A DNA stretch of 59,227 nt from Gracilariopsis chorda (lineage: Eukaryota > Rhodophyta > Florideophyceae > Gracilariales > Gracilariaceae): NCBI GenBank assembly GCA_003194525.1, contig NBIV01000333.1, positions 1 through 59,227 on the forward strand, read 5' to 3'. The notes beneath the pieces were generated by a model. That model did no database searches and was not told where the DNA came from. It saw only the letters and a list, made by a program, of their open reading frames with translations. The first letter of the stretch is position 1; each line of letters starts with the position of its first letter. A program made the position numbers and the translations under genes. This document shows, in pieces, positions 1 to 59,227 of the stretch.

Positions 1-74
1 TCCCCCGTACCAACACGGTTACAACTGATCAACCCTCAGTACCTTCTTTAACAGACTCTGCGCCCCTCTCTACT

Positions 75-1791
75 ATGACCAACACTCCGTTTTCGAACAA
101 CCCGCCTGCGGGCGCCCCGCAGGGGACTTCCGCGAGCGGACAACCTTCCTTCGCGACGCCGGGGTCGCGGGTTCGTCACCCAACCTCTGGGTTCCTCTCC
201 TTGCCTCTGCCTGGAGGATCGTCTCATGTTCCAACCTTGGATGCCTCGGATGCCGCGAGTATCGCCGCCTGGAATTCCGCTCAAGCGATACCGATCACTG
301 CGACCCGCCGCCGGCTGGGTGTCACCATCGACACTTTGGGCCCGCAATCCCCGGGAAGACGCCTCTCCTCTTTTCGCGTGCGCCCTGGTTCCACCCCACA
401 TGGGTTTCCGACTCGGACCTCATCGACTCCTATGTGGAGGAGGGCGAGCTCCCAGGGGGACTAGGCCGGGATTTGGTCGACTCCTTCGACTGGAGGACGC
501 GTATCGGGTAGAGCCACAGTTCCTCGCACGGAAGCGCACCAGATATGGTTTCGAGACGCTGAATGAAGCCCGTGCCGGGATGGCCAAGGTCGCCTACGAC
601 CGTCTCGCCCGCGCGAGTTATCCGGATGAGCTGATACCAACGGAATACAGCTTTGACCTCTCGCGGTACCGTACCTACGGTGAAGTCTCATACTGCGAGA
701 ACCTTGCTGCCTACCAGCCATCTACACCGTTCCGGTCCACTCCAATAGAAGCCGGGATGCTCCTCTGGAGGCGCCCAATTCTGCGTGCAGAGTTCCGATA
801 TCTTCGTCGTCCGAATCATCGCGGATCCTTCTTCGGACCGACTCCGGTTTGAGCGAAAGGCGCGCTCCCGCTTCGGGTTCCTGGTACCATACCAAAATCT
901 CGAGGTCGAGAGGCTCCGTCCATCCGCCATGCGCGGCCGGTATGCACCTCTTCCCCATTGGTGGAGCAGGTTCGAAGTCCCGAGGGGATGCTTTGCGGAG
1001 ATGCCTCCGTGCCTCAGCTACATCTGTTCACGATTAATCAACAATCTGGATTCCGGTTACTGGACTCTCTTCCTCGCCGAATGGGCTGCTCGCGTTGCCG
1101 CATTTCTCCTTTGGTAGGTGTACGACAAGAACCGTCTGTGGTACATTCCTCCTCACCTACGCCAGGTTATCCGCCGATTGGATCTCTATATCCCTCTGGG
1201 ATCCGAAGCCAATGTGGATGAGCTTCAGTGCCTTCTGAACACCATCGATATGGTTAACTGGGATACAGTCCCAGTCTCCAACGTCCTGACGGTGAGCCTT
1301 CCAGGCATGATCGCTCTCCAGGCCGGAGAAATCCAAACGCTGGCACCTTCGTCTTCTATGACCATTGGGAGGTATCCGTGACTTCACGGGCTCACGCGCT
1401 AGCGTTACGCGATGTACCACGCTCCGTTCCGCGAGGCCACCCGGTTGGGTTCATGTTTTTCGATGACTGGCACGGTTCCTACGAGGATGATCCAATGGTG
1501 GATGACGACCCCGATGAGGTGGAGGAGGCCGTAGCCCCGGGAGCGGCGATGGTCGACGATCTCGACGGATCCGGCCAGCATGTGGCTGCTCCAGATGGCT
1601 GGAATATGGCCGCCAGTGCGGCTGCTTCTCCTTCTACCGCATCTCTGGTCCCCGTGGACCCTCAGGCCGTTGCCCTCAGGGCTCACCTCCAGTCCATTGG
1701 AGTGGTTGCGCCTTCCAACCTCACCAGCGTGAGCGAGTTATTGGCTTTCGCGTCTGCGAACTACCAACCGCCAACGAGCGGCTCATCCTAA
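75..1791 (+). pseudogene. Broken plus-strand frame of an unknown, possibly retroelement-encoded protein
   Basis: Open stretches in three frames follow one another: 75-464 (frame 3), about 376-495 (frame 2), about 496-852 (frame 1), 1118-1381 (frame 2) and 1378-1791 (frame 1). Together they look like one protein of roughly 550 residues broken by several single-base shifts. The N-terminal part is rich in Pro, Ser, Gly and Thr. The middle has a globular, charged composition with many aromatic residues. The C-terminal part has an acidic run (about 1480-1530) followed by an Ala/Ser-rich tail and ends at a TAA. I recognise no catalytic motif. Base composition resembles the gypsy elements of this window, and the stretch lies just beyond the 3' end of the minus-strand chromovirus in the opposite orientation. 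It could be an antisense gene of that element or part of another one. The product is unknown. Confidence 0.4.
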
Positions 1792-2127
1792 GTCAGGATC
1801 CTGGACCGTGGCACACACACCTGATATAGGTTAGCGCTTAACGCTCCATAGCTTGTGGTAAACGACTTCCTTCTTCTATATCCGTATGTCCGGACTCTTC
1901 TTTTTCTTATTCATAGCATCTTCATGCTGGACCGCTAGGCGGTATTCTTCATTAAACCGTTACTTCGGTCGGACCGCTAGGCGGTGTGACGTCCAATGAC
2001 CATTGGTTTCCCTATCCATTCCATTACTTCGTGTAACCTTCTGTAGCCAGATCTCTTCCTGTGTCCTCTTCTCTTCGGAGACTTCTCTTCCGTCTTCGGA
2101 ATCTTCTGCATAGTGCAGTGTATCGTC
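1792..2127. repeat. Non-coding gap with two copies of a small palindromic 15-mer
   Basis: No gene is visible between the end of the plus-strand frame and the chromodomain reading frame. The 15-mer GGACCGCTAGGCGGT occurs at 1929-1943 and again at 1971-1985. Each copy contains the palindrome ACCGC-TAG-GCGGT. I found no gypsy LTR here matching the LTR end at the other side of the element. Confidence 0.5.
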
Positions 2128-2853
2128 CTACCCAACCTGGGCCATGTCCAAAGTGGATGGGAGTGGGAACCGCGTCCGGCGGTGGTAGGTTATCACCTTG
2201 GAACGAGGAAGGTGCTGAATGGGCTCCCATGTGTCCTCTTCTGGGGGGTATCCGTACCATCGGATTTGGTAAAACCACACTCCTTTGGAGTCCAGAACAT
2301 GATCCACGATGTGGTCAACGACAAACTCCTGGTCGTACGTAGCCGGCTCCTGACCCGTCATGGCAGGGCTTAAGGGGAGAACCCTGTGAGGGGACTTGCC
2401 TGAAATTGGCGCAACCCTGCGGGCAAACTCAGTTTTCCTCGACGCTGCGAGTGCTGGGACTTGATACCGCATTGCGGTCTTTCCGCTTCCTAATCCTGTC
2501 CTTGTGGGGGGGGCCTTCCGTTCTAACCGGATTCCCCTATTGACTCGCAGCTCGCGAGCTCTTCTCCCACGCGACCCGTGCAACTCTGGTGAGTTTGACC
2601 GTTCACGGTGAGGGAGGCGGTTCACTACGGTTCCGACGCCAGGAGGCGGATTGCCATGCATCACACACTGTGATTGGCTGGCCGCTGGCGGCAAGTGTCG
2701 CGCGCGGTCTTTCCACGACGCGGGTCTTGACTGTACTCCTGACGCCGGCCGGCGGTATGTACGTGTACACCTTTCCAGGGTTTGGAATTTCGGGCTTCGT
2801 CCGCGTGACAGTGGCGTCACAGTGTCTATTTGTGGGGCTCTGCGGTAACGCAC
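2128..2853 (-). pseudogene. C-terminal chromodomain of gypsy copy 1
   Basis: The last quarter of this open stretch is a chromodomain. The string FYQIRWYGYPPEEDTWEP sits after an I-V-D-H-V-L-D lead-in, which is the usual chromo core with its aromatic cage positions and the W-E-P helix start. In chromoviruses this module lies after the integrase and is thought to guide integration to modified chromatin. The N-terminal part of the stretch (about 2853-2360) is low in recognisable features and is probably out of frame with the true protein: the integrase tail in 2912-3868 uses another frame. At least one indel therefore separates the two. The stretch ends with TAA in the presumed 3' untranslated region. 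Confidence 0.8.
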
Positions 2854-2911
2854 GCAGTGTCAACCACACTCTCCGTGTCCGTGGTTGCTTTTCAGCTCAC
2901 CACGAAACTGG

Positions 2912-3868
2912 TTATGACCGAGGTTGTATGTGCTCCGTGCTCGGAGATATCATTCGCCACATTAGTGACCACACCGAGTCCGGTTCACTACTTCCTCCTT
3001 CGCTACCCAGCGACTCGCTCGACAGGAGTGCATCCGGGTCCGCGGAGACGGCCTTCTCGCTTCGCGGTGCGTTCAACTCCTCCCTGCTCCGGGGGTGCTC
3101 ATCCGACGATGCCGTATTCCCGATGCGGGCTCGTCCACTGTTCCCAACCTCCTCCCGTGCCGGGCTTACCACGCGTTCCGTGACGGCAGTACCCTTGCTC
3201 TGAAGGGCCTCGGTTAGCGCAGAGTGCGGCGCGAGGGAACTCGCTCGCGAAGCCGTATGAAACGGGACACCGTCCGACGCCGGAGCTTCCTTCCGCGATG
3301 GCGCGATCGATTCCCGTCCCTCCCCCTCCTTAGGTGAGAGGACGGTGGGTTCAGGCTGAAGGACCTCCGCGGGCGGAGTAACGGTTAGGCGTTTGGGGTC
3401 AAGTGTGCGTTGCACGATACGCGCGGCGCGCCCAACCGGTTGATCGGCAATCGGAAGATCCGAGAGTCCCCGTTCCGGGTGCGGTAAGACGGGTGGGCGG
3501 GACGGAAGCAGATTATCCGTTGGCGTAGTTACGAAGTCATCCTCCGGGATTGTCACGAGTGGTGATGAGCCCTCAGCGGGCGCAGGCGCGTGGGCTACGC
3601 GGTCGCGTGAGACGCGTTCGAACTGGTTATCGATGTCCAGTACGACTGTGTCGTCGGCGACGGAAACCACCCGATAGGGTCCATTCACTATCGGTGACAA
3701 CTTGTGGCGCTTCTCCTTTTCGGGATTATAATATTCCTTTCGCAGGAAGACAGAATCCCCTTCCGAGACCAGGGGTATCGGGGTACGAATCTTCGCGTCG
3801 AAGTTCTGTTTGTATGCCTCCTGGGCTGTTCCCATAGCCTTTCGGGCGGTAGGGACCATGTTCTTCAA
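2912..3868 (-). pseudogene. Integrase C-terminal region of gypsy copy 1
   Basis: The first 100 or so residues are the beta-rich C-terminal domain of a Ty3/gypsy integrase (A-Y-K-Q-N-F-D, then G-D-S-V-F-L-R-K, then N-G-P-Y-R-V-V-S). They are followed by a long Pro/Ser/Glu-rich linker that leads towards the chromodomain. The stretch is in the same frame as the main pol frame above it. A frame change within the integrase core is undone here by a 16-bp tandem duplication at 3870-3901, so the domain is readable although the path to it is broken. The first codon is not a true start: this is an internal piece of pol. Confidence 0.8.
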
Positions 3869-6616
3869 TCATTCCTTACAGGAACCATTCCTTACAGGAA
3901 TCTCGATATAACCTTGGTGAAGGGTACCCCGAGACGTTCGGTTGCGTTTCAATAGCCATGGGTGGCGGAATCCGAGACAGGACCAGCTCAAATGGAGCGA
4001 GGGTCGTGACCCGGTGTACCTGGGTGTTATACGCGTACGTAATAGCGTCCGTGTACAAGTCCTATTCCATGGGGTGATCCGCGACATACGCGCGCAGTGC
4101 GTTGAGCATAGTACGATTGAATCGTTCCACTTGTCCGTTACACTGCGAGTGGTAGGTGGTAGTAAACATATTCTTGATTCCCAAGATTCTACATACGTCC
4201 TGAAAGAACTTTGAGGTAAATTGAGATCCGTGTCGGAGAGTAGGTGTACCGGCGGGCCGTAAGTAAAGACCCAGTGGGTTACGAACGCACGCGCAACCAC
4301 GTCCGCGGTAATCCGTTTAAGCGGTACTGTTCTCACCAACTTTGAGAAGCGGTCAGTAATGACGAGAAGATACTTGTAACCACGTTTGGTTTTGACAAGC
4401 TCGCCCAAGATATCAATAGCGACATATTCGAGTGGCGCCCGTGCCGGGAATAGTGTTAACTTCTTCGAGTACTTCCGAAGTTTCACATTATTCTTCGCAC
4501 ATTCCACGCACGAGCGGCGAACTGCATAGCAGTCAAATGCCATAGCAGGCCAATAGAAGTCCCTGCGAAGGGTCAGGTATAGTTTCCTCCCGCCGGGATG
4601 TGCACCCAACTTCGCGTAATGCGATAGATGCAAGACGCGCTGCTGCAGCGTGTGAGGTACAACGATCTGTGGGGCCCGTGTCAGCAACCTGACTAGGTAG
4701 CCTCGATCGTTCACCGCAAAGGGTATCTGTGCGCCCCCGTTAAGACGGGCACGAATCTGGGCACAGAAAGGATCCTGCTGTTGTTCACGGATCATTTCCT
4801 CAGGGGATATGGGAACAACCTGGTCATCCGGAGGATCCGTAGGGTTTGCAGCCAGAATATCGTCACAGATGTCATCCCCATTCACGTCTGGGTCGTCTTC
4901 TTCCGTTCCCTCCGGGGATTGTGCCATGAAACATGGTATTTCCAGATCGTCGACCGGTTCGGTTTCCGCTGATGTTCCTAAGCGCGATAGGGCGTCAGCC
5001 TGAGTATTCAGGGATCCCTTCTTGTAGAGGACATCAAATGTAAATTCCGAGAGTCGGAGACGCCAACGCATGAGGCGGCCCGACGGTTCTCGAATTTCGA
5101 GTAGCCAACGGAGAGCCGAGTGATCGGTGTGAACCTTGAAATGGTTACCCATAAGGTATGGGCGAAGCGTTGCCAACGCCCAAACAACAGCAAGACACTC
5201 CTTCTCGGACACCGAGTAGTTGCGCTCGTGAACGTTCAACGAACGTGACCAATATCCGATCGGATGTCTTTCTCCTTCTTCCGTGACTTGAAACAACGCA
5301 CAACCCACCTGGTGGGCACTTGAGTCAGTATCCACTTCGAAGGGTAAGTCCGGGTGCGGTAAGGCCAGAACTGGCGGGGACGTTACAGCGTCGACAAGAG
5401 ACGAGAATGCTGACGACTCAGCCTCGTCAAAGACGTCCAGTTCGGTGGGTTGTCCTTTCCGGAGGAGTGCGTTAAGCGGTGCTGACAAGTCGGCGAAGTT
5501 CGGGACGAATCGGCGATATACATTGCAAAGTCCTAGGAAGGATCGAAGCTCCGTTTGATTAGTCGGATGTTTCGCCTCTCGAAGTGATTTCACTCTTGCT
5601 TCATCGATTGAAAGCTGTCCGGGGCGGATGATGTGCCCCAGATATTTTACCGAATCGGCGCAGAACTCACACTTTCCCAGCTTCAGGGTGATGCCCGCGT
5701 TGCGGAGCACTGTCAAGACTTCCCGGACATGGGACAGGTGATCGTCCAAGTTATTGGAGAACACTATAATGTCGTCCAAGTATACCAGACAGCTGGTCCA
5801 TTTGAACCTCGCCAAGAGGATATCGATCGCCCGTTGGAATGTAGCTGGGGCATTCGTTAGTCCAAACGGCATTCGCTTAAAGCGATATAGTCCTTGATGG
5901 CACACAAACGCCGTCTTATCACGATCTTCTTTCCTAATAGGGACCTGCCAGTATCCCGAATTGGCATCAAGGGTAGTGAACACCGTTGCCCTCCCCAGGG
6001 AGTCAATGTACTCTTCTTCCATTCGTGGAATCGGATAGACGTCCTTGACAGTAACCGCATTCAGGCGGCGGTAATCCACAAAGAAACGCCATGATCCATC
6101 GGCTTTCGGAACAAGGACAACAGGAGAAGCCCAAGGGGATTGTGCTACTTCGATAACTCCAGCTCGCCGCATCTTCTCCACCTGAGATTTCTCTTCCCCC
6201 CTTGCTTTAGGGCCTGCCCGATACGGGTGCTGTGCAATAGGCCGTGTATCCGGCAACAAATCAATCCGATGTTCGGTTACCCCTATCGTCCCCAGGGAAC
6301 CGTCCCACATGGCGGTAAAGTCCCTGAGCATGTCACGAAACTTCTCACGATGAGATTCATTAATGTGATCCAGGTCCAACTTTCCCAAAGCCTGTTCTGG
6401 GTCTAACGCAGTATCTGCCGATGCTGAAGTCGTGCTCTTCTGAGCTTCTTCGACAGTCGAATCTGAACTTTCCCGGGCGGGATCCAACGGAACGAACGGG
6501 ACCTCCTCCCCCTCCTTAGGGTCTTGTATTCCGAGAACGTCGGATATCGGAATCTTTGTAGGAAGGATAGCCAACGGATGCGGAAGCATGTTGCCCCGGA
6601 CCTGGTTTTTAACCAA
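3869..6616 (-). pseudogene. pol: Pol of gypsy copy 1: RT, RNase H, integrase
   Basis: This 915-codon stretch holds the RT palm with F-V-D-Y-R-R-L-N, the L-D-A-N-S-G-Y-W box and the catalytic Y-L-D-D at about residues 279-282. RNase H follows with F-E-V-D-T-D-S-S and a distal D-A-L-S-R-L. The integrase has the H-H-C-C zinc region around R-R-S-C-V-E-C-A-K-N-N and the first catalytic Asp in V-A-I-D-I-L-G-E. Just after L-L-S-D (about 4230) the frame shifts: the genuine continuation, with the integrase Glu region and N-T-Q-V-H, lies in the next frame (4058-3876). Upstream homology (V-L-V-A-N-L-G) also continues in this frame beyond the listed start, so the first codon is not a real start. The gene is dead through these shifts. 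Confidence 0.9.
3870..3901. repeat. 16-bp tandem duplication inside the integrase frame
   Basis: The unit CATTCCTTACAGGAAC is present twice in a row, with one mismatch near the end of the second unit. Sixteen is not a multiple of three, so the duplication moves the integrase reading frame. It joins the frame used at 4058-3876 to the one used at 3868-2912. Confidence 0.8.
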
Positions 6617-6653
6617 CCACTGAGTGGTAGTTCCGAGGTTAGCAACGAGAACC

Positions 6654-7226
6654 TTAAAGGGTTTGTCCGGCTCGACGGATACGATCCCATTTTGCTAATG
6701 CGAGACGGCGCTGTTCGTAGAGCGAGGGGAGTGGTTGAAAAACCTGCAACCCGTGGTGTTTGGATGTTACTGAGACCCACACCTGAGATTCCTTCGGGAT
6801 CGAAACTGGTTCCGCGACGCGAATCTTCGTAGATGCTCGATCCACATTGGACGCTTCCTGAGCAGCAGGTAAAGGTACCCGTTTACGGGAGGCGTGTCGC
6901 AAGGGCTTCCGTCCAATCGGGATGGTCGAACCATTGGCCAATTCCACGGATCTGGAGCGAGGGCGGATAGCTTCCACGAAGCGGTCACAGAAATCACAAC
7001 CGAGGATGACCGGTGCAGCAAGAGAATCGCATACGATGAAGTCCAACTTCACCACGTAGGTGCCTAGTCTTAGTACCAGAGGAATTGTTCCAAGAGTCTG
7101 GAGCGGGTTGTTATTAGCGTCCGCCATATCCAGACTTGGACCAATGCGAATGCATTTCGGCATGGCGGGTGGAATAATCCCGATATTGATCAGGTTCGGA
7201 GCGGCACCTGTATCCAGGACAGATAA
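6654..7226 (-). pseudogene. Retropepsin-like protease region of gypsy copy 1
   Basis: The catalytic triplet is in L-D-T-G-A-A-P-N at about 7210-7187, directly after a TAG at 7227-7229, and the flap-side I-L-G-C-D-F sequence follows near 6999. Copy 2 at 59170 has the same L-D-T-G-A-G-P-N with Phe codons at the position of the TAG, so the stop is a mutation and not a shared recoding signal. The reading frame ends at 6654. Homology to the beginning of RT continues in another frame (N-G-I-V-S-V-E-P-D-K-P-F), so a frameshift separates protease from RT. Confidence 0.8.
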
Positions 7227-7487
7227 CTAACGAACCATGAACTGGTTAGAGAGACCGAGGTCACTATAAACTTTATAGTTCCTCTTGGCCATTACCAAAA
7301 CTCGATCCGGGATGCCGAGGTTACGGGACCGTATCCACGGACGACGCAGAGCCACTAAGTGGTCCGAGCTCACGTCTTCTTGAGCCAGTTTCCTCGTAAG
7401 GATTTTGGCAGGGGAGCGAAGCGGTGGCGCCTCAGGCGTATTCAACTTCGGCTTGGAAGACACCCCTCCCGTGGGGGAGACTCCCAA
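7227..7487 (-). pseudogene. Gag-protease linker of gypsy copy 1
   Basis: A short open stretch in the same frame as the protease. Its end (V-L-V-M-A-K-R-N-Y-K-V-Y-S-D-L-G-L) matches the sequence just before the protease of copy 2 (about 59090-59150). It is the link between the nucleocapsid and the protease, closed by the TAG at 7227. It has no independent function that I can see. Confidence 0.7.
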
Positions 7488-7489
7488 GA

Positions 7490-8533
7490 TTAGTTTTTCG
7501 GGACCGAATCGACCGCTGGGTGCGGCTGAGCCCGTTCCGAAAGGTTAGGGTTGTTACCGTTCGCGGTTTTCGCGGCTTCTCGAGCTTGAGCATTGTGGAC
7601 CGCAGCCTTTGCGTCTTCATACGAATTACTCGGGACACGAGCCTTATGCTCCGGTGGGAGATTCTCATAATTTCCCACGATCTTCCACATCTCGCGAATG
7701 GGGAGGGTACACTGCGACGCAGTATGACCTTCAAAGTAACAAATGTAGCAAATCAGCGGGGCTGAACGTGTTCCGGTGGCGTGGGACATCATTCCGCGGT
7801 GCTGAGGGTGTTGTGGTTGGAATGCTAGTTGCTTCGGGTTGGACCATCCCGGGCGGGAGTGTCTTGTGGCGCTCGACGCGTAGGCTAGCGGGGGTGGGGG
7901 AACCCGACCGGGGTTTGCGTAAAAGGCCGGATCTACCACGGGGGGTGTAACCGTGGACGGCAGTTCCGAGGTTGCCAACGACTGTTCAAGACTGCCAAGA
8001 TACTGGATGTTATCCGCAAATCCGGAAGGTGGTCCCGGGTTAGGGAGAGATGCCGAGGAAGCCTCGTTCTCGACGAAGAGAGCCTTCGACGACCGACGCC
8101 TCGGGTCTCTCGCTCTGAGGGTGTCACCCTCAGCCTGCGCGTACTGGACCAGTTCCAGATACGTCGCCTTGCGCTTCTCTTCCCTGTAGCGGGACACCAG
8201 TGCCCTGATACCAGGATCTAAACCATCCACCAGCATGGAGCAACGCTCAAAAGCGGTAAACACATTTCCACAACGATGAAACGCTTTATTCAAGCGAGTT
8301 GAATACGACGTTTCCGTTTCACCAGGCTTCTGTTTCGTATCGCGAACCGCCACGATGGCTTGACTGATTGCAGTTCCCGTCGCGTACGACCTGAGCAGGT
8401 AGTGTACAGCCTCGGGCCAGCACGTAACACCTCCTTCTGAGGCCCTGGACGAACCCCTGACCGAGTTGTACTGATCTTCAGCCATTCCTGAAAGAAAGTA
8501 GGGCAACGCAACGTATGCCTGCGCCTCACTCAT
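7490..8533 (-). pseudogene. gag: Gag, C-terminal half, with CCHC knuckle (gypsy copy 1)
   Basis: The capsid-like segment (R-S-Y-A-T-G-T-A-I..., E-T-E-T-S-Y-S-T-R-L-N-K-A-F-H-R) is followed by a Pro-rich stretch. A zinc knuckle CYICYFEGHTASQC then fits C-x2-C-x4-H-x4-C. Copy 2 has CHLCYAHGHTSPQC at the same place. The stretch is in the same frame as the N-terminal half (8549-9532), separated only by a TAA and five sense codons, so both are one gag gene interrupted by a nonsense codon. At the TAA position copy 2 has a sense codon. Confidence 0.85.
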
Positions 8534-8548
8534 TTCGAGTACGTCTGA

Positions 8549-9532
8549 TTACTGCACAAAGCGGGCCAGAAAATCCAACAAGAGGATCGGATCTTCACCA
8601 GAGAACTTCTGCTTAAGCATCGTCACATTCATACGACGTATGAGATCCTTCACCCGACCGGTGTCCCTCGAACTTCGAGTGCCCGAAGAGTCTTCCAATG
8701 GGTAATAACGATAGGACAACAGCTTCCTGTAAAGGGGATTCGTCGGTTTCAATTCCTTCAAGCCGAAATGACGGCGACCTTTCTCCCGCGCACGGATTGC
8801 TCCATGGGAGGTGTAGGTAGCCCTCGAACTAGGTTCTTCTCCACGACGGCGGCCTCTCCCTTCACGCGATGATCTCGAAGACGAGCTACTCGAACTTGTT
8901 TCCGAGTCGAAACTTGACGAAACTTCATAACGATGAACTCTCTTTCCAGGGTGACGGGGGAGGTGACTGGAGCGGTGTTGGGTTGAGATGACCTTCACTT
9001 CCTCCTGTCTCGGAGCGTTCAGGGGTTCTCTGAGCAACGCTTCCAGCGTGTCCATACGTCCGGTTACCCCCATCATATGGGTTTTAACTTCCTCCACGAA
9101 CTCCCGATATCCTTCTACGAAGGCAGCCGGAGTACCCAGACACTCCAGAATGGAATTCACATCAGCTCTCAGGAGACGAATATCTCCCGAATAATCCCGA
9201 GCCAGGGAGTCACTCCATCGCCGTTCCAACTCGGTAACTTGCTGCGAGAGGGAGGCGTGGGCCACATTGGCAATGTCGATTCTCGACTCGAGGAGATGGT
9301 ACTTAGGCGACCCGGGTCTCAGGGGGACAGCCGACGGCGTTTCGACCACCGGAGGTGGCGTAGTGGCCACAGCTGTCACGGCTCGAGGCACCGAGGTTGC
9401 CAATGGGATTCCTTGGGATTCCAGACCGACGGCATTGGTAAGTAGTTGTTCCGGAACGGACCTTCGTGATCTCGCCGCGGCGGCGTTCCGTTGCAGACCA
9501 TTCCTGGGGGAACTCGGAGCTGTGGGCAGCAT
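8549..9532 (-). pseudogene. gag: Gag, N-terminal half (gypsy copy 1)
   Basis: The stretch starts at an ATG after the leader. It is Ala/Ser/Thr-rich at first, then has a helical part (L-E-S-R-I-D-I-A-N-V...), a Ser-Arg stretch, and a conserved block G-R-R-H-F-G-L-K-E-L-K-P-T that is nearly identical in copy 2 (G-R-R-H-H-G-L-P-E-L-K-P-T). It ends in L-D-F-L-A-R-F-V-Q followed by TAA. Family knowledge says it forms the structural shell of the retrotransposon particle. It is an inactive copy because of the stop. Confidence 0.85.
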
Positions 9533-9660
9533 ACTGCAGATAGCCGTCCACGGCTTACTTCACCAGTTCCACGGCTTGGGAATCTCAACAAATGAGCAAA
9601 AAGGGATGAAAGGGAAAAGGGGAAGCGGACTTCCGACAGGCCGGATTGAAAGCCAAACCC

Positions 9661-9679
9661 GTTCTAGGTCGGGAGACCA
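9661..9679 (-). promoter_or_regulatory. Primer-binding site of gypsy copy 1
   Basis: Read on the minus strand, TGGTCTCCCGACCTAGAAC lies two bases after a CACCACA that looks like an LTR end. It begins with TGG, the complement of a tRNA CCA end, and the position that would pair with tRNA base 61 agrees with the universal C. The same 18 bases occur at 56629-56646 in copy 2. The tRNA identity is not resolved. Confidence 0.65.
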
Positions 9680-10800
9680 CTTGTGGTGCAATCCCGGTGT
9701 CGGAAAGGCACCCAAGGCAGCTCGAAGCCTTGCTCTCTTGAAGAGGTAGGCCCAGCTGGGTAGAGCCCTCCGTGTCCCGTATGACGGGTGTAACTCCGTC
9801 GGGAGCCTGGATGTACCTCGGAGGTTTAGAGGTTAGAACGGGCCGGAACCACGGCTGGTCCGGAAGTAGCCTGCGAACAGGGGAACAAAAGAGGGAAAGG
9901 GACCACCCGACGGGGGCGTGCGGAAAGCGGGAACAGACCCCGGAGGGGGGTGCCGATACACACACACGAACACGCACCGCGCGGCGGTTAGGGGATATGA
10001 GGGGAAGAGATGGTCTCACGGTCTCACGACACACGTCGGTAATATCAATACCCAAAACTGGGGCGGAGATAGGGCCTGTACGGGCGGTCACACGACAACA
10101 ATGAATACCACGAGTGGTCACAACCCACTGGGTACGACGAGCACGGTCTCCTCGGTGGTGCGAGTCGGGTGAAACTATCGCGCAAGCGGTGTACCTCCGC
10201 GAGGAGTTAGACACTTCGCATGGCGAATAGAGTCAGAGCGGAACTCTTGTTCCTTTTCTTGGTGAGCTCGCCGTCGTGCGGCCGACGCTCAAGTACTAGC
10301 TCAGTGCAGTACAGTAGGTAGTGCACTAGCCTAAGTAAAACTAACCCCTAAACTACACTAAAATAAGTAGCCGTTTTGGGCCTCCTGGCCGGGGCTGTAG
10401 CCACGTGTCCACCACCCTTGCCAGGCAAGTACCACAAAATATGAATGTTCCCATAACCACCCTGGGTAACCCGACCGCTAATTAGCCCGGTAAACGGGGG
10501 CTAAAATTCATGCATCCCGCTTCATCGCTCGCCCCGAGTACACCTCAGATATGAGTTTCACCATCGCCCGTACGCGGGAATGTATTGCACTACACTGGGC
10601 TCCGTGATCGTGTGCTCAGCAGTTGTTTGTTTTCCGTGTTTCTTAATCATCATCTGGTGTCCAGTGCGACGAGCGGTTGATCCGGGTTACTTTGGGTGAT
10701 TCCAGGTATCCGGGGACGTGAGCCTGGCGGCTTGAACCAAAGCGGGTGTACTGTCGAGTGGCTTCCCACCGGTCTATTTGGACAGATAACGGTGACGGTC
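9680..10800. other. Probable gypsy LTR/leader remains and intergenic sequence
   Basis: The stretch from 9680 to about 9760 matches the region before the primer-binding site of copy 2 (for example GGAGGGCTCTACCCAACTGG against one-base variants). Beyond about 9780 the similarity to copy 2 is lost, so the upper LTR border is not visible. From 10215 to 10800 I see no convincing gene. Confidence 0.4.
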
Positions 10801-10801
10801 G

Positions 10802-11251
10802 TTAAGACCTGGTAAGTTCAGCGGATGCATCTGTGGACGGGGTGCCGTGGCGTACTGCGCTGGTGCGGGTGATTGAATTATTTGTTTTGATCCTGACTGC
10901 GTGTCGGGATTCTTGGGCTGTTGCGAAGGTATTCCATAACGAGCTTTTGATCTGTGCATCTGACCCTTGGGCGTTTGTGCGGGGAGGCGACGTGGCGTAG
11001 GCTGACCTCCTTCTTACGATCAGGCCGCGTGTGACCTTAAGTGGTTGCGCGTTAGCAGCGTACTTTGGTTGCCATAGTAGCTTCAGTTTCGAGGTCGCGC
11101 AAGTTCTTGCAAGAGGCCAGAAAGGGTTATACTTGGTGAAGGCATATCTTGGGTCATTAACCATCCTCTGGAAGCCTCGTAGAGAGCGACACATCTTCTC
11201 CTTAGACGTAGGAGAGGGAAGACAGAAGAAGACGTCTTGTACCCGGAGCAT
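10802..11251 (-). CDS. Unrecognised basic reading frame
   Basis: A 149-codon open stretch on the minus strand, rich in Arg, Ser, Thr and Asn. The first half is fairly ordered in composition (R-S-L-R-G-F-Q-R-M-V-N-D-P-R-Y-A-F) and the second half looks disordered. I cannot link it to a family. Its upstream end overlaps the leader segment shared with the copia elements, so it may be a remnant of another retroelement or a chance frame. Nothing nearby indicates its role. Confidence 0.25.
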   Translation of the reverse strand: MLRVQDVFFCLPSPTSKEKMCRSLRGFQRMVNDPRYAFTKYNPFWPLARTCATSKLKLLWQPKYAANAQPLKVTRGLIVRRRSAYATSPPRTNAQGSDAQIKSSLWNTFATAQESRHAVRIKTNNSITRTSAVRHGTPSTDASAELTRS

Positions 11252-11325
11252 CTCCGGGGGCCAGGGGTCCTACACCCTAGGGTAGCGGAGGTAGTTTCTC
11301 CCGTCAGTGCGCCCGAATTTGAAGT

Positions 11326-11385
11326 TTTGTTGTTGTTGTTGTCGTTGTTTTTGTTGTTATTGTTGTCGTTGTTGCCATTTTTGTA
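11326..11385 (+). repeat. GTT-rich microsatellite in the leader of element A
   Basis: Repeated TTG/GTT triplets with a few TCG and TTT changes precede the gag start by about 60 bases. Confidence 0.7.
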
Positions 11386-11444
11386 CTACTTAAGTGCCGT
11401 AGGTCTTTCATCGCACCTGTGCTGTTTGTTGACATCTACCAAGC

Positions 11445-14400
11445 ATGGATTCATTCGGTGGCATCAAGATTGAAAAGTTGGGCGAGGATAACTTCCATGT
11501 ATGGAAGCAAAAGGTTGAGTTGCTGCTTGCACTCAAGGACCTCGATGAACATCTTGAATCAACCAGGCCTACGGACGATGACGAGTTGTCAGCATGGAAG
11601 AAGAAAGACGCCAAGGCCAGGGCTGTTATTGGTCTCAGCATCAGTGATGAGCATTTGGACCATGCGAGGGATACCGAGAATGCTGCGGAAATGTGGAAAG
11701 CCATTTGCGATGTGTTCCAGCGTAAAACGCTGCTCAACCGAATCAATGCAAGACGTGCCTTCTACACAGCCAAGATGCGAGATGATGAGAAAATGTTACA
11801 CTTCATCAATCGTTTTCGTCATCTTGCATCGGATCTGAAGAGCATGGACGTAGTGGTTGAGGAAGAAGACATCGCTATGGCAATCCTATGTGGGCTACCA
11901 GACCGCTTCAAACACCTCATTGTCGCTATTGACACCACGATTGGTGATCGTAAACTCGATTTAGAGTTTGTGAAGAGTCGTTTGCTGCAAGAGGAACAGC
12001 GAATGAACGATCGTTCCAAGGAGGACTCCGGAAGTGACACGGCTTTGGTCGGTGCGCAGTCACGAAAGAAGTCCATGGTGTGCTACTACTGTGGTAAGAA
12101 GGGGCATATCCAGAGAAACTGTTTCAAGAGACAACGTGACGAAGCTAGCAAAGAGCAGAGTGCTGCCGCAAACCCAGCTGTGCAGACCGATCTCGGCAAC
12201 GAGAAACGAGGATGTGACAGTGACTCTGACTTTGTTTGTCTCATTGCCACAGGTTCTGTGGAAGAAAGTATCAGTGACTGGATCATTGACTCTGGTGCCA
12301 CCGCCCATATGACGTATGACGAGTCCATGTTTGACAGTTATAGCAAAAGAGAGTCTGCCGGTGTGAGTATCGGCAATGACTCGAAGCTGGAGTCTCTTGG
12401 TCATGGCAGTGTCCACCTCGATCTCGCTGTTGAAGGGCGTAAGAGCAAGTGCCGGTTGGGTGAACTAGTGCACGTACCGAATTTAAGGTATCATCTGCTG
12501 TCAGTATCTGCGATGTGTGACCTCGGTGCGCGAGTGGTGTTTGACAAAACCAAAGTATGTGTATACAAAGGCAACACCATGATCGCCCAGGGCCGTCGCA
12601 TCAAAGGACTGTACTACCTATGTACCGCGATTGAAGTACCAGAAGACATGGAAAACGCACTTGTGACTGACCTGTCACTATGGCATGCTCGAATGGCTCA
12701 TGCGAATGTGGATGGTATCAAACATATGGCTCGTAACGGTGTTGTGTCAGGGCTGAATGTGGACTTGAATCAATCGATGGATGTGTGTGACTCTTGTGTA
12801 GTGGGAAAATCTACACGTGCTCCAACTCCCAAGCAAGGGGGGGAACGGGCTTTGCACCCATTGGACCTAGTGCATTCGGACATTTGTGGTCCAATCCAAG
12901 TAGGTTCCTTGGGAGGTTCACGCTACTTCGTCACATTCATCGATGATCACTCCCGTTTTTGCTTCTTGTACATGCTCAAGACCAAGGATGAGGTGTTCCA
13001 CGTGTTCGTGAAGTGGCTCAAGATGGTTCAAAATCAGAGTGACCGACATATGAAAACCATCACCGCACGTGAGTCTGCGCTACATGCGTTACGCGCAGAC
13101 AATGCTGGTGAATATGTGTCAAAGAAGTTTTCACAAGAGCTTGAACGTCACGGTATTGAACATCAGCGAACGGTGCCTTACAATCCACATCAGAATGGTC
13201 TGGCCGAACGGTTCAACCGAACACTCATGGACTTGGTGAGATCGATGCTGCATCACAAGAAACTGCCAAAGAGCTTCTGGGCTGAAGCATTGAACGTTGC
13301 AGTGTATGTGCGCAATCGAGTCACCTGCAAGGCCCTTCCGAGTGACGTGACACCACTCGAGATGTGGAGTGGATATGAACCTGACTTGAGCAACCTGCGT
13401 GTGTTCGGTAGCCGGTGCTGGTACAAAGTGGTGGACCACAAGCTGAAGAAGCTGGAGCAACGTGCCGTGGAGGCGATCTTTATTGGATACACATCTGGAT
13501 CGAACGGTTATAAACTGTGGGATGCGCAAAAGAAGAAGGTGGTTGTGTCGAGAGATGTGAGGTTTGACGAATTTAGTGGTTCAGATCAAGGTACTGACCA
13601 CGTTGATGATGACGACTGTGCTGAGATCGACATCTCAGACTAGCCGAAATCAAACATCACCTCCACCTCTACTACACCCACCGATGCTGCCCAAGTTGAA
13701 CCCGCTGCACCAGATACTCCACCAGAAGAAGCTTCAGGCAGTGGCCACGATGAGCTCACAGCTGAGACAGAAGTTGAGCCAGACGTACCAGATCCACAAC
13801 CACTTCGGGGATCCACTCGTGAGCGTAGAGCGCCTACCTCGTGGTGGCGCGGAACTGCCCTACTCACTGCCAGTGATGACATCCCATCCTCATACTCGGA
13901 TGCGGTGTCACGTCCTGATTCAAAAGCGTGGACCAAGGCCATGAACAGTGAGTACGAGTCTCTGATGGAGCATGACACATGGGAGTTAGTGCCAAGGCCA
14001 GCTGACAACAACGTAATATCATCCAAGTGGGTATTTGTGCAAAAATATGAGGCTGGCGACAACGATGAACCGACAGTGAGGTACAAGGCTCGTGTGGTGG
14101 CTCGAGGGTTTCTGCAGATCGAAGGTGTAGACTTCTCCGAGACGTATGCACCAGTGGTCAAATACACATCCATTAGAATGATTCTGTCCATTGTAGCCGT
14201 GCAGAACTATCATCTGCACCAGATGGATGTGAAGACTGCATTTTTGAATGGCGACCTGGAAGAGACTGTGTACATTGAGCAGCCGGACGGATTCATCAAA
14301 CCTGGGAACGAGGACTTGGTATGCATTCTCAAGAAAGCCATCTATGGGCTACCACAGGCATCAAGGCAGTGGTTTGCAAAGATGTACTTGTTCCTCGTGG

Positions 14401-15470
14401 GTTGGATGGGTCTGAAGCCAAACGTTGCAGACGAGTGCGTCTACACCGGAGAGTTACTGGGAGCGCTTGTGATCATTGCTCTTTATGTGGACGACTTGCT
14501 CATTGCGAGTCCAAGTATGGAGAAAATGAATCGCGTAAAGCGTGAACTGTCAAAACGTTTTCAGATGAAGGATCTCTGTGAAGCGCGCATGGTACTTGGG
14601 TTCGAGATCCATCGTGATCGATCCAAAAGACTGCTGTACCTGACCCAGTCTGCATACATGCGTAAGGTCTTAGCACGTTTTGGCATGTTGCAGTGCAAAC
14701 CAATGGACACTCCCATGGACTCCGGTGTTGACCTCACTAAGGTAGAAGAGCCTCTGACGAACATCCCGTATCGCCAGGTGATCGGTTGTCTGATGTATCT
14801 CTCTGTTGGCACTCGACCGGACATTTCGTTTGCAGTGTCCAAGCTAGCCAAGTATGTCGAGAAACCTGGAGAGACTCATTGGAAAGCGGTCAAGCGTGTT
14901 CTGCGTTACCTCAATGGCACTCGCTCCCTCGGAGTTACTTATGGCACCACGACTGATACTCAGCTGTATGGATACGTAGACTCTGACTGGGCAGGTGATA
15001 CGTCCAACCGCAAGTCCACCAGTGGGTATGTGTTCATGATGTGCGGTGCTCCTGTGTCTTGGAGCTCGCGCCAACAGGAAGTAGTTGCATTGTCTAGCGC
15101 TGAGGCTGAGTATGTGAGTCTGTGCAGTGGGACGAAGGAAGTGATCTGGCTGAGACGACTGTGGAGTGGCATTGGCAACGCAAGTGGACTACACGTGGAT
15201 GAGTCAGTGACGCTAATGGTTGAGCCCACAACTATGTACGTGGACAACCAAGGTTGCATCGACCTTGCTCGAAATGGAGTTGTGAACAAGCGTACTAAGC
15301 ACATTGATATTCGCTTTCACTTCACCAGAGAGGCTCTATGCGACAAAGCCGTCCAGTTGCAGTACTGTTCCACGGAAGACATGGTTGCCGATATGCTGAC
15401 TAAAGCGCTCGGTCGAGTTAAGCTGGCAAGGTTCCGCTGTGACTGTGGCTTGCTCCCCTTAGACCTTTGA
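11445..15470 (+). pseudogene. gag-pol: Gag-pol polyprotein of copia A, one in-frame TAG
   Basis: A single frame runs for 1,341 codons with one TAG at 13641-13643, in the linker between integrase and RT. The order is: a Gag domain; a perfect zinc knuckle CYYCGKKGHIQRNC from about residue 213; protease D-S-G-A at about 282; the GAG-pre-integrase region; integrase with Asp 479, Asp 552 and Glu 588 (a D,D-35-E spacing); RT with Y-V-D-D at about 1014; and RNase H ending in a copia-type A-D-M-L-T-K. This is the classical copia order (integrase before RT). The ATG at 11445 gives the expected Gag start. Apart from the TAG the gene looks able to work, so the insertion is recent. It ends at a TGA shortly before the purine tract. 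Confidence 0.92.
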
Positions 15471-15480
15471 AGTCAGTGAC

Positions 15481-15490
15481 AGAGGGGGGG
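15481..15490 (+). promoter_or_regulatory. Polypurine tract of copia A
   Basis: AGAGGGGGGG lies immediately before the TGTTGG that opens the LTR. This is the normal place for the plus-strand primer. Confidence 0.8.
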
Positions 15491-16316
15491 TGTTGGCAGT
15501 AGTAACTGTGCTGTCACTGAAAACCAAATGTTCCGGGGAGCATGGGCTGTTTTAGAGGGTACCTCTGCAAAAGCGCATATGCGCGTGTGCGCGAACCCAA
15601 CGTGAAACTGGCTTCTGATTGGCTACTGCAAATGTACATATGCAACGTGGTGCGTACAAGTGGTATGGCATAACTGGATCGGTTGGACACACCCACGTGT
15701 CCAGCTACTACAGTGCTCACAGTGTACGTTGTGTGCAGGGGATACTGGTGAAGTGGTTGACAGCTGGTACAAGTGGTACAGCAGTGGTTGGTACAATGGT
15801 AAGGTGCGCATGCACTGTCAACAGGTTTACACATGCACGGGTATATTGATGACGTGGGTGTTGTGTGCATTGCCACATGATGACATGGCACTAACACCAC
15901 AGGTTAGGTGCCGACTTACCGTGACGTGTTGACTTACCGTGATGTGTTGGCATGTGCTGGCGTGTGTTGGAGTCGTGAATTTGTGCCTTGTCATGGTCAT
16001 GTGTATGCACGTAACTATTACGGAACGTTGGTGCGTTGGTGTGCGTTGATGTAATGAGGTTGTGCTGAGCTGGCTATGTCATGTTAGATGATGATTGGTA
16101 GTATTGAGTGTCCCTGCTTAGTGGTTTAGGTTTTACTTGTAGTTGGTGTTCCCGCGCAATTCGAATTTAGAGTGTTACATAAGATGTGCCTGAAGGACCT
16201 CCAGGTAAATCCAAGCTAGAGCTGGCGAACTTCCCTTCCATCCCCTCAACTTCCTTTCAACTTTCAACACCCGGAACATTTGGTTTTCAGTGACAGCACA
16301 GGTACTACTGCCAACA
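15491..16316 (+). repeat. 3' LTR of copia A, ending in a 46-bp inverted copy of its own start
   Basis: It begins TGTTGGCAGTAG. It shares a block with the LTRs of B, C and D (GCAAAAGCGCATATGC and, further on, CGAACCCAACGTGAAAC). The last 46 bases (16271-16316) are the reverse complement of the first 46 with one mismatch. The LTRs of B, C and D do not end this way. The part before 16270 still resembles the interior of the other LTRs, so the true end seems to have been replaced. Confidence 0.8.
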
Positions 16317-19300
16317 ATCTAGTGCCACAATGACACAAGCGTCTGCTTCTAGTGCGACCCAGACACCCTCCCGTATACTTGCAAAGCGCGAAAAGGCATG
16401 TGCAATCATCATTTGTGCACTTGGTGATGCCCCACTGCGTGTAGTCATGGATGTGGATGATGCTCCTGGGCGTATGTTGAGAATACTAGATGCACGTTAT
16501 GCCTTCAACCGAACAGTTTCTCGTATCGCTTTACAGACCCAACTGTTCCGAATGTCGTATAATGGGCAAAATATGTCGGAATTTGTTGACCAGTTTGCCT
16601 CTTTATTCTCACAATTAGACCCAATGGGGAAGGATGCTGCCATTCCAGAGTGACATAAGGCTCCAATGCTACTAGCCTCTATCGACCCCAACTGCTCACT
16701 AGAGTCAACTGCTGTGGCACTTAGGACTAAGGAGATCTCGGAATTGACGTGGGACTATGTGGCAACTACCCTGATTGATAAGTACAATGCTCGTCAACTT
16801 GGTTCTGTCAGTGCCACTCGTGATCATAACTGTAAAAAGAACCGAGGTAAAGATAACTGCCGTTCTAGTAGACGTAACAAATTGTCAAATGGGGGCGAAA
16901 ATGATGATAATATATCAGATTCCAACTCAGACATTGAGTCCAATGGGCGTGCTTATGCTGTTGCCACCGAAAACGGTTACCATTGCACTTTCTGCGAACA
17001 CGATGGCCACACGCAGGACCGATACCACATGAATCCTGACAATCTTGACAACCGTTTACCCAAAGTCATCTTGGACCAACTCAAAGCTGGTTCAGGTGAC
17101 AAGTCTAAACAGTCTGGCAAGTCATCACGAAGAGGATCCAAGATTAAGATCGCTAGAATGGGTGTCGAGAAGTCTACAGTGCTCCCATCTGTGTGTAAGA
17201 TCATGGATACGTATGTGGACAGTGGTGCCACGTCCCATTTCTTTTGTTCTGCTTCTGCGTTTGTGCCCAACACATTGGTTGACATATCTCCGAGGCGTAT
17301 TGAACTTGCTGACAATAATAAGGTCACGGCCACACAACAAGGGGATGTTTTACTGCCCTTCGTCGAGGCAAACCTCCGATTGACGGATTTACTACATGTC
17401 CCAGATCTTGGATACAACTTAGTGTCTGTTGGTCGTATGGTCGACAAAGGAGCACATTCGCTGTTCGGCGCAAGTCAGGTTCGCTTTACCCACGAAGAGG
17501 GGTTTGAAATTGGATGTGTTCAACGATACACGCGCTCTAGGTTGTACACGCTGCCATGTACCATCGAGCACACCGATCACACAAGGCTACTATCCGCAAA
17601 AGACCAAGACGTCACAAGGCTGCGGCACCGCCGACTTGCACATATGAACCCACGAGAACTTCAAAAGGTACACGAGCCAGTTGATGGAGTGCCAAAGCTG
17701 AAGCAGATGGAGGAGGTATGTCGACCATGCCTACTTGGAAAAGCGCATAAACTTCCGTTTTTGGGGAAGTTCAAACGTTCAAAGGAGATTGGAGACATTG
17801 TGCACTCGGACATCATTGGTCCTCTGCTGCCATCGTTTCCAGATCGTTTTCAGTATGCGTCTGCGTTTATCAATGACCGCTCTCGATATACCTTCCTCGG
17901 CTTCATGTTGCATAGATCTGAAATTTAGGAAGTGTTTTTGGGTATAAGGCAGAAGCTCCAACAGCTTGGAGGAGCGCATGTGCTTGTTCATAATTTGCAC
18001 TCAGACAATGCAGAGGATTACATTGCGTTACAAGAAAACGATTCCAATGGTCTGCAGGGAACGTCGTTCTCATCTCCTTATACACCGGAACATAACGCAC
18101 TTGCCGAGCGCATCAATCGCACCATGGAAGAAGCTGCTCGAGCTTTGCTGATTCAGGCCAACTTGCCAGAATGCCGATGGTCCTATGCACTCAAATATGT
18201 TATTTATATTCGCAACAGAGTTCCACACTCTACCACCGGCTCAACCTCATACCTGTTGGTGACTGGTAATAAGCCATCATTGAAGCATGCTAGAGTGTTT
18301 GGATGCGCAGCATATGTATTGAAAATGAACCCAGACACCACGTTCGAGTCTCTTGCACTTGAGAGAGTGTACTTGCAGACTCTGGAGCATGGTGTTTACG
18401 AGGTTGTGGTCACTGGTGACTATGAGATACCTCGAATTGTGAGGTCCCGGCATGTCACTTTTGATGAATCTACATTCCGTGGTGCCCGATAACCCGTAAA
18501 CTATATGGATGACGAAAGTGCATCAGACGTTGGCTAAAGTAGCGCTGGGTATGAGAGCTCTAGTGACAGTTCGGATGATTTTTCACTCGATGAATTCGTA
18601 GAACTTAGGTCAGACGCAGAAACCGATGCACAGGATGCACCAGACCAACCCACAGAAACTGTGAATGAGGTTCAAACTCCAAGCATTGACAATGCTGCGA
18701 GCGATACCAATTCTGGGGAGGACGCTAACGAGGATTCTAGTGATATTGATGAGTCCAATGTTCATCCCGAACCAGAATCTAGATACCCTCGTCGCAGTCG
18801 GCGTGCACCACAGCGCTTGTGGAATATGGCTGTTGCCGCTACCTCTCAAGTCGAAGTGACCATAGGTGACGACCCAACACTTCAGGAGGCATTATCTTCA
18901 ACTCCATCGGAAATATCACAATGGGAGAGCGCCATTGATGAAGAGCTCACATCACTAAAGGACAAAGGTACTTGGGTTCCAGATGACTCACCGCAGTCAC
19001 AGCTTTAGCCTACACATGTCATTCTCAAAGTGAACCGTGATGCAGACGCCTCAGTGGACCGATTCCGAGCTCGAATCGTAGCAGGAGGAAACCACCAGAC
19101 ATATGGCCTGGATTACATGGAGACGTATGCACCGGTTGTATATTTCAACTTGGTTCGCGTGTTCTTGTACCTTATGCTGTGCATGCAAATATATGCCGCA
19201 CAGGTTGAAATCAAGACCGCGTTCCTCAATGGTGCCCTAAAGGAAGACGTTTGGGTAATGTCTCCACGTGGTATACCTGGTTTGAATTCGCGTTGTCTTA

Positions 19301-20445
19301 AACTGCTAAAGGCCATATATGGACTGAAACAGGCTCACCTTGCGTGGCACACCAAGTTCAATACTGATATTAAAGGATTAGGATTAGAAGAAATGCCTAG
19401 TGCACCATGTTTGTTTCGACGGAAGTTGAACAGTAACATCTATGCGTACATCCTGTCATACGTGGAAGACCAGCTCATCTTTACGCCAAGTGCTGAAGAA
19501 TGGTACCGAATCTTGGAGGAGCTCAAAACATTGTATGACCTGAGGGTTGAGGATCGTGTCAGACTCCACCTCGGTGTTGAGTTTAACTGGAACATGTACT
19601 CCAATGGGCAGTTGCTGGGTTTAAAACTCTCACAACCCATATATACCGAAGGGATACTGCACAGGTTTGGACTGCAGAATTTGAAACCAGCACCAAGCCC
19701 TATGGTGGAATCCTTCTTTACTTCACTTGATGTGGAGGAGGACAAATCACCTTGTGATGTTCAATTGTATCAGCAGATGATCGGGTCTCTGCTGTACTTG
19801 GCATTACGTACACGTTTGGACAATTTGGCTCCTGTTCTTATACTGGCGCGCTTCCAGAATGCTCCTACTGCATACTGCCATCGAGCAGCCAAAGGTGTGT
19901 TAGGATACCTACGTGGTACTGGTCATCATGGTTTAGTGTACTGGCATGGACATATATGTTTAAATGCTTTTGTAGACTCTGATTTCGTGGGTGATACCAC
20001 AGATCACAAGTCTTTATCTGGGTATTTGATTAAACTTGGCTCCAGCTCATGTTTCTTTGATGCTCGTAAACAATGCTCACTTGCACTGTCTACTGGTGAG
20101 GCCGAGTACTATGCATTGGTAATGGCGGCTCAAGGGATACTTTGGATATCACGTGTGCTGAGGGAGTGTGGAATAGCAGTTGATAACAGTGTTCCAATCC
20201 TTTCGGACTACCAATGTGCTATTGAATGGGCTGTTGGTGAACGTTGCCTTTCTGGTCGTGCGAAGCATATAGATGTCAAGGTACACTTCATGAGGCAACT
20301 GGTCAAGGACAAAGTCATACCTGTGATGTATGTTGCCAGTGAAAACAATGACGCAGACATCCTCACCAAGCCACTTAGCCCTGTGGCTGCACGATTGATA
20401 TTGGAACGAGTGGGACTTCACCGGGAACTCGAGCAAGAGTGCTGA
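16317..20445 (+). pseudogene. gag-pol: Copia element B gag-pol: one frame, five in-frame stops, gag start missing
   Basis: The frame is kept over 4.1 kb but has TGA 16651, TAG 17926, TAA 18490, TAA near 18532 and TAG 19006. Element C has Ser at the TGA position. The N-terminus is absent: the first B codons align to about residue 58 of the gag in C, next to the LTR of A. The zinc knuckle has lost its last Cys (CTFCEHDGHTQDRYH). The protease D-S-G-A is present (D-S-G-A-T-S-H-F). The integrase core has H-S-D-I-I-G-P and A-E-R-I-N-R. The RT active site reads Y-V-E-D instead of Y-V-D-D, which would kill it. RNase H and the terminal A-D-I-L-T-K-P-L are readable. The last codon touches the LTR. Confidence 0.9.
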
Positions 20446-21231
20446 TGTTGGCACATGGTCGAATGCCTAGAAGCCCTAGGACTTCATGTTAGACTGCTTG
20501 GAAACAAAGTTGCATATAACGATGGGCACTTTTGAGCACCTCCGTTGCAAAAGCGCATATGCACGTGTGCTCGAACCCAACGTGAAACGGGCTTATGATT
20601 GGCTACTGCATTTGCCCATATGCATTACGTGGTTTACAAGTGGTATACATTGTATGGGTCGTAGGCACAGCATGGGCCACTTGGCATAATGTGAATGGAC
20701 AACGTACATGAGATTCTGTATGGCTACAATGGTTTACAGGGAAATCACGTTGTGGCAGACGTGTGAGTGTGTGTGCCAGCACGTGAACCGCACGCAATGG
20801 ACTTAGGTTATCGATATGGATACAGTGTCATGTGAAATTGTGCATTATCATCGTCATGATGACGCAAGTAAGTCATTATACAGGGCTGTGACATGCTGGC
20901 ATATTGTTGTCATGGTTGTTTGACATACCGTGCTTCGTTGGCATGTGCTCGAATAATGTTATGCATGGTTTTAGTTAACTGTCAGCAGTTTGTGCAACCC
21001 TTATTGTGTTTTGTTTGAATATGATTGGTAGTACTGGCTGTCCGCACTTAGTGGTTAGGGTTTTTCTTGTAGCTGTAGTGCACTCTAGTGGTGCTATATA
21101 AGTTGCAGATGTTGCATCTCCAAGTAAATTACCCCAAGGCTGACAACCTGCACTCTTGTTTTTACTTCTTTCTTTCTTTCTCATTTCAGTCGAAGCCCAA
21201 CTTCATCTATCACCGTCATTTATCATCATCA
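20446..21231 (+). repeat. Single LTR shared by copia elements B and C
   Basis: It opens with TGTTGGCACATGG directly after the stop of B and ends near ATCATCATCA before the leader of C. It holds a TATATAAG at about 21096 that could be a TATA box. There is only one LTR between two internal regions. This is what recombination between LTRs of neighbouring copies leaves. Confidence 0.75.
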
Positions 21232-21605
21232 GAGGTAGTCTCTTCTGTCAGTGCGCCCGCTTTTACGAAGTTTCATCTTTTATTTTCTTTTCTGAGTGTG
21301 CTGTACTGCTGCTCCTGAGTATACTCTGGGCGTAGAGTACCCGAACTCGGCCTGTGATTCGCATACGGGACTCGTCCCATTGAGCGTTCAGACTTTGTCA
21401 CACGGTCTCCGCTGGCATCCTAGCTGTTGATTGTCGAAAAATCTCCACTCCAGTATCTCTTTCTTAGTGTGACATCAGCTACATTTCAGCGGCTGTACCG
21501 CGATCATTCTCTTCAATCCCAGCTGATCGTCGATTCAAGGCATCGAGTCCCTCATTCTGCTACATTTCTATTATTTACTTTGGTATTTGAACTCCTTCTG
21601 GAACA
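21232..21605 (+). other. Untranslated leader of copia C
   Basis: It starts with GAGGTAGTCTCTTCTGTCAG, nearly the same as in the leader of A at 11288. No gene is visible before the ATG at 21606. Confidence 0.6.
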
Positions 21606-23580
21606 ATGTCTGACTCCGAAGTTGAGTCCGAAACCACCTCTGGTGTGAAGATCCCTCGCTTCCATGGTAAACGTGGTGAGGATTATACGTTATGGCGACA
21701 TCGTCTACGAGCTGCATGTCGCATCAAAGGAGTATGGAATGTCGTAATGTCAGGTTCGGAGGGGTCACACAGTGCTACCACGACGCAGGCGTCGGGCTCA
21801 AGCGCTCCGCAGACCACTCCCCATGTACTTGCCAAACGAGAAAAGGCATGCGCAATCATAATATGCCCACTTGGAGATGCTCCTCTGCGTGTGGTAATAG
21901 ATTTCGATGATGACCTTGGGCATATGCTCCAACTTCTTGATGCGAGGTATGGATCTAACAGGACAATGTCACGTATTGCTTTACAGACCCAGCTATTCCG
22001 AATGTCGTATAATGGTCAGGATATGTCGCACTATGTCGACCAGTTTGCGTCCCTATTCTCGCAGCAAGACCGAATGGGGAAGGATGCTGCCATTCCCGAA
22101 TCCCACAAGGCGCCAATGCTGTTAGCCTAAATTGATCCCAATTCCTCACTGGATTCAACGGCTGCGGCACTTCGGACAAAGGATATTTCGGAATTGACAT
22201 GGGACTACGTGGCCATAACCCTCATAGACGAATACAATGCTCGCCAAATTGATTCAGCCGGTTCTGCTCACAGTCGCAAACCGCATGAAGAGCAGAAGTG
22301 AGAGCAGTAGCCGTTCAAGTGGACACACCACATCGTCAAATATTTACGACATTGATGGAAGTACATCAGATCCCAACTCAAATAATGACTACAACGGGCG
22401 CGCTTATGCTATTGCAGGCAAAATTAGTTATCATTGCAGCTTCTGTTACAGAGATGGTCACACGCAGGACCGATGTCACATCAATCCTGACAATCCAGAC
22501 AATCACCTGCCTAAAGCTATCCTGGAGAAACTAAAAACTAGTTCCAGTCACAAACACAAGCACTCCGGACAGTCATCACGAAATGATTCTAAGATTGAGA
22601 TCACTGCACTGTCTGCTGAAAAGTCTGCAGTGATGCCCCCTGCGTCTACTGCCGTAGACACCTACGCAGACAATGGTGCCACATCCCACTTCTTCACTTG
22701 TGCTTCTGCGTTCGTCCCGAACACATTGGTTGACATACAGCAAAGGACGATTAAGGTCGCTGACAACACTACAGTCTGTGCTACACAGAAAGGGGATGTA
22801 ATACTCCCTTTTTTGGAGGCTAACCTCAGTTTGACCGATGTACTTCTAGTCCCGGATCTTGGATACAATTTGGTTTCTGTAGGTCGTATGGCCGATAAAG
22901 GCATTCAGTCCTTTTTCTGTGCGAATGAGGTTTGTGTTATACACGAACATGGGTTAGAGATTGGATGTAGGCAACGTCACATGTGCTCTCGTTTGTACAC
23001 TCTGCCATATCCAATTGAGCATAACGACTTCTTTTCGCATAGCTATGGTGTTAGTGCAGTTTTTCCTGATGTTGGGCAAAATGTCGCGCAGGTTGGAGGA
23101 GCGCACGTGTTTCTTCAGAATGTTGGAGGAGCGCACGTGCATACTCAGAATTTGCATGCAAACAATGCCGAAAAGTACATTGCTCTCCATGAACCAACCA
23201 TGAATGGTCTGCAGGGAATGATATTCTCACCTCCCTACACCCCAGACCATAATGCCATTGCCGAGTGCATCAATCGCAGAATGGAAGAATCTGCTCGAGC
23301 TTTGCTGATTCAGGCACACTGGCAAGAATTCCTATGGCCGTATGCATTGAAAGATGATATTTGTATATGCGATAAATCTCTCCACTCTACCACAGGTCTG
23401 AATCTATACCTTTTGGTGGGTGGTGGTAAGCCGTCGTTGAAGTGTGCTAAAGCGTTTGGATACGCAGCATATATGTTGAAAATGAACCCAGACACCAAGT
23501 TCGAGTCTCGTGCACTTGAGGGAATGTACTTGCAGACTCTGGAGCATGGTGCTTCCCAGGCACTCGAGGAGGAGTGTTGA
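21606..23580 (+). pseudogene. gag: Copia element C: gag-protease-integrase remnant without RT
   Basis: The gag N-terminus is complete (21606 ATG). The gag is cut by TAA 22128, where B has a Ser codon two residues later in the same motif, and by a frameshift near 22290. From 22237 to 23580 one open frame holds a good knuckle CSFCYRDGHTQDRCH, a protease site that reads D-N-G-A, then a jump from the pre-integrase region to the middle of the integrase. A second jump leads from the integrase tail (L-Q-T-L-E-H-G) straight to the last codons of pol (A-L-E-E-E-C-stop). Both deletions keep the frame, and all of RT and RNase H is gone. A 30-bp in-frame duplication (G-G-A-H-V twice) lies at about 23093-23152. 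Confidence 0.85.
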
Positions 23581-24395
23581 TGTTAGCACATGTTCGAGTG
23601 CCTGGTATTCCTGGGACAACATGGTGCAGCACTTGGAAACAAAGCTTCATATACCGGAGGGCTGGTTTTGAGAGCTGCTTTTCAAAAGCGCATATGCGTG
23701 TGTTCTCAAACCCAACGTGAAACGGGCATATGATTGGCTACTGCATATACTCATATGCAATGCATTGGTTACAAGTGTTGTGCATCGTATGGGTCATGGG
23801 CATGGAACTGGCCACTTGGCATAAGGTGAATGGGCATTGTACTTAGGAATATGTGTGGCTACATCTGGTGTACAGGTACATGCAGGTGTTGCATATGTGC
23901 AGTTGTGCAAGTAAGCATGTGCCATGCACGCAACACACCTACGGTTTGTACATGGATGTGGTGGCATGTGAATTTGTGCTTTGTCATAGTCATGATGATG
24001 CAAGTAAGTGTTTACACAGTGCTGTCACATGCTGGCACATTGTTGGCATGTCTGGTTCACTTGTTGCGCATTGTTGGCTGCTTGGTTCACTTGGTGTGCG
24101 TTGTTGTAATGTGTTGTTATGATGTTATGCATGGTTGTACTTAGCTGTAATCAGTGTGTGCAACCCTTATTGTGTTATGTTTGATTATGATTGGAAGTAT
24201 TGGATGTCCCTACTTAGTGGTGTAGGGTTTTTTTGTAGTTTTAGTGCGAACTAAAGGTGCTTTATAAGACTTTGAAGTCGCAGTACCAAGCAAACTCGCC
24301 CGGAAGCCTGGCAACCTTCACTCTTTATTTTCTTTTTCTACCTTTCATTTCCGTCGAAGCCCAACCTCATCTATCAACATCATTTCATATCTTCA
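23581..24395 (+). repeat. 3' LTR of copia C
   Basis: It opens TGTTAGCACATG right after the stop codon of C and is clearly similar to the LTR at 20446. It ends near TATCTTCA. The next bases are an inverted piece of copia leader. Confidence 0.75.
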
Positions 24396-24559
24396 GAAGC
24401 TACCTCCGCTACCCTAGGGGTTGTACCCCTGGACCCTGGATGCTCTCTCCAGGTGTTAGGTGCGATTTTCTTTGACCTGCCCTACTCCGCACACTTCACG
24501 ATTAGGGTATTGAAAGAGCGAAAGCTGCAATATATAGACGCTCTTGGCCCACAACTGGT
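24396..24559 (-). repeat. Inverted copia leader piece between two opposed LTRs
   Basis: On the minus strand 24460-24395 reads close to 11237-11300 (GGTAGCGGAGGTAG and the preceding CCAGGGGT...CCCTAGG). It therefore follows the D LTR in the sense expected for a leader after a 5' LTR. No gene is present. Confidence 0.6.
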
Positions 24560-25326
24560 TGATGATAAATGAAGTTGGGCTTCAACAGAAATGAAAAAGA
24601 AAGAAAAAAGAAAAACAAAAGTGAAGGTTGTGAGCCCTTGGGTGGTTTACCTGGAGCTGCAATATCTTTAACTTATAAAGCACCACTAATGTGCACTTCA
24701 ACTACAAGGAAAACCCTAACCACTAAGTGCGGACACCCATTACTTCCAATCATATTCAAACATAACACAATAAGGGTTGCACAAATTGGTGACAGTTCAC
24801 TGCAACCATGCATAACATTATTCCAGCCGGTCCCAACGAAGCAGGGTAAGTCTAATAACCATAAAAACAATGTTTCAGCATGTCACAGTCGTGTATAATT
24901 ACTTACTTGCGTCATGATGACCATGACAACGCACAACTTCAGATGAAACTGCATCCATATCGATACGCTAAGTCTTTTGTGTACCGTGAACGTGCCAGCA
25001 CACAATCACACGTCTGCAACACCGTGATGTACCTGTAAACCAGATGTAGCCACACAGAATCTCATGTACGTCGTCCACTCACATAATGCCAAGTGGCCCA
25101 GGCTGTACCCACGACCCATACAATGTACACCACTTTTAAAGCACGTAGTGCATAGGGGCAAATGTAGTAGCCAATAATAGGCCCGGTTCACATTGGGCTC
25201 GAGCACACTCGCATATACGCTTTTGTACAGGGGGTGCTCAAAAATGCCCATCGTTATATGCAACTCTATTTCCAAGTAGTCTACCATCATTTCATAGGGC
25301 TACAAGGCACTCAACCATGTGCCCAC
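24560..25326 (-). repeat. LTR of copia D, inverted relative to C
   Basis: On the minus strand it opens TGTGGGCACATGG and ends ATCATCA. Its interior matches the LTRs at 20446 and 23581. With the LTR of C it forms a large inverted repeat with only about 165 bases between the arms. Confidence 0.75.
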
Positions 25327-26250
25327 ATGAACATTCCTCCTCGAGTTCTTGGTGAAGTCCCGCTCGTTGCAATATCAATCGCGCAGCCACAGGACTAAGT
25401 GGTGTTGTGAGGATGTCTGCCTCATTGTCTTCACTGGCAACATACTTCAAATATATAACTGTGTCCTTGACCAGGTGCCTAATGAAGTGCCCCCTGACAT
25501 CTTTATGCTCCGCACAGCCTTTGGTCCTTGAGAAGTGCAACATTCACCAAGAGCCCACTCAATAGCACATTGTTTGTCTGAGAGTATTGGGACACTGTTA
25601 TCAACTGCAATACCACACTCTCTGACAACACGTGATATCCAAAGTATGTCCTGAGCCACCTTTACCAATGCATATTACTCGGCCTCACCAGTAGAAAGTG
25701 CAAATGAGCATTGCTTACGAGCACCAAAGAAACATGAGGTGGAGCCAAGTTTTTTCAAACAACCAGACAAAGACTGGCGATCTGTGGTATTACCCGCGAA
25801 ATCAGAGTCTACAAAAGCATTTAAATGTAGACTATCATGCCTGTGCACCAAACCATGATCACTAGTACCACGTAGGTATCGTAACACACGACGTTTGGCT
25901 GCTCGATGGTAGTATGCAGTAGAAGAATTCTGGAAGCGCGCCAGTATAAGAACAGGAGCCGGTATGTCTAAACACATACGTAATGCCAATTACAGCAGAA
26001 ACCCGATCATCTGCTAATACAATTGAACATCATGAGGTGACTTTCAGCCTGCTTGAGGCCATACATGGCCTTAAGCAGTTTGTAATATCGTGGCCTCAGC
26101 CTATAAATACCACGTGGAGACATTACCTAAACGTCTTTCTTCAGGTGACCATTGAGTAACGCTTTCTTAATGGCAACCTGTGCGATATACATTTGCATGC
26201 ATTGCATAATGTACAGGAACATGCGAACCAAGTTGAAATATAGAACTGGC
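25292..26250 (-). pseudogene. Copia D: RT remnant and RNase H
   Basis: The RNase H part is readable: D-S-D-F-A-G, then A-L-S-T-G-E-A-E, interrupted by a stop after the last Glu (about 25675), and A-D-I-L-T-T-P-L-S at the end. The normal TGA has become TCA, so the frame runs on into the LTR until 25292. In RT only pieces survive: the region with K-A-M-Y-G-L-K-Q-A (about 26060) jumps directly to a later part, so the Y-x-D-D core is deleted. Confidence 0.75.
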
Positions 26251-27024
26251 GCATAGGTCTCTATGTAATCCTCACCATATGTCTGGTGGTTTCCTTCTGT
26301 TGCGAGACGAGCTCAGAATTGGTCAACTGTGGCATTTGCATCACTTTTATCTTAAGAATCACATGCATAGGTAACGGCTGTGGCTGCAGAGAGTCATCTG
26401 GAATCCAAGTACCTTTGTCATTTAGTGACGCGAGTTCTTCATCAATAGCACTCTCTCATTCCGCTTTTCATGATGGAGTTGAAAAGAATGGCTAGTGAAG
26501 TGTTGGGTCGTCACTGGTGGTCACCTCAACTTGACAAGTGACAGCCCCAGCGATATGCCACCAACGTTGTGGTGTATGCTGATTGCATTGAGGGTACTTG
26601 GAGCCTAGTCCAGGCTGAACACTCGACTCACCAAGATCACTAGAGTCATTGTGCTGTCCTCCCCATACCCATGTAACTATCAGCACTGTCTCAAGTTAAA
26701 ATTTCAACATCATTCACAGTTTCTGTGGGAAGCTCCGCTCCATCTGGTGTAGCAGTTTCTTGGCCAGATCTAAGCTCTCTAAAGTGATCAAGTGAACACT
26801 CGTCCGAACTGTCACTACAACTTTCGTACTCAGCGCTACTATAGTTCACGTCTGATGCACTTTAGTCATCCATTGTAATTTGTGAAATATGATGCCCGAG
26901 GGAATGTAGATTCCTCAAAAGTGACATGGCGGGACCTCACAATTCTAGCAAGCTCACAGTCATCAGTGATCTGAAAATCGTAAAATCCATGCTCTAGAGT
27001 CTGCAAGTTAACTTCTTCAAGTGC
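26251..27024 (-). pseudogene. Copia D: degraded integrase-RT linker and start of RT
   Basis: Fragments similar to the acidic linker of B (S-D-L-G-E-S-S-V-Q-P) are seen on the minus strand, with many stops. ATGGATGACTAA at about 26873 corresponds to a linker sequence of B in which GAA stands where D has TAA. Confidence 0.6.
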
Positions 27025-27735
27025 TTAAGACTCGAAATTAGTGTCCAAGCTCATTTTCAATACATAGGCCACGCATCCAAGCACTCTAACGTACTTCAAA
27101 GACGGCTTATTACTAGTCACTAACAGGTACGGTTTCAAGCCATTAGAGGAGTGGGGAACTCTATTGCTAACATATATAACATAATTTAATGCATATGGCC
27201 CTAAGCATTCTGGCAGATTGACCTGAATCAACAAAGCTTGATCCGCTTCTTCCATAGTGCGATGGGTGCGCTCGGCAGTGGCGTTATGTTCCAGGGTATA
27301 GGGAGGTGAGAATGACGTTCCCTGCAAATCGTTGGCAGGGTTTTTATGTAATGCAATGTACTTTTGCGCATTCTCCAAGTGCCAATTCCGAACAAGAACA
27401 TGGGCTCCTCCAAGCCGCTTGAGCGTCTGCCTTATCCGCACAAATACATCACCAAGTTCAGATCTATAAAACGTGAAGCCAAGCTGAGCATACCGAGACC
27501 GGTTACCGATGAACGCACACGCATATGGGAAATGATTAGAAAAGAATGGGGGCGAAGGACCAAGGATGTCCGAGTGTACAATGTATCCAACCTCTTTTGC
27601 TCGTTTATAATTTCCCAAAGACAGAAGTTGATGCGCCTTGTCCATTTGACATGACCGACATATGTCCTCCATATGCTTTAGCTTTGGGACTCCATCACCT
27701 TTCTCTTGTTCCTTTTGAAGGTCTTGTGGGTTCAT
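27025..27735 (-). pseudogene. Copia D: integrase
   Basis: The stretch begins in the GAG-pre-integrase region (M-N-P-Q-D-L-Q-K) with C-R-S-C-Q-M-D-K-A-H. It has the first catalytic Asp in I-V-H-S-D-I-L-G-P and the Glu region in A-E-R-T-H-R-T-M-E-E. The second Asp position reads R-N-W-H-L-E-N-A instead of H-S-D-N-A, so a catalytic residue is lost. The frame stays open to a stop just after F-E-S. Confidence 0.8.
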
Positions 27736-27901
27736 ATGTGCAATACAGTGGTGCTACAGCGTGCTTAGTTCTAAGTCTCTAGCAGATGTGCGCATTTTGT
27801 GATCAGTATGCTCCATTGGAAGTGGGAGCGTGTAAAACCTAGAGTGCATGTCTTGTTGAACATATCCAATTTCAAACTCTTCTTCGTTTGTAAGGCGAAC
27901 C

Positions 27902-28663
27902 TCACTTGCACCTGAGCATGGATTGAATGCCTTTATCGCACATACGACTAACAGACACCATGTTGTATCCAGGATCTGGTAAGAGCAGTACGTCTGTCAA
28001 TCGCAGGTTAGCCTCCATGAAGGGCAGTACAGAATCTCTTTGCTGAGTGGCGGTAACCGTGGTGTTGTCGGCATGCTCAATAGACCTCAGAGATACATCA
28101 ACCAATGTGTTGGGTACAAACGCAGGTGCAGAAAAAAAGAACTGGGACGTTGCTCCGCTATCAGCGTAGGTATCCAATCTATTACCCCCAGATGGGAGCA
28201 CCGTAGACTTCTCGACACCCATTCCGGCGATCTCAATCTTGGATCCTCTTCTTACGGCTTTCTCAGATCGTTTGGAATTGTCAGCGGAACTAGCTTTGAG
28301 TTGGTCCGAACTGAATTTCGGGAAACGGTTCTCCGGATTGTCGGGGTTCACGTGGTATGGGTCCTGTATATGACCGTCGTGGTCGCAGAAGGTGCTATGA
28401 TAACCGTTTGTGCTCGCAACCGCATAAGTACGCACATTGTATTCGAAATTGGAGTTGCAATCTGATGCGTGAACATCATTGTCGTCCGCATTTGACATTC
28501 TGTTGCGTCCGAAATGACGGCCGTTGCCCTTAACTCGGTTCTTTTTGCACTTATGACCATGACTGAAATAGGCAGAACCAATTTGACGAGCGTTGTACTC
28601 GTCAGACAAGGTAGTTGCGACAGAGTTCCACATTATTTCAGAGCTCTCCTTAGTTCTTAGTGC
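27902..28663 (-). pseudogene. gag: Copia D: truncated gag and protease
   Basis: Homology to B begins at A-L-R-T-K-E-S-S-E (28660). It includes a zinc knuckle that has lost two ligands (STFCDHDGHIQDPYH) and a protease site D-S-G-A-T-S-Q-F. Codons upstream of 28663 are not gag but LTR sequence read through, so the first half of gag is deleted. Confidence 0.8.
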
Positions 28664-28735
28664 CCCAGCTATGCATGGTTGTAATGAACTGTCACCAGTT
28701 TGCGCAACCATTGTTTTGTTACAAGAGAAAACGGC
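28664..28735 (-). repeat. LTR fragment fused to the gag of copia D
   Basis: ATGCATGGTTGTAATGAACT followed by GTCACCAGTTTGCGCAACC matches the middle of the LTRs (compare 20960-21010). It is joined directly to the middle of gag. Confidence 0.7.
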
Positions 28736-28859
28736 TTTCGGTCACATGGGCCGCTCAGCACCGCTACCAAAAGGTTGCATAAGGTATCTGCACATATCTT
28801 GGTTTAAGCATAAACTAAACTACGTCAATCTAATGAAGCCCCTCTACAAAGTCTACTGA

Positions 28860-30170
28860 TTTTTGTTAAACCTGTTTTTTGATCCGTACCACCATTGGAT
28901 GCAAATTTTGCGCATTTCGGGGCCCGTCTTTTTCACTACGAAGCAGTACCACATCATCGAATGTTCTCACACGCTAAAGTCCAACATAGACCTGACCCGG
29001 TGAAAAACCCTTTGTTCTAAAGTCAATTATCTTTTTCTTCAGCGTTTGTCATTGTGCTTTATGCATATTTGTTGCAAATGGCAATCTAATGGGAACCTGC
29101 CGACGTATGATTTTCAAATCTGCAAACTGAAAGACGGAGGCAATGTGGTGCAGCCAAAAGCCTTGTTGAATTTCCATATAATCGTCAATGCCGGAAAGTC
29201 GAATCACTCTGCGAGAAATACTGGTGACGACAAACATATTTCCATGCAGCAAGTGCGGATGAAGTACATTTCGAATCACGATAACAGGCACACCCAACTT
29301 CAGGTTCATATGATGGTGCGGGACTCCATTTGGAGGATAGTCATACGACAATTCAGGTCCAATGGTATTATTTGTATGAACGCATGCACCGCTTGCACAT
29401 CGACTGGGAACGATTGTCGTTGCTGACTTCAAGTCAAACAACCTTCCTGGTAAATACTCCAATGCGTTCTGGTTATGTTCCTCCACTAATTGATTTGTTG
29501 GAACAACAATCAATCGGTTGAGCTTGACATCTTCCCTCCTCCGTGTTGTAAATCATATCCAATGCAAATTGTATGCTTCGTGTACATCTGAGGTAGACAT
29601 GAATGGAAGCCTTGCAGATGCTGCAAACATCCCACGACCAAGACTGAGGAAAGTTTTTGTAAAACATGGATTATCTTGTTAACGAACCTGTTCTGTAATG
29701 CAAAGAACTTTAACTCTTCTGTCCCAAAGCCCGCAAGAGTACCATGGAAGCTCCTGTAGGACACTCAATGGAATAACACGAATTGTTTCATCTCTTTCGG
29801 ATACCCTTCTCGTTCTTGGAATAACTGGAGACAGTTTCATATAGTCGCCAGGCATAACTATGACCATGCCTCCAAATTACCAGCAGAACAGTCTTCCGGA
29901 ATAGTTCTACTCTCTGCGAACGTGGTACGCACTTGGAAATCGTCCAACATTCTCCACCTTGCCAATATTTGATGTCGTCGATTCCTAATCCAAGCAAACT
30001 ATGTAAAGTTCTTCCGCCTTCATATAGTGCAGCAGAAATACCTGTCGTGGCTGTTGCCTGCACCAATTGGCCTTCGTGCTCATCAATAGCCTTCAGCAAA
30101 CATAAAAGATAGGTATTCCCTGTCCCTGCTCGTACTTGTAAGGAGAAAAGGCATCCGTGTTTGTTGATTG
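28860..30170 (-). pseudogene. Helitron helicase (PIF1-like), decayed
   Basis: On the minus strand the helicase parts are spread over three frames. They include a stretch ATATTGISAALYEGGRTLHS just after the presumed Walker A loop, and M-P-G-D-Y-M-K-L-S-P-V-I-P-R as the motif III region. Next come G-V-P-H-H-H-M-N-L-K-L-G-V-P-V and R-R-Q-V-P-I-R-L-P-F-A, then the helicase end F-S-P-G-Q-V-Y-V-G-L. This set is typical of the PIF1 family helicases of Helitrons, which unwind DNA for rolling-circle transposition. At least four frameshifts and several stops make it inactive. The Helitron 3' end could not be placed. Confidence 0.75.
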
Positions 30171-31300
30171 TTCCAGACTATGTCATTCTCACTTGTTATT
30201 GTACTTCTCTCAGTAGCTTGTCAAAAATGTGATTCTGGCCTTTTTTAGATAATCATATCGCTCATTTAACATTCGTCTGGACCTCGAAGAACAGCTACGA
30301 CATATTATAGCTTCCTTCTGAGTCAATTGCAGTTTCCTCTCTCTGAGATGAAGTTGTCATAGAGTATGATGAAAGAATAGATCCTTTCTGATAAGCCAAC
30401 CACCAGTTCTGTCCGAAATCTCACTAATTCTTCAAAAAAATTCTTCTCTTTTTGTGCTCTGCTTCCCTCAGTTATATTTGCAATTAGAGCTCGTTCGTGC
30501 TTTTCAATCACAGTTTTAGGATTTAACCATTGTTGAAAGGAAGTGAACACCATGACACGCAGCGCACCAGCAGTAGAATGGTATCCTACTGCCTCATCAA
30601 AAGCGGTTTCGTATTCGTCACTATGGATATATATTTCATGACCTACTGCCGCGTTTCTATAAGTTGTGTAAGATTCGCTCCCAACAGGTTTCAGATAATC
30701 AAAGGAGCTGAATTCCTAGTTCAGGAACAATATTAGAAGAGCGAAGAGCTTGGGGTTAGCGAGAGAAGCAAATCTAATACGAGTCACAGTTCAATCATTT
30801 TCGGATCGTTCACGATCTACATTCGTGAAATTCCTCCCTCCCATTTAGATTCAGACTTTAGTACATAGCTCACTAGCATATGGTATACACGTACAGTTTT
30901 GTAGTATGTAATTTGGTCCAAATTCATGTACCGGGAGGGGCGTTTGAAATATCTTTCCAGCAGCGAAGACTTCAGACGTCTAGATAGTCTTATGTTTCGA
31001 ATCAATACCTGTCGCTCTCTACGGAGATTTATGTCAAGGGCTCGTACAGTTGGATTGATGCCAACACGCCCGAACTCAAAGAAGTTCCTTGGAGCTTCAT
31101 CCACGCCCACCACTCTCGCTCTCATGTACGCCCTGATCTCATTTTGAAGCATGTCGATCTGTACACCTGATTGGCTTTCCGTTCGACTTGATACAACCAA
31201 ATCCTGTTCTTTGGTATTCTTGAAAGCATACTTCATCAGGTATACCACAGCGCTGCCGTCTTGGGTTCTTTCAGCATTGCTCCTTATACTCCATTGTGAG
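30171..31300 (-). pseudogene. Helitron Rep-helicase, central part
   Basis: Y-L-M-K-Y-A-F-K, then E-I-R-A-Y-M-R-A-R-V-V-G-V-D-E-A and F-F-E-F-G-R-V-G (31248-30817), is the conserved region between the Rep and helicase domains of Helitrons. A further part at 30553-30323 resembles the section before the helicase. There are frame changes between the pieces. Confidence 0.75.
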
Positions 31301-32200
31301 ATCTGGATTGTATGGAACCACTTTCAAATTTTCTGTTCTTGTTCTTCGAAAGGTTACTCGATTTGTGTGCTCATTTATCATCGTTTCGGCAGCTATTTCT
31401 TGTCGATCATGCCCAAGTCGGCACTTCCAGTCAGAGGTACGACCACAGCACTATGGAGATTGTCCGTGCATAGTAAATTACTTCGCCACTTCTCGGAGTT
31501 CCTGGTTTTCAGATAGTCACCCCGAGGTAGTTCGGCTTTGATCAAAGTGGTAATGCCCTCAGAATTTTCAATTACGCCCCCCTCCAAAAGCAAAATTATG
31601 ATGTGGAGTATTTCTCTCTTGGAACTGAAGTTTGGCGGCAATTCCAGTGCAATTTAAGCCAAAGAGCTCTTCTGAACTATTCTGTAGATCGTTCATGAAT
31701 GAATGTCCATACTGGTTGTCCATTCTTGCAGTGAGAAATGGCCTATCAAAAGGACGGCTTCTGCCTTTCTGTGGAGAAAATGGTCCGGTATTTTCGGTTT
31801 CCATACTAACCATTTTCATCTCTTCCCGCCATAGGTTCATTGTGAATTTGGCGAAAAGGGTCAGGGAGCCCATTATAGTGAAAATTGCTTGCACATTCAG
31901 TCGTTTTTGTCTCAAGAACACCGGAGAGGTTTTGTGATTACCTGGCAGGACGAGTTTACAGGGAGACCCGAGTTCATCTGTTCTGGTATGGGTTCCACCG
32001 CGCAGCTCACCTTCTCCAACCATTCTCATTTGTTCTGTTTCCAAGTAAAAAAGTTTCCAGTCTTCAATGTTTGTGTTAGTACGAAGCAACCTTTTCTGAA
32101 GAGAAGTGCCAAAGTTGAACAGCATATTATCAATATACAGTCTTCGCTTAGAGTGTTCTGCCCATTTTAGGCTCCTTTTGCCTGGGCTGTTCACATCTTT
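31300..32200 (-). pseudogene. Helitron-like N / Rep domain remnant
   Basis: The stretch 32194-31568 contains L-V-L-P-G-N-H-K-T-S-P with a following variant of the Helitron-like N domain, R-P-F-L-T-A-R-M, and F-Q-E-R-N-T-P-H-H-N. The last is the HUH nuclease site with its second His out of place. The Rep domain is expected to nick and join DNA, but here it is clearly broken. The Rep tyrosines cannot be recognised. Confidence 0.6.
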
Positions 32201-33300
32201 GGATGAAATTTATGTTGCCGTATCATACGGGGCATCAATCTCACCGGAAGGGTAGAGCAGTGAAAAATGCAGTTTCTCAGCGTCTATTGAATCGGGCTTC
32301 AAGTGCTTGTACTTTATGACTAGACGTCAAAGATTACCGCTTGACATGTGATGGGATTCTTTTCTCCCTACAAGGTGGGCAACTGGGGCTTCCGACCTGA
32401 AGAATCCACTTGGCTCAACGACGGAAGCTTTCGTTTTAAGAGGTCTGCCTCGGCTGTCTTCTAGTGAAGATCCTGCACCGAATTTCACCCCGATTCGGGC
32501 TTCATGGGCAGCTTGAAAATTCCGGAAAAGTATTCCTTCCTGAACAGCGTCTGCAGAGATGTCCAGAGTACACTTGTTCGCCTTTGATCTCCTCCGAACA
32601 CTGTAGTCTGGTCTGAAAAAATTTCTATACCTCTGTCGGAAAATGTCTGGTCTTGGTTTCAAGAGATCGCATAACTTCGGAAACAAGTGTTGAATATTCG
32701 GGTTACACACCATTTTTCTCGTGAAAGAAGAATAATAATCCCGTGATGTAAGACTGGAGGGACCTTCCGTCCACAAATATTTGTATCGCACGTCCCTGCC
32801 TGGAATGGAAAAGAGACACATTGCCTTGAAGTCGAAAAAATGACGGACCTCCACTCCGAACGTACTTCATATACATGAATGTGACAAAGGATACAAATCA
32901 CACATTTAAGTGTGTTGATAGCGTTTGAAAAGAACGAAAACGATATATTTCTTCAAGTTGCGATTTGATATGCACTCGTGTGAAAAAAAATCCAAGCGAT
33001 CTAGAGTTTTTATGTGTGCAGCATGTTGCTTCGGTCTCTACATCAAGCAGAACTCCGCCACAATACTTTCACATACGAATACGAAGCACCCACCACGAGT
33101 CTCTGAGAAGATATCGAGTTGCTCCATGGCCGTTTGTACCGCACGTCCCACAACACACTGGAAATATGCCAGTGATTATCTGGTACTCCGGATGTGAAGA
33201 ACTTGGACGTGCAAGGCCTTGACGAATATTTTCTGCCCCTGCATCCCAGAAATACTTTGGTCCATAGTAAATTGCCCTGACGAGGTCTCCAAGGGAACCG
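32201..33300 (-). other. Possible upstream remainder of the Helitron
   Basis: A 175-codon minus frame (32854-32327) and short pieces up to 33303 have plausible composition but no motif I recognise. They may be the N-terminal part of the Helitron protein or the insertion target. Confidence 0.3.
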
Positions 33301-35132
33301 CATAAACGTCCTATCTCTTTCTTCTTGAATGCCGGAAGAATGAGAGGAGTTGAAGTAAAATTCTGTAGGTCTATGAAGATCTATAAAATTCTGTGAAGCA
33401 CGGTTCTAGTTCGAAATTCCACCTGCGCAAGCTCATCTGTTATGTATCGAAGATGCACGGGCTGTGTATTTTCTCTTGGACGACAGTCTGCACTCGATTA
33501 GGGTCCACCACGTCGTGATGGCGTTAGATGCGAAGAAGAACTGATGTCAGAATGCAAGAACCGGAAAGAGATGGAGAGATTTGTTGATCACCTTTCGATG
33601 GAATATGTACTGCCTCTGCCACATAAATAGAGAACTGGTGCTTTACAATTGTTTCTGGCGTAATATTTACATATAAATACTACCCTCATGGTCTCAAGAG
33701 GTTCTTAGCACCAGCAGTAAATTGATACTTTACATACGTAATACTTTACTAGGTAAATATGTATTGCATTTTTATATAGTACTTGTTTGAATCGTCAGTA
33801 CATATCAAAGACGGTTTTACCTACGTTGCAGCGTATTGTTAATATCTATTTTTGTTAGAGGGTTCTGCGTTTGTAGCACTGTGTGGCATACGTGTGAACG
33901 ACATAGATTTAAACTTTGTTTTGTTAGAAGGGTATAAATTTGCGTTAGTGCGCAGCTTGCATAGGTGCTACATAGATTGCAACTATTTTTATCAGATCGG
34001 TATACGTCTGAAGTACTGCGCAGCCTAAGTATGCAATAAATAGATTGCAACTGTTTTGTTAGAAGGGTATAAGTTTGCATTACTGCGTAGCTTACATGTG
34101 AAATATGCACAATATAACTATTTCTGTTCGAAGGGTATTCATATGCAGTACATTGCAGCCTATGTATGCACTAAGTAAACTATCTATAACTAATATTGAT
34201 AAAAAGGCAACAGTTGGCAGTACTGTACGTAGTTTATTTTGTTGTTTGAATAGAATACATTTCTATCTTAACTACTGTCTAACGTGCCAACGATTTTCTA
34301 TTTCAAGTAAAATGTAATGTAAACTTGCAGAAAACGTTTCGTCAAGCAGCCACCTATAACGTCTTTCACTTTCTTTGTTTCTTTCTTTCAACTATCATCT
34401 AACAATATGGCAGATATGTTCCAAACAGGATTTGGCTACCTACCACTATATTGTTTGCACCACCATAAGAATTTTATTCCACTGCACTTCTGCATATTAC
34501 TGGAAAACGTGTACCTAGTATATGAAAAATTAGAACACATCGATGTGCAGCGTAGCAATTTTAATTTGCTTGTTTTGGAAGAGATTTTGTGCTCTTCTGG
34601 TCTGAAGATCAACATCGTGTACACGAAATTGAAGAACTACTACCTGACTGGACGCAGGAACAAGCTACAGGTGTGTTAGTTGCCAGAAATATTGACGTGT
34701 GAGACGGGTTTGACGAGACTGATGAACGTTGGGCTGTCGAGAGTGACAGACCTTACACTTAGGTAAACAACTGGCGCCAGTAGGGCAAATTGTTTGATTG
34801 CCAATGGCTAGTCGTTCGAAGGGAAATAAATTTGTGTTAATGCATGAACTTTAAGGGCTCAACTTGGTCGTTATCAGAGCTATCCCTACGTAGGTTATAG
34901 ACAACAATACTCGGCACCACAAGCGGTCGGGAGCCTTTTTTTTGTCTGATAAGGGTACCCAAGTTTACTTAAATACCAACACTAAGCGACCTTTTGGATT
35001 TTCAGGTCAACTGACACGTACTACACAGGCTCGAGATTGAAGTTGTACGTCATACTTGCTGATTATTCAGCAAAATTAGTACATTTTCTCCCTGCTGTAC
35101 GTCAAAACTAGCAGGCCATAACACAGCGCACT
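33301..35132. repeat. AT-rich region with a degenerate tandem repeat of about 68 bp
   Basis: Five diverged units with the head TTTTGTTAGAAGGGTATAA start near 33849, 33920, 33984, 34054 and 34120, spaced 64-71 bases. Several contain TAGATTGCAACT and GCGCAGCxT. A 90-codon frame at 34407-34679 has no recognisable feature. I see no other gene in this region. Confidence 0.6.
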
Positions 35133-35173
35133 AGAGGATTTACACACCACGAAATTCGTATCGTTTTTCGTAG
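35133..35173 (+). repeat. Left terminal inverted repeat of H1
   Basis: It begins AGAGGATTTACACACCACG. Further copies of GATACGAAA and TTTTTCGTAG lie just inside, up to about 35270, as subterminal repeats. These might be binding sites for the transposition proteins (inference). Confidence 0.75.
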
Positions 35174-35636
35174 AAACATATGACATGCAGTACAGGGTGA
35201 GAAAAACATGTTGAGATACGAAATTTGTTGTCGTAGATATCAGAAAGATACGAAACTGTTTTTCGTAGCTGTGCTATAAAAAGATGGCAGCTCATTGAAT
35301 CTTGAAGCGCCGAAATGGGTTCAGATGCGCGCAACACTGTTCAAGATACGGGTACCAGGCTTCAGCCTCGCTAGTCTTAAAATGAAGCCGTTTGCCTCAA
35401 ATCCATCGAGCGAATAGTCTGTCTGTATGCAACAGAATCAAAATGATACACAGAGTACTACACTGTAAAGCACTCCAAAACAAACTTATTCTTCGCCGCT
35501 TATTCCTACAGCTCCAAAACATGACAATCCTGCTAACTCTTTTGACAAAATTGAAGCTGCCTCTGCAGGGTGATCTGCGAAGAAGTTAGGCAAACTCATA
35601 TTTAATGACTATCACAAAATGCTTCTCTAGAAATGC

Positions 35637-36335
35637 GTGCGAACAACAGACGCTCACTGGGCTAAACACGGCGACCATGACCGAAAATATGAAGAAGTGC
35701 GATCCACGTTTATTGAAAACATTCCTGGTCGCATTTGGAAGTACCAATTTCAACTATCAATCAAAACGTTCCGTGATAAAATGAGGACCATGATGGCTCA
35801 ACGACGAAAAGAAAACAGAGAAAACACAGCAGCATCAGGTATAGCCGAAGAATGGACTGACTTTGAACGTCTGGTTCATGGGTTAATTGCCGAGAAAGAG
35901 GACCATGAAATTTTTACGGTTCAGGAGAGGGAAGCAGCTAACGCAAAAGAACAGAAATTAGTTAAGGCTGGAAAGATTATTCAGAAGATGGCTTTAGAGA
36001 GACAACGAAGCAGAGAAGGTACAGCCACCAATTTGGACATAATTGACCATCGACCGCTATCGAATCCAAAGACTAGAAACAAAACAGTGTTCCATGGTGA
36101 TCAAAGTTGGAATAGGGACGTGCGCGAGCAGTTGGAGGAGAAGCATCGTTTAGACGGACGTAGAATTTCTTTGCAAGAGAAGGAGTTTGAACTTCGTCGC
36201 GCGTAGTGGGAAGAGGAAAGGAAGGAAAGAGAATTATCAAGAGACCAAGAAAAGAAAAACAGAGGATTATCAAGAGACCAAAGTAGGAAACAGCTGGAAC
36301 TGCTTAGTGCTTTAATTACGCAAATCAAGAAGTAA
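35637..36335 (+). pseudogene. Myb/SANT-like second transposition protein of H1
   Basis: The frame is open from a TAG at 35628. The first codons (K-C-V-R-T-T-D-A-H-W-A-K-H-G) directly follow CTCTAG, so a 3' splice site there is possible and the true start is not seen. The body S-I-K-T-F-R-D-K-M-R-T-M, followed by A-A-S-G-I-A-E-E-W-T-D-F-E, fits the Myb/trihelix-like proteins found beside Harbinger nucleases. A charged coiled-coil tail follows. An in-frame TAG at 36204 interrupts it, and the tail continues for 43 codons to TAA 36333-36335. In Harbinger systems such proteins bind the termini and bring in the nuclease. It lies inside the left TIR and faces the interior. Confidence 0.6.
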
Positions 36336-36548
36336 TTCTAGCTGTTTAAACTGTCTTTTGCACGGTTTGTTTCGCATGGTACAAGTTGTGGCAGTAATGA
36401 GTGGCCTATCTCCCAAGAGCGGGAATGTGGTGTTCTTCTCTCAGTCTTATATGCCACCTTGGGCAGCATGGTATGCAGAATAGCTTGAAATCCCTCCCGC
36501 GAGCATTATTCGGTCGAGATCGCTCTGGAGTGAAGTGGACTTCTTTAA

Positions 36549-36728
36549 TGTCGAACTAATTCATTGGAACGGGTTCCGGAAGATTTACTTGACGATGCCG
36601 TTGCTTTCTCAAAAGTCTTCGAGGATTATGTTTGTTTCATTCCAGACGGGCTTTCTGAATTTAGCTTTTCCATTAAACGATTCTTGGACGCAAGTGATCT
36701 TGGATTACTACAAGACAGTCTGAAGTGA
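36549..36728 (+). other. Short open stretch, exon-like
   Basis: A 59-codon stretch without ATG has a well-formed acidic, hydrophobic composition (V-P-E-D-L-L-D-D-A-V-A-F) and ends at a TGA. It may be an exon or gene remnant. The family is unknown. Confidence 0.25.
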
Positions 36729-39710
36729 CGTATGCTTCGTACTTCATCTTCACCATCAGCATCTTCACTCAAAATATGCATGGCCCCAAGACCAAGATCC
36801 TGTTTGAACGGTAAAATCATTTTTAGATCTCTTCCGGGAGCATGGGGTTCCTATTCAAGACCCGTTTTGGATGGACTGAAGAAGCTGGTAGGAATCAACA
36901 CTGCTGCTTGGCCTTTTACACCGCTAATAACCTGTTGGCGTGGAGGGTTGGTTAACAACGAGAGACCTCGACGCCCAAAAGCCAGACCTTCATTGGTCAG
37001 CATATGAAGAAATGCACTGGCCGGACGCCTAGAGGCTGAACTCTCGGTGGAAACCTCCAAATAACGATCATGTTTGATCTCTCTGATAGGACTCAAGTTA
37101 GGCTCCTCACTTGGTAAGGTATTTCGACTCATACTTTGATTGTGACGGAGCCGGGTTGAGTCGCTACTGGTTCCAGCATCATTCTGGCCAACAGGATCTG
37201 CGCTTGCATCTACAGATAGCTTCTTTCCTCTTGTGCTTCGTCCATGTTAAACAGGAAATCCTTTTGGGAATCATACGCCAAATTTAACTTTTTGTCAGTT
37301 TGGAGATGCAAAGCCACATATGCTTCAAACAAACGAAGATGGGTGTTCATTTCTGAAAAGTTGATAAACCGTGAGTCGCCCTTGACCAAACGAACAACTC
37401 GCCCACAAAAGTTTCTTAATCGAGTGAGAGTTGGCACTGGTGCGATTGATGATAACACAACCCTGTTATCTTCTCCGTCAGTGAGAAGCCTAGAGAACAG
37501 TTTCCATGCCTCTGAAACCCAAACGGACCAGGAACTTGAGAGACAGCCTTGAATAAATTTGACTTCCGCCAGCGCAGCCATAGCGTTAACGAGAAGAAGA
37601 GGCACATTTGCTGTTGTCGCCGTAGTGATGACATTATGTATAGTATCAAGCACATCATGGCAATTAATTTCTCTGTCAAGCAACTTGGAGCCAGTTTCCA
37701 AGCTCATACCTCTTCTGGCTTCAGCACTAAGAACAAATCGTCGAAAAACGTGGTCGATGCAGGTTCGAGCCCACAGCAGGTGTGATTTCACACTGCCGAT
37801 CTCATTGCCAGCCACCTCGTAGTACTTACTCGCTACCTCAAATGCAGTAATGGTATGCTCGATAAGCTTCACATTGAAACTCTCTGATTCATTTATAACA
37901 CTTAAGGCATCACCTTTTCGTTCATATGGATTTGTAGAGGGACAAGACATTTCATATAGTACTTTTCCGCGAAGGTAGTGCAAGCACCCAAGGTCCCAAA
38001 ACGAGTTTTCATCACAACCCTTGAGAGCTTTGTCCGCCACATCAAAAGCTTCAGCATGGCGCCCACCGTGTGTTAGGGCTCGTAACCGAATAACTATGAC
38101 ATGCATGCTCTTGTGTTTGCTTTGGGGTTCTTCTTCAGAAATCCGATGATTGTCATGCATACCGAAAATGGACAATCTTTGGGCATCACCGGAGGTACAG
38201 AATCGGCTTGCATCTTCCAAACAATTGGCTTTCGCCGCTTGCTGAAAATTTCGTTCCATTTCATCCAGAAACTCAAAGCATTTTGATACCGGACTTTCGC
38301 AGCGTTGTAGTTTGCCCTTGTGTATTTAGTTTTTGCTCGCAAGACTTCCACGTGAAATCTATCAGAATCAGCTGCCGCCTCTTTCTCTGCTTCAATCCGG
38401 AGGATTTCTCGTTGCTCTCCTTCATGCTCTGATCCATCTTAAAATTGGCTATTCGTCGTATGTTGAGTCTCATTTCCAAAGGACAACGCCCTTCCCGTCT
38501 TCGGTATTCCAGAATGTTCGCGTACAATTGGTTCACTACATCTCTTTCGTTGGCTTGGTGAACGGCTGTCATCATTAGGAGAGGTCTTCTTAACCACCAG
38601 TAGATGCAGAGGCAGCAACAGAGCAAACAGTTTCAGCGAAATTACTTTCCGTTCTTGCGCTTGTATGGGAACAGCAACGGTGGAGTAATGGCGATTGCGC
38701 TGCTCTAGGATATTGGCTGACTGTCTCAGTGTGGTATCTAGTGTGGTTGTTAGCGGAGTTTCGAAAAATGAGGCCAGAGCATTTTTACGACTTAAGAACC
38801 CATTAACAGGCATGAGCTTCAGCACACTTCCTGGCATTTATCGGCGAAAATTGTTCCACGCCTCCTTTGCCAGTCTCCGATTGTATCTCTGAAGAAGAAC
38901 GCGCAAGCGTTCCTCGTAGATTAATGCAGAAAACGCTCGAAGAGGAACAATGCTTGCTTGAAATCATCCAGCGTTCGTAAAGATTGAGTGTATTTGTACG
39001 CACAGATGTAGAAAGTCGTTCCAAAACTCATTCGTCGGATGCACCGTATAACGAAGGTTAGAAAGTAATTTCAACGCTCTTCTCCAGTCTTTGTCGTTTA
39101 GCGCAGCATCTACAACTTTCAAAACAGAAGATCTGTAAACTTGCTTGTCAATGTTGCGTACTCTTTGGGCTTCAACTGCCACCTCTGGAGCAGCAATTCC
39201 GTATCTGTGCTTTGAATGAGGTATTATAAGAACCCCATATTCCTGTAAAAGAGCTCCTGCTAATGGGGATGAAGCAATAGATACAGGAGAAACTCGCAGT
39301 AAGTTGGAGAAAAAATAATTCGGAAACCCTTGACTGTATTGGAAGTCGTGAATAGACAATAATCCGTCGAGGAGAAATCGTTCTGCAATAGCAGGGTCTC
39401 CCTCATACGAGTTGCTATGATGTGCAAGAGCGAAGGAAACGTTTGCATGAATCGATCCAGCTGCGGAAAGAAAAGAAGACCATAGAGATCTTAGCTCACT
39501 CATTAGCTCAGAAGAACTAAAACGACGTGTCTCGTCGACAAGAGTTACAGATGCACCCAATTTGCCATTCTCGGGGAGATAAAGAAGTGATAATTCCTTT
39601 GTTAGGTCAATTAAGGTTCCATCTACTGGGGAAATACCACATCCAGTGAAGAACAAGCTGGACGCAACATCGGCATGAAGGAATTCTTTCAAGGAACTAG
39701 TGCTCGATGA

Positions 39711-39782
39711 CTCTTTAAAGCTGAGTTTCGTTCACCAGTACAAACCACGCATTAGATCCACCACAGTTTGGCGAAGACTTAC
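39711..39782 (-). other. Probable 72-nt spliceosomal intron
   Basis: On the minus strand it begins GTAAGT and ends AAAGAG, has a CTAAT near the middle, contains the in-frame TGA, and has a length that is a multiple of three, so the frame is kept. Confidence 0.5.
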
Positions 39783-40592
39783 TGGCACATCATTCTCACT
39801 CGGAATACGGCGCGGTTTCAAACTACCTGAGCGCTCATTCAGTGTCTCATTTTCCGCCTCTTGTCGTTGGTTTGCAGCTATGCCGCATCGCTCCAGCGTC
39901 AAGGCTGAAACAACAGCATGAACACCACAGTGTGCACGGCTCTCGGCTTGAAACCGTTCACCTGTGGCTTTCGCCGTAGTTGCGACTGTGGCTGCAACGC
40001 TTCCGGGAAAAGTACCGGCTCGAGAGAACCACACCGCCTCATTTCCACTCTCTGTGACTACTTCGCAGGAGAATCTCAGAGCGTCAAGCAGAGCATCAAG
40101 CATTTGAAGTCTACCAAGACGATCTGCTTCATCACGAGGAGGCGTCTTTTTGGCAACAGTGGTCACCCAAGAAAAAGAATTCAGAATGAGCCTGCGCGTT
40201 TGATATTGTTTGGTACGTAAAGGAATTTGAGATCGAACAACTTTCCACACGGCTTTTAGCAGGCGGAGGCCCCATGAAAGAGAAAGAACTTGATTGCCAG
40301 AGTTGAAGACGTCAATGTCTTCAATTGGTTCAATGTTAGAGTTGAGGTTACAAACCGCTGAAGGATGCCATTGTGGTGTGACAGGAAGCACGTGCTCTAT
40401 TCTCTTTGAAAGAATGGGATATTTGCTGCTCACGAATCGGCGGAGCAGGTTCTCGTGTTCACGCTGCCCCATTACCTGCCAGTTGAAAGGTAGAGTGAGC
40501 TTGGGATACATTTGGGGAGCAGAAAATGTACTAGCTGCTCCAGCAACTCCCCCTAGGTAGTTACGAAATTTGACCTTCACAAGATTCCCGTG

Positions 40593-40661
40593 CTGAGGAC
40601 CGTTAGCCCATCTTCAGATGTGGGGCTGCGATGATCGCCGCATGGGGTCGCTTGCTTGCAC
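40593..40661 (-). other. Probable 69-nt spliceosomal intron
   Basis: On the minus strand it starts GTGCAAG and ends GGGCTAACGGTCCTCAG, with a good branch sequence close to the acceptor. The in-frame TGA lies inside and the length is a multiple of three. Confidence 0.5.
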
Positions 40662-41889
40662 ATCGGCAGTATCTTGAAAGCTAATGTTTCCCTTTGAAAG
40701 ATGACCTGGTAGAGGAGTGGCAGACTCCTCCATATTCAATGGAGACAGATCGTTCTCCGAGACAAAAGGAGCATCACCATTAGGGCTTTCATCATTGCAC
40801 CTTTGAATGGTGATGTTGAGCTCCTTTTCTAGCTGAGCATCGCAGTATTCGACATCCTCATCTCCAAAGTCCCCACAATCCCCCATATTGTAGTCAAACG
40901 AAGAGGCGGCGATCCGGCTCGTGCGGGTAAGGGACATGTTATCCGTTTCAATCTCGTTACCTTGCGAAATATTCTTAGTTATCATATCGTATTGTTCATG
41001 GAGCTCAGTACCAATTTCCTTAATGCGTGCACGGACTCTCGATGCTGCATTGATTGCATCTGCATACACAACGGCGGTAGCGACCAGACTGGTCAAGCTT
41101 AGCATATCGGCTGTGGCAGGAAACGAACGCATTTCGCCAAGGCTGAGAACCGTCGTCCACATGGCCACCACGAGCAAAGGTGGTGAAAATAAGCAGAAGC
41201 GCATGAACGGAGTGCCTATTGACCGAACACGAGGAGGCCTAGTGATACCAACCCTTCGCGGAATGCTCTCATTGATGTACTCGCAGTAGAGGAGAACAAC
41301 CAAAACGTGATCCTGAAGGTCATATGCGAGCTCAGCTTGGACGAACTTGCATTGAAGCTGCCACCATAAACTGGGCTCTTGAGAAGAACTAATATCATTT
41401 TTTCGTTCGTGTCGGTTCGACAGTTCCACAGCGTGAGCTATGGCGTGCTTGACAGCTCGACCTGCTTCAGCCATGGCGCCAACCGTCTGATGCAGCAGAG
41501 AGTTTTCATACTATAGCTCATAGCAAGCGCCAGTGCAAAGTTTGGGGAACACTTATCAGCCAGATTATGCAATACCTCATGAACAAGCGCAATAGCATCA
41601 CAAAAGTTAGAAAGATGCTTATGAACTTCAGAAAGCGCCAGCCACAAACAAGCAGATTGTATTCGATCACTTTGCAAGTCGGCGCACTCCCGTTTCCAAA
41701 GTATAATGTCCGAAGCCAAATCCAAGTTATGGGAAGCCAGCGCGGCAATGTCATCATCGCGCGCAAGCAGATAGGCGTCCCTTATGCGATGCTCCAGCGC
41801 AATGGTGCCTCCCGAATCGCACACGAGCGCATCCAGATGAAAGCGAGTGTTAGCACTTTTGGTGGCGGACAATTGCTTGACGAGCGCGC

Positions 41890-42160
41890 AACGAGTGGAT
41901 CAACACGAGAGTCACGCGGAGGACGACGCATGATTTCAGAGTCCTGGTTCTCATAGGCAAGAGAGATGGCTGGCAGAAGATCTGTACCCAAATCGATGCA
42001 AAAGATAAGCACTGTGGTCAACAGCAGTGGGATCTGCGCAATGATGAAGTCCAGGAAGGGAGTAATTTCCGGAATGTTACTGGTAAGAGTGTAGGCAATA
42101 GACTTTTTCAAGTTGTCAAAGATCAGAGGACCCACTTCGACACCGTTCTAAATAGACGCA
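41890..42160 (-). pseudogene. Fragment of a Na,K-type P-ATPase alpha subunit
   Basis: The stretch [20 protein letters not shown] and then [17 protein letters not shown] are the hallmark of the M5-M6 region of type IIC P-ATPases. It ends with [11 protein letters not shown]. In the full pump these helices line the ion path. Only about 85 residues are present. A TAG precedes them (A-S-I-stop-N-G-V-E-V-G), and homology stops near 41890, where the TPR-like frame begins. The rest of the pump (about 900 residues) is not in the window, so this is a captured piece. Confidence 0.85.
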
Positions 42161-42185
42161 ATACAGAACACCATATTGGTAATGC

Positions 42186-44422
42186 CAAGAGTAGCAATCA
42201 TACGGGCTTTATTTGCGAAATGGCTCAATTTGAGACAGCAAGGATTTCGAAAGTGGAATCTCGTATCCCCAAGATTCCATTCAGGTCCACTCTACCATAA
42301 CCTAGCCTAGCACACGCCAGCACCATTCCATTGCTCTTGGCCTCCTCCAGAATCTTTGAACACGATGCCTCCTTCAATGCGGCGGCAAACTGCCCAAATT
42401 AAAGCCCAAGCCGAGCGTAGAACAGGCGAACAACCCAACAGACAGAGCGCAGTTACATTTTTCAAGAATGGGAAAAAACCATGAGCAGTTGTTTCTTTGT
42501 GTACTCTTTCTCGTGCAACAACGTACCGACTTTTTGCAGCCTACAAGAACAAAAACAGCGCAAAACTATCCAGACTGCTCGATCCCGTACAAAATCGACC
42601 AGGTAGGCGACCAGTTCTCACGAAGTCCGAGGAAATGGCAATTGTTGCTCGCACTTTGTTCGTGGCAGGTCGGGAATTCGCACTTGATACAAACAACATG
42701 AAAAGCCTTATGGCTGAGGTTGCAGCTGACGGACGTCCTGGCTATAAACATGCGCTTCCATCTGATGATGCACTTCGGTCTTTTAGTGCAAGAAACAAAA
42801 CACTGACATTTAGATCTGCTGAACGTATGTCACACAAGTACTTTGAGGGTGAGAACCTAAAACAGGTAGCAACAATGAGAAATGGCTTTAATGAGCTTCC
42901 AGCGCAGGAACCAGATCTGTTTGAAGACCAAGATAGACTTTGGAACTTAGATGAAACCAGCTTCAATGCACAACATGGTAAGAAAGTTAAGGTTTTCTCT
43001 TCTGCTCGCACTCATTATTCGGGAAGAAGACACGACTTGAAGGACAATGGTAAACATCTCACCGCAGTTATTATTGCCGCTGTATCTGGCAAGAAAGCCC
43101 CACCATTCCTAATCGCTGCAGGAAAGAAAGCGATGCAAACTTGGATGGATGCTGTGGAACCAAGTGTGATTAGGATACTCCCAGGACGATACGAATAGCT
43201 AGCACCCCTTACATGGATACCACAAGGAACCACAGTCCGATGTACACCGAAAAGATCAATGGATTCCACAGCATTGAAGTACTTGATCGAGCACTTTGCA
43301 GAGTATGTACGCAACTTTGTGCCAGCGTCGAAGTCAATTCTGCTCCTTCTTGATGGACACAGCTCACGAAAGGGATCGAAATGGATTGAAGAGTGTCAGA
43401 AGTACAATATGCCTGCCATTCAGCTTCCCGCGAATACCTCGCACTTTTTGCAGCCATGTGATTCCCATATCAACAAGAAGTTCAAAGAAGAAACGCGCGT
43501 GCTTCGTTACCAGCAATTAATTAGCGGAGAGTTCACGCATGCAAATATGGCTTTCAAAGTGAAACTTGCTGTGAGCAGATATCGTGCTGCTACTGCTGAA
43601 GTAATTAGAAACAGTTTCAAGGATATAAGGTTGTGGCTCTGTGAGCGAGAGTTTCTGAAGAAGCTGAGAATGAGATTGGAGTGCCGTGTCAAGGAAGAAA
43701 ATGACTGGTTTGAACCAGACAGAAAACACACTAGAACTTCAGCTCGCTTGCGATGTAGCGATACAAGTATTTGTAACAAGGTCCGAGCTGTGTTGCGTAG
43801 TGAACAGAATCCAGCGATTGCGCTGAGTTCCCTCGAGAATATTCTGCATAACAACCGCACCACGAACAGAATTTTTTGGGAATGTGCTCCTTTGCGTGCA
43901 CCTGTGCCTATCGTGAAATCAAAACCACCATCTCTTGGAGGAACGCCAGCTCGTTGGCTAACAAAGCCAATATGCTGTCCCAAGCCGGGCAATGATGCCA
44001 ACTCTGACAAAGAAAATCAAGTTCCGAGTAATGCAGGGAGCGGTTCTGTACGGAAAAGACGCAAGTGAACTGGTAGGAAGAAGGTGTTGCCCTCGGTTTT
44101 CCAATGCGAAAGCGACGACGAAAAGTCAATTCGCTCTCTTATTGAACGTCGTGCGGCATTTAGATCTTCTGCAATGGCATTGAGAGACGGCGGAGAGACC
44201 ACACAAGGCGCAAGATCATTGCTTCGTATCCGCTTGTTTCGTTGAGAGAGGCAAGTTAAAATATGTGAAATTAGAAGCTTGCGTCTCAAATAAACACAAA
44301 TTGTTCAAGTGGAGCGTCGATGACGTTTGTTAAGGGTGTTTTTTGTGAGTTCAGGGTCAAAATCGCAGTTCTTTAGGACGCACTTTTTGTCTCAAATTGA
44401 GCCATTCTGATTGCTACCCTTG
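42186..44422 (+). mobile_element. Nested pogo/Jerky-like DNA transposon
   Basis: The outer repeats CAAGAGTAGCAATCA (42186-42200) and TGATTGCTACCCTTG (44408-44422) match as inverted repeats with one mismatch. The inner repeats AATGGCTCAATTTGAGAC (42219-42236) and its complement (44389-44406) are perfect. The left end has an 18-base insertion between the two. One transposase gene is inside. A target duplication is not evident. Confidence 0.75.
42365..44068 (+). pseudogene. Pogo/Jerky-type DDE transposase with two in-frame stops
   Basis: From the ATG at 42365 (M-P-P-S-M-R-R-Q) a single frame of about 568 codons runs to TAA 44066, broken by a TGA near 42479 and a TAG at 43196. The N-terminus has a helix-turn-helix (S-R-A-T-T-Y-R-L-F). 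The DDE core is complete: N-L-D-E-T-S-F, L-L-L-L-D-G-H-S-S-R and F-L-Q-P-C-D-S-H-I-N-K. The tail is basic. This is the CENP-B/Jerky/pogo group, which moves by cut-and-paste. There is no frameshift, so the element is young or was functional until recently. It sits inside H1. Confidence 0.85.
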
Positions 44423-44451
44423 TTGAGACCAATCGTTTTGAAAGTTTTGTA

Positions 44452-45605
44452 TCAAGTAAAGCTTAGATATTCCTCCGAAGAGGGTGGAGGCACTTTAAAC
44501 GACTGCACCGTCTGCTCCGATTTGTACAAACAAGCACGTAAGTTTAAAAGGATTGCAGACGCTTTGTATAGTAAGCCGACGAGTATCTTTCGCACTTTCA
44601 AATTACGGGCAAAGTCAACACTTGCCAAATACTGCTTCAGGTCCTTGTAACTATGCTCAACACACACTCTAAGAGCGCTCATATCACGATTAACCTTTCT
44701 TTTTACCTCTTTTGCACCCTGTTCTTCAAACGGGCATTGCATCCAAGCCCTTAGCAGAAACGCAGTGTCCCCATACAGGAAGAATTGAATCTGGTTAACC
44801 AATAAAGAAGATTCTTACAATGTTTCCCATCCCCTCTCTCTCAGTAATGTTAAATAATGTCGCCTACCCATCTCAGGCCCGTAGAGCGCAAACACCAACC
44901 CGTCAGGAGTAGAGATAGTCAAGAAAAGCAAACAATGCATGCACTTATGCCCTGAATAGCATGAGCGTTGTAGCGAGAGATGTCCACCTGATCTTCGGAT
45001 TCTTATTTTTGTGCAGTCTATGAAGCCAACGCACTTATCATAAGGCGCGCCCATTCTCTCGATCGCATTTGCATACTGTGAAGCTCGTGGTTGAATAATT
45101 GACGGATGAATTTTGAGAACGTATCCAAAACGCTTGGTTAACAGGTCACGTGTTTCCCAAAATACCTCACCTAAATTGGAAGAATGCATTCCGAAAAACT
45201 TCTCAACATCTGTCCATCGAATTGGGGAAGCCTTTCTGTGACAAAAATGGATATAGCAGTTACCGAGTCACAAGTGTAACGATTACTTTCTTTGGCGTGC
45301 GACCAGGGAAGAAAGTGTACTATGTAAAATAGATGTGTCTTTGTGAAACGAAAGTTCGTTAAACCTTCTTGATCCGAAAAGATGTTAATGTTGAAGGTGA
45401 CTGCTTTGAATTCTCGAGTGCGATGCATTAACCGTTTTGTTTCATGTTGCACTTTTGTTATTTGTCCCGCGGCATGAAGGATAAAAAGATCCTCCAGTTC
45501 GAAAAAAAGCGCAAAGTAGAGACGTTGTTGCCACAGAAGCCGTCTTCTATGACATTGAGTAAGGAAGTGGTCTGTGATTCTCATTAAGGTGAGGTTGGAA
45601 CGCAA
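44452..45605 (-). pseudogene. HARBI1-type (DDE_4) nuclease of H1
   Basis: On the minus strand it probably starts at the ATG at 45584 (M-R-I-T-D-H-F-L). The N-terminal part has N-R-Y-T-C-D-S-V-T-A-I. The nuclease part has G-F-I-D-C-T-K-I-R-I (first Asp), Y-G-P-E-M-G-R-R-H, F-L-Y-G-D-T-A-F (second Asp) and C-V-E-H-S-Y-K-D-L-K (Glu). A single-base shift in a C run near 45228 and a TAA at 44815-44817 break it. All other parts are in order. It lies inside the right TIR of H1 and points to the interior, opposite to the SANT-like gene. Confidence 0.85.
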
Positions 45606-45768
45606 AGAAAGTTTCTACTTAGCGCTGACGTAGGTGGAATCTGACCGGTGGCATATGGAAAGCCACGGACGACCCGTGGAAAGATGTTCATTCTGTCCAG
45701 GGTACAAATTTCTTGTTGCGTAAACTCAAAACAGTACGAAAGTCGTGTCTCAGTTTCGTGAGAAGCTA

Positions 45769-45808
45769 CCACGAAAAAGATACGAATTTCATATTGTGTA
45801 GATCCTCT
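45769..45808 (-). repeat. Right terminal inverted repeat of H1
   Basis: It reads, on the minus strand, AGAGGATCTACACAATATG and on into GAAATTCGTATC, followed on the plus strand by ACT. Confidence 0.75.
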
Positions 45809-45815
45809 ACTGTTA

Positions 45816-45854
45816 GCGGCGTTCCATGAGTTGACGAAACTCTGAACTCGAAAT
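45816..45854 (+). repeat. Left terminal inverted repeat of H2
   Basis: It starts GCGGCGTTCCATGAGTTGAC directly after TTA. The partner is at 54316-54354. Confidence 0.85.
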
Positions 45855-45942
45855 CACAGCTGAATTTAACTGCCAGCTCCTTGAACAGTAATGCTCCTGG
45901 TCAACAACCCCTGTATACCAACCTGATGAGATTGCAAAGGGC

Positions 45943-47796
45943 ATGAAACTCTGTTTGGTTCACGTCTTCTCCACTTGCGGCGACTATGAACCTCACACTC
46001 CCCCGCCCTTATCCACATTTTCCGTACCATACTGCTGCTTGCTTGCCCAACTGCCGCGAACTATACTACTATATCTAGATACACTCCATTCCCGCCAAAA
46101 ACTCTACGAAACCATCAAGGGCCGTCCTAGACTACGACAACATGAAGATAGAAAACTTTTTGTACTCTTGTATCTCCTACACTTATGGGACGTGGAGCAT
46201 TCCAATAAAATTATCCGAACAGTCATTTGTCGTCTACCATTTTTCCCAATTCAACACATTGGAAGCATTTCTGACTTTGCTTTCAAACGAATGTACCGCG
46301 TCTCAACGTTTCAGTTCAGGTTACTTTCGTCGAGTTGGCGGCAGCAGTTGCAAAGAAGGCAACTCAAAATTTGTCATATAGCTGCTGAAGTAAGCATCGA
46401 AGTGATACTTTTCGTCACTACACGAATCCTGGCCGGAGGAAGCCATTTGGACATTGGATGGCCGTACGGCATAGGAACTACAACGCTCTATTCTTTATTT
46501 GAGGAAACACTGTTCGCTCTCAAAAACTGTCTACCTCCAATACCCTTCCCACAATCCGAACGAGAATGCAAAGTGAATGCTAACATGTTCTGCACACTGC
46601 GAAATAGTCCTCTTTGCGGCGTTATTGCAGCATTAGATGGAATTGCCATCGAAGTTCAGAAACCTCATATCCGTGAGACTCCTGATCCACGCAAGTTCTA
46701 CAATCGAAACGGATTTTTTGCTTTATGCGTACAGGCCGCCGTACAGGGAGACTATCAGTTTTGTTTTGTTTCAGCCACGCATTCCGGAGGCACTCATGAT
46801 GCGACAGCTTTTTCCGCAACGAAGCTTTACCAACTGCTGAAAGGTTGTATTCTACCGGACTGGGCCGCAGTCGTCGCTGATGATGCGTACAGCAACGAGG
46901 GTATAGTCCTTTCACCGTACGCTGGAAAGCGGTTGTCGCAGAAGGAAGACACTTTTAACGCATACCATTCCTCTTGTCGCACCATAGTGGAACAGGCTTT
47001 TGGTATGCTTGTCAGCAGATTCGGAATCTTTTGGTCTGCAGTAAGGTATCCCTTGAAAAAAGTTCCTCTGATAATCTTAGTGGCTTGCCAGCTGCACAAT
47101 TTCATTATTGATAATGCAGATGATACTCTGTTCGACTACATCCCAAGCCACAAAGAAAATCATGTACACGGGTCCCCGGCTGTCCATTTTCAAGACGCGC
47201 TTCATATGGAACGTGACAGCTGGATGTCCCGAAATCAGTTTTGTCAATCTTCAACGCTTCGCGATAATGTTGCTGAACAACTGCACAGAATGCGGTTCTC
47301 ACCACGAAGAACCAGCGAGAGAGCAGCGTGCAGGGAGAGAGCGTGCTTCCATTTGCACGACAGAAGCATGATGCTGCTCAAACCAAGCACGTTTACGAAC
47401 GCCTCCGGTCCCGCAGTACGCGCCGCTCTTAAGTACATGGACGCTCTTGTCGCAGCTCTGCTGGTTGTGACAGACGATATGTCGCTTGATCTCGGAGACA
47501 TTAGACTACGAACGAAAGGCAGCGCCGGTGGGCATAATGGGCTGAAGAGTACACAACAATGTATTGGCTGTATGAACTACGCTAGGCTACGAATTGGTGT
47601 TGGTTCTCCGAGTGGTAGAGCGGAAGATTTGGCGGACTTCGTTCTTGGATCCTTTTCGTGATTAGAGAAGCGGGTTTTGGAAAAAGTGGAATGGGATGTG
47701 ATGGAAACCGTTGACCACTGGGACGACGAAGCAAGCATCGAAAAAGTTCAGACTCAGATTGCGTTGGCGAAGCAAGGAAGACGAAATCATTGTTGA
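45943..47796 (+). CDS. HARBI1-type (DDE_4) nuclease of H2, nearly intact
   Basis: From the ATG at 45943 an open frame of 572 codons reaches a TGA at 47659-47661. In the same frame 44 further sense codons of similar character follow to the next TGA (47794-47796), so the first TGA may be a late nonsense change. The DDE core is present: L-D-G-I-A-I-E-V (Asp about 232), V-A-D-D-A-Y-S-N-E-G (Asp about 313/314) and I-V-E-Q-A-F-G-M-L (Glu about 350). H-S-G-G-T-H-D-A-T lies between the first two. The upstream third is helical and should hold the DNA-binding part. This enzyme would cut and rejoin the H2 termini. Length is larger than the usual 400 residues or so. Confidence 0.88.
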
Positions 47797-47967
47797 CTAC
47801 GAGTGGCTTTTGTCACTGCTTGAGTAGATATGTGTTATTATTCAACGTTAAAACTGAAGGGGGACGCTCTAAATCAATACTTGAGGCGTTATTGTGTCAG
47901 CGACATAAACTCTTCAGAGACAAGGATAAAAAAATGAAACGCGGGTTAGAGGAATTGTACCAGCGCT
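47797..47967. other. Short gap between nuclease and GalT remnant
   Basis: No gene is visible. The join between element sequence and captured sequence must lie here. Confidence 0.5.
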
Positions 47968-48910
47968 TCAAGAGTTTTTCTTCTTGGCATGGTTGAAGTG
48001 AATTTCCGAACAGTCGCGAAGTCGGGCTGCAGCATGCTCCGCTGTAAGATCTCTCTGCGACTCGCCAAGCATCTTAAATCTAACCATGAAATTTCTAACG
48101 GTAGCGCTTCGAAGAAGTGGGGGGTAAAAGTGCATATTGAAATGCGCATATTCGTTCTTACTTGGATCAGTACCATTGTAGGTCGGCGCTTGATGAATAC
48201 CCATGGAGTACGGGAACAAAGTGGTGAAAAGTTTGTCATAGCATGTGCAAACGCGAGGGTAGATGTCAGCCAAATCCAGTTGCATGGCGTCGGTAAAGTT
48301 GACGAGGCAGTGTGCTCTCATTTTGCTGATGACCATGACCTCAATGGGCCAAGTAGCCCAGAATGGGACGACGGCGAGGAATGTCTCATTCTGACATACG
48401 ATACTTTCCTTTGTTTCCATTTCGAGTTTGACATAGTCCTCCAACATTTGGGTTCCCTTCTTAGTCTCATAGGCTTTGAGATTGGCGAGTGCGATGCGCA
48501 GCTCTTCTGGAACAAACTCAGATGCCCAGGTCTGACCGTGAGGATGAGGATTGGGGCATCACATCATCGGTCCCTTTTTCTAGAATATCTGCACGTGCCC
48601 GATGTAATCGATCTTGGAGAGAGTGTCATACTACTGAACCCAGGCATCAACAACGGCTTTGATCTCCTTGACCGTGATTTCAGTGACAGTTAGGTTGAGC
48701 TTCGAGGAGAAGCAGACAACGCAATATTTTCCACGCACAGCTTTGGCTACGAGAAGATCATTGTTCTCAACGCTGCGCTCGAGTGCCGCCGATCTCCGAA
48801 GCGTAAAGAAAAGCACCCTCACCGTCTGCTTGCCGCCATATGCAGCCAGTAGGACTCCAAAGGCCTCCAAGCCATCGCTACCATTCTCCCGATCTGTAGG
48901 GACTTGAGAT
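47968..48910 (-). pseudogene. galT: Galactose-1-phosphate uridylyltransferase, captured pseudogene
   Basis: On the minus strand one frame holds R-G-K-Y-C-V-V-C-F-S, then the active site N-P-H-P-H-G-Q-T-W with the catalytic His-Pro-His, then W-A-T-W-P-I-E-V, Y-S-M-G-I-H-Q-A-P and NMHFYPPLLRSATVRNFMV. GalT transfers UMP between glucose and galactose 1-phosphate in the Leloir pathway. Three in-frame stops (TAG 48631, TAG near 48586, TGA near 48563) fall at positions normally Gln, Glu and Gly. There is no frameshift and no intron. The first third of the enzyme is missing or not recognisable upstream of 48910. It is inside H2 and runs against the nuclease gene. Confidence 0.88.
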
Positions 48911-49609
48911 AGCGCCTGCCTATTGCGCCTCGCTCCCAGTTGGTGCCCGCGTCACTAGTAGAACCAGTGGATTGTCACCCCAGTGGCTGGATCTCTGCCG
49001 CTACTACCCCCTAGTAGACTACTATCCCAGTTGGCCAAAGGACGTAGTAATCTTCTACACCAGTAAAGCCTGGAAACCATTGTCGAAGACAAAGGTAGAG
49101 CCGTACTTGGGGTTCGCGCATTCAGTACACTGCTGGGTAGTCATCGAGTAAAAAGCCCTCCAATCTCACGCAAAAAACGTACGAAAGAAACAGCAAGAAG
49201 GACTCAGTGAAATGCGCTTGGAGAGAGTGATCTCAGAAAATGTAGAAAACCGAAACTACATGCAAGAGAACAAGTGGTGACAATTTTTATGGCTTAAGCG
49301 CCATCACATCTTCACATGAATACATGTAGATGAAGCAGTTGATCCAGACTTAGAGAATCCCCCTGAAGACCCGAGGAAAACAGACGATGGTTATACAGAA
49401 AATGAGAAAAGTATTTGTTATTGTGGATATTATTACGGCAAGAGAAACAAGATAACGCGAGAACCAGAGGTGTATAGTACTGGAGGCAGATGATCAAAGG
49501 AGGTAGATATGGAAGGTACAAAAGCCGACCATAACCATGCCAGCAATCGACATGGAGGCGGCAAGAACAGGCAAAAGAAACAAAAGCTGAGACTTGGGTA
49601 AGAGGTAAA
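48911..49609. other. Captured or filler sequence without recognisable gene
   Basis: Only short frames are present (for example a 101-codon hydrophobic minus frame at 49617-49312). None shows a motif. Confidence 0.4.
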
Positions 49610-50241
49610 TTAAACAATACGCTGGTAACTTATGGTGCGAGTAGGAGGGGACTCCAAAACTTTCTTCAGACTAACCAGAAATGCACCAAGTCTGGTGACA
49701 ATAATGACAAACCACTTGAGCCAGTTCCACGCCGGTCGATGAGACGCAACCATGTTCGCTCTGGTGCGTACAGTTGTTTCTCCTACTATGTGTGGAACAA
49801 GTTCTCTTGCTTCAGTTTCAGCGTGGACGTATCCATCCACGCATCGCCGCCAAGAGCAGAGACGCGAGCTTCAACAAGGCTCTTGAGCGCAAAATTAACC
49901 TAAAGACGATCGAGCTGGGCCTTGATCCTTTTGCGATACACGGGACAGGGGGGATGTCTCTCATGATCGAATCGTGAGGCGAGACAGGAGGTGCACAACG
50001 TGTGGCCGCACGGTGCTACGCGGGGTATGATGAATTCGGTGAGACATACAGGACAATCCAAGGGTAAGGAGAGATTCAATGCTTGGCGAGGGGTGGGTGG
50101 ATATTGTGGTTTTAGGTCGCTGTTAAAAACGTTGACATTGCGACGAAGACGTCTTCTGGTGCGTCAGGCGCCGAGAGTTGCGCGCAAGGCAAAGCAGCCA
50201 AGTGAAGCCAAGGCGGGCGCTACGGCGTTGCGCTTCCTCAT
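49610..50241 (-). pseudogene. RING-finger E3 ligase with C-terminal membrane segment, captured pseudogene
   Basis: On the minus strand, from the ATG at 50241, the frame runs M-R-K-R-N-A-V-A-P-A, is cut by a TGA at 50164, and continues to a RING: D-C-P-V-C-L-T-E-F, then P-C-G-H-T-L-C-T-S-C, then P-P-C-P-V-Y-R-K-R. The spacing fits C3HC4, but the last zinc Cys is Tyr (TGT to TAT). A TAG follows in L-D-R-L-stop-V-N-F. A frameshift then leads to 49840-49610, which has a membrane helix (W-L-K-W-F-V-I-I-V). The intact protein would be a ubiquitin ligase anchored in a membrane. This copy cannot work. Confidence 0.75.
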
Positions 50242-50567
50242 GATGAAGTGCCACTGGACTTGGGGAAAAAACTCTAATGTCGACAGGGCAGCAGCGGAAA
50301 GCTGTCTGTCAAAGCAAGGCCGCCGCGCCGAGCGCGCTGCACACGGTGGCTGCGTTTTGTCTGCATAGATGATATTACACAGCTCAAAACCCCAGCCCGT
50401 TCTGGTACTGCAGAGGCACTTGGCCATCTTCTATTGGCCAAATCAGCATGACGCATACACGTGTCCTCAGCGCGCTTCCATACCAATGAACTCGAAAGCC
50501 CTTCTTCGTCTTCGTCGTCTTCTTCTTCCGCGGGTCTTTGTTCGTGGGCCCGTCCGCGGTTGGAGAT

Positions 50568-52095
50568 ATGAAGCATTCTAGCACAATAAGCGCAGCTCTC
50601 AGCGTGCTTCTCTCCATCTGCCCATTGCTCCAGTACCGCATCATTCGCCTGCAGCTCCCTGCGGTACATTCAGCCCCCCTCGCAGATGTAATATCGTTTC
50701 TAGCGCCTCTACTCGTCCTGACACTCGGTGCCATTCTGTATCGCAGCCTGCCACCAATGTGTTTCATTCCGCTGGTCATTTGTCCCTCGCTCAGTGCATG
50801 TGCGCTTCCAGTTGTTCAACTGCTTTGCCTGTCCCTGGTAACTGCTCTTGTCATATGCTCCTCCAAAACGGACTTTGTTTGTGCATGCATTACATCACTG
50901 TTCTTGTTCATACTGGATGCTGCCGTACACTGTCATTTATCAAATGTTTGGTTGTTTAAAGTACCCAAAACTACGCTTCCCTCACTAGCATTTGCGATTG
51001 AAATGACGCATTGTGCGATTAGATCTGTAGCTCTAAACACATAGCGTCTTTCACGGGACAAGCGCAATCATCGGAAAAAGAAACCCCTCCCCACATGTAC
51101 AGTTTGGTCATGGTTTTCCTGGCATCACTAATTGTAGAACAGCTCCCCCCATTCATGCCACCACCACCACTTCCTAAACAGTATAACCTCCTTGCACAGT
51201 CTCGTGGTCTGACGGGCTTGTTCAGCGTTGTTGAGAAACGAGGGGAATATGGAATGCTACTTGCGGATCCGTCCGTCTTGGTGGTTATTTCGACACCAAC
51301 AAGTACTACTCGGATTCCGTATTCTTCCAATTCTATGTTCAGGAGGCAGTGCGGCTTGTCGGACAGCGCGAGGAAAACGCAACTGCACTGTGTATTGGTC
51401 TTGGTATTGGAGTTGCTGCGAACGCCCTTTCGAAACATGGCGTCAAAGTAACTAATGTTGTTATCGAGCCGATCGCCGCACTTTACGCCTGCAAGTACTT
51501 CGGGGTCCAGATCCCTGTTCAAGTGGAGGACACCGTGTCATATGTCACAAAACTTCCCATTCATGCTTTTGATTACTTGATTCATGACGTTTTCACGGGG
51601 GGCACAATGCCGTTCGCGCTGTTCTCAGTTCAGATGTTTGAAAATATAAAACCCCTCCTTAAACCAGAAGGCGTGTTGGCTGTCAATTTAGTTGGAGCTA
51701 CGGAGCTCCCACCAACACCTGCGTCACAAGCTTTGTCACTTGTTTCCCAAAGGATGACGAAGGTATTTGGGAAAGTGCGTGCGTTTTCAGATGGTTTAGA
51801 TGCTCGAATGCACAAAATTGTACCGTTCACATCAACAGGAGAAGGCGCTGTGGTGTTCCGGGAACCAGATGAACAGGACTTCCTTGGCTCTTCGATGAGA
51901 CGGACTGCGCTAACCAGCTTTCAAGAGCACGAACTAGGTGAGGACCAGCTAAAGGGGTGCGGTGATTCGTCGAGTGTGGCTTGCGTGATGTACCGGGGAT
52001 TACTCGATATAGCTGAGGCACACCGAAAACTAATGTATAATATTCACCCCAAGCAATCATTTCCTGCTATATTGGCAGCTGAGAAGTGGAATTAA
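50568..52095 (+). pseudogene. Membrane-anchored spermidine-synthase-like protein, captured gene
   Basis: The N-terminal part (ATG 50568 to 51044) is a chain of hydrophobic helices, about five membrane segments. The second part begins near 51095 in another frame (S-R-G-L-T-G-L-F-S-V-V-E). After a further shift near 51270 it runs to TAA 52095: L-G-G-Y-F-D-T, the nucleotide-binding C-I-G-L-G-I-G-V-A, V-I-E-P-I-A-A-L and Y-L-I-H-D-V-F-T-G-G. This is the fold of polyamine aminopropyltransferases and related methyltransferase-like proteins with membrane N-termini. The break at 51044-51095 may be an intron; the one at 51270 is a frameshift. Substrate is unknown. It is in H2, divergent from the RING piece. 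Confidence 0.75.
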
Positions 52096-52379
52096 AGTAC
52101 ACATATCAGACGCAGGTCGCTGCACATTAGGACTCCAGCAAAGCTGAGAAGAGGAGGTTAACGTTGTGTCCATTGTTACGAGTCCCATATGAGCCGTGGG
52201 AACACGACGACGGAACATGTGCTCTAATCGCCGCCTGACAATGCAGGAGAATTTATGTGAACAATGCTCTGCTCGGGTATCTTGATTGAGCTTGGAGCAA
52301 ACTTTCTCGAATGGCGCGGCGGGCGTCGCGAATGCAGGAAATAGATGGTTGTGGCGACGGTGGCACTTCTGCAAGCAGG

Positions 52380-52788
52380 TCATCCACCGGTGCGAAAAGG
52401 TAGGGAAGCCTGGTACTAAGCGAGCGTGCAAGATGTTCCGGGTGACGGAATCGTGAGTGGCATCCTCCAAACGGTGCGGTGGCAGTTCCTCGGAAGCAGC
52501 GGCAGCACACAGAGCGGACATAGACTTAATTCCATTTGAAACGCGTTCTACGACGGCGCAAGCGGAGTCTAGAGCGGCGGCTTTGGTCTCCGGGTCCGGA
52601 GTGGATGAGTCTATGAGGTTTAGTAGAGCGTTTGCGTGGGCCTAGGCGTCGGCGATGTTTGCGTGGAGAAGCGTTGCATCAGGGTCCAGATCGACGTTGG
52701 CGGAGGAGTAGTGTGCTCTGGGGCAGCGTTTATCGGGGAGTGCGGCGGAGATTGAGGCGACTGGTGCGTTGGGTGCGGTGTTTAACCA
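52380..52788 (-). pseudogene. Unidentified captured gene fragment
   Basis: On the minus strand a frame from about 52788 has good protein character (A-S-I-S-A-A-L-P-D-K, L-L-H-A-N-I-A-D-A), a TAG near 52640, then E-T-K-A-A-A-L-D-S-A-C. A frameshift near 52410 leads to L-F-A-P-V-D-D-L-L-A-E-V-P. The local GC content is clearly higher than in the neighbouring transposition gene. It directly follows the end of that gene. I do not recognise the family. Confidence 0.45.
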
Positions 52789-54182
52789 TCCGGATTGCGC
52801 ATCAAACGTTCTAAACCTCCATGCAGCACCTTCTTCTCCTGTTCACATGAAATATTTGTTAGCATGTTCTTAACTTTCAGAATAGCCTCCAACGTAGCCT
52901 TGGTGCTGCGAGCATGGGCTTCAACCGCTTCAAACCTAACTTTATCACGCTCCACCTTCTCCATATCCCGCACGAAATGTTCGTCACGCGGCGTAAGCGC
53001 AGCATCCAAAGATTCCAATCCCGAAGAAGCAATGCGACTATTGTCAGGTCTTGCGCGTTTTGATCTAAACTGTGACACTACGCAAGATCCAAAGCCATAC
53101 TTTGACCCTTCTAAACCAACTCCAGCTTCCTGTTTGAAATCAATTCGCAGCGCTCGTGTACAATGCGGTTCCATAATTGGATGTAAACAAAGAAAACAAA
53201 AAGCATACATAATATAGATCTTACCGTCTGCGTAGCTAACAAAAGCTTCATGATCTCCCTGACCTGATGCTTCGTACCTTGTTACACATGTTCCGTATAG
53301 AATTTTGAACTCCGCAAACTTGCGTTTGAGAATACCACCATCTCATAAGTGACTACGAATTGCCGGATTGATTGAATATATATCATCGCGCGTCACACCT
53401 CCACCTACTACAGGGATCGGTTCCGGCCGAAAATCGGGATCGTTGAATAGTGGGGCAATTGCTTCGGACGATGGTTCTTCCCTTTGCTTGTCGAGCTCTA
53501 CTCTTTTCATGCAATCCATGAGCGTTTCTCGAACAAAAACCATCCGAGCATCCACTAAAACATGCAGTAGTCGACAGAACTCTACCGCCTCAAACGGCGG
53601 TCTACGCTGAAGTTGAGACACCGAAGCGGAATTTTCAGCACCAAGCAGAGGTTCTCCGATAACGATTTCACCATCAACGAAAATAGGTATATCGCCCTTG
53701 ACCCATATCAATTCCTCATGCTCGCAAGCATTGCGCTTGATTCGTATAGTTGCGTTTCGTAGTCCATTAACAAATGCGCAATCCAAGCTACTAGTGTCTG
53801 CAAACCCATCAATTATCTTACGAATTGTCGATAAGCTTACCTTTCGTTGTACCATTTTCGTTGCTAGAACTTTGCGCTTAGTAGCAAGTTCTGCGTTTTG
53901 TGCGCCTAAAATATTCAAACATCTGAGGGAAAGCTTGCAGTGGACGTTATCAAGGTGGCATTGGTCTAGAATTTGGATGCCATGCTCTGAACTTTTCGGT
54001 ATCGTTATCGAATTTTCTGCCATGTCGGTTTCCTTTCCAGTAGTTGCTGCCTTGTCATCCCCCACTTGATTATTCGGGTCTGTATTGCCGTCATCTTGAG
54101 CGTCAGTTGTAGGTAAGCGCGCGTGCGCTGGTGGGGAAAACGGGTTCATGTTCCTGTATGTCACGAAGAACGTGGCATTCAC
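52782..54182 (-). pseudogene. Second protein of H2, novel family, one in-frame TGA
   Basis: One frame runs from the ATG at 54182 through a TGA at 53343-53345 to the stop at 52782, about 466 codons. The N-terminal 80 residues are polar and look disordered. A helical part (L-N-I-L-G-A-Q-N-A-E-L) follows, then the most conserved part, E-F-C-R-L-L-H-V-L-V-D-A-R-M, I-A-P-L-F-N-D and I-L-K-R-K-F-A-E-F-K-I-L-Y-G-T-C. Next come Y-A-F-C-F-L and a coiled-coil tail. The H3 homologue has Arg (CGT) at the TGA site, so CGA to TGA is likely. I know no family with these features. Its place inside the TIR, facing the nuclease, matches that of the Harbinger partner protein, but no Myb signature is visible. Confidence 0.75.
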
Positions 54183-54573
54183 TATGGAAGACCATTCCGA
54201 ACACGGTTTCCGTTTTGTGGGGACTGCAGGCGCTGGTAGGTTGCAGCTGGAAGCGGAAACTGGTAACGAACGTATGCAATGTATGATATTCTGATTGGGT
54301 ATCTACTGATTACCGATTTCGAGTTCAGAGTTTCGTAAACTCATGGAACGCCCCTTAGGGGCGTTCTACGAGTTGATGTGTCTGATACGCAAAAACAAGA
54401 AAGTTAGTCTAGACCAATAGAAAGCATCCACGTCTCAGAAGATTATTTCCAAGTCTTCATCTTGTCGGCAGGGCGAAGATTTCCGCCGACAAGGAAACAA
54501 TGACCATTGCATTGCATATACCCTCTGAAACCGAAAGAACTCCAGTTGTGTTCTTCCTGTCCATAAGAGGGCA
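54183..54573. other. Junction of H2 and H3 with palindromic TIR-TTA-TIR
   Basis: GGAACGCCCC TTA GGGGCGTTC (54345-54366) joins the right terminus of H2 to the left terminus of H3 through a single TTA. The stretches on either side, between the terminus and the gene start, are non-coding. Confidence 0.8.
54316..54354 (-). repeat. Right terminal inverted repeat of H2
   Basis: On the minus strand it reads GGGGCGTTCCATGAGTTTAC and on. It is followed on the plus strand by TTA. Confidence 0.85.
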
Positions 54574-55801
54574 ATGGATGGCTCACAAGCCGAATATCAC
54601 AACTCGAACGCTTGGTCACAATCTGAACACAACCAAGACAATGTTTCGAGCCACAAAGACGGTAATGTCACCCCAAACAACGACCCTCCCCATGCCAATC
54701 ACACCGTACATCCCACTATCCGTCCTACAACAGTTTCTGAAGCATTTCAAATGCTCATTGATGCTTCCTTCGACAAAAAACAATGCAAGCAAGCACTAAA
54801 AGCAATGAAAATTGTTGGAGCTCACAACGCGAAGCTCGATACAAAGCAAAAGGTGATAGCTCAGAAATTGGTACAGAAACATATAAAACTTAAGAAAATG
54901 AACGATGAACGATTTGATAGCATCCAATGACGCTAATGACAGCAGTATTACCGTTTTTTGTCGACTTCCTTCGAAAACAGTAAGAATACGACGAGCGGAA
55001 GACAACTTTGAGGTCATAGAATACATACAAGGAGACGTATCAACTACTGTTGATGGAGAACATGTGATGAATAGCTCAAATATAAGTGAATCACAGCCCA
55101 CATTGAGCATATCAGTGGATGTAAGGCGTCCTGCTTTTGAAGCGGCCGAATTCTGTAGACTACTCCATGTTCTTGCGGACACAAGAATGACAGGTACGCG
55201 ACAGAAGTTAATGCAATGCTACGATCGGGAGCAACTTGATCAAGAGATAACCGATCCGTGGACAGAAGAAATTGCTCCTCTTTTTAATGATTGCCAGTTT
55301 AAACCAAGTGCAAATACACTGTTATCGGGAGGTGTGGCACTGAGTGATATTTTCATGATTAATCCTGCCCTAAGACCTCATTTACGTGATGGAGGGGTCT
55401 TGAAAAGAAAGTTTGGGGAATTCAAGAGTTTATATGGCACTTGTATCCCTCGATACGAGGCTTCTGGATAAGGAGATCCTGAAGATTTTGCAACATTTGC
55501 TAATGGGAAGTCATATATTGTGTATGCGTTTTGCTTTTTAAAACAACACCCGATTCTCCAGCCATTCGCAACAAGGGCATTGGATAGTGAGGCACAAAGG
55601 GAGGAAGGAGTTGGACGTAGATTTGGTGGATATGGTTTTGGGGGTCCAGAGTTTCGAGCGCACAACAAAAGAAGAAAGTCAAACAATCAGGAAATTAATG
55701 TAGTGGGAGTGGATAGTCTCGTGTCGGCATTGCGGCCTCTTGATGATAGCATTCCGAGAGAGCTACAAGTTGGGGAGAGAGATAAGATGCAATTTGAGTG
55801 A
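54358..55801 (+). mobile_element. H3: truncated relative of H2
   Basis: It starts with GGGGCGTTCTACGAGTTGAT, a variant of the H2 terminus, and contains only the second-protein gene in outward-to-inward orientation. The nuclease end is missing. The right border is near 55801, where homology to the H2 gene stops. No matching right terminus could be confirmed. Confidence 0.55.
54574..55801 (+). pseudogene. Homologue of the H2 second protein in H3
   Basis: From the ATG at 54574 the frame is closed by a shift at about 54898-54911, where ATGAACG is repeated (7-bp duplication). The true frame continues from 54905 to TAA 55469-55471, where the H2 copy has CAG (Gln), and further to TGA 55801. Shared blocks with H2 are E-F-C-R-L-L-H-V-L-A-D-T-R-M, I-A-P-L-F-N-D, I-N-P-A-L-R-P-H-L, L-K-R-K-F-G-E-F-K and R-Y-E-A-S-G. 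The last 40 or so residues of the H2 protein are absent. Identity by eye is about half in the core, so the two copies parted long ago and the family was under selection between. Confidence 0.8.
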
Positions 55802-56610
55802 AGTGCAACGCCCTCAGGGAGGGATTCTTGGTACTTGATCGTTTTCCCGATATTATCGGTTGTGTAGTGTGTATATGAACTACGCCCCACAATGGTGGGT
55901 ATGGACACGTGGGACACGGTTTTGGGTCAATTGGCGGTTGGCCACAGTAGTGGATGTTGCGACGAAATGTGGAGTATTTTAGTTAATATTATTTATTATT
56001 TTCACATCCATTTCTGGGAAGCTAGTACTTAGTGCGACGGCGCACTGCCGTCGCACCAGTAAACATTCCCCAACAAGGGAACCCAACCTGGGGAATTGGC
56101 TCTAGTTGTTCCCGCTTGCGCGCGTGCTCTACTCCTCCTTGGAGGGAAACGCCGTAAACCACGAGACATCTAACCCCCTTGCACATCTAAAGAAGCCCAT
56201 CCTTGGGAGTATAATTGTTCCAATCACATTGGTGTTTCGCCCTGTATAGGGAGTCCTGTGCACCGGCATTGCCGTATCTGTTCGTCGCTCTCGCGACTCA
56301 CTTCGTCCTCTCTTCCTCCTCTTCGCCCTTCCTTTTTCCCCTTTTTAGGGTAGCACCTCCCGCTATCCGCGGCCCTCGTGTGCGCATCCGCTCACACACC
56401 CCCACTTACGTGGAAACATACCTCTACTGAGGATCACACCCCGCTCACGCGGATACCGATTCTTCGCCTTCACCTCCCTGCGCGAGTCGCGACAGGTGTC
56501 CCTGGTCTTACAAACCGGCTTCGCGGTGACACCTCTGGGAGGGCTCTACCCAACTGGGTTCACCTCGTGAGAGGAAGATCCCGAACGTCTTTCGGTGTTT
56601 TCCCCCTTTG
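55802..56610 (+). other. Non-coding: strong hairpin and presumed LTR/leader of gypsy copy 2
   Basis: A perfect hairpin GTGCGACGGC-GCACT-GCCGTCGCAC lies at 56034-56058, followed by ATTCCCC...GGGGAAT (56065-56096). From about 56540 the sequence matches the leader of gypsy copy 1. The upstream LTR border is not visible. Confidence 0.5.
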
Positions 56611-56628
56611 GGGCATTGCACCACAAAG

Positions 56629-56646
56629 TGGTCTCCCGACCTAGAA
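56629..56646 (+). promoter_or_regulatory. Primer-binding site of gypsy copy 2
   Basis: TGGTCTCCCGACCTAGAA lies three bases after CACCACA and is identical to the site in copy 1. Confidence 0.65.
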
Positions 56647-56730
56647 TCGGTTTTTGTTTTCCCTCTTACGAGGTTTGTTTTCATTCACCGGAAGTTCCGT
56701 GATCGTTTCCCGTCGTAACGGTATTTTCTC

Positions 56731-58906
56731 ATGTCGAGAAATCCCTCCGATGCGGAGCCAGTGGTGACGCGTAGTCACTCCCGCGACAACGCGGACACTT
56801 CCGAAGTTCGGTTCGTACCCCGTATCCCTATACGGACAAGTTCCAGCCGTGCTGGCGCTGCTTCATCGCGGAATGATACCCCCGACCGGGAACCCCGGAA
56901 CCTCCTTTTGCCCTCGTTATCACCCCCGCAGGGGAATGAAGCATCGACTCCGGCTGCTGCCGCAGTGCCCCAAGCACCCCGGCCCGCTCCCGCTGTCGCG
57001 GCTTCAAGCCCCCGTGGAACGGGCGATAACACCCCCCAGGGGACTTCCCTGGAATCCCAGGTCCGCGCTCTGTGGACCGCCCATCACACCCTTGTATTGG
57101 AACTAAAATCCCTCCAAGAGGTGGTCTTGGCAACCCCCGTAAAGGAGGTTGCCGAGGAACTCCGTATTTTACGGTCTGACGTCAACTCCGTGTTGGAGAG
57201 TTTGGGACAACCCGCCACCTTCATCGAAGGAGTTGAAGCCCGATTTGATCGGATTGGTGCCTGCCTGGAGACGCTGGAGCAGTTCGTCCTCATGGACAAA
57301 CCATCCGTGGATGATCCGGTAAACGAGGCATCGCACAACGACCAGCTTGCTGGGAAGAAGAAACGCCGTCATCGACGGAAACACCACCGAAAATATTCGG
57401 ACTCCGATTCTTCGACATCGTCGGACTCATCCCGAAACCATTCGGTTAGCTCGAGCTCCTCGGACTCCGACTCGGAGGACGAGAAGCGAGGCTACTCCTC
57501 CCGCTCGAAGCGGTCATCGGCAACTGAAGGTGTGATCCGAACCCGCCAGAAGGGGAGAAGACACCACGGTCTCCCGGAATTGAAACCGACAACCCCGAAT
57601 TACCGGAAGCTTTTATCATACCGGTACTACTGGCTAGAAGATTCGTCACTTGGACGTACGCCCCGTGGTACGGGAAAGGTGCGAGAATGCATTAAGCGAA
57701 TGCAGCTCTCGCTCCGCAACCAGTATTTTACTGGAGAGGATCCAGTCCTGGTACTGGATTTCTTATCCTGCTTCGTAGCGGAGGCCGATATCCTCGGTAT
57801 GAATGAGGGACAAGCCTAGTTGGCTTTACCGTATTTCTTACGGGGAGTGGCGGAGGACCAATAGAACTCTGTCAGAGGATCTTCTCGTGCCTCCAAGGGA
57901 GGGGTTACTTGCTGGCCGGAGGCTGTGCAGTATCTTCTGCGCTCCTACGCCACAAACACCGCTATTCAGCAGGCTATCCTCACTTTGCGAGATACACGCC
58001 AGCGTGCTGGAGAGACCGAGACCGATTACTCGGTGCGCCTTAACAAGGCTTTCCACAGATGTGGTAACGTATACCCCGCTAGGGAGCGCAGTACCATGTT
58101 CATCGATGGTCTTGACCCGGCAATCCGGAGTTTAGTTACCCGTTATCGGGAGGACAAGCGGAGGATCATCTATCTCGAGCTGGTCCAACACGCTCGAGCG
58201 GAAGGTGATGCACTTCGTGCAAGAACTCCGAACAATCGGTCTAAATCTGCCAAGGCGTTGTTGCTGGAAAGCGAAGCTTCCTCACTCCCCCTCACTGCGG
58301 ATGGGAACCCTGGACAGGGATTTGATACCGTGCATTTAGTGCAGGGGGATGGTGTGTCGATACCCACAAGTGATTTGCCGTGAACGACGGAGATGACCCG
58401 TGATACGGGAACAGAAGATCCCGTTCTATACCGTGGTAATGGTCGGGTCCAACCCCAACGACTCCCGTTTTCAAACGGTCAATCCCGTTATCAACGGCCT
58501 GGATGGACTGACACCGGGCCCTGCGGTTCGCTTCTCCGATACTCGGAATAGTAATCCGCGTGTCACGGTGTTGGCTCTCATTTGCCACCTATGTTATGCC
58601 CATGGCCATACCTCCCCTCAGTGTATCTGCTCACTGAAGGATATGGCCAAGGTAGTGGCAAACTACGAGGCCCTCACTCCAGAGGAGAAACGTTCCGTCC
58701 CGACGGCTTCCTACCTCCGTGCTAAAACGGACTTTTCCCATGCCCTACCACAAGACCCGCGTGCGCGGCAGCTTCATACAACCCGATTCGGGAGATCACG
58801 CAACCATCCGTTGCAACCCCCGCTTATGCGGATAGAAACCCCGTCAACGGATGAAGCACCCGTTGTCGAGGAAACCACCCACCGCCGAAGGCGGAAAACT
58901 AACTGA
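56731..58906 (+). pseudogene. gag: Gag of gypsy copy 2
   Basis: It starts at the ATG at 56731. The N-terminal part is Pro/Ala/Ser-rich, then helical, then Ser/Arg-rich (about 57360-57510), then the conserved G-R-R-H-H-G-L-P-E-L-K-P-T. TAG codons at 57817 and near 57871 both stand where copy 1 has Tyr. The capsid part goes on in the same frame to a TGA at 58381. The knuckle CHLCYAHGHTSPQC (about 58578-58620) lies in the next frame, so one indel follows the TGA. The stops differ from those of copy 1, hence both are independent decay. Confidence 0.85.
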
Positions 58907-59227
58907 GGGAGTCTCCCCTTTGGGAGAGGCGTCCTCAAAAACCAGGCTGTTGGCGCCCGAGGCGTCCTCGCCTCGCTCCCCGGTGAAAGTCCTCTCGAGG
59001 AAAGACACCGCTGACGCGGACTCTGTGCACCTCGGTGTGTTGCGTCGCCCGTGGATACGGAGTAAAAATCCCAGCATTCCCGGTAGAGTCTTGGTCTTGG
59101 CCAAGCGCAGTTATAAGGTCTATGCCGACCTTGGCCTTGATCCCCAGTTTATGGTGAGGTTTCTCACCGTCCTGGATACAGGTGCAGGCCCCAACTTTGT
59201 TGTGGAATCATTGTTACCCCCGCTTGT
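58907..59227 (+). pseudogene. Protease start of gypsy copy 2, cut by the window edge
   Basis: The frame with V-L-D-T-G-A-G-P-N-F at about 59170-59199 is the aspartic protease site. The preceding codons match the link segment of copy 1. The window ends some ten codons later, so the rest of pol is not seen. Confidence 0.8.

Follow-up and report, generated by a model that had tools for sequence, protein, structure and literature searches.

The DNA analysed here (hereafter the window: 59,227 nt of contig NBIV01000333.1 of the red alga Gracilariopsis chorda) raises the question of whether two inverted termini, with transposition genes and host-like genes between them, delimit a single mobile element, and how the host genes came to lie there. 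A preliminary description of this DNA had proposed a self-equipped Harbinger element with pieces of four host genes, as a candidate for a large cargo-carrying class.

Results

A PIF/Harbinger insertion of 8.54 kb

Positions 45816-54354 of the window constitute one PIF/Harbinger insertion of 8.54 kb. The arms of its terminal inverted repeat (45815-45855 and 54315-54355) are 41 nt long and 95% complementary. Comparison of the two arms places the left terminal inverted repeat at 45816-45855 (plus strand) and the right one at 54315-54354 (minus strand), with the TTA target-site duplications at 45813-45815 and 54355-54357. The near-perfect termini flanked by TTA, and their assignment to one element, were thus borne out, as the two ends are not parts of separate short elements. 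A fragment of another Harbinger family abuts at 54355-55798, and the right TTA is common to both, doubling as the flank of the fragment. A 20-base end pattern with at most 3 mismatches gave 3 matches in the window, compared with a shuffle mean of 0.01; a 22-base pattern with at most 2 mismatches gave 73 matches in the whole genome and 0 for the reversed control.

Features of PIF/Harbinger elements are terminal inverted repeats, described as 25-50 bp long (PMC9179366), a 3-bp target-site duplication that is mostly TTA/TAA, a Harbinger-type DDE transposase, and a second gene with a Myb/SANT-like domain. The length of the window repeats (41 nt, 95%) lies in that range, and both the 3-bp duplication and the DDE transposase are present. 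The window element is a genuine PIF/Harbinger mobile element, with captured host DNA between its genes.

Transposition genes

One gene was found inside each end, the transposase on the plus strand and gene 2 on the minus strand, and the two are convergent, in agreement with the inward-facing HARBI1-type nuclease and second gene described before. The transposase gene (45943-47311) was identified by a profile match to DDE_Tnp_4 (E 2.6e-25 to 3.2e-25), has no stop or frameshift in the window copy, and has database relatives, with identity up to 55%, that possess DDE_Tnp_4 too. In the window branch, captured DNA takes the place of the last few transposase codons, as judged by comparison with the related copy C125. 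The 589-aa transposase ORF of the window continues into a captured peptidyl-tRNA hydrolase (PTH) piece, the first part of which is in frame with the transposase in this copy. A transposase-hydrolase fusion protein was rejected, as the frames differ in other copies and the transposase ends about 9 codons past the joint (including in C70, C2a, C61, and C2b).

Gene 2 (52782-54149) carries one in-frame stop in the window copy (53343-53345). It has no accepted Pfam match, and a database search with a 319-aa part found no relative; the same part shows 43% identity to its counterpart in a neighbouring Harbinger family of this genome. A structure model of the gene 2 of that family, made from a two-sequence alignment, was too poor for use (pLDDT 35). 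A DNA-binding role for gene 2 is putative, by position only.

Among the eight copies examined, the transposase is open in three (window, C2a, and C70), and both transposition genes are intact in none; in C363, only 47 of the 455 codons of gene 2 are covered, but the transposase of this copy is frameshifted. Because of the stop in gene 2 of the window copy and the lack of any copy with both genes intact among these eight, the element is not, strictly speaking, self-equipped, and no autonomous copy, with a full set of intact transposition genes, was found among them. The dN/dS of the transposase is 0.55 (0.42-0.73), an interval that overlaps that of the dead GalT piece (0.63; 0.45-0.95), so that transposase constraint is not separable from that on the cargo.

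Cargo and donor loci

The DNA between the two genes consists of host blocks. Host block 1 (47312-49115) is a copy of C237:27978-26432 (93%) that is split by a 283-bp repeat insert. It holds the 3' piece of the PTH gene (47312-47796, plus strand), from about codon 140 of 301, and a GalT piece (47968-49115, minus strand; profile match E 3.5e-55), which lacks approximately the first 67 codons and contains three stops. The short repeat lies within the GalT piece (48777-49059), where 24 bp of donor sequence are absent, and part of it has at least 26 further matches in the genome, counted among the best 40 of 285 candidates. Host block 2 (49114-52298), a copy of C27:44664-47860 (94%), spans two whole donor coding sequences: a RING gene (approximately 49613-50360, minus strand; E 1.2e-8) with two stops and a frameshift, and a membrane/spermidine-synthase-like gene (50568-52095, plus strand) interrupted by one stop and two frameshifts. 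The window gives a weak match to the spermidine-synthase-like domain (E 5.9e-4, below the Pfam cut-off), but two red-algal proteins for which this domain is annotated share 58-62% identity with the donor protein. Host block 3 (52294-52777, minus strand) is a copy of C237:22098-21614 (94%) and represents part of an unnamed host gene, whose ORF at the donor locus is C237:21486-22598. The reading of this right-side DNA as the transposon's own was rejected, as it is C237 DNA. GalT, RING, and the spermidine-synthase-like gene had been listed before; the PTH piece had been missed, and 52294-52777 had not been recognised as host DNA. With these corrections, the cargo comprises pieces of three C237 genes (PTH, GalT, and the unnamed gene) together with two C27 genes in their entirety.

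That the cargo consists of host gene parts, as first proposed, agrees with the mapping of two intact donor loci, C237 and C27, both still in place. The donor ORFs are open, with GalT (386 aa) and PTH (301 aa) at C237 and the spermidine-synthase-like protein (538 aa) and RING (273 aa) at C27. Identity to the donors is 92.7-93.9% for C237 block 1, 93.1-94.9% for C27, and 90.7-93.6% for C237 block 3 (full-length pieces in copies of the window cargo type). Apart from the donors, all matches to PTH (15/15; 16 in total) and GalT (16/16; 17 in total) lie on contigs with the ends of the element. Since the donors remain in place, capture proceeded by copying, at the DNA level; since the blocks contain intergenic DNA as well as genes on either strand, it did not go through mRNA.

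Copies at independent loci

The order GalT, RING, spermidine-synthase-like gene inside the same ends was found at no fewer than eight independent loci of the 91-Mb genome, window included, with C338 and C846, which share flanks, counted as one of them. Family sizes are lower bounds: the candidates scored in the searches were the best 150 of 792, 40 of 285, 40 of 417, 40 of 69, and 40 of 229. The flanks are TTA/TTA or TAA/TAA in all 10 aligned copies, which represent 9 independent insertions. One left flank is common to C338, C846, C71, C485, C663, and C671. Related empty sites, each in one piece with a single TTA or TAA, were found for three of eight joined-flank sites (the window site not being among the eight), with identities of 98% for C2a, 95% for C127, and at best 88% for C107; the other five had no empty site among the best 40 of 229 candidates. 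Of the checks proposed in the preliminary description, the one for shared cargo with the same ends elsewhere therefore supports movement of the cargo and the transposition genes as a unit, and the one for empty sites was positive for these three sites. What is demonstrated for the element is past insertion.

Cargo decay and cargo states across the family

The cargo is decayed, with stops and frameshifts common to copies and dN/dS values of 0.63-1.03. The RING gene and the spermidine-synthase-like gene each have stops or frameshifts in 8/8 copies, and dN/dS is 0.90 (0.69-1.20) for the synthase, 0.87 (0.63-1.29) for RING, and 1.03 (0.67-1.75) for PTH. GalT stop 92 is absent in C127, which requires a reversion or conversion. 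Nothing suggests that the cargo is in use; it is a passenger in decay, carried along with the element.

Related copies with these ends hold other C237 pieces or blocks from two further loci, C236 and C29; the relatives C61, C125, and C93 and these two donors were read in part or as search matches only. In C61, C237 27978-26968 is joined to 25568 and runs onward toward gene 2. C287 and C125 hold 217 bp of family DNA followed by C237 from 25217, and C2b holds, in succession, C237 27978-27742, C236, C29, and C237 21758-21614. In an unrooted tree of the left ends, C2b groups with the copies holding C27 DNA. One, two, and one bases are shared at three joints. The 217-bp family sequence is common to C287, C125, and C93 and absent only from the C61/C107/C2b/window branch; given this sequence, we rejected the interpretation that the left border which C287 shares with the C107 group marks one site that took two cargoes independently. 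One derivative, C186, is cut off within the transposase. The different cargo states within the same ends indicate that the cargo was replaced in steps.

Discussion

Unit structure, joint spread, donors, varied cargo states within the same ends, and decay are all shown by these data. It is highly probable that a cut-and-paste PIF/Harbinger element copied host DNA between its convergent genes and moved as a unit, its cargo later being replaced stepwise. A 6.4-kb host segment, C237:27978-21610, would have come in first, with the transposase on one side of it and gene 2 on the other; no copy holding the whole of this segment was seen. Its inner part would then have given way to 3.2 kb from C27 in the common ancestor of the window copy and the copies closest to it, and in the descendant C2b the inner part would have been replaced again by the C236 and C29 blocks. 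This order is the one suggested when a root is assumed for the tree. We infer that an excision or internal break could have been followed by gap repair from the element ends, a switch to unrelated templates, and rejoining at 1-2 shared bases. Neither excision footprints nor repair intermediates were observed, and 1-2 shared bases are near chance expectation, so that the joints do not prove template switching. The transposase and the gene 2 product were presumably supplied in trans, from whichever family members had them intact.

A bolder and rather unlikely version is that of a cargo-swapping platform, in which a host piece, once captured, would serve as homology by which subsequent gap repair is led again to its locus of origin; the block would grow or be exchanged, and the ends and transposition genes would stay. 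On this view, the donor would have been visited twice, once for C125/C287 (C237 from 25217) and once for C61/C107/window (from 27978).

Alternatively, two Harbinger insertions might have flanked a host segment, the outer ends then moving with the intervening DNA. This model has been proposed for plant Pack-TYPE elements (PMC8903248; PMC13317346) and could account for the first large C237 block. However, the best end match in donor-side DNA (410 and 922 bases at C237; 864 and 1302 at C27) is 17/27 as a raw count, the donors are still in place, and the later replacements inside fixed ends need further steps, which makes such an origin improbable. An RNA-level role has a slimmer chance still: cargo transcripts, some antisense to the donors, would be a source of small RNAs, with silencing of the donors or protection of the element as the effect. 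The blocks are indeed about 91-95% identical to their donors, with cargo genes in both orientations, and an antisense role was suggested for a captured PPR sequence in grapevine (PMC2528002), but decay at a neutral rate requires no such role. It is very doubtful that the captured genes are maintained by selection for a benefit to the element or to its host; the RING and spermidine-synthase-like genes were captured whole and the same set is present at eight loci, yet both are broken in all eight copies, the PTH and GalT pieces lack starts, and dN/dS for synthase, RING, and PTH is 0.90, 0.87, and 1.03. Segmental duplication or an assembly artefact could apply to the six contigs with one left flank (as locus duplication or separate haplotypes) but for the family in general it is refuted by the remaining loci, which have different flanks and their own TTA/TAA, three of them with empty sites.

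Gap repair and the two-neighbouring-elements model can be tested against each other in this genome, and Harbinger elements of at least 8 kb with multigene cargo could spread even though that cargo is dead. It should also be noted for gene annotation that most GalT, PTH, and synthase matches in this genome are transposon passengers.

The closest comparison within the genome is a 3.75-kb Harbinger family (C130 and C23) with similar ends and a convergent transposase and gene 2; its protein similarity reaches the transposase end, the transposases differ at about 40% of residues, and its middle part is about 0.9 kb. Among published systems, the Pifvine-3 PIF elements of grapevine are described as carrying, beside ORF1 and the transposase, up to 3.5 kb of extra DNA that mostly matches the host (exons and introns) and is sometimes common to several copies (Benjak et al. 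2008, PMC2528002). They resemble the window element in combining the canonical genes with host sequence shared, in some cases, by several copies. By that description, however, their host DNA occupies a long 5' region, whereas that of the window element is enclosed by the two genes, derives from two loci at once (four family-wide), spans whole neighbouring genes, and was replaced stepwise. Turmoil-1 of C. elegans is reported as a Harbinger element with a transposase and two captured coding pieces without purifying selection (Sela et al. 2008, PMC2572040); in that account the captured pieces, one of 131 bp, are in long terminal repeats, and one complete copy is given. Because Harbinger/PIF elements with a transposase and captured host sequence were thus already described in 2008, the new cargo-carrying class put forward in the preliminary description is not supported. 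Pack-TYPE elements, defined as non-autonomous and without transposase, with multi-donor elements reported (PMC8903248), share with the window element the copying and spreading of host gene pieces between terminal inverted repeats; by that definition, Pack-PIF differs in that the window element has a transposase, and the C186 derivative comes close to it. Judged against the open-access literature, with the 1181 Chondrus crispus entries of Repbase (PMC4455052) outside the comparison, the unusual part is the multigene, serially replaced cargo. The family offers an ordered gene-capture series in a transposase-keeping lineage of terminal-inverted-repeat elements, in a red alga whose genome contains both the donors and several of the cargo states.

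Structure of the element and its surroundings

The Harbinger element at 45816-54354 has inverted ends of 41 nt that are 95% complementary and is flanked by TTA on the left and right, in agreement with the preliminary description. A 20-base end pattern occurs three times in the window (0.01 expected), at both ends of this element and at the start of an adjoining Harbinger fragment. The left gene is a transposase (DDE_Tnp_4), and the closest of its relatives listed under an organism name belongs to Chondrus crispus (37%). The right gene (gene 2) gave no match in a Pfam search; a 319-aa part of it shares 43% identity with its counterpart in the neighboring Harbinger.

The adjoining fragment (54355-55798, 1.4 kb) is a terminal part of another Harbinger family, shares a TTA with the element's right end, and is 92 and 94% identical to two 3.75-kb elements (the whole length) of the same genome; the rest of this Harbinger was not found in the window. 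Directly left of the element, at 44815-45267 on the minus strand, lies another transposase-like ORF (DDE_Tnp_4, 2e-5, just under the Pfam cut-off). The genome is rich in Harbinger-type transposases: with 150 of 792 candidates scored, at least 150 DDE_Tnp_4 matches lie above the cut-off.

Copies moved as one unit

A 22-base end pattern gave 73 matches in the 91.3-Mb genome, and its reversed control gave none. Copies on contigs C2, C70, C107, C127, C142, C338, C846, and C363 are 90-91.5% identical to the window copy in aligned blocks. Full same-cargo copies, leaving out the window, show 92.6-96.4% mutual identity, and 99.8% for C338 versus C846. Because C338, C846, C71, C485, C663, and C671 have one left flank in common, they were counted as one locus; the common flank suggests either duplication of the segment or haplotypes that were not merged. 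As the preliminary description had envisaged, the same cargo set (GalT, RING, and a spermidine-synthase-like gene, hereafter synthase) recurs between the same ends, at 8 independent loci: C333 (window), C2, C70, C107, C127, C142, the C338 group, and C363. The C363 copy ends at element position 7111 and a matching right end on C11 begins at 7107, so that these are probably a single copy split in two; the break looks like an insertion with a 5-bp duplication.

The element has moved as one unit. Target-site repeats (TTA/TTA or TAA/TAA) flank 10 of 10 aligned copies, which represent 9 independent insertions and include C2b and C287. Empty sites, which the preliminary description proposed to look for, were recovered in part. 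The flanks of 8 sites (C2a and C2b, the two copies on C2, and C70, C107, C127, C142, C338, and C287) were joined with one repeat and searched for in the genome, with 40 of 229 candidates scored. Other repeat copies contain the joined C2a, C107, and C127 flanks as a continuous stretch (98%, 88%, and 95% at best), and no empty site was seen for C2b, C70, C338, C287, or C142 among the best 40 of 229 candidates. The C142 element contains a 2.6-kb insert (6375-8961, element coordinates) that is bordered by TA, has 258-aa and 295-aa ORFs, and by its appearance is presumably a Tc1/pogo-like transposon; the 258-aa ORF had no match in a Pfam search.

The cargo is host DNA

In the C107 copy, positions 1507-3053 correspond to C237:27978-26432, 3052-6246 to C27:44664-47856, and 6245-6715 to C237:22080-21610; the window equivalents are 47312-49115 (C237), 49114-52298 (C27), and 52294-52777 (C237). 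The cargo parts could thus be mapped to intact donors, where the ORFs for GalT (386 aa), peptidyl-tRNA hydrolase (301 aa), synthase (538 aa), and RING (273 aa) are open. The donor ORF at C237:21486-22598 has 371 codons, and the part submitted to Pfam gave no match. Of the four host genes first proposed, GalT, RING, and synthase stand, and the cargo also holds pieces of the hydrolase and C237:21486 genes. RING and synthase are present whole; the hydrolase piece begins at about codon 140, the GalT piece lacks about the first 67 codons, and the C237:21486 gene is present only as a piece. Within the window's GalT piece, a 283-bp insert (48777-49059) without clear inverted ends looks like a high-copy repeat, since its first ~184 bp match at least 26 other places.

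Outside the donor, the hydrolase matches (15 of 16) and GalT matches (16 of 17) all lie on contigs with element ends; of the 10 places with synthase DNA, 9 are in elements and 1 is the donor. The donor synthase matches proteins of Agarophyton chilense (62%) and Gracilaria domingensis (58%; 8000 candidates scored); the host is probably a red alga.

Since the donors are still in place and the cargo spans intergenic DNA as well as genes on both strands, capture was by DNA copy. Interrupted gap repair, switching to other templates, would copy host DNA into the element. The bases in common at three joints (1, 2, and 1) fit end joining or template switching, and are also near chance. Joint mobilization of two neighboring elements with the DNA between them, a model described in PMC8903248, predicts Harbinger ends beside the donors; the best match there was 17 of 27 (410-1302 bases searched on each side), making this model unlikely.

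Cargo replacement within fixed ends

Cargo differs inside fixed ends. In C61, the hydrolase piece and GalT (to C237:26968) are followed by a 'helicase' region that extends from 25568 to the right end. This label rests on a weak DEAD/DEAH match in the donor piece (0.0035, under the cut-off), an HA2 match in C287, and motifs that we take to be helicase motifs. In C287 and C125, the transposase is followed by 217 bp of family sequence (also in C93) and then by C237 from 25217; C287 additionally holds inserted sequence that recurs in the genome. In C2b, 237 bp of C237 carrying the hydrolase are followed by DNA from the further donors C236 and C29 (a weak Tic110-like match, 2e-5, under the cut-off, and an adaptor-complex medium-subunit domain, 2.8e-27), and this by C237:21758-21614. 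The shorter derivative C186 has a transposase cut at ~703, a bit of GalT, a piece also found in the C287 cargo, and the C236 piece seen in C2b.

In an unrooted left-end tree, C61, C125, C93, and C287 lie on one side, with the window copy next and the others after; the split between these five and the rest has a support of 0.999. C2b groups among the rest (support for its sister placement only 0.30), where all others, like the window copy, hold C27 DNA. With a root on the C61/C125/C93/C287 side, the C27 block would therefore have been lost from C2b. We infer that C237 DNA was captured first, C27 second, and C236/C29 later in C2b.

Decay of cargo and transposition genes

The cargo has decayed in the 8 copies analyzed. 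GalT has stops at codons 92 (7/8, absent from C127), 110 (6/8), and 284 (6/8). A RING stop at codon 91 and a 7-base loss in synthase are each found in seven of the eight copies and are missing from the window copy, which has its own lesions instead; the common lesions therefore predate the spread of the seven, and the window branch decayed separately. In addition, every copy carries lesions of its own in one gene or another.

Pairwise dN/dS (95% bootstrap over codons, uncorrected for kinship among the non-independent copy pairs) was 0.55 (0.42-0.73) for transposase, 0.82 (0.63-1.11) for gene 2, 1.03 (0.67-1.75) for hydrolase, 0.63 (0.45-0.95) for GalT, 0.87 (0.63-1.29) for RING, and 0.90 (0.69-1.20) for synthase. 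The transposase value alone is a weak sign of selection, as the value for the dead GalT piece is hardly higher. Three of the 8 copies (window, C2a, and C70) have a transposase free of stops and frameshifts; for gene 2 this holds only for C338, 1 of the 7 copies with complete or almost complete coverage. Both transposition genes do lie inside the ends, as first described, but none of the 8 copies has both free of lesions.

Comparison with known systems

The suggestion of a new Harbinger class is not supported, because the cargo-carrying kind is already known. Grapevine Pifvine-3 has host DNA of up to 3.5 kb beside its ORF1 and transposase regions, in some cases common to several copies (PMC2528002); Turmoil-1 of C. 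elegans has two captured pieces (PMC2572040); red-algal MULE elements are tabulated with 'various inserts, potentially host derived' (PMC6446971); and Pack-PIFs are by definition without transposase (PMC8903248). No earlier report of multigene, serially replaced cargo between the two genes was found in the open-access papers searched. The element described here is set apart as a variant by its multigene blocks, their placement between the transposition genes, and serial replacement with several surviving states.
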